A stretch of 64,000 bases of DNA from the NCBI GenBank assembly GCA_030062745.1, contig CP099841.1, positions 25,361,398-25,425,397 on the forward strand, written 5' to 3'. Numbering within the stretch: position 1 is the first letter of the stretch; every line of letters begins with the position of its first letter. The notes beneath the pieces are model-generated. The model worked only from the letters and a program-made list of their open reading frames with translations. It did not search any database and was not told the DNA's origin. Both the position numbers and the translations under genes were made by a program. Below, in pieces: positions 1-64,000 of this stretch. Origin of the DNA: Capitulum mitella. Lineage: Eukaryota; Arthropoda; Thecostraca; Pollicipedomorpha; Pollicipedidae.

Positions 1-862
1 CAGACCCAGTTGACGCAGGCACAAAGGCGAAAGTGTGCAGCTCAGAAAGCGCCGGTTTGAATCTCTGTGGAGGGGCTAAAGCTGGTAGCAGCTCGGGCGT
101 TGGGGACTGGCCTGCAACGACGCGATTGTGCACGCTAGTCGGATGTTTTTTTGCGGGACGCTAGCGGATGACATGCTCGGGTCGGTAACGGTGGGCGGTG
201 TCAGCTGTCGCGCGGACTTCGAGGAGGGGCTTGGCCGGACCGTGGTCAACAGCCGTCTGCCGCGGCCGTGCTTCGGTGCAGGCGACACCGCGCGTCACGG
301 CTACTCGTCCCCGCCGGGCCGTCACGCCCGCGTGACGCTGGCGGGGCGCGCCAATGCCGTTGTGCGGCCGCGTGACAGACCTCGGAAATCGAAACACGCA
401 CCGCGTACGGCCGGCGTGCCCTGACACGCGTCGTCGCGGGTGTGGGATATGCCCGGTCCGTGGAAAGGCTTACGAAGGTGCTGACGTCTTAATGCCTAAC
501 TTGTTTGACCAGCGCAGCGATGCGAAGGGAGTAATCGGCTCTGTCGTTACGCTCCGGGAGGTGCCCGCGCCGGCGGCTGCACGCCGAGCGCCGGCTGGGC
601 CGCGGCCGTCTGGCTTACGTAATGAACGCCGCTGAGTCAAAACATGACTGGCAGGAGCCGGGCGAGGCGATGGCCGAGGCCGGCTAACCGGGCCGCCGTG
701 TTGTCTGGGATAATGGCGCCGTTTTGCGAGCTGGCAGAGCCCGCAGTGTCGCAGTCGGACGGTGTCCAAGACGGCGGTTAGTTGGTTGGTAACAACGTTC
801 AGACTGCCAGGGTCATTTGGCGTCGCAGCCTTGCGCACCGGTCACTGAGGGGGACGGCGAAA

Positions 863-937
863 TGCTTCTGTTACCCGGATTCGAACTGGGGCTTGTCGGC
901 CGCAAGGCGAACACGGTAACCACTACACTACTCCGCC
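863..937 (-). repeat. tRNA-like sequence (SINE head or tRNA pseudogene)
   Basis: On the - strand there is an A box (TAGTGTAGTGG) and a B box (GTTCGAATCC) at tRNA spacing. The putative acceptor arms do not pair, the T stem has an A-C mismatch and the anticodon stem is broken, so it is not a working tRNA. It lies in an intron of the MBD5/6 gene, just upstream of the MBD exon. A tRNA-derived SINE remnant is most likely. Confidence 0.5.
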
Positions 938-1058
938 GTGTGTCCAGGGCGTCGATGTCGGACGGTGTCCGTTGGACGCGTCTGGTCTGCCGTCCTGTGG
1001 CCGGGTTGGTCCGCTGTGACCGGTGACCGGTGACCGCTGACCGTCGGTCCGTTTTCAG

Positions 1059-1182
1059 CCCAAGCGGAGTCAGCCTGACCTCGGTGGAGGAAGCGCGCCA
1101 GTACCTGAGGACGGACGGCACCTGCAAGTGCGGCCTGGAGTGCCCGCTCGTCCTGGAGAAATCGTTCAACTTCGACCCCAAG
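1059..1182 (+). CDS. MBD5: MBD5/6 exon: second half of MBD
   Basis: The acceptor is GTTTTCAG ending at 1058 and the donor is AAG|GTAGCG. The exon starts on the third base of a codon and ends in phase 0. It encodes the C-terminal half of the MBD: a Ser-Pro-Ser-Gly turn, a short helix (SVEEARQYL), the near-invariant [13 protein letters not shown] stretch and FNFDPK. The Cys-Lys-Cys-Gly-Leu-Glu-Cys pattern is diagnostic of the MBD5/6 subgroup and absent from MeCP2/MBD1-4. Confidence 0.9.
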
Positions 1183-4100
1183 GTAGCGTTTTTGCCTCGT
1201 GTGGCATTGCCGCCATGTTTGTCTTGTGCTTGTTGGTCCGGTGAGTCGGATGTGGTGTTCTGTCGGTCGGTGCCGTTTGTGGCGTCTGTGTCCTGTTTGT
1301 GGGGCGTGTTTGTGCGGTCTCCGTCCTGTTTTTCGGACGTGTTTGACGTTTTATCCTGTGTTGTTCGATAGCGTCCATGATGTTTATGTTCCGTCTGCGG
1401 TGTCTGCGATCTGTGGTGTTCGGTCTGTGAGTGTGTGTGTGTGTGTTCGTGTCTGTGATATCTGTACTGTTCGTGATCGCTGTCCTGTTCGCAGTGCCTC
1501 TGCCCGATCTGTGTCGTCTCTTTCCATGGTGTCTGATCTGCGATCTGATTGTCCTGCCGGTACGTGACTTGTTCCGCCCGTCAGAGCCACACCGCGGACG
1601 GCCCGCGCCCCCGAACACCTGTCCGCTGTGTGTGTTTGCTCTCGTCGGGCGGCGGCGGCGGCGGCGGCGGGGCGGGGGCGGCGCCGCAGCTCGCTGCGGC
1701 CGTCGTCGCGGCTGGCCCGTATCGACGCTCGCTGCCAGCCGTGAACGATGACCGGTCGGCCTAATGGAGCCTGGAGCCGGTCCATATGCGGCGCTAATGC
1801 CTCGGCCGCCGGCGTGGCGCCGTCGCCGAGCGCTCTCGCCGGGCAGCGCGGTCGGCGCGCCTCGTTTGGCGCCGACTGATGACGGCCGGCGTGACTTGCG
1901 GACCCGGGTGGCGCTGGTTTGGGCGCCGGCAGCGCGCGCGGCTCGGCTGTCGAGTGGAGCGCGCCGCTGAGCGCTGCCGCCGCGGGCGGCCGCGCGGTCT
2001 GTTCTCCTCTCGCGGCGCCGCCAAACAGGCCGACATCGATCAAGCGGTGGCCGGTCGGCCCCACAGGACCGAACAGGGCGAACGGACGGCTGAGCCCGGT
2101 GGACGTTCGGCCGAGCCCGGTGGACGTCCGGCCGAGCCCGGTGGACGTCCGAGTGAGCCCGGTGGACGTCCGAGCGAGCCCGGTGGACGTCCGACCGAAC
2201 CTGGTGGACGTCCGACCGAGCCTGGTGGGTGTCTGACCGAGCCTGGTGGACGACCTATAGAGCCTGGATAGAGCCTGGTGAACGACCGATAGAGCCCGGT
2301 GGACCTCCGACCGACCGAGCCAGGCAGACGGCTGATGCCGTAACGCGATCCTGATCAGCGACACTCTCGCAGAGCCTCCGCCTGGGGCCGGAGACACTCC
2401 CGCCGAATTCCGAGCCTCGGCAGATGGACGGAATTTCCAGCCGGCCGCGCTTGTTTGCTTTTCTCTGAATCACCGACTCGTGTGCCCCTGGTCCCGGAGT
2501 GAACGCGGGGCTGTCTGCTGCATGCCGTCGTGCAGAGCGGCACTCGGTCTTGGCCGTGAATCCAGAGGGCCCCATTTCGATTACCCTGCGGTCGTCATGT
2601 CCCGCCCACAGGCTCGCCTCTCGCCCCTGTCTCTGTTGCGAACACTGGCTCTAATTGAGCTGGTCGAAATGACGCAGGCGTCAGGCCTCTTAATTTGCTA
2701 AGCAATCACGGAGTGATTGTGTCATAAATCTGCGGTTGTTTTTTATTGGAGGTGCACTTTGCTGCCGGCCGGCTCACCTCCGGGTGTAAACAGGCCCGGC
2801 TCTGACGTCGTCGGCGCCACCGTGTGCGGGTCTGACGAGCAGCCCGACCCGTCGGCAGGGGCTGCCGGCCGGGCCGGCGGCACCGTGTCGCGAGAAGCCG
2901 GCCCGGCGTGGCGGCGGCGGGCGCGGCTCTCACGCGTCGGGCGTGGTTCACACAGACAGGGGCGGCCGGACGCGCGCCGGGCGTGGTTCACACAGACAGG
3001 GCGGCCGGGACGCGGCCGTGCGAACCGGCCGGGCCGGCTGCGGGCGGCCGGCGCCGTCCGCTGGGAAGACGAGCGGCGTCCCCGCTCGGCCACAATGACC
3101 CGGCGCGCACCGGGCATGATGCATTTAATTGCGCACCGGCGCTCATTAGGGCGCGCGGCGGGGTGCGGCCGGATCGTGACCTATTAAGGCCGGCCGGACG
3201 TCGTGTCCGTCAGCGCCAGGCACGGTCGGCCGCCGCCGGGCAGGGGCCGACGGGCCGGGTCCGCCGGGTCCGCTCTGCCCGGTCCGTCTCCGGGGCCCGG
3301 CTCCGGGGTGGCGGTGGCCGCCCCTCCCCCCGCGGTTCAGGCGGCACCTCTCGGACGGGGCGGGCCGACGCTCGACTCCGCCCGCGGAAGCCGCCCGACA
3401 ATGGGCCGCCGCAGAGTGACTGCCGTCCAGCTGTCCGGCGCGTCACCCTCGATAAGCCGGCATTCAGGCGGGAGCATCGCGGGGCGACCCGCCAGGTGGG
3501 CACGTGCTCATCAGAGGGGGGGGGGGGGAGCGGCGTGCCGGCAGACTCATCGGCACGCCGCTCTGCGTGAACCCTGCTGTGGGAGGCCACGGGCAGTCTG
3601 TGACCGACAGAGTTGACCGAATGAGGGGCCGTCGGGGGGGAGGGCAGATCCCGGTCATGCACTGTGGACGTGATGGTCTGCTGATGTGGTGCAATGGTCA
3701 GTTGATTCAGAGCGCCGAACGCCATCGGCTCACGACGTCGCTCTCTCGAAGTGTTTGAATTCCAGCGCCGCTTGTGGCAAATGATGGTGTTGCCTTTGAG
3801 TTTTTTCGTGTCATCTCTCGCCTCGTGTCGTAACACGACTTAAAACATGTAGTTTGGTTTTGTTTGTTCCTCTGAGGTCGCCATTCGACCCTGTACTCGA
3901 CCCGAAAGTCACATTTGGTCACGATTGTGTATTTACCATATCACCATGTGAGCCTATGTTTGCCCACTTTGTTTGACCTTGATTTCCCGTCCGTCGGGTC
4001 GTCACGAGACCCCGTGGCTATGTTCATCCTCGTCCGTTCATGTACGGCATCATGGCTCGACCCTGGCCCTGTGTATGACGTCATTTAACCGTCGGCCAGG

Positions 4101-7100
4101 TGATCACGCGACCCTGGAGCAGCGCCGGCGGCTCGGTCAGCCCCAGCGAGGCCACCAAGACGTGCAACCACCGGCGAAAACGGCCCCACCTCCTGCCGCA
4201 CCGGCTCTTCAGGAAAGGTGAGCCGCTTTCGGCGAAGTGGCGTGCCGACGCCGCATTACGCTCGCCGCCACTTGGCCGGAGCGGCGCCGGCGTCACGCGC
4301 CGCCCGCGTGACGTCACCGGGGCCGGCGGCAGGCGGCCGGGCCGGACCCTGGCGGGGTTCGGACCCCGGAGACGATCAGCGCCTGTGGAGGACCCCTGCG
4401 GTGCGGACGAGTGCTCAGGCTCCCGTGGCGCAGTAGCGGTCTGTAACACCGCGGCTTGATGGCCACCGTGGCGGTGGAAGACGTGCCCTCCGGGTGGCGA
4501 GCGGTGCACGGGAGCGCTACGGCGGGCTCGTGGAATGCAGCTCAGGCCTCCGGAACGGGACCGCCGATGACGGCGCGGCGCTCAGGTTTCGTGAGACGAG
4601 GCTGCCGGCGCCGGAGAGGTCGTCGCCGGTGTGGCGGAACCTCCTGGGCGTTTCGGCCGCGGGCTGGACGGGGCCGACGGGCGCCGGTCGGCCGGAGCCG
4701 GGCCGCCGTGCCGGTGACGCGGCTGGATCGATGGCGGCCGCGGCGCCGCCGGCCGCCGGCCGCGCTCCGAGGCCGGGACACCTGGCCGCGGCCTGCGCGC
4801 CGCCGGCGCCGGCGGCCGGCCCTGTTTTGATACACCCTGCAGCCGTGTTATGATCGTGTGGGCGCCGACAGTATCGCCGGCATCCGGCCGCCGAGACAAA
4901 GGCGTGTTTTGGCGGCGGTAACGGGCCGCGGCGACAAAAACGGCGCACGGCGGCGGCGCCCCGTCTGGCGCCGATTGGCGCGCGCGCCGGTCTATCAGTC
5001 TTGGCACCCGGCGGCGGCGCGCCCGGCCGCGGCCAACTTTTCGCCGCGTTTTTCCGCGCCCGACGGCCGTCGGAAGAGTTGGGGCGGGCCGCTGTATCAA
5101 CGAGCGCCGCAGTCGGAAAATAGTCTGCTCGGCGATCCGGGCAGTCGACAAAGAGAAAGTGGCTCCAGGGAGAGAGATGGATGAGAAATGCATTTGCAGA
5201 GGGTCGGGGAAGATGGAGAGGGATGTGTTTTGCGATCGCGCGTGCGGCCCGGCTGTGTTTTGCGCAGGCGGGCCACTTGATCGCGCGTATATGCGGCACG
5301 CGCCTCGTGCTGCCGCGCTAATGCCGGATGACAGCCTGAAGAAAAGACCGCTGGAGGTGAAAGCTGATAGAGAATGGGCGGGCGATCGGCGCGCGGCCGT
5401 GCGGCCGGCCCGGCTCGGATCAGACCCCGTTAACCCGTCCGGACTCAGCTGCTTGTCGAGCGGACTATCAGGCGATCGTTCTGTTGGTGTATCGGCGCCG
5501 CGTGTGCTCCCTTTGTCCGGTGCGGGCATTGTTGCCGGCATGGTGATGGGCGCCTTTGACTGGCCTTTGTTGTGGCGCGCACTATCTGCTGCCTGATCTC
5601 CGTCGCTCTCTCTCGCTCGCTCGTTCGCTCGCCGGCGGCCCGAGCTCGCTCTCGGCCCGCTCCCGGTGTCGGCTGTGCGTGTCGGCCGCCGCCGGCGGGC
5701 CCGCGCGGAGTCACTCACCTCGCTGTCCGACCGCTCTCTCCCTCCGCCGCTCTGCCGGCACGCACGGCCGTAAATCGTCCGAGGCGGCGCTTCATCTGCA
5801 TACGGCCGGCCGGCGGACGGCTCGGACCGGGCAGGCTCTGCACCGGCGCGGACGACCCGGACCGCCGCCGCCGCCGCCTGACACACGGACGGCCCTCCAT
5901 TAGCCGGACGGGCCGGACGGCGGCGACCATTAGCGCGCGGCCGCCGCCAGCCGGCCGCTGTCCGATGGCTCCGGCTGTGGCTGCGGCTGGCGGCGCTGAG
6001 ACGTCGTCCGACGGCCGCCGGGCTGGGTCGCGGCCGAGGCAGCGGACGGTCCCCGCTGCCGGCCGCCGCGGCCGCTCAGTTGACCGGGCGCGGAGCCCGC
6101 CTGCCGCCGGCGGACCGGCCGGCGGCCGCTGCTGTTTTGCCGGTGCGCCGGCTTTCACCGGCAGCTGTGGCTGCGTCGGCCGGCCGGCCTTAAAAAGTTA
6201 ATTGCATGCGATACCATCGGTCCAGAGGCGGCCGCTGCATTTTGCACGGATGTTGAACGCCCTCCGACCACATATCGGCGTCATAAATAGCCGTGATGGC
6301 GTGTGGCCACTGGCAGTCGCAGCAGATGGACAGAGCCGGAGCGGGTGATATGCGGGGTGGGGTTAAATGACCCGGTCATTACTGCCTCCCGCGCTGGCCA
6401 GGCGTGACTACTAATGACCCACCCGTCATGTCCGGCTGGTTGTTCTCACTCACCCTCTCAGTCATCCACGTGGTTACTCACCCACCTGTTTGTTCACTCA
6501 CTTGTTTGCTCATGTATTCAATTGCTCACTTACAGCGGTCTGCCCTTGGTCTAGTTCATTGGCGAACTCACACTCCAGTTCACTGGCCAGTTCACTCCCC
6601 TCCAGTTCGCGCATTCATTCGCTCATTGCCACCTTGTCATTCACGTACTCTCACTCTTCCACTCGTCCTCTCCTCTCTCATTCACTCTTCCCTTTTTCAC
6701 CACCTCACGCTCTCCCGGTCGTCGGCTTGCGTCATCCGCGGCTCTCTCCGTCGCCCGCTGTCAGTCTCGCTCCGACGGCCGCTTGTTCTGCGGCCGGTTC
6801 GAGCGCGCCCCATTGATTGCCTTGATGTCACACGAGCTGCGCCCAACGAGCAGAACGCCCTCTCCGGAGACGAGCCGCTTGATCTTGATTAAACACGGCT
6901 CGGATCAATTGAGGTCGCCGGCCGGGCGGGCTTTTATCCCCTCGGCCGGGGTAATCCGCTCAATGTGTTGTCGCCGGCAGCCGCCGCCGCGTCTATTTGT
7001 GTTTGTCGGCGCGGCGGGCGGCCGCTCGGGCGGGCCGAAGCGCGGCCGGCGCGCCGTTTACAGCCGCGCTCGGCCGTTACGGCGGCGCAAAAAACGGCGG

Positions 7101-10100
7101 CCGAGCGCGGCTCCGGCCCCGGAGACGGCCGGCGGCGCGGCGCCCGAGCGGTCGGCCGCGCCGACAGCGGCCTGGCCGGCGGGTCAACGCGCGCGTGATC
7201 GGCGCAGCTTCCGACGTGGCTGAGGGCGGTGTCGATACAGCGGGCCGCTTCGCCGGCGGTGGCCGTCGTGTCCGGGCCGGGCCGGCGGCGCGCGGCAGCC
7301 GCTCGATCGATGCCGGCCGGCCGGTGCCGGGATCGTCTCGATTAGCGGCTCCCGAGACGAATCTGGCGCGGTCGGCGGCGGCGACACGTCGACACTCGTG
7401 TTCCGGGCGGCGATCAATGGCCGGGCGGCGCTGCTGCCATCTGTCGGCGGGCGGCGGCAGGTCAGGCGGCGCCGGGCCGCGGCTGTGACAGCCGGCGGCT
7501 GGCGGCCGGGTAATGAGCCGCCCGGAGACGGCCGCTAACGAGACGTGACCGCCCCGCCGCCTCGCGGGAGGCGGTCCGAGACGCAGACGCCCCGCCGCCT
7601 CGGAAGAGACGGACCGGGTCGAGACGTGACCGTCTCTGAAGAGACTTGACTGCTCCTCTGTCCTGGAGCGCGACGTTACTTCCCGAGATGTGGCGGCCTC
7701 TATTTCTCAGAAGGACATGACCATCTCTCTGTCTCGGAGGGTGACGCTACTTCCCGAGACGTGGCCGCCGCATTGTTTCGGGGAGGCATGACTGTCCGTG
7801 TTTCATGGACGGAGACGTAATCGTCTCTCTGTCCCGGAGGGAGGCGTTACCGTCACCACGCCGGGCAGGGAGACGCAGGTCCTGCCTCGGCGTGGAACGC
7901 AACTTTCCCTCTGCCTCGGAGGAGATGCCGGGCCTTTTGCGGCCGAGCGGGGACGAGCGGTCCGCATCCGGCGTCTTTCCGTCCGGCCTGGGCGGCAGGT
8001 CGCGGTGTCTGCACGCGCACCGTTTCCGCATGGTTTCCTCCGGGTCGGAGTGACGACTCGCAGACTCAGTCGGAGTCATGGCGTCCTGGCGAGCCTCAGG
8101 CCGGTCGCTTTCGACGGACGCAGCCCGTCTGCGGCGCGGGGCCAAGTCCCCGGGCGCCTCTTGGATTTGGCCATTACAGCTGCGGTATGTCGTCGCCGTC
8201 TCCCCCGCGGCAGTCTGTCTGTCCGAACACGTCCTCGAACGGCTCGCTGCCTCCGCTCCGTATCTATAAAACGTCCCGTAACCGGCGGCTCGCGGCGCTC
8301 TTTGTCCGACAGAAGCACCCGCAGCTTTTAGCGAAGCCGTGCCGAAGGCGCTCCCGGCTTAATTGCGGTGGATCTCTTTGTGTGGCGGCCGGCGCGGCCC
8401 CGGCTGAGTCACGTGCCGCCGCCGGCCGCCGTGACTTACGACCGTGTGACGCACGGCCGGGGCCCGTGAATCACGGCGGCCACGCCGACCGCCCGGCCGC
8501 CGCTCGTGACGTCTGCGACCGGGCGGGGGGCCGTGTCGACGGCGTACGGCGCCGCCTTTTCCCGTCCGTTGAGTGCTGTTTGTTTTGACGGGTTTGGTGT
8601 TCTGCGACGCGTGCGTGCTCGCCGCCCCTTGTCGCGATGCCGTGCTTGGACTGTTTTGGCGTGCGGTACGCCCAGGATAGCAGGCGGTGCGTGAATGGGA
8701 TGGTTTCCGTCAGCTTGTGGTGCTGGGCCGTAAAGTCTATTTCCGGTCCGTTCCGGAACACGTCGACTCACCCTTCCGCATTCCCGTGGAGTCTGTTGTG
8801 TCCAGGGCTGCGGGCCACTGGAATCCTTTGACCCTTTCCAGCTGTCTTTGGAGCCTGTTGTTTGTCCAGGAGTGTCCGTCCCAAGAGCCTGTCATCTGCC
8901 CAGGGCTGCCCGTCTACCAGGCGTGTTATGCATCCACGACTTTTCGTCCCTGGAGCCTGATATCCGTCCAGGACTGTGGTATCCGCCTTCCCTCTCCGAC
9001 TGCCGGTCCCTGGAGCCGGAGCGAGTTGTGCCGGGGCCGAGCTGGCCGCTGGCCGGCCGCGGCGCGCCGCCTTGTTTGCGTTCCGCACCGCCGTCAGATG
9101 TCACAGCGCCGTCCGTCTGCCCGCAGATGTGCCGCCCACGTTCCAGGAGCAGCGCTGCAACCCGCACAACAACCCCTTCTTCAAGGAGCACATGCTGCAG
9201 GTGGGTGAGCGGCGGGCGCGGACGGCGCGCGGGCCGGCCGGAGATGAGCGGGTGGGCGGCGGCGGGCGCGGTGCCAGCCGCGGTCGACAGATACCGGCAC
9301 CGGTAACGAGTGGGCGCCGCGCCGGCCGGACAGCGGCCGCCCGATCGATCACGGACATCACAAAGGCCGGCCGGACGCCGCCGGACAAAGCGACCGGCCG
9401 AGAGCGGCCGGCCGGCGGCCGCCGCGGTGCGCCGTTTTTGCCGGCCGCGCTGCGTGCAGGCGGCGCGGCGGCGCGGCGGGCGGCCGGTCACGAGCGCGCG
9501 GCCGTGCACCGGCGGCGCGCGGCCATCGATCGCCGCCCGCCGGAGACGGCCGCCCGTGACAGGTGCACCGCGCGGAGGCGGCCGCCGCGCCGCCGGGACA
9601 GGCCCGGACGCGGCGCCGTCGTCCGGCCTTCATGTGCCGTGGCTGCCGCCGCCGCAGTGCTGACGCCGGGAGCTGGCCGGCCGACGGAGGTCCGGCCGGC
9701 CGCCGGACCGTTATAGATCGGGCGCCGCCGGGCCGCCGCCGCCGGCCAATTGGAAAGTGTCAAACCAGTTTCGGTTGCAATTGGAAAGCGATCGGAGATT
9801 GGATTGTGTCGCGTGGCGGCGGCGGCCGTCCAGGCGGCTTCCGTCCGCCGGCGACGCGCGGCGTGCCGGAGACGCCCGGCCGACGGACGGCCTCCGGCGC
9901 GGCCGCGCGCTGCCGATGTTTGCGAGGCCGGCAGGCGGCCGTTGTTTGTGTCCGCGCGACAAAGTAGCCTCATCACGCCGCGCCTGGGCGGGGACGGCGT
10001 GACGCGCGGTATGGAGCCGGGGCGGGCGCGGTATGGAGACGGGGACGGGCGCGGCGGCAGGGACGTGCGGACGGCCGCCGGTGAACGGCGGGCTGCCGTG

Positions 10101-13100
10101 ACTCGGTGCCGGCGCTCCGGGTGCAGCGTTCCGCCCGCGTGCTGGCGTGCCGAGTTGTTTTGAAATTTGCTCGGCCCGACCGGCGCTGGCGTCGATCAGT
10201 AGCGTTCACTGGGTCGGAACAGGGTAAACAGACCGTCTGCCCAGGCGCCGAGCACTAATGATGGCCTAACGTTTTCAGGCAATGGAGCAGCTGAATCTCC
10301 AGCAGCAGCAACAACAACACCAGCATCAGCTCCAGCTCCACCAGCAACAACAGCAACGACAACAAGGGCAACAACAGCAGCAGCTGCACCCCCAGCCGCA
10401 ACAGCAACCACAACCAGAGCAGCAGCACCAACAGCCGCAGCAGCACCAACAGCCGCAGCAGCAGGAGCAGCAGCATGAACAGCTGCAGCGGCAACAGCAG
10501 CCACAGCAGCAACAACAGCGACAGGAGCAGCAAGACCAGCAGCCGGCTCAGCAGCAGCCGTGTGAGGAGACGTCGCGGGCGGGGCCGGCAGCGGCGTGCT
10601 GGCCGCGCGCGGCGGCGCCCGCGCCGGTGCCGCCGCACCAGAGTCGACCGGCCTGGGAGGAGGCGCGCCGCCGGCGGCAGTTGGGACGCGGCCGGCGCCG
10701 ACCTGGCCCGCCCGGCCGCGGCTCGCCCTGTCCCAACGTGGACGTGCGCCACTTGGAGTGCGAGCCGGCACCGGCGCCTCCGGCCACCGCCGCCGCGCCG
10801 CCGGCCGGCGCGCAGATGCCGAGCTTCTTGGACGACCCGAGCGGCTACCTGGCGCAGCAGACGCAGCTACTCAACGACACCATGCAGGAGGGCCTGAGCC
10901 CGGGGCCGGCGGACGGCGCCGCGCCGGCGCGGACCGCCCGGCCGGCCGAGCCGCCCCCGCCTCCGCCGCCCCCGCCGCCGCCCCCGCCGCCGCCCCCGCC
11001 GCCGCCCCCGCCACCCCCGCCGCCCCCCGACATCGGGCCGCCGGAGCCGCCGGAGCCACCAGAGCCGCCCAGAACGCCGCCCTCGGGGGCTGACGACGAT
11101 CCGCCGGCGGAGGAGGCAGCGTCACCGGTGGCAGCGGGCAGCCCGGCCGCGGCGCCGGGCGAGCTGCCCGCAGCGGAGGCGGCGCCGGCGCCGACCGTCG
11201 GCGCCGACGCCGGCACCGTCTCCTCGGCCGAGGCCGCAGGCCGGCCGGCGGCCGCCGCGGCCGCGGCGCCGGACGCCGTGGTACAGGGCGCGGTGACGAG
11301 CGTCCAGCACCCGAGCGCAGCGCGGCCGCCGGCGTCGCGGGCGGCGGCCGCGCCCCAGGCGGTGCGCACCTCCGTCACGGCCACCGCCACCACGGTGACG
11401 GCGACGCTGCGGCCGGCGGCGGCGACGCGGCCCTCGCCGGCCGGCCAGCCGCGCCGGCCGACGCCGCCGACGCTCGCGCCGGCGCCGCCGCCGCAGTACC
11501 AGGTGGTGGGCGGCACGGAGCTGCCGCTGATGCAGCAGCTGCCCGCTGGCCAGATCATCTTGCCGTCCGGCCAGGTGATCCTGACGCAGCCGCTGCAGCC
11601 CATGCTGCAGTACGTGAACACCTTCCCGATGCAGAACCAGCTGCTGCTGCCGAGCGGCGGCCTGCTGCAGACGGTGGAGGAGCCGCCGCGGCCGCCGGCG
11701 CCGGCCGTCGCTGGCCGCCGCCGGCGCCGTAAGCCGGCCGCCACCGTGGCCAGCATGCTGCAGCGCGGCCAGGCGCCGGCCGCGCCGCCGGCGCCCGTCG
11801 GCACGCTGCCCACCTTCCTGCTGGGCGCCGCCTCCGGCAAGCCGACGCAGTTGCTGCTGAGCCCCGGCCACGGCGGCGTGAACGTGCTGCAGCCGCTGCT
11901 GCTGCCCGGGCCGAGCGGCCAGCTGGTGATCCACAACGTGCCGATGGGCGGCCCGCTGTTCTCGGCCGGCTCCGTGTTCCCGGCCAGCGCCGCGTCGCCG
12001 CTGGCCGGCGGCCAGCTGTTGCAGGTGGTCTCCGTCGTCAGCGACGCGGCCGCCGCGCCGGCCGCGCCGGCGCCGGCGCCGCTGGTGGCCGCCGCTGGCG
12101 ACGCGGCGCCGCCGCAGACGCGCATGCCGGCCGACTCCAGCACTCCTGGCCAGGCGTCGCCTGACGGTGGCGGAGGCGGCGGCGGCGGCTGGCCGGGCCG
12201 CGCCACGCCCGGCCAGCAGGAGTCTGAGCCGGTCAGCTCCACCGTCGAGCCCGCCGAGCCGGACGCCGATGACCCGCCGCGCGTCGGCACCAAGCGGAAA
12301 CGGCCGGCCCACGGTAGGTCCCCGCGCCGGAGGCTGTTGAGTCAGCCGCTGCTGTCGCTCGGTTTTGGATCTAACTGGTGGCTTTTTGTTACCGTTTTGG
12401 CTAGCGGGATTCCGCGTCGAAAGTCGCCATTCCGCATAGTCCTTTTGGTAGAGTTATTCAGAACGTAATGAAGGGAATGAAATCAAGACAGGAAAACGAG
12501 CCTCTTTCTTGGTTGACTGTTATGCCAGACTTTATTCAAGCTGAGGACTTATGCTAGAGGCAGACCAATGCGTTACACCGTTAGTTTGGGTCAGTTCTAA
12601 TATCTGTATCACACGCAGACCTGTGCGCCTGCTTGGTACCAGCATTGCTCCCATTTATAAGTAAAAGATACTTGCAAGTCATATTGCAAGTCATACAACG
12701 TCACACTGGCACAGTGAGAGGAATCTGCTTAACAACGGCGCACTATGAGCTACGGAAATTTTTCCCGGCCGCCAGGGCTGGGACCCGCTCCGCCGGGCTC
12801 ACAGGCATGCGCCCTGAGCACCCCGGCCACGACGGCCCGTGAATAAACGCGGTCTGGAATCGGATCATTCAGTAAACTGCATATGTCGCCAGGCCTGAAT
12901 GGCAGAGGCACACCTCATGATGTGCGTCCCGCATACATCAGCTGAAGGCGTTTGCATGCAGAACAGCCACATTTATGGACTGTCACATATCACGTGCTCC
13001 TGCCCGCCAATTTGCAGCATCCCAGCGTATTTTTCCGGCAGTGAAGGAGGGGTGTTATCGCTAGGCACCTGGCGCTTCACGTGCAAGCTGCACCCCCGTT

Positions 13101-15602
13101 TCGGTCCAAATCCATCGAAACTGATCGTCCAGCTTCCCGTCCGCCTTTCCAAGCCATCGTCGCTCCATACTGCGCCGTTTGGGTCCCGGCAATTGGCCCA
13201 TAAGAAATACGAGTGTAAAAGAGGCGCATGCGCGCTGCACGTGACCCGTTGCACCCTGCCCCTCATCTTCATGGGGTACCGTTGGATAGTCCTGGTGCAT
13301 ATGTATCTGCCCACCAAATTTCAGCCGCCTAGGTCACTGTTGACGGCACTTGGAGGCCGCCGATATTAAATCGAAACACTTGCCTGTGGATCACCACGTG
13401 GATTGCACGTGGCTTGCACGTGGCTGTCGACCACAACAGCACACACCCGCATGTGGGGCCCATGCTGTGACCAAGCCTTAAGCCAACAGTACTCGTCATT
13501 TGACCTGTGCCCGTGATTAGCTGAATTCTGCATAGGTCCGGCTCGCGCCACGTGGCACGTGCCAGACGGCACGAATCGTTCCGAAACCAAGACCACAATC
13601 TGTCCGCCGAGTCGACGTTCCCGATGGCGCCATTTGTGTTGCGATCGGCGAACGCGTTCGGGCGCTAGAGGCTCCGAAGCTTGGACATACACACACATAC
13701 TGATAAACACCTCGATCTGAACGTTTCCTTTCGACCGTCATGTGTGAAATTTCAATTTGTTAAAAGCGTGCAAAGCACGTTCTTACCTCACCAGCTAGCA
13801 TGCTTTCATTTAACTGTCTTCATTTTTAAACATCCCGTAGGCCAGACGCTGACATAATTTTAGCCGTACAATAACTTTTCATTATTCCATAGTTGTACCG
13901 TGTCCTTCTCTGTTCCTATGCATGTTTATCACATTGCCACTGCCAGGCTGGGAGTAATCTGCAGTTGTTGCATTGCTGCTTGCAGTAAGTAGATTTTGTT
14001 CTTTGTGGTAAAGATCCATTTAAATATTTCATTGCTGAGGATTTTAGCGCAGTATTCGTATAAATTTGATGAAAAAGCAGAATGAAGTCTGCTTTTAATG
14101 CACTGGAAACGTGTCGCGTTTACTCAGCAAACAAAAATAATAGCTGCCATTTTCTGCCATTGTATGCAGGTTTTAACCGGAAATGGCAAGAAATAATTTC
14201 AGCCAGTTAAAATGTCAGCCCTGGTTTTAGCTGGGTCAAAAGGAACAGAAGTCCGCCGTCAAAAGAAACGGAGCTCATATGTTTGCGGCTTGTTAGTTGC
14301 GTTAAGAAGAGCGGTTCTGGCTGGCTTCCTTTGGACTTCCTTTCACTAGAGTAGAACGTCCTCTTTGGTGTCCCATTTGGCCTCCCTGAATTTCCTTGCT
14401 GGCGTCACTGTCCCTGTTGCTTCGGTATGGTGCGGAATGCCTTCTTCACTCTGCTACGACCGATCATGGAGCAGTCCCAGTGGACCGTCTTCACGGGAGT
14501 CGACCGCCGTGGCCGAGCGGGCGGCAGAGTCCGGCGCCGCTGACTCCCCTCCGCTGTCCTCAGACGAGCCACCGCGACGGACTGGCTTTGCCGTCGGCGA
14601 CCTGGTCTGGGGCAGCAACCAGGGCCTGGACTCCTGGCCCGGCCAGGTCATTCAGCGCTCCGACGTGCAGGTACGCCCTCCCCAGGCGCGACAGCCCTCA
14701 GGGGCGGTGGCCTGGCGTGGGGCGGAATTGTCCGTCCGACCGCCGTGTGTCCTTAAGTTGGAGTGATCACGTTGAGTCGTGGCGTCACGTTTAATGCTCA
14801 AGGCGTGCGGTAAATGGTGAACACGGTACATGTTAGGTCAGGACAGAGATTTATTGGAACTGCAACCCAGACGTGCTTGTTCTCGAACAAACTGCGAACT
14901 TTGTTGCGACGCGGACTTTCGCAGTTGTGACGGATTAAAAATGACTGGTCGTTGTTCCTGGCTCTGTGCAGTGCATTATCTTTTCAAGGTGTCTGGGGCT
15001 TAGTTCCGGGTTTATTGAGTTACGATAGTTTCCACAGCCGTGATGCATGTTGTGGAAAGAAACATCGCCTGGCAAGTGGCAACACCGCCTGAACCTGAGC
15101 CAGTGTTTATTTTCAGTTGAAATTCTCCAGTCTTACAGACTGACCGTGACGAGACGTTGCTGCTGTCAATTTGAAGGGCAGAAGGGGCCTGTTGTTGAGT
15201 TGTTGCCCTTAACGCCGGCCCCTCCGTTCCAGGTGTCTAGCCCGGACCACGTGTGGGTACGCTGGTTCGGCGACCACACCATGACGCAGCAGGCGGTCAG
15301 CCGACTGAGGAAGTTCCACACCCACAACACGACCAAACACAAAAAGTGAGTGAGCGAGCTTCACGCGCGCCGCTGAGCTTTGTTTGGTTCCATCAGGCCG
15401 CGCTTGACTGCGGAGCTCGTAAAGAAACGTGTTCAGAGCCGTCGCCCGTGCCGGGCGAGTGATAGTTCAACTTTGAGACGGTTTAAAGACTGCCAGGTAT
15501 TGATCTCGGTGGTGCTTTGTTCGCAGACCTCTCGCAGTGAACAGTAGTTTTGAAGAGGCTCTGCAGGAGGCGCTGACTGCAGTGAACAGACAGCTGAAGT
15601 AG
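1059..15602 (+). CDS. MBD5: MBD5/MBD6-like protein (six-banded type), 3' seven exons; 5' end outside window
   Basis: Joined exons are 1059-1182, 4100-4217, 9127-9200, 10279-12313, 14564-14670, 15233-15345 and 15527-15602. Splice phases agree at all six joins (0,1,0,1,0,2). The product has the second half of a methyl-CpG-binding-like domain (core [13 protein letters not shown]), a Cys/His/basic linker, a very long low-complexity middle, and a C-terminal PWWP domain (GDLVW, SWPG, VWVRWFG). This MBD-then-PWWP order is characteristic of MBD5. In known families the MBD of MBD5/6 contacts the BAP1/Calypso PR-DUB H2A deubiquitinase rather than methylated DNA, and the PWWP is a chromatin reader, so a nuclear chromatin role is inferred. 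The first exon here begins mid-MBD and no upstream MBD half is visible in 1-1058, so the gene starts before the window. MBD5 and MBD6 cannot be separated by eye; the PWWP favours MBD5. Confidence 0.88.
1183..4099 (+). other. MBD5/6 intron, GC-rich with simple repeats
   Basis: No exon homology on either strand. It holds a TG-rich microsatellite (about 1423-1451), a GGC run near 1650-1685, the 21-bp minisatellite listed separately, and a long G run near 3517-3530. Long ORFs here follow from stop-poor GC-rich sequence. Confidence 0.6.
2092..2313 (+). repeat. 21-bp minisatellite, about 10 copies
   Basis: Tandem units of 21 bp with core GAGCCCGGTGGACGTCCG. The first five copies are nearly identical and the last few decay, one with an insertion. 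Being a multiple of 3, it translates to repeating PSPVDVR or EPGGRPT, but no splice signals or homology suggest it is coding. Confidence 0.85.
4100..4217 (+). CDS. MBD5: MBD5/6 exon: post-MBD basic linker
   Basis: The acceptor GGCCAG ends at 4099, and AAAG|GTGAGC at 4217 is a strong donor. The phase 0 entry and phase 1 exit fit both neighbours. The encoded [11 protein letters not shown] segment corresponds to the conserved VTKLCIHKRK-type motif just after the MBD in vertebrate MBD5. The acceptor was chosen because it alone among three nearby AGs restores phase 0; its polypyrimidine tract is weak, so the exact 5' end is less sure than the 3' end. Confidence 0.72.
4218..9126 (+). other. MBD5/6 intron, very GC-rich
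   Basis: No exon recognised. GGCC/CCGG-dense blocks (4600-6200, 6960-7540) alternate with pyrimidine-rich sequence (6430-6760). Degenerate tandem repeats of about 80 bp lie at 7540-7860 (recurring GTGACCGTCTCTCTGTC-like lines). A second degenerate array sits at about 8780-9030 (recurring TGGAGCCTG...TCCAGG), immediately before the 9127 exon. Confidence 0.5.
9127..9200 (+). CDS. MBD5: MBD5/6 small exon ([14 protein letters not shown] motif)
   Basis: A 74-nt exon with acceptor TGCCCGCAG|AT and donor CTGCAG|GTGGGT. Phase 1 in and phase 0 out join cleanly to the exons at 4100 and 10279. It encodes [21 protein letters not shown], resembling the short ECKNPF-type segment following the linker in MBD5. 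It is the only non-low-complexity peptide in a 6-kb GC-rich stretch, which supports it being real. Confidence 0.78.
9201..10278 (+). other. MBD5/6 intron, GC-rich
   Basis: Dense GCCGGCC-type sequence without recognisable exons or repeats of defined unit. Confidence 0.5.
10279..12313 (+). CDS. MBD5: MBD5/6 giant internal exon: polyQ, polyP, Ala/Pro-rich region and NLS-like basic motifs
   Basis: A 2,035-nt exon (acceptor GTTTTCAG at 10278, donor CACG|GTAGGT). Codons near the start form a Gln-rich block of about 90 residues made of interrupted CAG/CAA (10282-10560). Next comes a conserved-looking island [19 protein letters not shown] (about 10816-10875), then a polyproline run (about 10951-11030), Ala/Pro-rich spacer, and a hydrophobic Gln/Leu/Pro segment (about 11500-11665). 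A basic motif [15 protein letters not shown] (about 11720-11765) parallels the vertebrate MBD5 RKRKQPPTTVLSLLR segment. A final TKRKRP cluster near the donor could be a nuclear localisation signal. The frame remains open 155 nt past the donor to a stop at 12468; phase matching to the PWWP exon shows that this tail is intronic unless the intron is retained. Confidence 0.88.
12314..14563 (+). other. MBD5/6 intron with CACGTG cluster
   Basis: No coding homology. It includes an isolated AATAAA (about 12841), the E-box cluster listed separately (12991-13561), and AT-rich sequence from about 13740 to 14300. Confidence 0.6.
12991..13561. promoter_or_regulatory. Cluster of eight CACGTG E-boxes
   Basis: Perfect CACGTG hexamers start at 12991, 13078, 13238, 13395, 13406, 13417, 13549 and 13556. 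Three are exactly 11 bp apart (one helical turn) and two are 7 bp apart. Such clustering is far above chance for a 6-mer. CACGTG is the target of bHLH factors (Myc/Max, USF, CLOCK/CYCLE families). An intronic enhancer is inferred, not shown. Confidence 0.45.
14564..14670 (+). CDS. MBD5: MBD5/6 exon: first half of PWWP domain
   Basis: The acceptor is CTGTCCTCAG|AC and the donor GTGCAG|GTACGC. Phase 1 in fits the giant exon and phase 0 out fits 15233. It encodes FAVGDLVWG followed by SWPGQVI, the beta-barrel opening of a PWWP domain with the signature motif as S-W-P-G, as in MBD5. Confidence 0.9.
15233..15345 (+). CDS. MBD5: MBD5/6 exon: second half of PWWP domain
   Basis: The acceptor is CGTTCCAG|GTG and the donor AAAAA|GTGAGT. 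It encodes [15 protein letters not shown], the aromatic-cage strand region of the PWWP fold, then a basic helix. Phase 2 exit matches the last exon. Confidence 0.9.
15527..15602 (+). CDS. MBD5: MBD5/6 terminal coding exon
   Basis: The acceptor is TTTGTTCGCAG at 15526. It encodes [20 protein letters not shown] and a short tail ending in Leu-Lys before TAG at 15600-15602. The amphipathic helix matches the LEAAIHEAMSELDK-type helix that follows the PWWP in MBD5. The vertebrate protein continues past this helix, so this product is shorter at the C terminus. Confidence 0.85.
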
Positions 15603-17247
15603 CAGTTGGTGATTTTGTTAACAGATGGCAGCTAACTCGAGTGGAGACGTACAAATCCCGAGTCAAGTGTTCACGTGACTCTCTAGTCGAAAGAATGGAT
15701 CTGATTAGTGCGCGGTGGAGCGCGTGGTTGCTGGCGTTGTTTTCCATACTCTCTAAGAGTTTATTGTTTTTACAAGCGCCGTCTCGTGCGGCATATCGTA
15801 CAAGCGCGGACGAAAAGAAACGTGGGATTTGGTCCATGTATTTGCTTGCAGATGCCTACGCCGTATCGCCGCCAGTTTCTTTTAGAGGGAGTCGAGCGCG
15901 AGATGGTATGTGACCCCTTCCCTTTAGTGCTTTCAGCCGTTTTATTTGTACCCGTTTGAACGTGATATTTTCGCCTGCCGGTCGCTCGGGCGGCCGGCGG
16001 CCGGTGGCGGACAGCGGGCGCAGGGCCGGCGGCCGTGGAGTCGCCGCCCGGGGCCGTCGCCTGTTGGGCGGCTCGGGCGGGACCGGGCGCGCGGCGCTCG
16101 AGTACAAGCATCCTGTGTTACCGTGTCGGGCAGCCGGACCGCGACCGGCGCGCTTTGTTGTCGACTGGAGGTGTTTAATGTAGGAAGTGTCGTCCCCGGT
16201 CCCACTCTAAGTGGCCTTATCACGTTGTTACAGGTCTAGGCGCGAGTCATGCGTGCATTGGATTTTGACGAACGGCAGCGAACTGTGGGTTTCTTATGCG
16301 TCAGCATATCTTTACTCCCTCTTTTCTGTCTGTCCGGCAGCCATAGATTTACCGGAATAGTCCGCCACTGTTTCGGTACAACTTCGAAAGTGGACGGGCC
16401 GCGTGCTTGGTCGTACCAACACATGCTTCGCACTAATTCCATGTTAAACGTCCAATAAATAGTATTATGTACGTGTAGTCATTGTTGGTATGTACGTGGT
16501 GGGTGCTGGATGGCATCGTTACGAGCCGGTCTTCTCAGTAGAGGTAATATACCTTGTCGAACGGATTCTGCGAATTTTGCTATCGCCGTTGAGCAGCCGC
16601 GGCCGCGGGACCGCCTCCGGAGGCTCCGTCCGTGGCGCGGCCGAGTTTCGCACTCAGCTGGCACCGGACGGTAGGCTGGCTGGTGACGGCCGTCTCCAGA
16701 CTTCCCTCCCTCTGAGAGGGGCCGCTCGCCTCTGACGCAGAAGACAGCCAATCCAGTGGGCCGGGCCGCGGAGCGGCGTCATGGGGTTTTCCGCCCCGCG
16801 GGAGCAGGTCAGATATCTACGTAAGGAAGCGTGAGCGTCGTGTACGTTCAATGGAACGCGACGCTGCCTCAGTACGCCCTGTCTCAAGCAGTCAATCGAA
16901 TGTTTCCGTCAATCCAGGCCCCAGTCAGATGAAACGAGCAGCACGGCTGACCAGCACGCAACATATATTTGACATGTATTTGGGACTGCATCTTTCCTTC
17001 TAGGAACTAGTGCAGCCTCGACACAGCCCATCATTCACATTTGAGGCAACCGGCGAAGCCATCTGCTAGTGCGCTGGCATGAAGGCATCTACTTTTTACT
17101 CCACCACGTGGTGAATCCCAATTATACACACGATGGTGTTAAAGACAGTAACTATATCATACATGTAAAGCAGACGTTGACGCGATTAGATCTCGTCAGA
17201 GAAATTGAAAAGCACCTAATTCAGGAGAATCCTAGAAATCATTGACA
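15603..17247. other. 3' UTR and convergent intergenic spacer between MBD5/6 and HIGD1
   Basis: After the MBD5/6 3' UTR there is a mixed GC stretch (15960-16180, 16590-16800) with no recognised gene. Both flanking genes point towards it. Confidence 0.5.
16454..16459 (+). terminator. Poly(A) signal AATAAA for the MBD5/6 gene
   Basis: A canonical AATAAA about 850 bp past the stop codon and before the convergent HIGD1 gene. The 3' UTR would therefore be about 15603-16475. Confidence 0.5.
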
Positions 17248-17462
17248 TCACTGATTCTCCCACGCTTCTTTCCACGCAGCCAGTTTCGGTTTCAGGTGTT
17301 CCTTGTACATCTGGTAACACACTCCTGCTGTCAGGCATGATACGACGAAACCCTGAGCGCCTACACGCATGTGGATCAGGTACACAGACGTCTTCATGTT
17401 CTTGGGCTTGGTCTTCAGGTTATAGAGGTTGTAGCCCACGATGCCAACCAAACCGGCTAGCC
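17248..17462 (-). CDS. HIGD1A: HIGD1 coding exon 2
   Basis: It carries most of transmembrane segment 1, the loop, the H-x-R-x3-Q motif and transmembrane segment 2, ending in TGA at 17248-17250. The acceptor on the - strand is TTATTTTTCTTGCAG. Confidence 0.92.
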
Positions 17463-17879
17463 CTGCAAGAAAAATAAGCCACACATGCTCAGCAAGATGC
17501 TCTAGCTGTCCTATAAGAAACTTACTCCTATGCCTTTTAGCCACCACACATGGTGTCTGAGACTTCAAAACACCCAAAGCAGAACTACATAGTGAAAACA
17601 TCACTTTGGGCCTGGAAGAGGCAAAATCAGCCAGTAGTGAATTGCATAGCACCTTCAATGGATGAACACTGGTGGGAGCTTAAAATGATGTGATGAATAC
17701 AGCCCAGACTCATTCAAACCAGAATGTTCACATTTCAAATGATTTGTTATTTGTATGGTGCATCCAGACCCACCTGCAACCATAAATGGTGATTCCCTCA
17801 TCTTCCTGACCAATTTTGATTCTTGGTGTGTTTCAGTGTCAAATGACTCATCAGGAATAGTTCTGCTTCTGTCCATCAT
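17248..17879 (-). CDS. HIGD1A: HIG1 domain family protein (HIGD1), 106 aa, two coding exons
   Basis: The coding exons are 17774-17879 and 17248-17462, joined in phase 1 (GCAG|GTGGGT donor, TTCTTGCAG acceptor). The 106-aa product has a short polar N terminus with SKLVRKMRESPF, then two membrane segments at about residues 31-51 and 65-88 separated by a basic loop (KTKPKNMK). This is the HIG_1_N fold. The family motif (I/Q)x3(R/H)xRx3Q is present as V62-H66-R68-Q72, with Val for the usual Ile/Gln. Family members sit in the mitochondrial inner membrane and modulate respiratory complexes III/IV under hypoxia. The C terminus extends beyond human HIGD1A with a charged, Trp-containing tail (AAWKEAWENQ). 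The gene is tail to tail with MBD5/6 and head to head with importin alpha. Confidence 0.92.
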
Positions 17880-18907
17880 AAACTGAAAAGAATGCTAAGC
17901 AATCAAATCAACACAGCAAAAGCTCCAGCATGACCAGGAGCACACAATAGGATGACAATATGAGGACAATGAAACAACCAAAACTAAACAAAAACTGCTG
18001 GAACAACACAGAGAAACAATGGCTCAAACTTATCAGACCAATTGTCCCAAAGATCAACCAGGCCATGTCCATACCAGGAAATTAGTTTCAGGATACAGTG
18101 CTGTGAGCTTGCAGAATGAATCTGTCCCTAACCTTCCTGATTTGATGCAGTCTGCAGATAACCAAAATGCTTGGAAACTCAGTAGGCATGGATCAAGTAT
18201 GCTTAAAATGAGTGAAACTGGTCATTTCAGAGGTATGTCAAGTTTGCTTGCATTTTCTTATCAAGCTCAGTTACTACTGGCACAAGCATTGGGTAGCTGG
18301 GTTCAGTTTGTTCCATTATGTGCCACTAAGTGCTCATCACTGGGTTGCAGCCAGACCCATTCCAGTTGGTAGGAGATGTAATACTCTGCAGTGCCATGCT
18401 CCATAATCTATTCATTAGTAACGGTCATGCAGTGTGTTAAAATAGCAAGCAACTCATACCTCTAAATAGCATCAACATGAAACCAGAACAATATGCAATC
18501 ACTATGTAAGAGTCTAGATGCCTGAAAAAATCACTCATTAAAAACACAGGCATAGGGTACCCACTGGAAAATTTGTGAAGGCACTGCAGCAAGCAATAAA
18601 AAGGGTTAATAAATTAACAGATATGAGAAACAAAAGGCCTCCTTGTAAAGTGCCCTGGCATCTCCTGCCTGCAAAGTTTTCCTCATGGTCATAAAATAAT
18701 TACTAAGTGCTTCTCTGACACATTTCAAGACACCCAAAAAAAACAGGCATGGTCAAAACTACTTATGGGAAGACTATTAAAACCACATCATTAACCATTT
18801 AAACCACCAGGTAGCCAAAATCCATCATCCTTGCCCCTAATTTTGTAATGTTCCTTTAAATACCATCATGTCATCTGAAGGAACAGGACATAAAAACTCA
18901 GTTTGGT
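17459..18907. other. CpG-free tract over the 5' half of HIGD1
   Basis: Reading base by base, only one CpG (18422) occurs in about 1.45 kb. Moderately AT-rich DNA would be expected to hold tens. TpG and CpA are abundant, the footprint of methylated-cytosine decay. It spans the HIGD1 intron, coding exon 1 and the putative 5' intron. Confidence 0.75.
17774..17879 (-). CDS. HIGD1A: HIGD1 coding exon 1
   Basis: It opens with two adjacent Met codons (17879 and 17876). Two bases upstream is ATTCTTTTCAG, a good acceptor, so a 5' noncoding exon probably precedes it. It encodes the N-terminal cytosol/matrix-exposed arm and SPFMVAG at the start of membrane segment 1. Confidence 0.9.
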
Positions 18908-20095
18908 ACGAAAGATGTCGAAGTACATATTGGTCTGCTCCGTTTGGGTACAACAGATATCAGTTTTTTCCAAACAATGCCTAGGTCCCCATGCGACAGT
19001 TTTGAGTGCGACCATCCGCTGAACACGCTTCCGCAGCCCGTCTTGCACGGCCGAATTTTACCATTCAATGCAATAAATGTTTTTAATCGCACTTACCTGG
19101 CCCGCAAACACGCTCGATGGGAGATCAAGTAGAAGACTACCACAGCGCATTCAAGTTATCTGAAATGGAGCGCAATCGTTCCCAGGAAGGTTACGTAAAT
19201 GCCTTGCGTAAATGCTAGTGACGTCATGGCAGAGGAACGTAGACCAGCAGAAATCCCAAGGTCCACTGTAATGATTCCTGCGAAGTTTTAGGAAGTCACT
19301 GTAACGAAAGTTCGATTTGAGTTGGGAGGGGTGTTCATCACCCGAGAACAACCGTTCAGAAATGTTCAGTAATGTTCAGTAAACCCGATGTCCCATTCCC
19401 TTAAATCCGGAGGTTTCGCGTCTAACGCATAAAATTATACAATTTGCCACAATATTTGGGCGTTGCTTCACCCAGTTACTACTGGTGTCTGACACTCCTG
19501 AGATGATAGAAAAGAAAACTACCATATCCTGATTACGTCTAGCAGGCACGTAGCCAGGATTTTCCCAGGGGGAGGGGCAAATGTCAAATTTTGTCATATG
19601 CCACAGGCATATGACGAAATTTACAAGAAATGACAGCAGTTTTATGCAATTCTAGACCGCTTGGCTCAGGGGGTTGCCATGGCCCCCACGGCCCCCTTGG
19701 TTACGTCCCTGGCGTCTAGTGGTCTGCGGGTTTCTCCTCTCAAAAAGTATAATTTGAGATCATGACATTCATGACGTCACTAACACTTGATTTGGTAGCA
19801 CTCTCTTTTCGTATGCTGTAAAAGAATGCGTAGCCAGGAGGATTGTTCTCTGGCGCAGCTGAGACATTTAGAGAACTTTCGCTTCCCTTGTTTTCCATTT
19901 GGAATGACATGTCAGAAACAATTGAGTCGTAGAGCGGTAAGGTGAGAGGCGCGCCGAGAACTTTCGCGATGGTCTGGTGTGGTCGATAGACTGAATAAAC
20001 TTGGACTAAATATTGTGGTACGAGCTGTGCACTCACTATTTTGCCACTCACATTTCTCGTCGGAAATGTTTTCTTGTATTGAGTCAGGCTGGTAC
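18908..20095. promoter_or_regulatory. Putative bidirectional promoter region (HIGD1 / importin alpha)
   Basis: CpGs return abruptly at 18909 and vanish again after about 20095. The block sits between two divergent housekeeping-type genes and contains a consensus - strand donor at 19091. An unmethylated shared promoter is the simplest reading. No TATA box or initiator stands out, and the + strand transcription start for importin alpha was not identified. Confidence 0.45.
19097..19200 (-). other. HIGD1A: Candidate 5' noncoding exon of HIGD1
   Basis: On the - strand a consensus donor GGCCAG|GTAAGT lies at 19091-19097, just inside the CpG-normal block. It could splice to the acceptor before the HIGD1 start codon. 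The upstream limit (19200) is arbitrary. No transcript evidence. Confidence 0.35.
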
Positions 20096-22470
20096 GTGAT
20101 GACAAGGGATGTGCTGGGACTTTGCTCTAAGTAAGGGTAAAATGACTTGGTTAGCCATGGCTAAATCTTTTAAACAGATCTGAGTGCAGTGTTACTGGGG
20201 TGTAGGGGGTGCAAAATAGTTGTTCACTTTCTGTGATAAGATATAAGTTAGTCCATGATGCCCTGAATTTCACTGTTCCTGTGAACTGCTCTGAAAATGG
20301 AGCAGTTTTCTTTAAAATTCTGTGGTACTCCTGCCATAGCAAGTCCCCAGTTTGGTGGTCTTGCCAGTTAGTACAGGGTATTCACATTTATGCACATATA
20401 GTGGAGCACAGGGTTGGGAAAAAATCCAAGCATGTAGAAAAAAACAAACAAAGATCACTACTAAAATGGAGGTTGTGTGCATCATGTCAGATTTGTTGCA
20501 TATGAATATTTATGCCCTTAATACAGAGCTTAAAGCTGTGAAGTAATATCAGTAAATGGGGTTCAAAGTGGGAAGTATAACCAAATCAAGGGTGTTAGGC
20601 AGCAAAAGGTGGCATGTTTTGATGAGAGTTCATTGGGGCATCACTCATTGCTTGTGCACATTGTAGTTTGCATGTTTGGGATGCATGCACTTTAGTTTTG
20701 ACATGTATGTGCACACATTGGAGAGGATGCAGAAGGAAAAATTGTGAGGTTGTATGGAAAAGTGCTCATGGTGCTGACATAGACAGACGGTCTTTTGGTC
20801 CATGTACCTCTAGCATGCTTGTGCCATGGCTTGCAGCATGGAAAAGATGTGCTTGGTTTGATCAAAGCATACCAAATCATGCATAGGTAGCTTTGGTTAA
20901 GAAACATTTTTTTGATGCACTTTCAGCCCAAAGCCAAATTTTTCAGTCTTAGTCATTCACTTTTTTACCAAGGTAGCTCAGTACTTAATTGAGGTAATAT
21001 ATTATTAAGAGGTACTGGTCATGTGGTATGTGGTTTGCACTTTTACCAGTGCTGGCATCTGTATTGATGCTTAAGGATCCCATCTGCTTTATTTCACAAT
21101 GTGCTCCACCTAGATTTACAGCTGGCACCCCCAGAATGCAGAGTTGGAAATGTGGCTTTTATTCTTGGTTTTCTAGTATAATTTTTGCTTTGCAGCACAA
21201 AATTTTGCAAAGTAATGCTGGTTTAAGTTGGCATTTTGAGGGTAAGTCAGTTAGGACATTGTACCTGCCTCTGACTGAATGGAGACAGACATTTGCCTGC
21301 AGAGTTAGAAACTTGTCAGCATGAATTAATTTTTTGATGCAGGCATAAGATCAGACTTGGAGTGTGGAATGTTGTTGGGGCTCATAGTTTCTGGTGTTAT
21401 TCAACACAAAAAACATCACCTTTTCCAGTTTTGCCAGAGTGCACATTTTTTCTGGGCTAGATACATTCTGTTGAACATTCTGCCAGGCTTTGTAGTATGG
21501 CCCTCAAGTAGTTATATAATGTTGAACATTTCTTTGTTGTGGTTAATACCGTGAAACCAAACTAGAAAACAAGTTACCACATCTGAACATGGACTTGAGA
21601 AATCCAGATGTCTGTTCTTTTGGGTTGTCATTCAAACAGAAGGAGCCAGGACTAGGAGGCAGCTTAATCATGAAAGCAATGCAAGGGGGATGAGGGAGCA
21701 GTTGTATTAAAGTTTGAATCAGCATTTGTACCTAGCCACTGGCATTTTGGAAATTGCGATAGTTTTTTTGTAACCCTGCAAACAAGTGGATTGGTGAACT
21801 TACTACTTGTTTTGCTCTCTTCACTTGCCTTTGTTTTGCATAGGCATTGCTGTCTAATAGAAGAGTCATGGAACAAAAGATTGCAAGGTCAGCTGAGTTC
21901 AAGCCGGACATGCAGTACTACTTTTGAACATTGAAACCAGTCTGTATTTGTGGCTGCATGCTGTCATTGCGCATGTTTTTCAGTTCTGAAACCACTTGAA
22001 TGCCAAATTGTTGCATTTCAAATGCATGAGTAAAGAATAAAGAAGTGTATAAATAGATGTTTGTCACAGTGTGTTCCATGCATTTGTTTCGATATTATTT
22101 TTCACACCTTGGTGTATGTTTTTTGTGGTGCTAGATGATACTGGACTGGGAACATAAGTTTGGGATAAACATGTGAAACAGTGTGCTTAAACAAATGCTT
22201 TTGGATGTCATTTTCCTGCAGAAATCCTAGTGTCATTGCTGAAAAGTATGTTGCTTGCTTGCTGTTTCATGGAATTACAAGTCATCTGTATTTATTGTTT
22301 TGTGCCATTTTCTGAAATGCCTTTAGTCAGACACAGTTATGCGTTTCACAGGTCACACAGGTGCTGGATTTAGATTTTATACCAGTACTGTACATGTTGC
22401 CTGTTGTGGGTAGTGGTCAGAAACCCACTGCAGAAAGCAGGTGCATCATCTAAGGCCATGCTGTTCAGTT
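20096..22470. other. CpG-depleted tract in the importin alpha 5' region (probable first intron)
   Basis: Seven CpGs in about 2.4 kb by eye (first at 20787, next at 21550). The sequence is AT-rich without ORFs or homology. It ends just before the importin alpha start exon, where CpG becomes very frequent again. Confidence 0.7.
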
Positions 22471-22614
22471 TTCGCTCGCCAGTATTGCACCTCGGCCCAG
22501 ATGTGAAGAAGAGGGTTTGCCAGCGAGAGGGTGTGCCCGGGCTGCGCTCTCCGTGACGCCGCCTGTCCCCCAGACTGGCGCCGCTGCCGGCGGCCGGAGC
22601 ACGATCGTCCAGCC

Positions 22615-22794
22615 ATGTCCGCCCACCGGCACCGCTACAAGAACGAGGGCCTGGACTCGGCCGAGCTGCGCCGCCGCCGCGAGGAGGAGGGCGTCCAGCT
22701 GCGCAAGGAGAAGCGCGACCGCCAGCTCAACAAGCGACGCAACGTGCCGCCGCTGGACGCCGGCGGTGACGAGCCGGCCGCGCCCGCCGTTCAG
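22615..22794 (+). CDS. KPNA6: Importin alpha exon 1: IBB domain
   Basis: Begins at ATG 22615. An acceptor-like CTGTCCCCCAG at 22573 suggests a 5' UTR intron. It encodes 60 residues with the two basic clusters RRRR (19-22) and KRR (40-42) that bind importin beta. Donor GTTCAG|GTGCGC, phase 0. Confidence 0.93.
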
Positions 22795-25700
22795 GTGCGC
22801 CCCGGCCGGCTGGGTTAGCGGCTCCAGGCTGGGTTAGCGGCTCCAGGCCTTGTCCGCAGCCCTCGGCTGTTTTCAGGGGATCGCGGGCTGAATTGTGTGG
22901 CAGCGTGAGCAAGGAGCGACGCCATCGATTTTGGGTGAAGAGTGCTAGCGAGCATGGGGCTGGGAAGGGTTGGGTGCTAAAGGCGACAGGCCTTGCGGGT
23001 CGTCGGGTCTCTTGACTAGTCGTGACCTCTCCTGCAGCTGGTGAACTTTGGGTGGGACGGCAGGCTGTCATCGATGCGTTTGATCTGCTGGTACGCTGCG
23101 TTTGCAGTAACCGGCACCGAACAGATTTTGCTGTCTCAGCCCAGCCACGTCGGCGTCTGCTCTGTGCTGTTTTTCTGAAGTCCCTGTGGCGCGGCTGACG
23201 CTCTGCTCACCGCGCCTGCGCTGACCGGCTCACCCGTGCTGGGCAGGAGGCACCCTGCATCACGCCGGAGATGGTGGACGCGCTGTACAGCGACGACCCT
23301 GAGCGGCAGCTGGAGGCCGCCCACCGGTGCCGCAAGTTGCTGAGCCGCGAGCCGAACCCGCCCATCGACGAGGTGATCCGGGCGGGCGTGGTGCCGCGCT
23401 TCGTCCAGCTGCTACAGGCCGACCATCAGCGGCTGCAGGTGAGGACTGTCGCCTGAAGACTGCCAGCGTCAGCAGGTGAGAACTGTCACCTGAGGACTGC
23501 CAGCATCTGCAGGTGAGGATGCTACAACGCCTGAGAACCACCGGCGGGTGCAGATGAGGACCGTCACTAGCGGACTGCCAGCATGTGCAAGTGAGGACCA
23601 CCATCTGATGATCACCACCTGCTGCAGGCTGATCATCAGCATCTGCAGGTGAGGACCGTCATCTGAGGACCATTGTCTGAGGACCAGCAGCAGCTGCATT
23701 TGATGACCATCACTTAAGGATCACCACCAGAGGACTGCTGACATCTGCATGTGAGGACCGCCTGCTGAGAACCACCAGCCTTTGTAGATGAGGACCATAT
23801 GCGGGTGAGGGACATCACCCTAGGACCACCGCGAGCAGACTGCAGGCGGGTGGAGGTGGGGACCGCCAGCATCTGCAGATGAGGAACGTCATTTTCTGCA
23901 AATGAGGACCTTCATTGGGTGCAGATGATGGCCATCACCTGAGGACCGTGAGTATCGCAAGGTGAAGGATACCAGTTACTGCACTGTTGCGTGCAAATAT
24001 AGAACAAGGGTTTGTATGTGAGAACCAGGAGAACCAGGTGTGTGAGCGACAGGAGCTTGCAGTAGCTGCAGCATTCGCATTTGCACTTGCTGGCGGATCT
24101 GTGATGTGCAATTCTGCCTTCCATTGCTGTTCATAGCGTCGTGCGTTCCCTGCAACTGACGCTGCACCTTTTACTGCACAGTTGAAGACTCATGGCTGTT
24201 TTATGACTGCAGGGGATGAAGTCGGGAGCCCGACTGTCCTGCGTTCAGTTCGAGGTGCCTAGCACGGAGACAGTCCTCCACACAGCCGGGGCCGTCTCGC
24301 CGGTCTGCCTGGCCGTTCTCGGCCGGCGCTGAGCCCGAGACGACGGCCTGACGCGCCGCCGCTCTGTCCCCAGTTCGAGGCGGCCTGGGCGCTGACGAAC
24401 GTGGCGTCCGGCTCGTCGCCGCAGACGCGCTGCGTGGTGGACGCCGGCGCCGTGCCGGTGCTGATCGGCCTGCTCGACTCGCCGCACGAGGAGGTGCGCG
24501 ACCAGGCCGTCTGGGCGCTAGGCAACGTCGCCGGCGACTCGCCGCAGTGCCGCGACTACGCGCTGGGGCAGGGACTGCTGGCGCCGCTGACCAGGTGAGC
24601 TGGCTGGCCGCCGGAGGAGCCGCCGCCGACACGACCTGGGCGGGGCCGCTGGGATCCACGCTTTAAGTGTGCTCGGAACGTGGCTTACGCACATGGTTTG
24701 GTAAATGTTCGGCGGCCTTTCGTCGACTGAGAGTCATCCTTCCTTGCTGATGCGTTTAGACAGACCTGAGCAACATGACCACAATGGGTTGGCAAACACG
24801 GTGTGTCAGCGCGTACCTGCGAAGAGAAAGTCTTTTAATTTTCTTGGAATGTCGAAATATTTACAAACCAAGTATCTTGTCGTTGTCATGAATTTGCATC
24901 GTAACAAGTGAAGACCCTGATTCAGTACAACCCACAAGCTCGCTGACGTCATCGTCTGACGAAGTTACCCTGCCGGACGTCGTCCTGCGTCCGCTGCGGT
25001 GCGCTCTCCCGGCTGTCGGCCGCTCCGTGATCGTCGTAACCCCGCCTTCCGGGCAGGATTCTCATGGGCCCCACGCTGCGGCTGTCGCTCAAGCGCAACG
25101 CCGTCTGGACGCTGAGCAACCTCTGCCGTGGCAAGAACCCACCGCCAGAGTTCGGCCGCGTGGCGCCGTGCCTGCCGCTGCTGGCCGGCCTGCTGGGCGA
25201 CAGCGACAGCGAGGTGCTGGCCGACGCCTGCTGGGCGCTGGGCTACCTGTCGGACGGGCCCAACAACAAGATCCAGGCGGTCATCGACGCCGGCGTGTGC
25301 CGCCGCCTGGTGGAGCTGCTGCTGTGAGTTGGGCGCCGGCGAGCCGTTGGGTTCTGTGTGTCGGGCGGTGGTGGCTCCGTGCTCCCCTGTGGCTGTGACT
25401 AGCAGCGGAGGTGAACGCTGTACTGTGACCAGCAAGGTGTGTGGTGTGAGGCAACTACCGTTGTTTGTCGCGCGGTCTCAGTGTACCATACAGAGTGGGC
25501 GATGTTCTTAGTCTCACAGTCAGTGAGCAGCAGGTGGGTAAGCGCCATTGCGGCCCCCGTGCACACTGAGCAGTGGGTGATGAGCGCTGTTTCTTTTCCC
25601 AGTCACAGTGATCAGCCTGTGGCGAATGTATTCTCTGTCACAGTTACAGTGAGCAGCGGGTGGTGAATGTTGTATCCTCTCCCAGGCACAGTGAGCACTG

Positions 25701-27983
25701 GGTGGTGAGTGTTCACCTCTCTCACAGTCGCAGTGAGCAGCGGGTGGTGAGTGTTGTATCATCTGTCACAGTCGCAGTGAGCAACGGGTGGTGAGCGCCG
25801 TTTCTCCTCTCACAGCCACAGTGAGCAGCGGGTGGTGAGCGCCGTTTCTCCTCTCACAGTCACAGTGAGCAGCGGGTGGTGAGCGCGGCGCTGCGGGCCG
25901 TCGGCAACATCGCCACCGGGGACGACACGCAGACTCAGGTGATCATCAACTGCCAGGCGCTGCCCTGCCTGCTCCTGCTGCTCAGCTCGCCCAAGGAGAA
26001 CATCAAGAAGGAGGCCTGCTGGACCATCAGCAACATCACGGCCGGCAACCAGGCCCAGATCCAGGTGACGATGTCGGCCGGGGACGAAACAGTTCTGTGC
26101 AGTCATCGAATGCTCGCCTCTAGAGTGAACTGCTCTGCCTTTGCCTGAAGTCCGTTTCCTGTTAGCCACAGGCAGTTTGCGAATTTGGTTCAGGGTGAAC
26201 ACATGATGTGGTCGGGCAGCACCAAACGTATTGGAACCCTTCGTTGCACTGTATGGATCCCCAGGTTAAGCTCTGGAATAATGGGGCGATTCGCGATCGG
26301 GAGCAAAGTTCCCCAAAGAACAGACAAAACGCCGTCCGGTTTAGCAGCGCTGACGAGCAGTGTCGCTGATGTCCGCACCTATCGCAGGCGGTAATAGACG
26401 CCCAGATATTCCCTGCGCTAGTCGAGATCGTCTGGACGTCTGAGTTCCGCACGCGCAAGGAGGCCGTCTGGGCCATCACCAACGCCACCACGGGCGGCAC
26501 GCCGGACCAGATCAAGTACCTGGTGGAGCAGGTGGGTGCCGGCCGGCGGGTGTCAGGCTCCGGCCGCTCACAGCCGCAGACGCGAGTACAGGCCTTCGGC
26601 AGGGGAGGCGACGGGCCCGGCAGGAGGTCGCGCCTGAACCGGCCATTGGGTAGTCGCCAGCAGCCGTTCTGTGGTATGGTGTTGGGAACTATTGGACGCG
26701 ATGATGCTGGGCCATTGTGTGAAACTTGAAGTGGTGATTTAAGTGCGGAAGAAACGGTCAGAGTTGACTGTTTCAGGGTAACAGTATAACGTTACAACAG
26801 CGTAACGTAGCATTGTATCGTGACAAGTTACGCACGTTACAGCGTGCGTGACTTGTTTCAGGGTAACAGTGCAATGTTATGTGAGTGCATGTCATTCAAA
26901 AAGGATGTTGGCATGAGTTAGTCATTTCGGCTGGTGTCGGAAATAACCATGAAATGCCTGCGACCCACGTAAAGACCTTGGCTCGTGAACTATTCGAACA
27001 TTTCAACACGAAACTGTAATGTGGCACCGTCCCAGCTTTATTTCTTTGACGTCTTGTGGGATTTTGTTGGTTTTCTTGTTTGGCGCTGCCTTCTATTTAT
27101 TTCGTGCGTGGTATTCATGGGGTTGACGTAGTAGTCACGCGCAATAAGAGGATTGTTATGGGCTAATAGCTGTTCTTTCGTTTCTGCAGCAATGCATCCA
27201 GTCGCTGTCCGAGATGCTGGGCCTGATGGACCCGAAGATCACCCAGGTGGCGCTGAACGGTCTGGAGAACATCCTGCGATTGGGCGAGACGGAGGCCAAA
27301 ATGACCGGACAAAATCAGTTCGCTGTCATCGTGGAGGAGTGTGGCGGTGGGTTTCGTGCGACCGAACGCAAAACGCAGATCTTAAAGGGCGGTCCCTGGA
27401 GGCGTGCGCTCTTGGTTGAAGGCGTGCGGCTCATCGGTCGCCGCTCATATTGCTTGAGTTTGCACGTCCGTAGACTACGATGTTGCCGTCGCATTGTTGT
27501 CCGCACCAAGGACGAACGTACCGCGTTTTACCTTCTGTGTTTATCTTCCTTACGCCCCCTTCTCTGCCAGATCATTTTACACTGCTGGTTGAGACCCCAT
27601 GCCGTGTGTGCCGTGTCATTCGCAGCTTGTGGTTCTCTCTGTTGTCCACTGCTGGTGGCCGTCGTCCTAGTCGGCTGTGTGTAATCTACTGATGGCCTCG
27701 TCCGCTGCGCTGTGCGCCACTGATGGCGCTCGTTCTCTGTATAGTGTCCTGCTGATGGCTCCCGTCCTTCGTGCCGAGCGCTCCTGACGGCCCGTTGTTC
27801 CTGCCAGGTCTGGACAAGATCGAGGCCCTGCAGACGAGCACCAACCAGGAGATCTACCAGAAGGCGTACGACCTGATCGACACGTACTTCGGCAGCGAGG
27901 AGGCGGCTGGCGTGGCCGCGCCCGAGGTCGACGCCGCCGGCGAGTACCGCATGGCGGCCGGCGACGAGCCCATCCGGTTCTAG
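22615..27983 (+). CDS. KPNA6: Importin subunit alpha, KPNA1/5/6 class, 513 aa, eight coding exons
   Basis: Exons 22615-22794, 23247-23438, 24374-24594, 25057-25323, 25860-26064, 26388-26531, 27190-27346 and 27808-27983 join in matching phases into one 513-aa protein. It has an importin-beta-binding domain (residues about 10-45, [24 protein letters not shown]) and armadillo repeats with the NLS-groove Trp/Asn pairs [28 protein letters not shown] and AVWAITN. It also has the family-typical [11 protein letters not shown] repeat where Tyr replaces Asn, and a C-terminal LDKIE...[12 protein letters not shown] segment. In the known cycle it binds NLS cargo and importin beta for nuclear import and is exported by CAS. 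GTPEQI/GTPDQI and SSPKEN motifs place it nearer KPNA1/5/6 than KPNA2 or KPNA3/4. No internal stops; it looks functional. Two introns contain minisatellites built from its own splice sites. Confidence 0.95.
23247..23438 (+). CDS. KPNA6: Importin alpha exon 2: IBB/ARM linker and first ARM repeat
   Basis: 64 codons, phase 0 at both ends (GGGCAG acceptor, CTGCAG|GTGAGG donor). It encodes [13 protein letters not shown] through [15 protein letters not shown], matching the first ARM helices. The donor is followed at once by a minisatellite made of copies of this donor. Confidence 0.93.
23425..23965 (+). repeat. Minisatellite of about 36-bp units seeded by the exon 2 donor site
   Basis: Degenerate tandem units each contain a version of CTGCAGGTGAGGAC, the exon 2 end plus donor. 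Intact decoy donors CAG|GTGAG recur at 23475, 23513 and 23649, with one-base variants at 23591, 23751 and 23805. One unit (23630-23650) repeats about 15 nt of exon (GATCATCAGCATCTGCAG, compare GACCATCAGCGGCTGCAG in the exon). Confidence 0.85.
24374..24594 (+). CDS. KPNA6: Importin alpha exon 3: ARM repeats 2-3
   Basis: Acceptor CTGTCCCCAG, donor GACCAG|GTGAGC, phase 0 in and 2 out. Contains [13 protein letters not shown] and [13 protein letters not shown], two Trp/Asn NLS-groove repeats. Confidence 0.94.
25057..25323 (+). CDS. KPNA6: Importin alpha exon 4: ARM repeats 4-5
   Basis: Acceptor TTCCGGGCAG, donor CTGCT|GTGAGT, phase 2 in and 2 out. Contains [20 protein letters not shown] and [13 protein letters not shown], both nearly identical to vertebrate KPNA1/5/6. 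Confidence 0.94.
25508..25902 (+). repeat. Minisatellite of 41-44-bp units seeded by the exon 5 acceptor site
   Basis: About eight to nine tandem units, each with a polypyrimidine tract, CACAG acceptor and a copy of the first about 30 nt of exon 5 (CACAGTGAGCAGCGGGTGG). Unit boundaries at equivalent AG positions fall at 25603, 25644, 25686, 25728, 25772, 25816 and 25860, i.e. periods 41, 42, 42, 44, 44, 44. The last unit is the real exon start. Confidence 0.9.
25860..26064 (+). CDS. KPNA6: Importin alpha exon 5: ARM repeats 6-7
   Basis: The acceptor is CTCCTCTCACAG at 25859, chosen over upstream repeat copies because it yields [19 protein letters not shown]. That has exactly the length of the vertebrate LLMHNDYKVVSPALRAVGN. 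It contains [13 protein letters not shown] and [15 protein letters not shown]. Donor ATCCAG|GTGACG, phase 0. Confidence 0.92.
26388..26531 (+). CDS. KPNA6: Importin alpha exon 6: ARM repeat 8
   Basis: 48 codons in phase 0. Acceptor CCTATCGCAG, donor GAGCAG|GTGGGT. Contains [14 protein letters not shown] and [20 protein letters not shown]. Confidence 0.94.
26533..27189 (+). other. Importin alpha intron 6
   Basis: No coding signal. A short imperfect repeat GTTTCAGGGTAACAGT occurs near 26771 and 26867. Confidence 0.5.
27190..27346 (+). CDS. KPNA6: Importin alpha exon 7: ARM repeat 9
   Basis: Acceptor TCGTTTCTGCAG, donor GGCG|GTGGGT, phase 1 out. Contains [20 protein letters not shown], a hallmark of the family. 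Confidence 0.93.
27808..27983 (+). CDS. KPNA6: Importin alpha exon 8: ARM repeat 10 and C terminus
   Basis: Acceptor TTCCTGCCAG; stop TAG 27981-27983. It encodes GLDKIEALQ and [17 protein letters not shown], then a short divergent acidic tail ending DEPIRF. The tail is shorter than in vertebrates. Confidence 0.93.
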
Positions 27984-30900
27984 CGGCCGGACAGGCCTGC
28001 TCGTCGCGGAGCTCCTGGCGGCGAGCGGCGGCCGCGGCCGGCGCGCCGCGCGCCGCGCGGAAGCTTTCGCCAGACGGCGCCCGAATGGGTGTCCGCTGGC
28101 GGCGGACTGCAGCTGGGTGCTTGGCGCCATTCGACGGACAGGCGACAGCGGGGCTAACAGCCTCGCCGCCACGCGGCGGCGGGGGACGCTTTCTCACGCG
28201 CGACGGCCGACCGGCGGCCGCGACCGGACGACGTCGGCGGGCGAACCGAGTGCCAGGCCGCCGCTCAGGGTAGACGCCGGCTGGGCCGGGCGGCTGCCGC
28301 GGGCGCGGCGCCCACCGCCGGCCCGGCGCGGCGTTTGTGTGGCGTTGGCCGGGTGGCGGCGGATTTTGGCCCTCGCCCGGCTCGGTCTTCACAGCTGCGC
28401 CGGATTTTCTCGCACCGGATGGCGTCGCCATGAAATCGGGCTGGCAGTGTCGGGCACTGCCGGGGCCGGCCGTGGTGTGACGTCACGGTCATGTCGGCGG
28501 GCGGTGTGACGTCACGGCCATCTGAGGCGGGTGATGTGCCGGCACGGCCGTCTGACGGCGGCGATGTGACGTCGTGGCGAACTGACTGAGGGCGTTGTGG
28601 TGCCTCCGATAGCTGGGAGACGGCCGCGGGTCGGACAACAGAGACAGACCGGTGAACTCGTGCGCGACAGGGACTGCGAGGACTTCGACTGCGGGACGAT
28701 GTGTCCACCTCCTCCAAACGGACTGTGATACACGATGTTGCACGCTTCGACGCAATCGCGTGGGGTGGAGACAGTCTCATGCGTGTTGGCCGACGATTTT
28801 CATTTATTGACACCAAAGGGTTACAGGAAGCTCAGTTGGATTATATGTCTGGTGCTGAGACAGACTACGATACGAAAGGAAGAAGGCAAGCAAGAGTGAA
28901 ATAGGGAAACGCATTTGTCCCATTGTGTATCTACCGTTGCGACGCGGGTTTGCGTCTGAGGATTTTTGGACGGGCAGTGATGGCGTTCTGGAGAGTGTGG
29001 ACCGTCGGCCGATGGCATCTGGACGTCCTCCGCGTGTGCATTTTCGACGTGCACAAAGATCTGCACCGTGCACTGACTGTGAGGCCACTCCCGCGTGTGA
29101 AGTGTGTGCGGAGACAGACATTGGACTTGGGCTCCATCCCGACTTCCCGGCCAGTGTTTTGACTGTGACTCCGCCCAGCCCTCACTGACCGCTTGTTAAC
29201 CTCTGCATATTTTATTGACCGTTTCGGAGTCCGCTGTCGATCTTGTACGACCTTTACTGACGCGCATTTGACGTGAATAATACAAGACTTGCCAGGTGTG
29301 ACCAGTTTTTCCGGGAGGAGAGGTTGCCACCACAAACGTCAACGGCGAAATGTTGGGTCAGGACTCAGAGCTTGACCTTTGATGGGGGAGTCTAGCGAGC
29401 TGGTTTTATGTTGATAAGGGATTTCATTCAGGGATGAACTGTCCAAAATAGTCCCTTTCTGTAGTGGTTGGCTCAAGCCTTGGCGGAGAGGTCTACGATT
29501 TGGCCGCTTCTAGGGCAGGAAACAGTCCTGTATTGCGTCAGGGCGAGGGTTACTCCTCTTTCCTTGGCTGCCTCAGTCATCTTGGCTGATACGCGTGCTT
29601 TCTGTGGCGCCATCAGTGTCGTGATGGCCGGTTAGAAGAGATCGATAGACGTATTTCGCCCATCGTGGACTAGAATAAAGTATGTCAGTAAACGTGAGGG
29701 AGTTAGGTGGTGCTGTTTCTGGCAGTGGAAAACGGAAAACAATACGAATATGGAAAGAGCAGACAGGTACTGAAGTGTTCCCTCATCAAGGCGTGTGACT
29801 GATTTCTTGCTTTTTCGAGCATTTGCCAAATTCCAAACGCTTTTGAGATACGTTGTGATTTCAGTTAACTAGCTCCCAGCGACCTTTTATTTTCTTTTTC
29901 TTTTTGTGCCAGGGACGATGTGTCGGCACGCGATAGGGCGGTACATCAATTCAACAACGGAGGCACGCCTTCGGGTCTGACGTAGGTGTCGCCGCCTGGC
30001 GGGTGAAGTGTAAAGTAAAGTTTCCGTCGCCTCCGCCAGGGTATTTCGATGGCCGCGCTGCGCCATATCGCAGTTAGGGGAAACACCGGTCGCCGCGCTG
30101 GTTGCCATGCGGCGCGGCGGCAGCTGATTCGTTCGCAGCGCGCCGGTGGCGGCTTGTGGTTCTCGCGCCGGCGGGACCGGGGGGGGGGCGGGAGGCGGCG
30201 CTCCGCTCACAGGGAGCAACGCAGCTGCACGTCGAAGTACCATATGTTGGACTGTCTTCGCATTCTGATGGCATTGCGGTGGCAAAAAATTAATTCAGAT
30301 TACAACCAAGAACACAGTTCCATGCAATGGGCCTCCAATTGCGCGCATTCGTTGAATTTTGATGGTCTGTATCATACTAAACCTGCCTTTCAATTGGTTT
30401 TGGCAATCATGGCGAAAATTCCTTCGATAGTTACGAATAATTGCGTTGCCGTTAGCCCACTGCTCAAATTTAGGGCAAACAATGTTTTTCACTTTCGTGA
30501 AGGCCAGTTTAAAGTTTCCATGTTGTGAAATTCACCGGTTTATCATATTTTTGTTTGTTCTCTCAAGGCGTGATTAAATATTTGCCGGTCAGATCGTTAT
30601 TTTGGCATTTCAGGAGCAGTGTTATATAACACACGTGAAGTCTAGGGACTACGGAACAACGCCGCAGTTGAACGTCACGTTGTTTTTGTCATGAGGTTTC
30701 TGGGAATGAAAACCAAAATTTTGGGTGGACATGCAGCCCATTTCATATGGAGCAAGATGCAAAACGGGCTGAAAAGTGGCTGCAACATCTGCAAAGTCAG
30801 CCCACTATCTCTAAATGATGACGAGGATCGGGTTCGTCTGTCCGCTCTGCTCCGTCTTTACATTCTGTCGCCTGTCTCCGTGTGTTTGTCGGGAATATGG

Positions 30901-31490
30901 TCTTCCCGACATTTCGGGCACCAGTTACGTGACACTGACTACCACGAAGCAGACATCCAAACCAGGATGGCATCACGCGGCCCAAATCGTTCTGGGCGTC
31001 TGGCGCTGGGAGCGAAACTCAACAGCGCGTCCGTTTTCAATTACGCCCGACTGGTGATCTGCCCCCTAGCTCCGCTGTGGACGGGAAGACCCTCCGCTGA
31101 CCCCTACCTGCGGCGCTCGCGACTACCTGTCTGCCGGCCGTCCCGCGCCCCTCACCCGGCCGCTCCCCCGCTGTCACGGTCCCTTCATCCCTCATATCGC
31201 CGGCTGCATCTACGCATTACACCGCGGTCCGACAGCCCCTTCTGTTGGTTCGTGGAGTCGCCGCCAGGGGCGCTGAACGGACGGGCGGCGAACGTGACGC
31301 GACCGTCAGCGGCGGCGGCGTGTGCGGTGCCGCCGCCATCACAGACAGTGGGCGCTGTTAACCGCGTGGCGCATGAGCAGCCAAAGAGTTTAGGCGACGC
31401 CAAGAAGATAGGAACGTCTTTTGCGGAATTCACCAACGCGCCTAGTGACGTTACATGAAAAGAAGCGCCCTTAAAAAAGGCCCTTTGCCT
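27984..31490. other. Intergenic region 3' of importin alpha
   Basis: No gene recognised. 28478-28570 holds a short tandem repeat with two perfect CRE sites TGACGTCA (28478 and 28507) and a third degenerate one near 28564. A long G run is at about 30180. ORFs here lack homology or splice support. Confidence 0.4.
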
Positions 31491-31502
31491 GACTACCTTT
31501 GG

Positions 31503-31690
31503 TCCTCATTAGCTCAGTCGACAAAGACACGGGCTCGTGATTGTAAGGCTGTGGGTTCGAGTTTCGACGCCACTAGCTCTCGATCAGTGACACACGTGGT
31601 GTGGATTGAACACCGGACGTCTGAGCCCAAGCGGCTCTGCGCCCTAACTCAAACCAACCAACCGGTATTGCCTTTGTTGGAGGAGACGCA
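31503..31690 (+). repeat. tRNA-derived SINE fragment
   Basis: An A box (TTAGCTCAGTCG) and a B box (GGGTTCGAGTTTC) at tRNA spacing, with an anticodon-loop-like GATTGTAAGGC between (TGT, Thr-type). The acceptor and T stems do not pair, so it is a SINE head rather than a tRNA gene. The body, of uncertain end, includes CTAACTCAAACCAACCAACC. Confidence 0.5.
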
Positions 31691-33129
31691 GTTCGGCTGA
31701 AAACTTGACCCGCGTCCAACATTCGGCACTCGCTTGTATGTTCTCTGCTACCCTGGCTGAGAGCGTTTACTATGGCGTTTTTTGTACGTTGGCCAATGGC
31801 CAAAAGTACGCCATTTGTGATTCTAGCAGTAGTCAGTCGTATTCGATCGTTGATCTGCAACCAAGTGAGATAGAGAGACGAAAATGGGCTTGCTTCTAGT
31901 TCCTCCGAGATTTAGAGCGCCCGATCCTAAACGTCTGTTATACCCTGTTATAGTGTGTTTCGGCTGACATTTCAGATCAGATCAAACGGGAGCATAGAAG
32001 AACCTATAGAGGAATCACTATTTCCATGGAACATCTGGGTGCTGTCAACATAGAATTAAATGAACCACTTACATTGCGCTTGTGGCTTTTCACCTTCTTT
32101 CAGACTTTCTCGCTGCTTGGTTTTTTATGGGTCGACACATTTGCCGAAATTTGGAATGGGAAAATGAATGCGCAAGTGCATGGACACATTCCATGGAGTT
32201 TTGTGACGTTTAAGGAGTTTTATGCGGACTACTTATTTATAAGGACTACTTAAAACGGACATGCTAATGACGTCTGTTCGTACCATTTGACGTAGGTTGA
32301 CCTGTGTCGTCATTTCCCTCATACAGGTGCGTATTGACAAGGGTAGCTCCCAACACTATGGACGAATTACGATGACGACTTCTCGAGAGTGCTTTCTCAT
32401 TCATGGAAACATGGTCTTGAGCCTATGGCCCATACAAAAGCACTTCTGAAAGGTTCACGGAATCATTTGCGGACCGCTGTGGTACTGACGTCCCATAAAT
32501 ACATTTTCACGTATTCGGTTTTAATATGTCCGTAATCTCGATTTGTACGCCAAAAAACGGCAAGCCCTAAACCGGTCAAATTTTGATATTTTACATTGCC
32601 CGCGATCTAGATACTTTGGCGAGTTCCAAAAATATGGCACGACCGGAGTCACATCATCGAGTGCCATCGATTGAAGCTCGATTCCATGGAATCAGTTCAT
32701 TTATTGCGGAATTATCGGGTGGGAATTGAGTTTCACGCCCACAAACCAGAAAGTGCAAAATGGTGAAATAGTTCAGTAACTGCCGTGTTCAGTCATGGGT
32801 GGTAACGTAAAATTTATGTATGAAAAATTTGCATAGAATTATTCGAATGATACGTCAGTCATTTACGTTTTTTTGCAATTAATTTGCCCGGGGCAATCAT
32901 ATGAACGTCTCACATGCGAAGTTTTTTGCATAAACCGAAAGGATAGTGGTGTTTGCCGTAAGGTAACTGTGCCAAATGGCAGCCGTGAATATATTTGGTA
33001 TCCATTAGAGATGATGCGGCTGACAGATGACATGTGAGAGCTCTGGACAATGTGGTTGTCACTGAACCAATTTGGGAAACAGAGGTGACGTTTTATGTGT
33101 ATTTTCCGGTCGTCTTTGAGCCCCACTGT
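31691..33129. other. Intergenic, nothing recognised
   Basis: AT-rich sequence with no homology-bearing ORF and no clear repeats. Confidence 0.4.
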
Positions 33130-34514
33130 TGCTGGATATAGTATGGAAAAATATGGTGTGGAGAAATATCGAATGGAAAATATCGAAAGCAAAGTACCAA
33201 ATGAGGTAAACATTCGCCGAGATGAGTAGCGTAAGGAAAAATGTCGTACAGCATGTTTAGTAAATATTATATATATATATATACAGCATGGGAGAATGTG
33301 GAACGGAAAAAATATTGGAAGGAAAATATCAGATGAGATCAATGTTAAAGGGAAAATGCCATAAGACAAAAATTATGGAATAGGCATAATCATCGCAGTG
33401 GGAAATATCGCGACTCGGAACATGAAACGGAAAAATGCAGATCTCGAAAGACATCACCAAAATATGGAACCAGAAAAGAATGTCATCGTAAATATGGAAA
33501 GGGCAAATATATAATCTCCTGATTTCGCAAAAGGATCCTCGAGTGTCGTATTGGAACGGTTATCAAAATGACCAAATTTTGCACCACAAAATGTTGAATG
33601 GTAGATTAATACCAGCTTGATACCTTGAAAAGCTTTTGAAGCTTTCGCCCTTAATGGTACGAACAAAGGACAAGTCTCGTCGTTTAACGTATTGTGTTCC
33701 TTTTTCCGGTGGTCCCTTGAGGCTTCATGGCTCCCACCGTTGTTGGCAGATACTGTCAAGAGCGCAGGACGTGATGACGGTATGGTCCATGGATATTGTC
33801 TCCGATACCAGCGAGGGAAACTTTCCTGACGTCTTACGTTGTTGGCGGTTGAAAGAGCCCTGACATCAGCAACCAGAATTGTCCCCAAAAGACTGCCGAA
33901 GAAGAGTGAAAGTTTTGACACCAGGGATTCAGACTCTTCATACCGCAGCAAAGAATCCCTAGCATGTTGATCGTCCTATACTCAGGTCCAGTAGAGTAAT
34001 TTGTATTTCTCCGGGCATCAATTTGCTGTCTGAAACATTATGTGAGACCCGAAATGTTCATGAACAAGCGAAATATTCATATCCATTTTTTCCTATAAAT
34101 AGAAGAAAGATTTTTTGTGGAGATTTTGTCTAAGTTCTAAAAAAGCTTCGCAACGCTCAACGCAACCCAGGAAAATGTCCATAAAGAGCCAGTGTTTACC
34201 GTGTCTACCATGTTCCGCCAGCGTTTGTCACGCTGCATTTGCCGTTACGGCGATTCTTGGTGCGTTATTACATATTTCACGACATTTTGTTATATGATAT
34301 TTTCCCACTCATATACAGTGTTCCGTCTATATCTGTCTTGCTCGATGTTTCGTGTTCGATGTTTTGTTTTGGATTTCTTGCTGTTTGGCATGTTTCTAAT
34401 CAATACTTGCTGCCATTTCGATGTTTACTCTGTATCCATATTTTTCCCTGATCGACGTTTTGCCGTTCCATTTCCCTTTCCGATATCCCCCCATATCGTC
34501 ATTGTTTGCCCATA

Positions 34515-34554
<40 letters not shown>

Positions 34555-34560
34555 TACAGA
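33130..34560. mobile_element. Foldback-like element: inverted arms of degenerate AT-rich minisatellite
   Basis: The left arm (about 33130-33510) is a degenerate tandem array around GGAAAAATATGG / GGAAATATCG. The right arm (about 34190-34520) has the reverse-complement motifs (CCATATTTTTCCC, CGATGTTTCG). Each arm contains an AT microsatellite (33262-33284 and 34518-34550). The arms flank about 680 bp of unrelated sequence. Long inverted repeats made of short tandem repeats define foldback (FB) transposons; assignment is by architecture only. Confidence 0.4.
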
Positions 34561-37338
34561 TATGTTTTCGATCTTCCGTATAGTTTTCCTTGTTACTGGG
34601 TCGTGCTCGCTTAAGATGGTTCCAAAGTTCATAAAATAAATCATCGGTTCATTAGATCGCATCGCACAAAACACACGCAATCAATCTTAATGGACGGCTC
34701 TTATCAAGCATCACAAAGCAACAGCTGCAACACATCACTTAATACTAGCCAACACCTGCCAGAATGTAGGGATTTTGAGGTGCGAAGACGACCGATCAAG
34801 GCCCTCTGCCAGTAAACGGAAGTTCCGCTCTTTGAGCACCCTCATGGGTAACCAGTTCCCAGACCTACTACACCTGCTTTTAAAGTATCCCACTGGCACA
34901 CACCTAGAAGGAGATCTCTAGCACAGCACCAACACTACAAGAAAAAAGTAGTTTCTCCCTTATCCACCATAAACGCAACCAGTGACCTCATGGGAACTTG
35001 GCCAGGATCGCGCATTGTCTTTATTGGTCAATTTGTCCCGGGCTCCGCCCTTGCGCTCAGAGGCAGCCGTGGGGACCGCTCGACCTACCAGCTCAAGCCG
35101 TCAATAGGCAGTCCCGACCAAACACCAACAACAACTGCACTACATAACCACAACACCCTAAGTCCTTCCCCTTCTTCTCTTCTTCCGCAACACCCGGCGT
35201 GATAGCGTGAACGCTTAGCCAGCGTGAGAGGCGGTGTGGGCAATCTCCTCCTAGCCTGCACGATAAAGACCCCTAATCGTTCCTCGTAAGGAGTAGGCCT
35301 CGTGCCGGCACCTTGGCAAAATCCAGCTCAAATCGTAATGTACATTTTTTCCAGAGGGATAAAAGTAACGACATTCTCATAAGCAGAGGCTACGACTCCC
35401 TTCCTCTTCTTCCTGCACGTCTTGCCTCCACTTCACGGTGGCCCCACACTAAGCTGATGTTCTAAGCGGCTTGTAAATTAAGTCTGTACACATACAGACT
35501 AAGTACTTGTACTCACCACTCTTTCCCGCTGTAACGTTAAATGGAACACTTGTGCCATGTTGAAAATCGCCACGTACACCCGAACGCAACGTAACTCACA
35601 CAGACTTTACAGGCGGCGCATGATGACCAGTTGGTCGTGGCAAGCCTTGAAACTCAATGTCAGTCAGTCATAACAAAAAAGGCGAAAATTAGCACATATT
35701 AAATATTTTCAACGTTTCTGCTTGTATGAGAACATTTTCGTGAATATGGTGAGAGAGTTCAACCACCCGTTAGAAGAAAACATCGATCAAACATAGGCTT
35801 AAATGATTCAGATCTTCACACTTTTGTCCCGCGAGAAGCTAAATTCTTCGTCCCAGCGGAGCACCGTCAAAAAGTTTCAGGGTGCCCCAGGCATTGACTT
35901 GTCTGTTGATGGTCAAGCCCAAGTCACGTATGTAGATGGGTTCTAGTATTTGGAATCGTTACTTGTTGCTGCCAGTTGCGACAACTTGTAGATTACTAAT
36001 CAAGTGTTATCTAGTTTGTGTCTCTTGGTGGAACTGCATGGTGAATGTATACGGCGGCCTTTCTGTAAGTGCATGGTCACTCGTCTGTTAAAGGTTGTCG
36101 TGGTGTATCCAACGTAGCCACCATTTTCAAGGAGTGCGCAGTCTCCTTTTTAACCCACCTCCCCTGAGGTTTTTTTAGGATTGTGAGAGAACGAACAAAC
36201 ACAGAGTCACGGAACTTCGTGTACCTTTTGCTTGATCATTTTTACACCCTGTGTCAAAGTTTTGACCTCAGGTCAGATCATGTGCCTGACCTAGGTCAGG
36301 TCAAACGGACCTATGTCCAAAATAGTTTAGCTCCCTGCAACTTTTCCGGAAAACGCGATATCACAATAAAACGTTCAGGGGTTTGTAATCTTGATAGATG
36401 CAACAAATCTGCTATCTCAGATTTTTAGGAATTCTTCGGGTCATTGACCATAGGTCAAGACCATTTTTAAGACGTGCCATTTTTTCGGAAATTGACGAAA
36501 TATTTCATAACATTTTTAGTGTGGAGTGAAGCAGACATCTAGCTACCGTCACTGGGAAAAGTATCAATGACTTTTAGCCATTGACCTGAGGTCAGGTCAC
36601 GAATAACTGTTGTGAACCAAAACGAACCACCGTCAAAATCAGCGATGAATTACTCAGAATGGATAGAAAATGGTAAAACTGGCTTGCACAGACGTAAGTA
36701 ATACCAGGAACCTCAAAAGTTTCAAAACGTTGCATATTTTGGAAATAAACAGGCTCTCACGAATGAGGCTCCGCCAATTGTGGAGATCGGAAGCTAATGA
36801 ATTTTTCCAAAATTTAATCGTGAAAAACCATCACAAGAACCACTAAGATCAATAAAATTTACATGGATAGGCTTTTTTCGCGAAAATAAAAGAACGCTAA
36901 AATTAGTTCCCGTTAGTTTTTTTGCTGCATACGGCTGTGGCGCACGCCGACAGCCGGCGCGAAAATTGCCGTCTCTTTATCTCAACGTTTCGGCGTCCAT
37001 ATTGAACAAATCCGAGAAATTAGATGTGTATCGGCATTTGCGGACCTTTACTTGTGCGCTGGTGCGTTTACCAATGCGTTATTGGTCACAGTCCTTGAGA
37101 TTCAGGCCGTTTCTCGGTCTCATGCAGTCGGCTATGAGAAAACATATATAGGATGTAAATTGCTTACATATTATCTAAAACTAAGAATGAGACCAGTTTC
37201 GAGCTCTACTTGTCACAAGATTTCCAACGGTGTGTTTATTTTTATCGTGCAACCAACCGTTCGTGAGTTAGAGGGGGCGGCCGACTGCCTCGCCCCCCCC
37301 CCCCTCCAGTCGGGCGTGATCGTCGCCGACCGACGGTC
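34561..37338. other. Intergenic, with palindromic TGACC/GGTCA repeats
   Basis: No gene seen. 36262-36599 carries four TGACC-spacer-GGTCA palindromes. A C run occurs near 37293. Confidence 0.4.
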
Positions 37339-38005
37339 GTGCGCGGGTTAACATCTGTAGAAGAAGATGACATTGGACTGTTTCAGCTTAGCTGGATCTT
37401 TGGGCATGTTGTTTCTCAGGATAATGGAGGCTACCGTGGGTTCTTGTTGTAAATGATAAGTTTTAGTCCATCTTCTGGGTTTTCTGTCTTGATGTTTCGG
37501 TTTATGATGTCTAGAAGCACCTTCTCGTCCACCTTGTGTCTGGAAGACATGGTATTCTTGTAGGAGAGCTTGTGGGTAGTTGTAGCATGATCTGTAGGTG
37601 CACTTTGGTGGTTGTGACACTCGGCCTTATTGATGACATTGGCGATGAGTTGCATTAGGTCGTTCTTGTTGACAAGTACCTGTGTGACTCTGCATAGTTC
37701 TTGATGCAGGCGAATCCACGAGGAGCAATGGCTTAGAGCTCTTATACGTTTAGTATACGTAGGCTTTGATCACGCTCGTCTTGTGGCGGGTAGGACACTC
37801 GCTGTCCCGTTCAGACATCTTCCAACGTCAGTAGCTTTTCGGTATACGCCGATGACAATGAGACTGTCTGAGCTGTCAGTCGTCACCTATAGGGAGCTGA
37901 TTTTATTCGCTCGACTTTCTTCGGTGGTGAAGCTCAGTTGGACTCACCTTGGAGTTTGGTTTCCACCAAGTTCAAGCTAACCAGATCCATGACGTCTACG
38001 AGGAT
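37339..38005 (-). mobile_element. Penelope-like retroelement fragment (end of RT and linker region)
   Basis: On the - strand, frames broken by indels read VYRKATDVGRCLNGT (compare the Penelope VYRKPT-D-GRCLNG motif), then a Cys-Ser-Ser-Trp / HQELCRVTQVLVNKN block, then SSRHKVDEKVLLDIINRN, KLIIYNKN, ILRNNMPKDPAKLKQSNVIF and YRC. This is the order from the reverse transcriptase C-terminal region to the entrance of the GIY-YIG endonuclease in Penelope-like elements. It stops dead at the Tyr-Arg-Cys where the GIY-YIG domain should begin. Frameshifts show it is a dead copy. Confidence 0.7.
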
Positions 38006-39164
38006 GTCATCTAGGGGAGATTTGGGTAACATCGGACGACAGGTAATTTCGGATACCCTTATTTCTTCGCCACGATTAGACTTACGTCCAAAATATCTTT
38101 TTTTAATTGGCAGGAATCCAATGGTCCTTTTGCCGCGTTGCGCAGAGGAGTTGCACGTCTTAAATGGATATTTTTTAATTCGCTGTTTCTGTTTATAAGA
38201 TTTCCGGTTTTCTGTCGCCTGTCATTGAAGAATTCACAAGTAGAAATGTGCGCAGTTATCATATTACATTTCATTCGTGCATTTCCTTGATCTTAGAATT
38301 GGCTGCAAATGGCCGAAACCGTTTGCCTCGCCATCATGCCGCACCTTTTAAGGCACCGCCGTCCTGGTAATAATGGACACCGTCTGATAATATCCGAATA
38401 CCCAAAACTGGTGTTTTAATACGCGCAGCAAAGCAATTTTTATTAAAACCATTTTCTGTAAGAAACGCGCGGTAGCACGTAAGAACTGGCCAGCTGGCAG
38501 AAGTATAACAACAAATCGACCAGGCAACTTCCGGTGCCCGACGGAAGCAAAAGCAACCGTGACGCGGCAGGTCGACGGCAATAGCAAAAACGGCGGGAGG
38601 TTGACATGGGGGTAGATACCTAGCTTGTGATTGGCCTAAGAGACTTCAGCTTAGCCTCAGCAGGCACCGCTTGTATCAGACATGGATGGGCCAAATTTGG
38701 ACGGCCGTCTGAAATTACCGTACGGTGTCCGGAATTACTCAGAGTCAAAATTTATTTTTTAATAATGATTGCAGTTAAAAAGTCTCACAGCAGCCGTTCA
38801 GGCGATCGTTTTTTTAGATTTGAAGGTCTTTCACATGAATGTCCTTCGGTTGACTTGCGCCTATCTGGGAATTAACTGCAACCGATTCCAGATAGGCGTC
38901 CGGTATTACCCGATTCTCCGCTATATACCTGCAGGACAGGAAAGGCCTTACTGCTTCATATTGCAGAACTCTTTGTTGCACTAAGGCTATGAACGCTTGA
39001 GCAAAAACACGCCGAGAGGAGAGTCCATGGCCTATACCATCAGCCTAATCATACATGTTCACGATTTTTCATTAATGTATGATCACGCTTGCCCAATGTT
39101 AGATTTACCGCTTTTGCTACCACAATGCCAGATCCCATAAGCATTCGTTTACATGATGATATGC
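38006..39164. other. Intergenic, nothing recognised
   Basis: No homology-bearing ORF. Upstream remains of the Penelope-like element may extend here but are not readable. Confidence 0.35.
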
Positions 39165-40715
39165 CTAAACAGATTTCAGGGCAAAAGTTCGTCTCGCAAA
39201 AGTTTGCCGAGCAAGAATTTGTTGAGCTTAAGTTCGCGGGACAAAAGTTCGTCGTATATAAGTTCGTCTAGAGCAAAAGTTCGTTCAGGACAAAGGTTCG
39301 TCCTGAAAAGTTCGTCGTGAAAAGGTTCGCCTAGGGCGAAATTTCGTCGAGGGTAAAAGTTCATCGAGTACAAAAGTTCATCTAGAACAAAAGTTCGTCT
39401 TGCAGAAGTTTGTCCAAGGCAAATGTTCGTCTAGGACGCAGGTTCGTCCGGGGCAAAAGTTCTTGCAGAAGTTTGTCTGGTGCAAAAGTTCGCAAAAGGC
39501 AAAAGCTCGTATAGGGCAAAAAATCGTCTAGTACAAAAGTCTGCCATGCGGAAGTTTGTGCAGCACAACACTATGTCAAGAGCAAAAATTCGTCCAAGAC
39601 AAGTTCGTCTCGCAAATGAAAAATGTTTGCACTACAAAAGGTTCATATGGAAAAGATTCGAAGGAAAAAGACTCGTAAGGGAAAAGGTTCGGAAGGAAAA
39701 AGGTTCGTGACCAAAGGTTCGTAAACTTAAGGTTTGTATCGGAAAAGGAACGGACCTAAAATAGTAACCTAGCCTAACCTAGCTTAACCTAACCTAATCT
39801 CTTTCTTGGACCGAAGCAAGTCCGATCGCACCCTTATCGTCCTGCGGCTTCGAGTATCCCATAGCGAGTACCGCGCCTTCGGCGCAAACGCGAAAAAAGA
39901 AAAACTTCGGCGGACCGGACCTTTTCTGATAAGAACCTTGTCTGGTACGAACCTTTTCCGATACAAACCCGTTTACGAATTTTTGGCTACGAACCCTTTT
40001 TCCTCACGAACCTTTTCCTTTACGAACCTTTTTCCTACGAACCTTTTCCATACGAACCTTTTGCAGTTTGAACTATTTGCGTCACGAGTCTTTCCCGCTA
40101 CGAACCTTTTCCGATGCTAACCTTTTACCATGCGAATATTTTTCGTTTTTTGGTATTTTACCATACGAACCACTCGTTTGTGACTCAGGCAGGCCACTAC
40201 GGTGCACAGTGGCTAAAGCTGGATATGCACGGGATGGAATGGGATCAGTTCCGGATCAGCCCAAGGGAAATCACAGTCTCATTCACCAGCATGATTCCAC
40301 TAACTGTCGTCTGACAATTGACATTTTTTCTGACTACACATATATCGCACTTAAGGATTTTCGTACGAGAACCATATGGCACTAACAGACTTTTCCTGGG
40401 GGAACTTTTGCCCGAGACAAACTTTTGTCCTATTTCGAATTTTTGTCTTCGCCGAATTTCTGCGAGACGAACTTTTGCCCTGGACGAACTCTTATCCTGG
40501 ACGAACTTATGTCCTGTACGGACTTTTTTGTGCGCACTTTTGTCCTAGACGAACCTTTATTCTAGACGAACTTCAGCGAAACGAACTTTTGTCCTAGACG
40601 AACTTTTGCCCCAGATGGACTTTTGTCCGACAAACTTTCGTCCATACGAACTATTACCCGACGAAGTATTGCCTTACAAACTTTAGTCCGACGAACTTCT
40701 GCCTAAAACTCTTAA
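39165..40715. mobile_element. Foldback-like element with nested inverted minisatellite arms
   Basis: Left outer arm 39165-39560: about 17-bp units (TTCGTCTAGGACAAAAG). Left inner arm 39640-39760: about 14-bp units (AAAGGTTCGTAAGG). Right inner arm 39915-40150: the reverse complement (TACGAACCTTTTCC). Right outer arm 40380-40715: the reverse complement of the outer unit (CTTTTGTCCTAGACGAA). The A-B-centre-B'-A' order is a true palindrome at the repeat-family level, with a 155-bp centre and a 220-bp insertion between B' and A'. The architecture is that of foldback transposons. Confidence 0.55.
39768..39802 (-). repeat. Short telomere-like (TTAGG)n-variant tract
   Basis: The + strand reads repeated CCTAA/CCTAG pentamers, e.g. 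TAACCTAGCCTAACC then TTAACCTAACCTAATC. This is the complement of arthropod TTAGG with variants, at the centre of the palindromic element. Confidence 0.5.
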
Positions 40716-41334
40716 ACATGTTCAATATAATCACTATTATGAATTATATCGTGAATCGCCGCTGACCGACGCCAAAAAAATCTGAATAGCTCTCAGCTTC
40801 TCACCGATCACCAGCCGCCGGTCACCTGCCGAGTTCACACCGTGCCAATCACTATAGTTACCGGAATATCTGCCACATTTGGGCAAAAAATCCTTGCCAG
40901 TGGGCGGCCATCGGATGCCGGAATGTCGGTGTGAGCCAGCGTTTATTCTTAAAAAAAAATCGCTCTAGGCCATGAAAGAGGTGGATCAAAGGAGATACGG
41001 CCCCACCGCAGCCAAATCTGATGCTGTTTTTGGGAGGTATGATCACGAGTTCGTGTTCAACGTCGGTGCAATTTTCATGCAAAAGGTCACGAGCCGATAT
41101 TCTGGTACAAGCGCTAAGAAGCTCCATAATGAGTGCATGCTGTTGATTTCAAACGCTCTCCGTCCCAACGTCTGTCGATAATCTCAGCAATAATGGGTTC
41201 ACGGTGATGCAACTTTGTATATCGCCATTTCGGCCTAAGCGCTGATTTTTGGAAATGTTCGGTCGTAAACGGACGGAAACTAAAGGCAGCAACCAATGCT
41301 TTGAAAACTCATGCTACTGAGGAAAGCAGGGTAG
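40716..41334. other. Intergenic, nothing recognised
   Basis: Spacer between two palindromic elements; no homology or repeats identified. Confidence 0.35.
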
Positions 41335-41339
41335 TAACT

Positions 41340-41825
41340 AGACAACTGAGCCAGGGACATCTGGGCCAGTGACAACTTAACCAGCAAAACTGACCCAGTG
41401 ACATTCGAGCCAATGACAACTGAACCACTGACAGTTGAGCCAGTGACAACTGACAACTGGCCAGGTGGCTGTCAAGTGAGAACCGGCCCAATGACAACTG
41501 AGCCAGTGACAATTGGGTCAGTGGCAACCGAACCATTAACAGCTGAACCAGGACCATTGGCCCAGTGGCAACTGAGCCAGGACAACTGAGCCAGTGACAA
41601 CTGGACCAGGGACAACTGGACCAGGTTTAACTGAACCAGGGACAACTGAATCAGGGACAACTTACTCAGTGACAACTGACCCAGGACAACCGAACCAGGG
41701 ACAACTGGACCAGGGACAACTGGTTCACTGACAACTGACGCAGGACAATTGAACCAGGGGCAACTAAACCAATGACGGCTGAGTCAGTGACAACTGATCC
41801 AGTGGTATCTGAACCAGGGACATTC
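41340..41825 (-). repeat. 15-bp minisatellite, left arm
   Basis: Units alternate GACAACTGAGCCAGT, GACAACTGGACCAGG and similar, with a strict 15-bp or 14-bp step. Same family as the array at 44205-44770 in opposite orientation. Confidence 0.85.
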
Positions 41826-42044
41826 TTTGGCCAATTTTTTTTTCGCTTCCCATAAGTACCACACTGCAAGTGACTCCAAACAGGGCTAGGCACGGATTCC
41901 AAGATGTGCCAGCTAATGCCTCCATGTCGCTCTGCATACCCGAAAGCCCCTGCAGTGGCCAAGTCCAGAGTTTCTAGGTACTGCAGGATTTTCCGGAGAC
42001 GGCCATCGAACATCAATGCTCCTCACTTTCAGTTGAGTCCCGAA

Positions 42045-42900
42045 TACACCAATGGCTCCTGGCCTTCTCTAGAGGCCCATGTACATATGTGGAGGGTTTC
42101 TGGACTTGAATAGGGACACAGTGGCATGCCCAAAGGGGGCCCATGCCCCCTAGAGGTTGCAGGGCCCCCGGGGCTGGCTGTTAAAGGCGCCCATAGGGCG
42201 CCCAAGACGTCAAAAACGGGTTTCCGAGATGTCAGAATAGGACCCGAGACTAAAAAGGGCTCTAAATCCAAAATAGTGCCATTAAACCACGAAGAGGGGC
42301 CCACTTGGCCGGAATGACCCTCTTTACCCAATATGGCCCGTCCCAGACGAAACGCTGCGAACGCCATTGGCCCCTGACGCATCAAAATAAGATATTGAGC
42401 CTAAAAAGGGTCCCCGGATGAAGCACCGGGCTCCTAAGCCACGAAGAAAGCCACTTGGCTGGAAGGGCCCCTTGGCCTCATCTGACCCTCTCCTGGGCGA
42501 AATTCTGGGTACGTCATTACAGGGGCCCCAGTGTATCTATGAGTCCATTGGAAATCATGGGCCCCTGTGGCTGACGCCAAAGGTCCATTGGATTCCCTGG
42601 CTTTCGAATGGCTCCTGGATACACCAAGGGCCCCTGGCCCTCTCCCGAATGCCCTCTGCATGTCCGGAAGGATTTTGGATTGGACCAGAAGCTCTGAGCA
42701 GTATATCTGGGGTATTTGAAGGTGGTCAGGGCTCCTGACCAGGCCTAAGGGCCCTATGTATTTGCAGTACCACTGAAATTCAGGAGTCCCTGTAGCCCCA
42801 GAATTTCAGCTCTCCTCTTTATCAGGAGCCCACTGGGGCCACTCACTTTCAAAGGACCCTGGGCACACAAGGGCTCCCAGCCCTGATTATGTCCAGATAT

Positions 42901-42946
<46 letters not shown>

Positions 42947-43460
42947 ATATGCAGGATGGTCTGGAGAGGGCCAGGGGTCCGTGTGCATTTGGTTGCCCAT
43001 CGGAAGGACGAGCTATGGCTGCTAAAGCTCCATCGGAGCCCCTGACTTTCGAATAGCCCGAAGGTACACCAAGGGCCCCTGGCCCTTCCAGAACTTCCTC
43101 TGTACATCTGAAGGTCTTCAGACTTGACCAGGGGCCCGCTATGTATTTGCGGGCCCATTGGAGGTCAGGCGCTCCTGTGGCTGTTAGGGGTCCTTGGGGC
43201 CCCTGGATTTCAAAGGACCCCCAGACACACCGAGGGTTCTTAACCCTTTTTGAATGTCCTCTACATATCTGGACAGGCTTTGGTGTTGATCAGGTGCTCT
43301 CGGTGTTTGTGGGCCATATGAAAGTCGGGGCTTCCGACCAGGCTCAGTGGCCTAATGGATCCGGAGGCCACTGAGAGTCAGGGGCCCTGTGACTGCTATG
43401 AAGTCGCGTTGGAGTCCGTGACTTTCAAAGGGCCCCGAATATATAAAAGGGTTATGGTCC
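42045..43460. repeat. Degenerate tandem repeat of about 150-240 bp in loop of the large palindrome
   Basis: Recurring ACACCAAGGGCCCCTGGCCC-like cores near 42050, 42624, 42860, 43074, 43218 and 43440, each followed by similar CTCTGTACATCTG-type and GACC-rich text. A (TA)n run is at 42904-42942. Confidence 0.55.
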
Positions 43461-44204
43461 AGTGGCCAGGTCCAGGGATCCTCCAGGTATGTGCATGAGT
43501 TTCAGGGGGCCATGGGCCTTTTGGTCACAACTTTTAAGTCTGCATCTATGTAATACGTACGTTAACACTTCTATTTTATCCCATTTTGGAGGGCCCTTCG
43601 CAAGCTCGGGGCCGCTTACAGATTTTTTTAGGGGGGCAAAACCATATGCTTTTCCCCAACTTTTCGGATGGACGCAGCTACCTTTTTGTGTCTCCCCCCC
43701 CCCCTCCTTATCCGCCGCCCTTGCCCAGTATCTTTTAGGATCCTGAAAACTATTTGGGATACTGTCCCCCATTGTCCTCAGTGGTGGATTCACCCATGGT
43801 GCCAGTCGTCTCGTTTGTAACCAAGGTCCATAGTCGTAATCACCCACGTTTTCGGTATCAGTAGCATTTGACATGGATGCGTCATTTGTCACGAATACGC
43901 TTGTAAGGTGCTGTTCAGCGTAGTCGCCGAGATACGGGTGACGCTTCCAGCGACGAAATAACTTCCCCTGCTCGCTCCTCCTCGGGTGAAATGGCGAGGG
44001 CTAATATGCCGCCGACACCAGGCCCTCAGGCTCTATAGCCGTCGCTCGACCGAATACCACGACCTCAGTCGTACCGTACGCTTGACAATGCAGAGCGACA
44101 CCCGTGGAGGCATTAGCCGGCACATTTTGGAATCTGTCACCAACGCTGTTTGGCGCCACTTGCAATGAGGTATATACCTATGAGCAGCAAAAAAGCTGGC
44201 CAAA

Positions 44205-44770
44205 AGTGTCCCTCGCTCAGTTGCCACTGGCTCAGTTGTCACTGGCTCAGTTTGTCAGAACTGGCCCAGCTGCCGCTGGCTCAGTTCCCCTGGTTCAATC
44301 GCCCTGGGTCAGTTGTCGCTGGGTCAGTTGCCCCTGGCTCAGTTGTCCCCGGTCCAGTTGTCACTGGTCCAGTTGTCACTGGTTCAGTTATCATTGGCTT
44401 AGTTGCCATGGCTCAGTTGTCACTGGGCCAGTTGTCCTGGTTCAGATGGCACTGGCTCAATTGTCACTGGCTCAGTTTGTCACTGGCTCAGTCGTCGCTG
44501 GTTCAGTTGTCCCTGGTGCAACTGTACTGGGTCAATTGTCACTGGGTCAATGGCCCCCTGGTTCAATTGCCTGCGGTCCGGTTGTCACTAGTCCAGTTGT
44601 CACTGGTTCAGTCGTCACTGACTCAGTTATCCTGGTTCAGTTGTCAATGGGTCTGCTGTCCTGGTCCAGGTGTCACTGGTTCAACTGTCACTTGCTCAGC
44701 TGTCACTGGTTCGGTTGCCACTGGCTCATTTGTCACTGATTCAGTCGTCCTAGCTCAGTTGTCACGGATT
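44205..44770 (+). repeat. 15-bp minisatellite, right arm
   Basis: About 37 units of CAGTTGTCACTGGTC type with scattered substitutions; inverted relative to the left arm. Confidence 0.85.
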
Positions 44771-44775
44771 CGATC

Positions 44776-45485
44776 ATCATAGAACCTGGCAGCGTAGAGA
44801 CTCTGGGACTTCCGATCACATCACACCGTACTTCAGTCATCGGCCAGGCTGACAGGCGGTGACTGGCTCGATTGGCTCACGGGGGCAAAGGCATACCCAA
44901 GGAGAAAAAATCGTATTGCAGTCGCTCCCGTGCTCCATCAGTCGGACCTAAAGAAACTCATGTTTCGGAGGAGGTTATGAAGGAATTTGTAAATGCCTGT
45001 TATTTGCATTGACTAATAACGTCAAGCTTTCCGCTCATGGATGTGCTCAGGTGTGTCTCTGATGGGAAAAGTGCGGCAGAACGGGTCAGCCGACAGGTGT
45101 GTGTCTGTCTGAAAACTCTGGCTGCGAGAGCTTTCGGACCATGTTTATGTTTGTATCACGACACGACTGAGGAAAATCCCGATCGAGCACATTACATCAG
45201 ATAACGCTGACAATCTACCTGTTCGCAGGCGTGGGTCAGAACACTTTTTATAACCGCTCCCATGTTTCCGAATATCCATGTTCCACACCCACCCAGTGTC
45301 TACACCCTGCATTGTTGGCCCGAGACAAAGTATCAGTGATTATTGAGACGGATTTGCAGAGTTCCAGCTCCCGACTTACCCAGAGTTTCCTCCCATATCT
45401 GTCCGATAGAGCACGATCCTTTATTTATCCATTCATTCATTCATTTGTTGCAGATCTCTGTGGTATCCAATACATGACTGGCTTT
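44776..45485. other. Intergenic, nothing recognised
   Basis: No homology-bearing ORF. Confidence 0.35.
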
Positions 45486-45489
45486 TCAC

Positions 45490-46245
45490 CCACTGTGTCA
45501 TACGTTATGTGCTCCCGAAGCGTAGTCATACACGAACGAAGTCATGATGGATAAAAGCCCCGAAGAAATGACGCATAACCACATAAAACTGCTGACAACC
45601 CGACGATTCGTGCCTGCACACTTCACAAGCGGATAAACAGCAAAGATAAGCGTGTCACTGGCTGTTGACACTAGAGCTCGGACATCAGTATTGTCTTCAC
45701 GCACTTTTCGAAGGCGCTGTCGTCCGTGTTCCTACGGACATCGCTGTCAGTCTCACTCCATTTGCGTATGAAACGAACAGGCACAGTCGTACTGGTCGAC
45801 CGGTCGAACTGGTCGTCACACTGGTCGAAGTTAGACGTTTGTCTTTTTTTGAGCGATGATGTGGCTCCAAAGAGTATCATTGCACTTTTGGGGATGAACT
45901 TTTTGACGGTTGGAAGTGAGTCATGTAGAGAGTGCAACCAGATCTTTTTACCCTGATACGCAGCTCAGGCACATCGGCCTGGGTTGGTCGTGCGCTGTGG
46001 AGGATTTGTGAATCATCTGCGTAGTAAACAATAGATGCTTGGCGCGAGGAAAATGTTGAACTTGATCGGGCCAAGAGTACTATCCTGCACAACTCCGAAA
46101 CTCATTTTCAGCCTGATGTTGCTTTCCGTTGGCTGGGCTCGGTCAGTGAAAAGTCTAAAGACCAATGAGGTGAGAGCCCGAACCAGCCAAGCTTCGTTAA
46201 CAGCGCATTGCGGTTTACACAAACGTCTTGGATAAATCACATTAG
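45490..46245 (-). mobile_element. Decayed non-LTR retrotransposon (CR1/Jockey-like LINE) reverse transcriptase fragment
   Basis: On the - strand, one frame reads FRLFTDRAQ then FGVVQDSTLGPIKFNIF, the counterpart of the RT block F/LTDR-Q...GVPQGS-LGP-LFNI. After a frame change it reads YADDSQILHSARPTQADVPE, the YADD catalytic block. Beyond it PKSAMILFG resembles the S-K-T-E-x-L-x-F-G block. Gly-to-Asp in the VPQGS motif and several frameshifts show it is dead. Confidence 0.65.
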
Positions 46246-47375
46246 GTGAAACACGTCACGCGCCCCTCATCTCTGTTGGCAGATATCGCACTGACGAGAT
46301 CGACGGTAGCGCTTCATGTTGAGTGTTGGGTTCTGTGCGCATATTGCATCGGCGACATGAGGCAGCTTTCGGTCAAATAGTTCGCCCGTCGAACGCTAAT
46401 GAATCACGCCGAAAAACGACTTTACAATCCTTGCTGTCTCAGCAGCGTTCCTGTTGCCTGGCTCCATCTTCAGCTGTTTTTGTACTGTGTTGCTCAGGAC
46501 ATGTTAAAAGTACCACCCTCCCCATTCAGCGGCGCCGGGAAGAAAGACATGACGTGAGGTCGCTCCAGCCTGACAGTGGGTGGAGGCCATCGCTGAGCCG
46601 AGTCACATCCGTGACCTCCATCCGCCGTGCTGGGTCGCCATGGTTTTTTCTTAAAAAACGGGCGCCTACAGAAAGCACCCTTGTTTGCTGTCCCATTTTC
46701 GTCGAACCTTTTGCAGAAATCGGCGCTTTAACTGAAATGGCATATGTAAAGTTTCATTAAAGGGAAACCGTAATGGTTGAAATAGTCTAGAAATATTACG
46801 GCACGCAGCGTTTGACGTCGGTAGTAATCTACTTCTAGGGCACGTGGTGCCAAACCACGGATCGGACAGGCTCAGCTCCAGGCACAAACGACAGGCGGTG
46901 CCTTCAGCTATGCACCACAGTGCTTGTTTTAGTTCGATACGAGGATCTCAGCGTTACACCTGCTGCTTGAAGCCACTGGATTTTTTGCCTTGTCAGACCT
47001 GGAACGATCATAACTTTTTCATGAGAAGAAAGTTTAATTTTTTAGAATTTCTTATTTCCATTCTTAACACATTCTAATATGAAGCTTGCAAGCTCTCTTG
47101 TTTATACGACTATTTGAAGAGTAATGTGTTTACCCTTAATGCTTTTTATACGGATGTTTTTAAAACCGTTCATTAATGACGGTGAGCAATATCATGAGCG
47201 CCCGTGGCGTTCAGACTTCGGGTGCAAAACCGCCGACATAAATTGATAGATGTCTGCAACTGTTTCGAATCCATGGCAGGACAATGAATGTGCCAAACAA
47301 AATTCTGAAACATACCTCCAGATTTGAAGAGAAGCGTATAAGATCACGCTCGTCATGGTTCCGTTCGGGATTTCA
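46246..47375. other. Intergenic upstream of FoxO, nothing recognised
   Basis: Mixed sequence with AT-rich 46980-47170. The 5' part of the LINE may extend slightly into it. Confidence 0.35.
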
Positions 47376-47740
47376 CCTCTCCTGATGGCTCTGCTTGTGA
47401 GTCGGCCTCTCCTGACAGCTCTGCTAATGAACCGACGTCTCCTGACGTCTCTGCTCGTAAACTGACCTCTTCTGATGGCCCTGATCATCGTGGGCCGGGC
47501 TCTCGTGATAGCTCTGCTCGTGAACCGCTCGCTCCTGATAGCTCTGATCGAAAGCCGGCCTCTCCTGGTTGCTTTGCTCAGGAGTCCGCCTTTCCTGATA
47601 GCCCTGGTCGTGAGCCGGCCTCTCCGGATGGCTCTGCCGTTAACCGTCCTCTCCTGATGGCTCTGCTGGTGAGCCGACCTCTCCGGATAGCTCTGGTCGT
47701 AAGCCGGCCTCTCCGGACGGCTCTGCCGGGACTGCTGTGT
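47376..47740 (+). repeat. 30-bp minisatellite, about 12 copies, upstream of FoxO
   Basis: Units of 30 bp with core CCTCTCCTGATGGCTCTGCT followed by a CGTGAGCCGG-like tail. The array ends about 570 bp before the FoxO start codon. Confidence 0.85.
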
Positions 47741-48309
47741 TTCCTGCCGTGACCGCTCAGTCCTGCCGCGCCGCCGGCCAGGCGGACCGTCTGCCGTCGG
47801 CAGCGACGGACCGCGGAGATCAACCAGCCCGATCCCACGAGATTAAACTGGGTCTGGCGTTGCGGCGCGCCTCCGGGCGGCGGTGAGTGCTCACATTTTG
47901 GCCGGCTCGACTTCTTTCAGCGCGCCGCGCCGCGCGGAGAGAGATCGGCGACGCTGGCCGCATAGAAATGCCGGCATTAGCGGCGCCGCCCGTCGAAGGG
48001 TTGGCGGCGGCGGCGGCGGCGGCGCGGCGGCCGGCCGCCGGCCGGACCGGGGTGACATCTCGCGGCCAGGGCCGCAAGGGTTGCGGCCGTGACGTCAGCC
48101 GGTTATCAGCTGTCGAGCGGGCGGCGCTGGGTCCGGACGGCGGCCCGTTCAGAGTTCAGACTCGAGCGCGGCGCGGGCTCGGCGCGCACGGCACGGCAGA
48201 GGGCGCCCGCCGGCCAACATGGAGGCACGGTGCCGCTCGAGCCTGTGAGACGCGTCGCCGCGAACTGCTGCCCGCGAGCGCGCCCGCCGGCGCCGTGGAG
48301 TACCCGGAG
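47741..48309 (+). promoter_or_regulatory. foxo: FoxO 5' region, CpG-rich
   Basis: GC- and CpG-rich sequence immediately upstream of the FoxO start, probably 5' UTR and/or promoter. A consensus donor GGCG|GTGAGTGC at 47883 could end an untranslated exon. The FoxO frame remains open upstream to an ATG at 47968. Confidence 0.4.
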
Positions 48310-48879
48310 ATGTCGGACGTGTCGGGCGAGGAGAGCTTCGACCCGAACCTGGAGCCGCAGCAGCGGTCGCGCGCCAACACCTGGCCGCTGCCGCGGCCCG
48401 AGGACTATGTGGAGAACCAGCACCCGCTCGACGACCTGCCCGAGGCGTCCACGTGGGACATTCAGCAGCAGAACTTCCACCAAAACGCGCCGCCACCGCC
48501 CCCGCCGCCGCCACCGCCGCCGCCACCGCCGCCGCCGCAGCCGCAGCCGCCGCTGCTCGCCTCGCCGGGGCACAACGGCGCCGTGTCGGGCAATGGGGGA
48601 GGACTGCTGCTCTGCAAGACGGAGCCGGGCACGACGCCGCTCAACGGCGACCCGCCCAAGCCGGCGGCCGCCTCCGACTCGACGGCCGTGCTGCCCAAGC
48701 CGAAAAACTCGAACCGCCGCAACGCGTGGGGCCCGCACAGCTACGCCGACCTCATCACGCAGGCGATCCTCTCGTCGCCGGAGAAGCGACTGACGCTCGC
48801 GCAGGTGTACGACTGGATGGTGACCAACATCCCCTGGTTCAAAGACAAGGGCGACAGCACCAGCTCGGCCGGATGGAAG
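48310..48879 (+). CDS. foxo: FoxO first coding exon (Akt site and N-terminal part of forkhead domain)
   Basis: 190 codons ending at TGGAAG|GTAGGT in phase 0. The start at 48310 puts the Akt/14-3-3 site RSRANTWP at T24, the same number as in human FOXO1. Then come PLPRPEDYVENQ, a polyproline tract from CCG/CCA repeats (about residues 61-76), and the forkhead domain from about residue 135: NRRNAWGPHSYADLI, EKRLTLAQVYDWMV and FKDKGDSTSSAGWK. The exon breaks the forkhead domain after Gly-Trp-Lys, just before the NSIRHNLS recognition helix, exactly where vertebrate FOXO1/3 and insect foxo have their long intron. FoxO proteins are insulin/Akt-regulated transcription factors that bind TTGTTTAC-type sites. 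The rest of the gene lies beyond the window. An in-frame ATG at 47968 would add 114 unconserved residues and is less likely. Confidence 0.94.
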
Positions 48880-50449
48880 GTAGGTGCTCGCGGCGGCGGC
48901 GGCGCCCGGCTGCCGCCGGTCCGGCCGTCGGACGCGGCTCCCACGCAGGTGCGGAATGTGGAGCGAGCGCCTTTCTCGCCGGGGAGCGGACCTGTGCCGC
49001 CCGCCTGTGCCGCCGTCTGGTGCCCTGACTGGCGGAGCCGCCACGGAATTCCCCTCACCCCGTCGGCGGACGGGGGTCGCGCTGGACAGGGAGCGGGGAC
49101 CGTCCCCCACCCCCTCCCCCGGGGGTCCGGAGCGGTGCCGACCCTCGTTACCCCCCCCATGATCGCCGGGCTCACGCCCCATCAGTGGGCGGGGGCGCCC
49201 TTCCCCTTCGTTCTGTCAGTTGACGTGCGGCGCTGGTAGTCGCCAGTTCGAGGCTGGCAGCTTGCAAGTATTGCCCAGGAGTATCGACCGTCGGTCCGAA
49301 TGTATATGCGAATTATACAAATCCTCCGTTGTCGACAGATCTCATAGGTCTAGGTGTGTCTTCGCATTAGACATGTCTGTGGCTGTCCGCATATCAAATA
49401 AGTTCGAGGCTCTTTACATTAAGTACTGGTTGAGACTGTCTACTAGCACCACTGCTCCAAATGGTTCCGCTCATTCACTGTCAGTCGCAGCATCTGTCCA
49501 GAAGAGTATCTGAATTGCAGCCATGCCTCGTGATGTCGTCATTCGCGACCATCGCCAAGGGAATCAACAGACATTACACTTGGTGAAATGGATAGGGGTG
49601 CCTGTCCATGCATTATCTTGAGGACTCCAAATCACTGGGTGCCCACCTCATATGGTCGTATGTGAAATTCGGAAATGTTTGTGGGTGCGCGACCCACATG
49701 GGGATGTCAAAGCAGTCACAAAATATAAAACTACACCCATGGTAATGGGTCAGCTACATCCTCTGGCAGGGACGTGCATCAAGTGCAGGCTTTGTCCAAC
49801 GACAATCAATGGCAGACTCTGTCCAAAGAGGATTTATAAGTTATTGCGCCTATCCGGGGATGTGTATCCATCGCAGCTGCAATCCAGTCAATGGCAGCCT
49901 CTGTTCAGGTATATGCGCCAATTACAGTGCCTTTCCAGGGATGTCCATTAATCTGCAGGCATAATATATGGTTCGGGAGGGTACGAGGAAGCATGTTCCC
50001 AACTTCTGCGGAGTTCGACGCAACGCGTATGGGTATTTCACGGTGGACCCTCCACTGCAGCTCTTGTCCGAGCATAAACGCCACAGTCCCTACCAGAGGC
50101 ACTCGGTCATTCGCAGCCCCTGCTCACGGTCGGTCATGACATACTGCGTCAGTCTAGCGCCGCCCATCAGTTACATCACCGGCGCCCGTCAACCGCCGGC
50201 CGCCGGCGGCGGGGCCCGAGGCATCGGTCGGCCGGCCGCTCCCATGTAGCGTCGGCCGGGCGCCTGCGGAGTTGGCCGCCGCCCCGGCGCGGCCGGCCGG
50301 TGGCGCGACCCTTGCCCGGCGCGGACCCGGAGCCCCGCGTCCAGCCGGCCCCCGCGGCGCGGCGCGCCGGCCGGCACCGGCCGGCCACCCCGGGCGCTGG
50401 ACCGTGCCCTGGCCCAGCGGGATGCTGAAGAACGCTCTCGACCCGTGCA

Positions 50450-50720
50450 CGCTCGTGACGAACAACTCGGCCCGTGCGGGGTCCTGGTGAACGTGTCCCG
50501 GGCTGTGCACGGGTCCTAGTGAACGCACCCGGTCTGCACGGGGTCCTGGTGCCCGTGCCTTGGCTCCACAGGGGTCCTGGTGAACGTACCCCGGCCTGTG
50601 CAGGGGTGCTGATGAACGTTCCCGGCTTCTGCAGTGGTCCTGGGGAACGTACCCCGGGCTCTGAATGTGGTCTTGGTGAACGTACCCGGCCTCTGCGGGG
50701 GTCCTGGTAGACGTATCACG
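50450..50720 (+). repeat. Minisatellite of about 33-36 bp in FoxO intron 1
   Basis: Units around GGTCCTGGTGAACGTACCCC recur about seven to eight times with substitutions. Confidence 0.75.
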
Positions 50721-53700
50721 CCTCTGCGGGGGTCCCGCTTGGGGGTGGGACGCCCGTCCAGTATGAGGGATGGGGCCCTTTGAGTTACGTAGATGCCCTC
50801 GGGGAAGGTGGGGCCGTCCCGGCCGGTTCTAAGGGAGAGAAGGGCGCGTAGCAATCCTAGCGGTCCCAAAGAGGGAAGGACCGCACCCGTGTAGGATGAC
50901 CATATAGGACCATATACCATAATGACCATATACCATATGGCCTGTCCGGCTGCCACGGTGGTCACCAGTCCCATGGACACAGCTCGTCTAACCACGGCGC
51001 TGTATCAGAGCAGGAGAAGATCCTGAAGGAGTAGAGGGGTCGTACCTCAATTCCAGGTAACCAAGATTTGGAACAAATGTAAGATGCTTCTATTTAAAAA
51101 CATCCGTTGGTATTTTAGACCCAAACATGATGTAAAGTATTCTTTGGTAAACATATTAAAAGACCAGGAGCAGAAAACCCAGTGCTTGGCATATTTTGGG
51201 CCGGATTATCAAAGATAAAAATAACTGCACTCATCCCCTCTGTTTTCTCTTAAAAGTAGTTTCACCCTTCCCGATACGGTTAGTTGGGACCGCTCTTGTG
51301 CTAATGGAACGTGTCCCATCCCAAGAAACCTCGCCGTAAGAGGACTCAGCTGATTCCGTTCCGTTCCAAGGTATGCACTTCCTTGAATGTGATGCAAAGA
51401 TTTTTCCTGCCTTTTGTTCTTGAAAGAGGAACATTTATGGGACAGCAAGCATCTTAGGACATTCCTATGTCCAGAGAGAACGCAGCTTGTCCGAAAATAG
51501 CTGATGACTAACCATTTAAAACGTATATGTCCATCTATCGGGACAGCTGTGAGTGAGGCGGCATATGTCCTGCTCCCTAGACATTATAATAAGGTTATGA
51601 TAAGGTTGACATTTCAGCCGGACAAAATTTCTTTCATCATTTCCTGGTTAAAACCGGCTAAAGCCGGCATAAAAATTATGACACTTAATGTTTCCAGTGC
51701 GTTAAAATTAGCTCTTATTCCGCTTTTTACTTCTTATGAAGTCAGTATTGTGCGAAAACTTTAAACAAGCGCAACATTTTAATGCAAAACTCATCGCATG
51801 AAACATGCATTGGTCTGTTGTAAGCAACACACTTTCTGTAAATCCCCCCCCCCCCAACCTGCCCGTGAAAATGTTATGCACAGAAACAGGCAAGGGCAGG
51901 GTACAGTTATCGAGTTATCTACAGCTAGTATACAGAGTTGTGTGAGTTTATGCCTAAACCTTAACATTAATGCCTAAACCTGGGACATTAATCCCCACCT
52001 TAAAACTTTTTGTTTTAACCCTAGGGATATGTTGGCATGCAGAAGTTGCCATCCACCAGCGATCACTAGGTAGGACGTAGTGGTATTGTGAAAACGGCCT
52101 TCAATGTCTGTGTCAATGACTAGGGATATTGGCCATATTATTATGACTTCTTAGGATTGCAGGTATAAGTGCGATTTGAAAAAAAGGTATTTTGTGCTGA
52201 TTTATGAGTAATCTGTTGCTGATCTACAGCCTGCATGATAATTAAATACTTGGTTAGTAAAATGTGAAATGTTTGTTATAATTGTTTTGACGTGCATTTT
52301 TCATATCAGATTCAGATGCGTGACTGCGCATCTGACCCAGAAACACCTACGCTCCTCCTCAACCAATGAATCTCAACACATTGTTTCTAAATCCTTTGGT
52401 CTTAAGTTTACCATCATTTGTATGTACCACTTTTCTTGAAAAGGTTACCCTGTGGTCACATTTTTCCACACATTTCGCATTTTAACATGCTAACATGTAA
52501 CATGCCTGATATGCTAACTTGCCTCGCCGGAAGCGGAGGGTGGATGCCACCCCCAGCAGTGTTCCCGGACCCACGGCAGTACGGCGCAAGACAGCGCCGT
52601 AAAATTTGTCAAAGTTGACGATGCATCTATGGTGCATGTTTAAAATCGAGTGGTCCCGATACACCGAGCTATGACGCCAATACTGAAGGCTTGCAGAGCG
52701 CTTTATACGCTAAACGTCGGTTTTGTAGCCTCGGGGCAATAGGTACGCATGAACAGCAGATGACGGACATCCAGTCAGTTCAGAATAGTAGAGCACATAC
52801 AAACAGGTCGCTTTGGATACGTCGATGACTTTTTCAAGATCAAACGAGATCAATGGGCTAAGATGATCTTTTTGGCCTTAGAACGTCCTTATGCTATTTT
52901 TTTAAACTTAATATGATAAAGGAGATTATTTTAGGCTTATTTGGACCCCAAATATGTCGTTTTTAACGTCGAAAAACCAACTTCTACCTTCCAGATATAA
53001 AGTTTGACCTAAACTAGAAAGTCATTGGTTGGCCTGACGGGACTGAGTGAATTGGACTCCTTGGACTCCTTGGACTCGCAGCTTTCGATTGTTTTATGAC
53101 CCGTGGCGCTAGCTCAGTTAGGGGTTAAGTGGCGAGGGGTGCCCCCTCATCATGACATCTTTGCCAAAATATTTCCTACCATTTTCTGCCATTTTCTTCC
53201 GCGCCTATTTTTGGCCGGCTGGTTTTAACCTTAGGGCAGTGGCAGAAATACATTTCAGCCGGCTGCTGCCACCCCTGCCGGAGGCTGCCTCGTGTCGATG
53301 GGTACGTGTCCTGCCCCAAGGCGATTTGATTGAACGAAAGCAGTTTCTGATGCAAATACTTGTCCTGGCCCGGTTTATTGTATAACACACCTGTCTCTGT
53401 TCTCAGCAAATAAGGAGCAACTCGCCGTAAAATTTCGAGACAGTATCGTGGTTGCTTGTTCTGCGAACGTTGGTGAAAACATGGTCATCCTTTTCGTGGG
53501 ATTTTTATTTACTGAACGTTTAATTGAGTCTTTTACTTGATGTCTGCAAAGTTAATAAAAAGCGCAGAAGGGGAAGGTTAGTGATTCTGTTGCAAAGTCC
53601 GTGTACTTCTTGACCCTAATTTGATGCACGATATTGACATGGTACGATAAGCCCAATTACGTCGTATTAAATGGCTTTTCCTTATTTTCCTCGTTTTTTT

Positions 53701-53979
53701 ATCATGCTGTTGTGAGAATGACAGACTGCTGTTGGTTATACCTATATGGTATTCGTAAGATGCAATTGGTTGCGATCCCAGACATGGATTTGGCAATAAA
53801 GGGATGTTGTCGACCATCAGACAATTGTACATTCTTACGCTCATGCAAGGACATCCCGTGATTTCGTCCGTGACGCACCACTGTTGGTCTTGAACCTTGG
53901 TGCGAAAGGCCTGAAGTTTTACAGCTTAGCTGGCAGCTGGCATTACGCCTGTCGACCAGCTGAATCGAACAGGCACGGC

Positions 53980-53995
53980 CCTCTCTCTCTCTCTC

Positions 53996-54026
<31 letters not shown>

Positions 54027-54028
54027 CC
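53980..54028 (+). repeat. (CT)n microsatellite
   Basis: About 49 bp of CT repeats with one CCC interruption; on the other strand a GAGA tract. Confidence 0.9.
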
Positions 54029-55829
54029 TGGATTACACCTCCCGGCCTTACCCGGCTGCGTGGCCGGACTGCTTGCATCACCGCCTCATCACACATGACT
54101 TTTTGGCGAGGTGACATTTCCACCCTGATCTCCAACCAGTTTCTGCCGTCGACCCGCCCTCCAGCCCCAGCCCGAGGTGTTTAGTCCACTCGCCTGTAGC
54201 CCAGGCTCATCAAGCAGATGGCAAAGCTGATGCTCCAGCACGCCAACATGCTGGCATTTGTCGCTCCGTCCTAGGCCTTCTCGCTTCTCTGCGTTCCGGC
54301 GTGGTCCAGCGGCGAGGCAGCTGCCCTGCGTTTGTGCCCGGGCGTCGTGCGCGGCGGCCCTGCTCGTCGGCCTCGCAGCGTCGCGGGAGGCGCGTCGCCG
54401 TCGCCGCGTCCGCCGCCGACCGGCGCCGCACTCTCGCTCTCGGCCGCCGATGAATGGCGGTCTTTTTGCGGCCTGCTCGGCAGCTGGCCGCTCCGGACCG
54501 GCCGAGCGCCGCCAGACCCGTCCGCGGCGGCCGCGCGGCGCGAGGTGGCGGCCGGCCGCCACCGCTCTATCGCCGCGCGGATCGGCGGCGACGGTGGCCG
54601 CCGGCCTCCGGTCATCGGAATTATCATATCGGCCGGCGTGCACCGTGCACCGGCGCTCTCCTGACCCGGCGCGGAAGCCGGCAGCGCGGCCGGCCGTTTT
54701 TGCCCGCCGCCCAATGAGCCGCACCAGATCGCGGGCGGTTTTTGCGGCGCAACGGCGGCCTTGGCCGGCCGGGTCGCTTCCTCTCGTATTCGGCCGCGCA
54801 CTGCACGGGACCGGGTCACGAGCGGCTGATGCCGCCGGACGACGGTACGCGACACGCCCTGCGGCGGTGGAGATCGCTGCTCTTGCTTGTTCTGTCGCGA
54901 CGGGACGGGGCGGCCGGCGCTGGCCGCGCGATATGTATCGCCATGGGGAAATTCGTGTCGCATGACGCGATCGCGGCTGTTCGCGCTGAAATGGCTAGAA
55001 ACGCTGGAACAGACTGGATTTGTTGGAGGCTCAATGTGGCCGTTTAAGGCAACAGGCGGGAACATGGAATTCATGGGACAAAAAAACCTAGCAATATATG
55101 TTTTTGCCGCCAGAGGATCGCGTGAATACCGCACCATGTCTTGGAATATCTTGTAAAATTGCCTACGAGCCATTTTCACTGATCTGCGTTTTTACACTTT
55201 TGTGTCTGGCGAACAAACAATAATATTTTTTTAGGTTCGGACACGTCTTGGTTTTCTGTGAGGCGGGGTTACATAACCATTGGCGTAAAGTCACGCTGAA
55301 TTTTTGTTTCTATTTTTCTGAGACCGGTTGTTCTAGCCAGAGCGGTGTCTGCGTACCAACGACCTTTCTACCCATGAGTCTGGATCTACCATCCTACCTA
55401 CCTATTGAGTCATCATGTCCATGGATCATACTTGATGGCCGCCGGGGATTGGGTCCTGGCTGGACACTTTCTCTAAGACCTTCAACCATAGGCACAAGAA
55501 TGGGGGACAGACTGGAGGACATGGCCTTCTGAGCCCTTAGCGTGATGAGGGTGGTGTTGCATGGAAAAAGAAAACTGAAAATCTTCAGGCCTAGGATTCG
55601 TGTCGTCAATTGTTAATCATATTCCGTCGACCGCTAACCATATTCCGTCGACAGCAAATGCATGCGCCTAGACTCACCAGTAGCCGCACGAATCAGATGC
55701 TTGTTGGAGTCATGCCCAGTTGTAAATTACCAGACAGGTATCAGATGCCGCCGCGCCTCTCACAGCACAGATCAACATCGGCCTGCCGCCGCTGGCTCGG
55801 CACCGTAACTGGTCGCCTGTAGTGGAACC

Positions 55830-56180
55830 TGTCCGCAACCTGTGGTCCTGACCGGCGCCTGTCCGTGACCTGTGGCCCGTGTCCGTGACCTGGGGTCTGT
55901 TTGTGGCCTGGGATCATGACTGAGCCCATGGTTGGCGATCCCGGGATCGGGGGTCCGGACCCCCATCATTCAGGGATTTTTACATGAGGCCTACGGCGAT
56001 GACTGGAAAGAAACGGTCTGAAATCCTATGCGAACCCTCCCCCCCAATAATTTCCGGAAATCTCCAGCCACGTCGGAGCCCATCCGTAACCTGGAGTCCA
56101 GCTGGGGCCTACCCGTGACCTGAGGTCCTGGTCGGGGCGGGTCGTGACCTGGGGTCCTGGCTGGGGCCAGGCAGGGGCAG
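55830..56180 (+). repeat. Degenerate minisatellite in FoxO intron 1
   Basis: Recurring CCGTGACCTGTGG / CGTGACCTGGGGTCCTG lines, interrupted by a unique 100-bp stretch around 55940-56060. Confidence 0.55.
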
Positions 56181-59100
56181 CGACGCTTCAATGCGCTTCC
56201 CGCCCTGCCCAGCTCTGATTCAGGCTGGTACTATGTTCAGGATCGGCCACCGGCCGCACCACACGAAATACAGCGTCAAATACTTGAGCCTGGTCCAGGA
56301 TAATTCTACACCTTGCTGCGCCACGGCCGAATGGCACGCCACCAACGGCGCGGCGGCCGGCTCCGGCGGTTCCGCGCAGTCCGGCGAAAGGTGTAAGCAC
56401 CTGGTGCCCATTGCTGAGCTTTCAATCCCGGGCGAAACGGCTGCGCTCGGCGGTTCACGTCCGCGTCTGGCGACCGGACCCCTGCCTGGCCGCGCCGACC
56501 GTGCGGGGTCAGCGTGTCGCGTGCGCCACCGTGACTCGCCCGTTAGCTTTCCCGGTGGCGCCGGAGCATCTGGTGATGCGGCCTTTGTATCGCGTCTGGC
56601 GTGGCCCGACGGACTTCGTGTGACGCTTCCGACAGGTCATTTTGGACTCAGGTGCTGCTGATGAGGTTCCTGGCAAGGACTGCGATCAGGCGGTGCGTCT
56701 TCGAAGCTCAAGATGTTGTTCACTGCTCCTGTGCTTTAACCGTCGTGGGATCCTCTGTTAACTCGTCACGATGGCCTCAGTCCACGTATTTATTTTTAAC
56801 CTGTTACTGCTATTTTAGAATGGACATTCTGTCCCTAGTCTACAGGCGGATCCAGCAGCCTTTCATGGTCGCGCTGGAAGTGCTCGCCCTGGAACTGAAT
56901 CATTCAGCGCGAGTCATCTCAGCTGCTTTTTCTGACAGAAGTATGACGGCTCCTCCGCTGCGAGCGAACGCCGTATTTTTCTCCGCGTCGGTCTTGCCAA
57001 CACCTACCAACAAGCAATCCCACTTGCCAGACACGCTAATCGCGTCCGTGCCTGTCCAAACGCCAAGACTTTTTACGGAAGCGGGGCTGCGGCGGACGCC
57101 GGTCAGCGAGGTTGCCGCCGTCGCGGGGCCGGCGGCGCCGCCGCCCGTCCCGCGGGGGCGCGCGGGCCACGGCGCCATCACCCCCGGCGGCCATCAAAGC
57201 CGGCGCCCTGTTTGTGTTGGAGCTCGGGCCGGCTCTGGCCGGCCGCACGCCGCCGGGATCTCGATAGGTATCGTCCGGCCGCCGCCGACGGGGCGCGTGT
57301 CGCGGGCAGGTCTCCGGCGCCCGGCGCCGCTGCCGCCGGCGGGCGACGGCAGCTGCCGTGGGCGCTCCGTGTGTTCGGTTTTGCGTCACGATGCGCTTGG
57401 GTTCTGTTTCCGGGGTGTTTCGTTGGCTAAGGCATACCTCTGAGTGACCATAATTGGAATCGCAGCCGCAAAAGAGGGTGAAAGCCTTCCTCTTGTTTCG
57501 GAAAGGGTTGGCACAGATATGATGCCACATGCCTATACAGGCAAGTAAGAAGTGTGAGTAATAATAGTGGCAAATAAGTAATGTCAGTGATAATAAGTAA
57601 TAATGGAGTTATTTTGTTCATTTAAAACTTCTTTAACTAGGGGTTCTTTCACGCATTTTTTACATAACGGTATGTATGTTATGAAACGGATACTGCAGTC
57701 ATTTAGTGCTAACCACCCAATATCTGTTAGCCCCATCCGTTCAGCGTTATTAAGCAGTGCGCTAGTGTGCTAGGTTTTTTGTAAAACGTTATTAAAGTAC
57801 CTGCTTGCGAATAAGAACATAAGAGTGTCCGTCAGTCATGACGTATTTCATGCGAAAGGCAGCGTTAGTGCAAATTTTGTCCCCACCATTTTACTATTCA
57901 TTTTCAACGATAATCATTACGATATAGATTTTGTCGCTAGCACGTTACACTCTGAATGTTGGGTCTTTGCAACAATACCCAAGCACGGCAGGTTTCTGAG
58001 TCCCCAGACAGGCACATCACGAACAGTGGTGGATCTGAATCGCGGAGTTATCCGCACTGCTTGGTAACAGAACAGCATGCTGCAGCACATCAATTTGGAG
58101 CGTTGAAAACCTTGCCGGGGCAGAAGTCCAAAAGGGTTTTTTTCAACTGCTAAACCTTCTGTCGTGAAAAAGCCAACAACTAAGTTGCGATTACGCAACG
58201 TGGTGTCAGGCCATAGTTGTGCAAAAATGCTAGCTTATCAAAAACCCAATCAATTATGTAACGTCGGACAGTGTTTCCTCTGACTGACAGGATGTGTGGG
58301 GAATGCGAAATTTATGAGGAAATATTGGCACGGGCTTTTTGACCCCATTCAAAAAGGAAATAGCTTTGGCAAAAGTTGGCAATATTAAATGGGCTCATTG
58401 TTTTCATCGCAAGAACCCGAGTATTAGTATGACATGGAGAGAAAGAAGAAGGCATAAATGTATTTTTGCTGGCGGCAAGTACAGTGGAACAGCACAATGC
58501 AGAATAAAACTGTAACAAAAGCGAGTATAAGTTTCTTTGGCGTCGAATTACATAACAGTAGAAATGGATTATGACTGTGTCAGGAGGACAGCACAAGCTC
58601 AAAAAGTTATGGACCCTCCCGCTAAATTATCTCCGGATTGGGCACGCAGATTGAACCATATTAGAGGAGGGCAGGAGGGAGAGCTGGGAAAGAAAAGAGA
58701 AGCCGAACGTATGATGGCCTTATGTTAGTGGCCTCAGTTACACCACATGCTATATGACTGACGTTAGGCATATGTTGTCTAATGTTGCTTGTATGCATGT
58801 CTTTTTGTTATTTTCACAAATCAATGCTCAAAACGGGAAAGGTATAAGGAGCTGCTAGAAAGGCTGTTAGAGACTCGTTTGTCGACAAGACATTCCAGTT
58901 CGCCATTTATGTCAGCAGTCTAGCTCTACTGAAGAAAGAATTGTTCGAAACTTTCGCGATTACATAGATGTATGAGGCCAACGACTTTGAAACTGGCCTT
59001 GAAATACGGTTGACAAATTAAATTGATTTCTGGCGCGAGAATTTTATTTGCTAACAAATAGGGTCACTGGAAATGTTGGCACACTGATTCCAAATATGGC

Positions 59101-60489
59101 ATTCATTGATATTTGCATGTAGGCTAAGGTGCATGAAATTGAACACAAACATAGGTTTGTACTGTTCATCGCAATACGTACTGGTGGTTTTAGAAATTTT
59201 GACGCGACATGTAGGCAGAGGTTATATACAACAAAGGAAAATATGATTTTTGTTTCCACCGGTTTGCGGTTGGCTTGGCTCAGGAAAGTGTTCGCCACAC
59301 CTCTGCATTGTACATATTGTGTCACCTGTTGTGGAAGTCCGTCGCACCGTTAATACAGCGCAAGCCTATGATCGCAACGACGTCATTCATTCACCCAGCT
59401 GCCGTTTGTCAGCGGTTTTTGCATCTACCGCTCGATGTCCCGCAATGAAATTCTGTACTCGCGAAAAAAACACCATGCATAAGAGAAGACTTATGTATGT
59501 AGTACTTTTGTTTGATTTTTGCCGCTACCCCTCGAACGGTTGCTTCAAGGTAAGCCAGTTTTTGGACCCACGTCATCGCATTCAGAGTTGCATTGGATCG
59601 TTATTTCAAAACAAAGCAACCTGGAAGCATGGCGTTCGCTTTTTCGTTCCTGCTCATCCAGCCATCCTCCATCCTAAATGTGACGTCTCTTAGATATTGC
59701 CTGAGGCGGTGTTTTTCCGAGCCTGAAATTCGACATGAGGCGAAACATAGACGATGACCCTGGAAACAATAGCATATTTAAAATAAGCACGACGTCCTCT
59801 TTTAAGAAGTGGCCATGACCAAACTCACACGAGAAGTCCATTGCCGTTTGAACTGTACGCTCATTACGACACCTGACGTACTGTTGCTTCAGACTGATGT
59901 CGTGTGATAAGTGGAGCTTATACTATCCATTGAAGTGACAAAGCAAACTTGTATTGTTCGGAAAGTTTTTGGATAAGAACCTTTATAAATACGTCGCGTA
60001 TTTTCATGTTCTAATCGGAAAGCATCCAACGATTTACCGACAGCTTTTCTGACGAGGCCATCCGAATTATATATTCCAACAGCAAAGGTCCAATGATCAT
60101 TAGATTTCCCCATTCCTTTTAATTGAATGAGTATTACCACATGTACCTCTTTATTAAATTTCGCATTTCTGCTCCCTCAGGCCTTACGCCACTCTCGTCT
60201 ATGAATCGCATAGGAATCGCATAGGAACGCTATCCGTAACTGCTGCACGTGGCGTATAAGCAGTTTCGGCGTATTTTCTTGAAACAGACAACACTATTTT
60301 GTAATATCAATCTGAGCTGAAAATAAAATGAAGGATACAGGTGTAGCTGTAGAACTGTAGCTTATGTTAAACATTAATGCAGGCATACGGTAAAACGTTT
60401 GTTGGCTCCGTTTTGACAGCCGTTACGATCGGACAATATTGTGCGTTTTATAATGTTGTAACCACCACAGGAAACCAGACGACTGGGTC

Positions 60490-61290
60490 CCGTCATTACC
60501 CCCTTCTCAGAGTCGTGCCCGGTCGCGGCGGCCCACAGTGGCCGCTCCAGTTTCGCTGCATCGGCCATGTTTGGACAGCCATCTTGTGGATCAGCAGCCG
60601 GCAGCGGCGCGCCGACACGCCGCCACTCGCCGCTTTCGCTTTTTAGATGGCCGTCCCGCGGGGACGCGCATCCCCATTGTGGCGCGCCCGACCGGAGGGG
60701 CGCCGTCGGCCCCACCGGTCGGGCCGGCCGGCGGCCCGGGCAAGAAGGGCCCGCCGCCAGCCACTCCGCCAATGGGAGCCTTCGCACCGCACGCCGGCGT
60801 AAAGAAGTGGGGGAAGGAGATGTCTGGGTCGCGCGGGGAGGGGGAGAGAGGGTTAGCCGAAAAACTGTAAACAACCCGGTGCGGATTCTGCGTGTGCGTG
60901 CGACGCGCAGCCGCCGCCGACGACCGGCGTCGGCGCCGTCGCCGGGCGCGGCGCGTCGGCCGGCGGCCGGTGGGGTCAGGCCGACGTCGAGCGGGCCGCG
61001 AGCGGCCGAGCGACGCTGACCCGACCCCGACCGGGCACCGGCGGCCGAACCGCCGCGGGGCATGCGCCGAGGAATAGCTGGCTGAATCGGCCGCCACCGG
61101 CAGCTATGCGTGAGGCTGGGCCGGCCGGGCCAGTGTCGCACGGCCGGTCGGCCGGCCGTCTCCATGCGGGCGCTAATCACTTCCCCCGGCCGGAGCCGGG
61201 CCGGGGCTAAAAATTCGCCCCGGGTCAGGGCTGCCAGACGCGGCGCCGCGCCGCGGGGCACCGACTCACACCCGGGGGACGCCGACTGGA
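60490..61290. promoter_or_regulatory. CpG-rich block inside FoxO intron 1
   Basis: An 800-bp GC- and CpG-dense block flanked by AT-rich sequence, containing an AGCCATCTTG motif (YY1-like) near 60580. It could be an alternative FoxO promoter or simply a GC-rich repeat; there is no transcript evidence. Confidence 0.25.
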
Positions 61291-62047
61291 GCTGGCGGCT
61301 GTGACTGTTTGGCCCGCAGTCCCTAATGCAGTCACAAGACTTGAAAGGGATCGCTCCACCGTAACACGTGTTTCAAGCTGAGAAAGTCAAGTTCTCATGT
61401 GCAGTCTTAGCAGCCGACCTGCAGCATGAACTATGTCCCAAAACCGTGCACTACAGGGATTCAGAGGAATTTCCCGACTTTTCCCCATGTCTCTTCTCCA
61501 GCCGTGTCCTGTTTACAGCTGTTGCATGACGTCACAAGTGGATGCAGGCCGGTAGAAGTTTGTAGAAGGGTTACGTTCATTGACCGATATCAAGGCACAT
61601 CGGTGGATGGCTACAGCATGTAGTGTTGATTAATTGCATTTTTGAGCCTTCCAGATGTTAAGTTAAGAGGTTAGATGTTCCTGATGTTAAGTTAGAAAGT
61701 TAGGAATGCAAACGTAACCAGCAGTATTTTTAACAGACCAGGTGCATTTATGAAAGCTGGCTAAGCGAACATTTTCCGTAAACCTCTTGATATGCTCTCT
61801 GCCCCAGATAAGCATATCAATACATTTTTTTTTATTCAGGTGTCTCGACTTGTATTTTTTCAGAGGGTCCTGACCCACCCAATATTGATTTGGGCCCCTC
61901 CAATATTTTCTGCTAGTTTCAAAGGGAAATGGATAACAATAAAGAAAAGAACGGCCGTTACAGATAAGAGACAGGCCAAAAGTAAAGCACAAAGTGTAAA
62001 GCGACGTATCTGTCCATCTTTCTATCTTCTATTTTTAGATTTACTTA

Positions 62048-63915
62048 GGGGGGACCGGGTCAAATGTAACATGGGGCAATTGTAACAAAAGCTTTAACTT
62101 CGAAACTTACAGATGGATAACTACGCTGTAACGCTGGAGGAACTACTGGACATGCGCAGTGAGCTGTTCCTTTTCCTCACGGGGTTTTAGGCCGGTGCGG
62201 CGGGTGAATCGATTGTGCTGTTCACAATTGTGTTTTTAGAGTGTGTTGTAACTTTGTTTATTTTTTAATATGATCAGCTCATTCACGTATCTTACTAGAC
62301 ACGGATTTAAGAGTTTGTGTGGGGTGGGTGGGGGTACCTGGTTAAAGAATGAGTGCATTAGTTGCCGCCCACGCCGCCTTGTTTTGCGTCATTTTTGTCT
62401 CAAAGATGGCGTGGCGTGACAGGGACAATTGTAACATTTTTGCTAGGATCAAATATAACAGTGTTACAGTTGACCCCTATGGCCAGACCATTAAACCTAC
62501 ATTTATGTAAAATATCAATGCACTTGGCATAAATGTAACCGCTGGGGGCGGATGCTATGGAAACATGCCCCATCCAATTAATCAACGTGCAATTTTCTCC
62601 GCAAATTCAATATCAATATCATTCAAAAATCATACGATATTATTGTCACCAGTCCCTGATATATCTGTTAGGTACTGTTTTGTCAATTTTAATTTTAAGA
62701 CGTGGTTACATTCTTGGCGGATAGTGACCGTGGTCAGACCGTAGATGTTTTACCTTCACAGCGGATTAATTAAGATATTTTATTATTTCATTTATTTATT
62801 GTTTTATTGATTAAATGATTCTAATTTGACTTCATTTGGATATTTCTGGGGGAAGTATGGGACATTTGTATATAGTTTAATTTGTCCTTCTCTGAATGTT
62901 ACATCGAAAATACATTATTATATCCATGCATTGTATGGATATTCAATGTATTCGGGATCGACAAGCCTGGTCCATCGGGGATCGAACAGTCTCGTCCATC
63001 GGGGATCGCCTCGAAGCAGCTCACCCCTGAAGCGATTCGGCCGCTACCCAAGACAGGTCCAAGAAAAAGCAGCAGTGCGGGTCGAAAGCGAAAGGCCGCA
63101 ATTCTGACTGACAGTCCAGAAAAGAAAGCGATAAAGCTAGAAGAGAGTCGAAAGGATTGCAAACAAGCATCGAAGAAGCTCGATCTTGACAAGGACAAGC
63201 ATGAAGAGAAGGAGACGAAGGCTGGTGGGAAGAGAGCTCGGAAGACAGCATGCAGGGAAAGCAGCAGTGATGATGAAGACGTCTTCTGCCTTGTGTACGT
63301 TGAAAGCTTCAAAAACAGCCGATCGAAAGAAATGTGGATCCGGTGCCAAATGTGCGCAATGTGGGCCCACGAGGCGTGTACCGCAATCGAAAAGTATGGG
63401 GCTTACATATGCGAAAACTGTGAATCAGACCCTGAGTAGGCGATGATAGACCGAGCGTCAGAGATATTAGAGGTGTTGTGTTTCCTCGACTTCAGCACAA
63501 ATACTCAAGGCATGTTTTGGACCTCAGAGGTCCCGTTAATGAACTTCTAAGCCCGAGATGGCTGTGATGTTTTATCCAGGAAGAGCTATATGTTTAAGAG
63601 CTTTGTTTTGTTGTGAAATTGCATTTTGTTTGATGAAGCGTCGGTTCTTGACCTGAGAAAGGTAGAGCTGTTTTTTTTTTCATTCAGGAAAAGCTGCTTG
63701 AGTACTTGAGCTTTACGCCGTTGCAAATGGTATTTTTGTATTGGAGCTGTGATTTTAATCCAGCAAAGGCTCAGGATTTAAGAGACAATGTTGTTCAACA
63801 AAGGCTGTTTTCGACAAAAGTGGCATTCACTACACCACAACACCATTCGCTAACATGTTACATTTGACCCTAGGTGCTGTTACAATTTACCCCGTACCTG
63901 GGGTTCATTGTAACA
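62048..63915 (+). mobile_element. Internally deleted DNA transposon (pogo/Tigger-like) with PHD-like C-terminal ORF
   Basis: Bounded by inverted GGGACCGGGTCAAATGTAAC-type (left) and TGTTACAATTTACCCCGTAC-type (right) ends. A 15-bp motif GGGTCAAATGTAACA and variants occurs about nine times (62057, 62073, 62422, 62446, 62462r, 62526, 63856r, 63878r, 63900) near the ends. The ORF inside encodes only the lysine-rich linker and Cys-rich tail typical of these transposases; the DNA-binding and DDE domains are missing. It lies within FoxO intron 1. Confidence 0.55.
62882..63439 (+). pseudogene. Transposase C-terminal fragment with PHD-like zinc finger
   Basis: Up to 185 codons, ending TAG at 63437-63439. 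The first part (to about 63000) has no clear homology. A basic/acidic linker with SDDEDVFC follows, then a C-x-V ... W-I-R-C-Q-x-C-x-x-W-A-H-E-x-C ... Y-I-C-E-N-C pattern. This PHD-like module is common at the C terminus of DDE (pogo/jerky-like) transposases. The frame is intact across the Cys-rich module. No start codon context or catalytic domain is seen, so it is treated as a transposon relic. Confidence 0.6.
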
Positions 63916-64000
63916 GCTAAAGTGACTTTTTGAAACAGTAATTTCGATACCTTAAAGTCGTTATTTCGGGATCGTTTCATATCCGCTACAAAGTCCAAAT

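Follow-up and report, generated by a model that had tools for sequence, protein, structure and literature searches.

Tandem copies of splice junctions in an importin-alpha gene: a mirage-like minisatellite before exon 5 and a degenerate array after exon 2

Minisatellites and duplications at exon-intron boundaries

The closest described systems are the mirages of lancelets (cephalochordates), which are minisatellites spanning exon-intron boundaries. According to two papers (PMC3087553, PMC3902484), they occur in Adh3, in the globin genes BflGb6 and BflGb9 and in the troponin C gene, and similar repeats are found in PGBD5. Both 5' and 3' boundaries are affected, many of the units, not all, hold an AG or a GT, and unit length is 10-72 bp in Adh3 and about 150-160 bp in the globin genes. 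The same papers report length variation, together with RT-PCR suggesting that splicing is undisturbed. On the whole, the boundary repeats of lancelets seem to be mostly harmless.

Related situations have been described in other organisms. For the minisatellite of the human gene IFI6 (6-16), transcripts exist in which two downstream repeat units function as donor sites (PMC4526556, citing Turri 1995). Human segmental duplications contain internal tandem repeats at exon-intron boundaries, with units averaging 30 bp, that are said to form novel introns (PMC2812944). In the potato RdRp gene, an intron was gained via duplication across an intron-exon boundary and the new intron was detected (PMC4974935), and novel introns of Drosophila have been attributed to tandem duplication of proto-splice sites (PMC2891723).

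The importin-alpha gene considered here lies in a window of 64,000 nucleotides, which is the whole stretch of DNA that was analysed. Like the lancelet mirages, its repeated unit, 41-44 nt long, spans an exon-intron boundary, the authentic boundary being the copy at the exon-side end and the extra copies being intronic. The splice dinucleotide is likewise present in many but not all units (7 of 8 on the acceptor side, 6 of 12 on the donor side) and both types of boundary are duplicated within the one gene, the donor of exon 2 and the acceptor of exon 5. The likeness to IFI6 lies in a minisatellite with splice sites in its units; those of IFI6 are donors, whereas those of the importin-alpha gene are acceptors for the most part and, if used, would lead to premature stops. 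As in potato and Drosophila, duplication copies splice signals and, as in potato, it crosses an intron/exon junction. However, the human boundary repeats belong to recent primate paralogs with transcript evidence and the potato duplication yielded a new spliced intron, whereas the importin-alpha gene carries a nine-copy array. The literature matches for mirages and boundary minisatellites, in a search that covered few subscription journals, were the lancelet papers and two others which, judged by their listing, concern a plant protease gene and chiffchaffs. The importin-alpha arrays look like an attractive new example of a known repeat type and not like a novel sort of switch.

The GC content of the window is 54.7% (mean of 32 windows, averaged by hand) and that of lancelets is about 41%. 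Furthermore, the window holds the start of a forkhead gene that we take to be a protostome-like FOXO. Both features perhaps argue against a lancelet source, neither of them being a test. Should the source prove to be a different animal, boundary-spanning minisatellites of the mirage type would extend beyond lancelets to another animal lineage.

The importin-alpha gene and its two arrays

The importin-alpha gene is complete and occupies positions 22615 to 27983 of the forward strand. Its eight coding exons (22615-22794, 23247-23438, 24374-24594, 25057-25323, 25860-26064, 26388-26531, 27190-27346 and 27808-27983), separated by GT-AG introns, are spliced in the model into an open frame of 513 residues. 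The protein matches PDB chains of importin alpha-7 and importin alpha-5, which we take to be the human ones, with E values of 8.9e-190 and 1.8e-187; the alignment spans query residues 64-499 with few gaps of 1-2 residues. In the two exons scanned against Pfam, the importin-beta-binding domain (IBB) was found in exon 1 and an armadillo repeat (Arm) in exon 5. An IBB domain and armadillo repeats are joined within a single open frame, as in proteins of the importin alpha-5/-7-like type.

Intron 4 (25324-25859, forward strand) is 536 nt long and begins with the donor CT/GTGAGT. If exon 5 starts at 25860, the protein alignment runs without gap over the exon 4/5 join, to LLM-HNDYKVAS/VVS, which supports the view, already taken in the first-pass annotation, that coding exon 5 (25860-26064, forward strand) truly begins there. 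This acceptor belongs to a tandem pair, 25860 and 25866, 6 nt apart; use of 25866 stays in frame and loses two residues, His-Ser. In intron 1, directly past the exon 1 donor, TRF reports a perfect 19-nt repeat of 2.2 copies (22808-22848), which is devoid of exon sequence.

The 3' end of intron 4 consists of eight units of 41-44 nt (25520-25859, forward strand), in each of which a copy of the first 27 nt of exon 5, the head, precedes an intron tail. They start at 25520, 25562, 25603, 25644, 25686, 25728, 25772 and 25816, and the genuine boundary at 25860 is the ninth start, the spacings being in order 42, 41, 41, 42, 42, 44, 44 and 44. TRF describes the array as 7.5 copies of a 44-nt period at 25562-25883. 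The best local match of the exon 5 start in intron 4 scores 52, whereas 1000 dinucleotide shuffles reach 30 at most; chance is thereby excluded as an explanation for the copies. Thus, the minisatellite announced in the first-pass annotation, built from about eight 41-44 bp units of acceptor plus exon start and ending in the real exon, is borne out by nine in-register units, eight of them intronic. Its proposed extent, 25508-25902 with about 30 exonic nt per copy, needs correction at the 3' end: since the exonic copy is 27 nt long (25860-25886 in exon 5), the repeat ends at 25886. Upstream, an acceptor-like tail ending in CTCACAG (25506-25519, forward strand) precedes the first clear unit. A degenerate trace of the array, judged by eye only, may continue up to about 25391, with possible older units such as TGACTAGCAGCGGAGGTGAACGCTGT between 25391 and 25505 of the same strand.

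The heads of the eight intronic units are identical to the exon 5 start at 20-26 of the 27 nt. An in-register AG is present in all units except the one at 25562, as CACAG at 25520, 25644, 25728, 25772 and 25816 and as CCCAG at 25603 and 25686. A second AG lies 6 nt downstream in six of the eight units and at the real exon start; it lies 4 nt downstream in the unit at 25520, and the unit at 25562 has none that close. Five units, as well as the exon, also carry at +19 a donor-like GTG/GTGARY, which reads GTGAGY in four of these units and GTGAAT in one. The last two copies (25784-25842 and 25828-25886) are identical at 57 of 59 nt, a degree of identity compatible with length instability. Furthermore, the decoy acceptor 25816 is identical to the real acceptor 25860 over positions -31 to -1 and +2 to +27, and differs at a single base, +1. 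Two acceptors 44 nt apart that share 31 nt upstream and positions +2 to +27 constitute a natural competition experiment, in which the choice between them has to be made almost entirely by something other than the sequence of the splice sites themselves.

The other splicing signals were compared with those of the rest of the gene. The pyrimidine tract before the unit AGs amounts to 10-14 of 16 positions, which is the range found at five of the six other acceptors. According to a simple purpose-written yUnAy score, the real acceptor at 25860 has a weak sequence, GTGAG (4 of 6), as its best branch-site-like match; the score is 5-6 of 6 at the six other acceptors of the gene and 5 of 6 at the decoys 25520, 25603, 25644 and 25686. 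The best candidates of the real acceptor sit within copies of exon codons, and their weakness makes some splicing leakage plausible. RNA folding around the acceptors is ordinary (z of -0.44, -0.42, 0.87, -1.03 and 1.38), and a special RNA structure holding the acceptors was rejected for this reason.

A second array, which comes in addition to the acceptor array of the first-pass annotation, follows exon 2 (23427-23942, forward strand). The end of this exon, CAGCGGCTGCAG, and the GTGAGG donor next to it recur as degenerate repeats downstream to about 23942, and the exon 2 end scores 35 in its own intron versus a maximum of 28 in 1000 shuffles. Fifteen registers were tried and 12 downstream ones were counted, six of them with a GT, after removal of the real donor and of two misplaced registers (23808 and 23963). 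The longest copy (23615-23670, forward strand) matches the exon end over 34 nt, includes the donor and is 82% identical over 56 nt to 23405-23460. Identity of the copies to the boundary is 22-33 of 40 nt and peaks in the fifth copy, at 23649, with no clear gradient; the exon 2 end also differs from the common copy of the array, CAGCATCTGCAG. This donor-side array looks older than the acceptor-side one. Of the 23 GTs found up to 540 nt into intron 2, 22 lead to a premature stop and one, 9 nt on, stays open.

Origin and tolerance of the arrays

It seems quite probable, judging from the sequence, that the exon 5 minisatellite arose when the junction between intron 4 and exon 5 was duplicated in tandem, in the manner of the lancelet mirages, and that it is neutrally tolerated. 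The repeated unit comprises both an intron tail and an exon head and, because this head encodes protein that aligns with its relatives, the intronic copies stem from the exon. New units would arise mainly beside the exon, whose copy would act as a master under coding constraint while its intron tail would drift. If so, copies nearer the boundary should resemble it more, and heads should vary less than tails. Identity rises towards the exon both for heads (rho 0.72, one-sided permutation p 0.024) and for tails (rho 0.65, one-sided p 0.042), these gradients resting on a hand alignment of the eight units (n=8). In the same way, the mean pairwise identity of the eight intronic copies is 0.77 for the exon-derived part versus 0.55 for the intron-derived tail. 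Faster change of the tail could alternatively come from slippage or transitions in the pyrimidine tract.

Survival of the array would be explained by the extra copies falling inside the intron while the exon-proximal acceptor is normally used; mis-splicing to upstream copies would lead to premature stops, presumably a minor loss. That the most 3' acceptor wins is suggested by protein homology and by published RT-PCR on similar lancelet arrays (PMC3087553). As 25816 and 25860 are locally near-identical, their choice must rest on context, which might be the exon beyond +27 or the closeness to the exon 5 donor, for example. The array after exon 2 would be an older product of the same process. Nevertheless, a simple model with the exon as master fits this donor array less well, because the exon end is unlike the common copy and the copies have no clear gradient.

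The presence of an acceptor-side and a donor-side array within one gene could plausibly mark an early stage in the growth or gain of introns. The acceptor array might be an intermediate of intron or exon gain, in which units would combine an acceptor with a 19-nt exon copy and the GTG/GTGARY donor-like motif, pairs of units acting as proto-introns. Five such acceptor/donor pairs surround 19-nt exon copies, with GTGAGT, GTGAGC or GTGAAT as donors. Precedents are offered by the potato RdRp intron, which arose from a boundary duplication with its donor derived from the exonic copy (PMC4974935), and by the model proposed for lancelet globins (PMC3087553). However, each of the five 19-nt pseudo-exons, singly included, leads to a stop after residue 295, and the intron between adjacent units would be only about 25 nt long. 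An intron of about 25 nt is too short, and the array seems unlikely to be such an intermediate. A broader proposal would be lineage-wide: junctions would seed minisatellites and introns would grow outward from them, leaving exons opposite series of almost identical rival sites; the array would supply the branch site of exon 5 (GTGAG, a copy of exon codons) as well as its tract and AG; and the number of units, varying between individuals, would set the level, a measurable one, at which this essential import receptor is unproductively spliced. This proposal appears quite unlikely.

The first-pass annotation had offered two readings, namely an array tolerated because the most 3' site wins and an array that tunes expression by unproductive splicing. 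Tolerance is the better supported. According to the tuning hypothesis, upstream acceptors would be used at a set rate, the transcripts would undergo nonsense-mediated decay and the number of units would tune the level of importin alpha. It is consistent with the retention of an AG behind a more or less pyrimidine-rich tract in seven of the eight units, with the match of 25816 to the real site, and with the weak branch-site-like match at 25860, which could make the choice leaky. It would also agree with the fate of the upstream AGs. As anticipated, 25816, 25772 and 25728 lie 44, 88 and 132 nt upstream of the exon; the first two would shift the reading frame, whereas 25728 preserves it but meets a stop codon after residue 308. 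Of 46 upstream AGs listed, sixteen between 25482 and 25822 were tried as acceptors, and each produces a stop that precedes the exon 5/6 junction by 182-538 nt. For every upstream AG examined in intron 4 (44/44), the stop precedes the last junction by more than 50 nt.

However, such stops are nearly universal in the rest of the gene. Within 380 nt, 38 of 38 AGs upstream of the exon 5 acceptor lead to a premature stop versus 102 of 105 upstream of the other six acceptors. Among these 105 control AGs, 93 give a stop that precedes the last junction by more than 50 nt, nine give a later one, always before exon 8, two leave the frame open and one causes a frameshift lacking any stop. Frame disruption is thus no evidence for design, and premature stops were rejected as a sign of regulation; the excess of premature stops over ordinary introns that would characterize an unproductive-splicing switch was not found in this comparison. 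Moreover, the splice-signal part of the units has diverged more than the part copied from the exon, one unit lacks an AG, folding is not unusual, and among the 12 of 234 literature matches listed no title joins importin alpha or KPNA1 with a poison exon or unproductive splicing. Tuning of expression by the array is therefore very unlikely. An origin of the units as a misassembled stack is extremely improbable since, even if neighbouring near-identical units are difficult to assemble, they differ from each other in length and at many positions where a stacked repeat should be more uniform, and the surrounding importin-alpha gene is intact.

Other boundaries and repeats of the window

All 14 boundaries of the importin-alpha gene were submitted to the same test, which compares the best match of an exon edge in its own intron with 1000 shuffles. 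Twelve are without significant copies, the lowest having 140 of 1000 shuffles at or above its score. Similarly, none of eight boundaries taken from the adjacent MBD/PWWP-like, HIG1 and forkhead genes, whose exon edges were placed by eye, has significant copies (300 shuffles per boundary, of which at least 74 equal or exceed the score). Further boundary arrays beyond the exon 2 donor and the exon 5 acceptor were thus rejected for want of signal in these shuffle tests.

Minisatellites are abundant in this window, where 15 TRF rows scoring at least 100 (merged by hand, two of them overlapping) cover 5.5% of the sequence. From this coverage, about 0.8 of the 14 boundaries would be expected to be hit by arrays, versus two observed (Poisson p about 0.18); given this richness in minisatellites, two boundaries hit need no special cause. 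When arrays are placed randomly and allowed to touch no more than 40 coding nt, 12-24% of them, depending on array length, straddle an exon edge by 10-40 nt. Both high-scoring arrays in importin-alpha introns straddle such an edge, which weakly suggests that minisatellites may prefer junctions.

Some other sequences of the window deserve mention. Rfam gave no matches across the window, nor did Pfam on two of the six frames of 1-15001 and 30001-45001. The forkhead gene, FOXO-like by eye, has a coding exon at 48265-48948 (forward strand) with a proline run and a partial forkhead domain match (E 7.3e-11), and an exon for a HIG1-domain (hypoxia-induced) protein lies at 17251-17679 on the reverse strand (E 6.1e-13). 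Positions 1059-1182, 10300-12313, 14564-14670 and 15233-15340 of the forward strand possibly belong to one MBD5/6-like gene. This candidate includes an MBD-like exon, recognized by eye, and a large glutamine-rich open frame, neither with a Pfam match, as well as a weak partial PWWP match below the cut-off (E 0.0095).

Two sets of inverted, internally repeated blocks are also present. The minisatellite blocks 41341-41822 and 44207-44765, with a period of about 15/30 nt, are inverted copies of each other, their arms, up to 190 nt long and 81% complementary, being about 2.6 kb apart (among the matches listed, the best 25 of 157). A further inverted pair (41857-41924 and 44105-44172) lies inside these blocks, and the whole looks like a foldback-type element. 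The second foldback-like set consists of the blocks 39260-39703 and 39919-40652, which include, among the matches listed, the inverted pairs 39355-39446/40533-40624 (77%) and 39620-39703/39995-40078 (83%).
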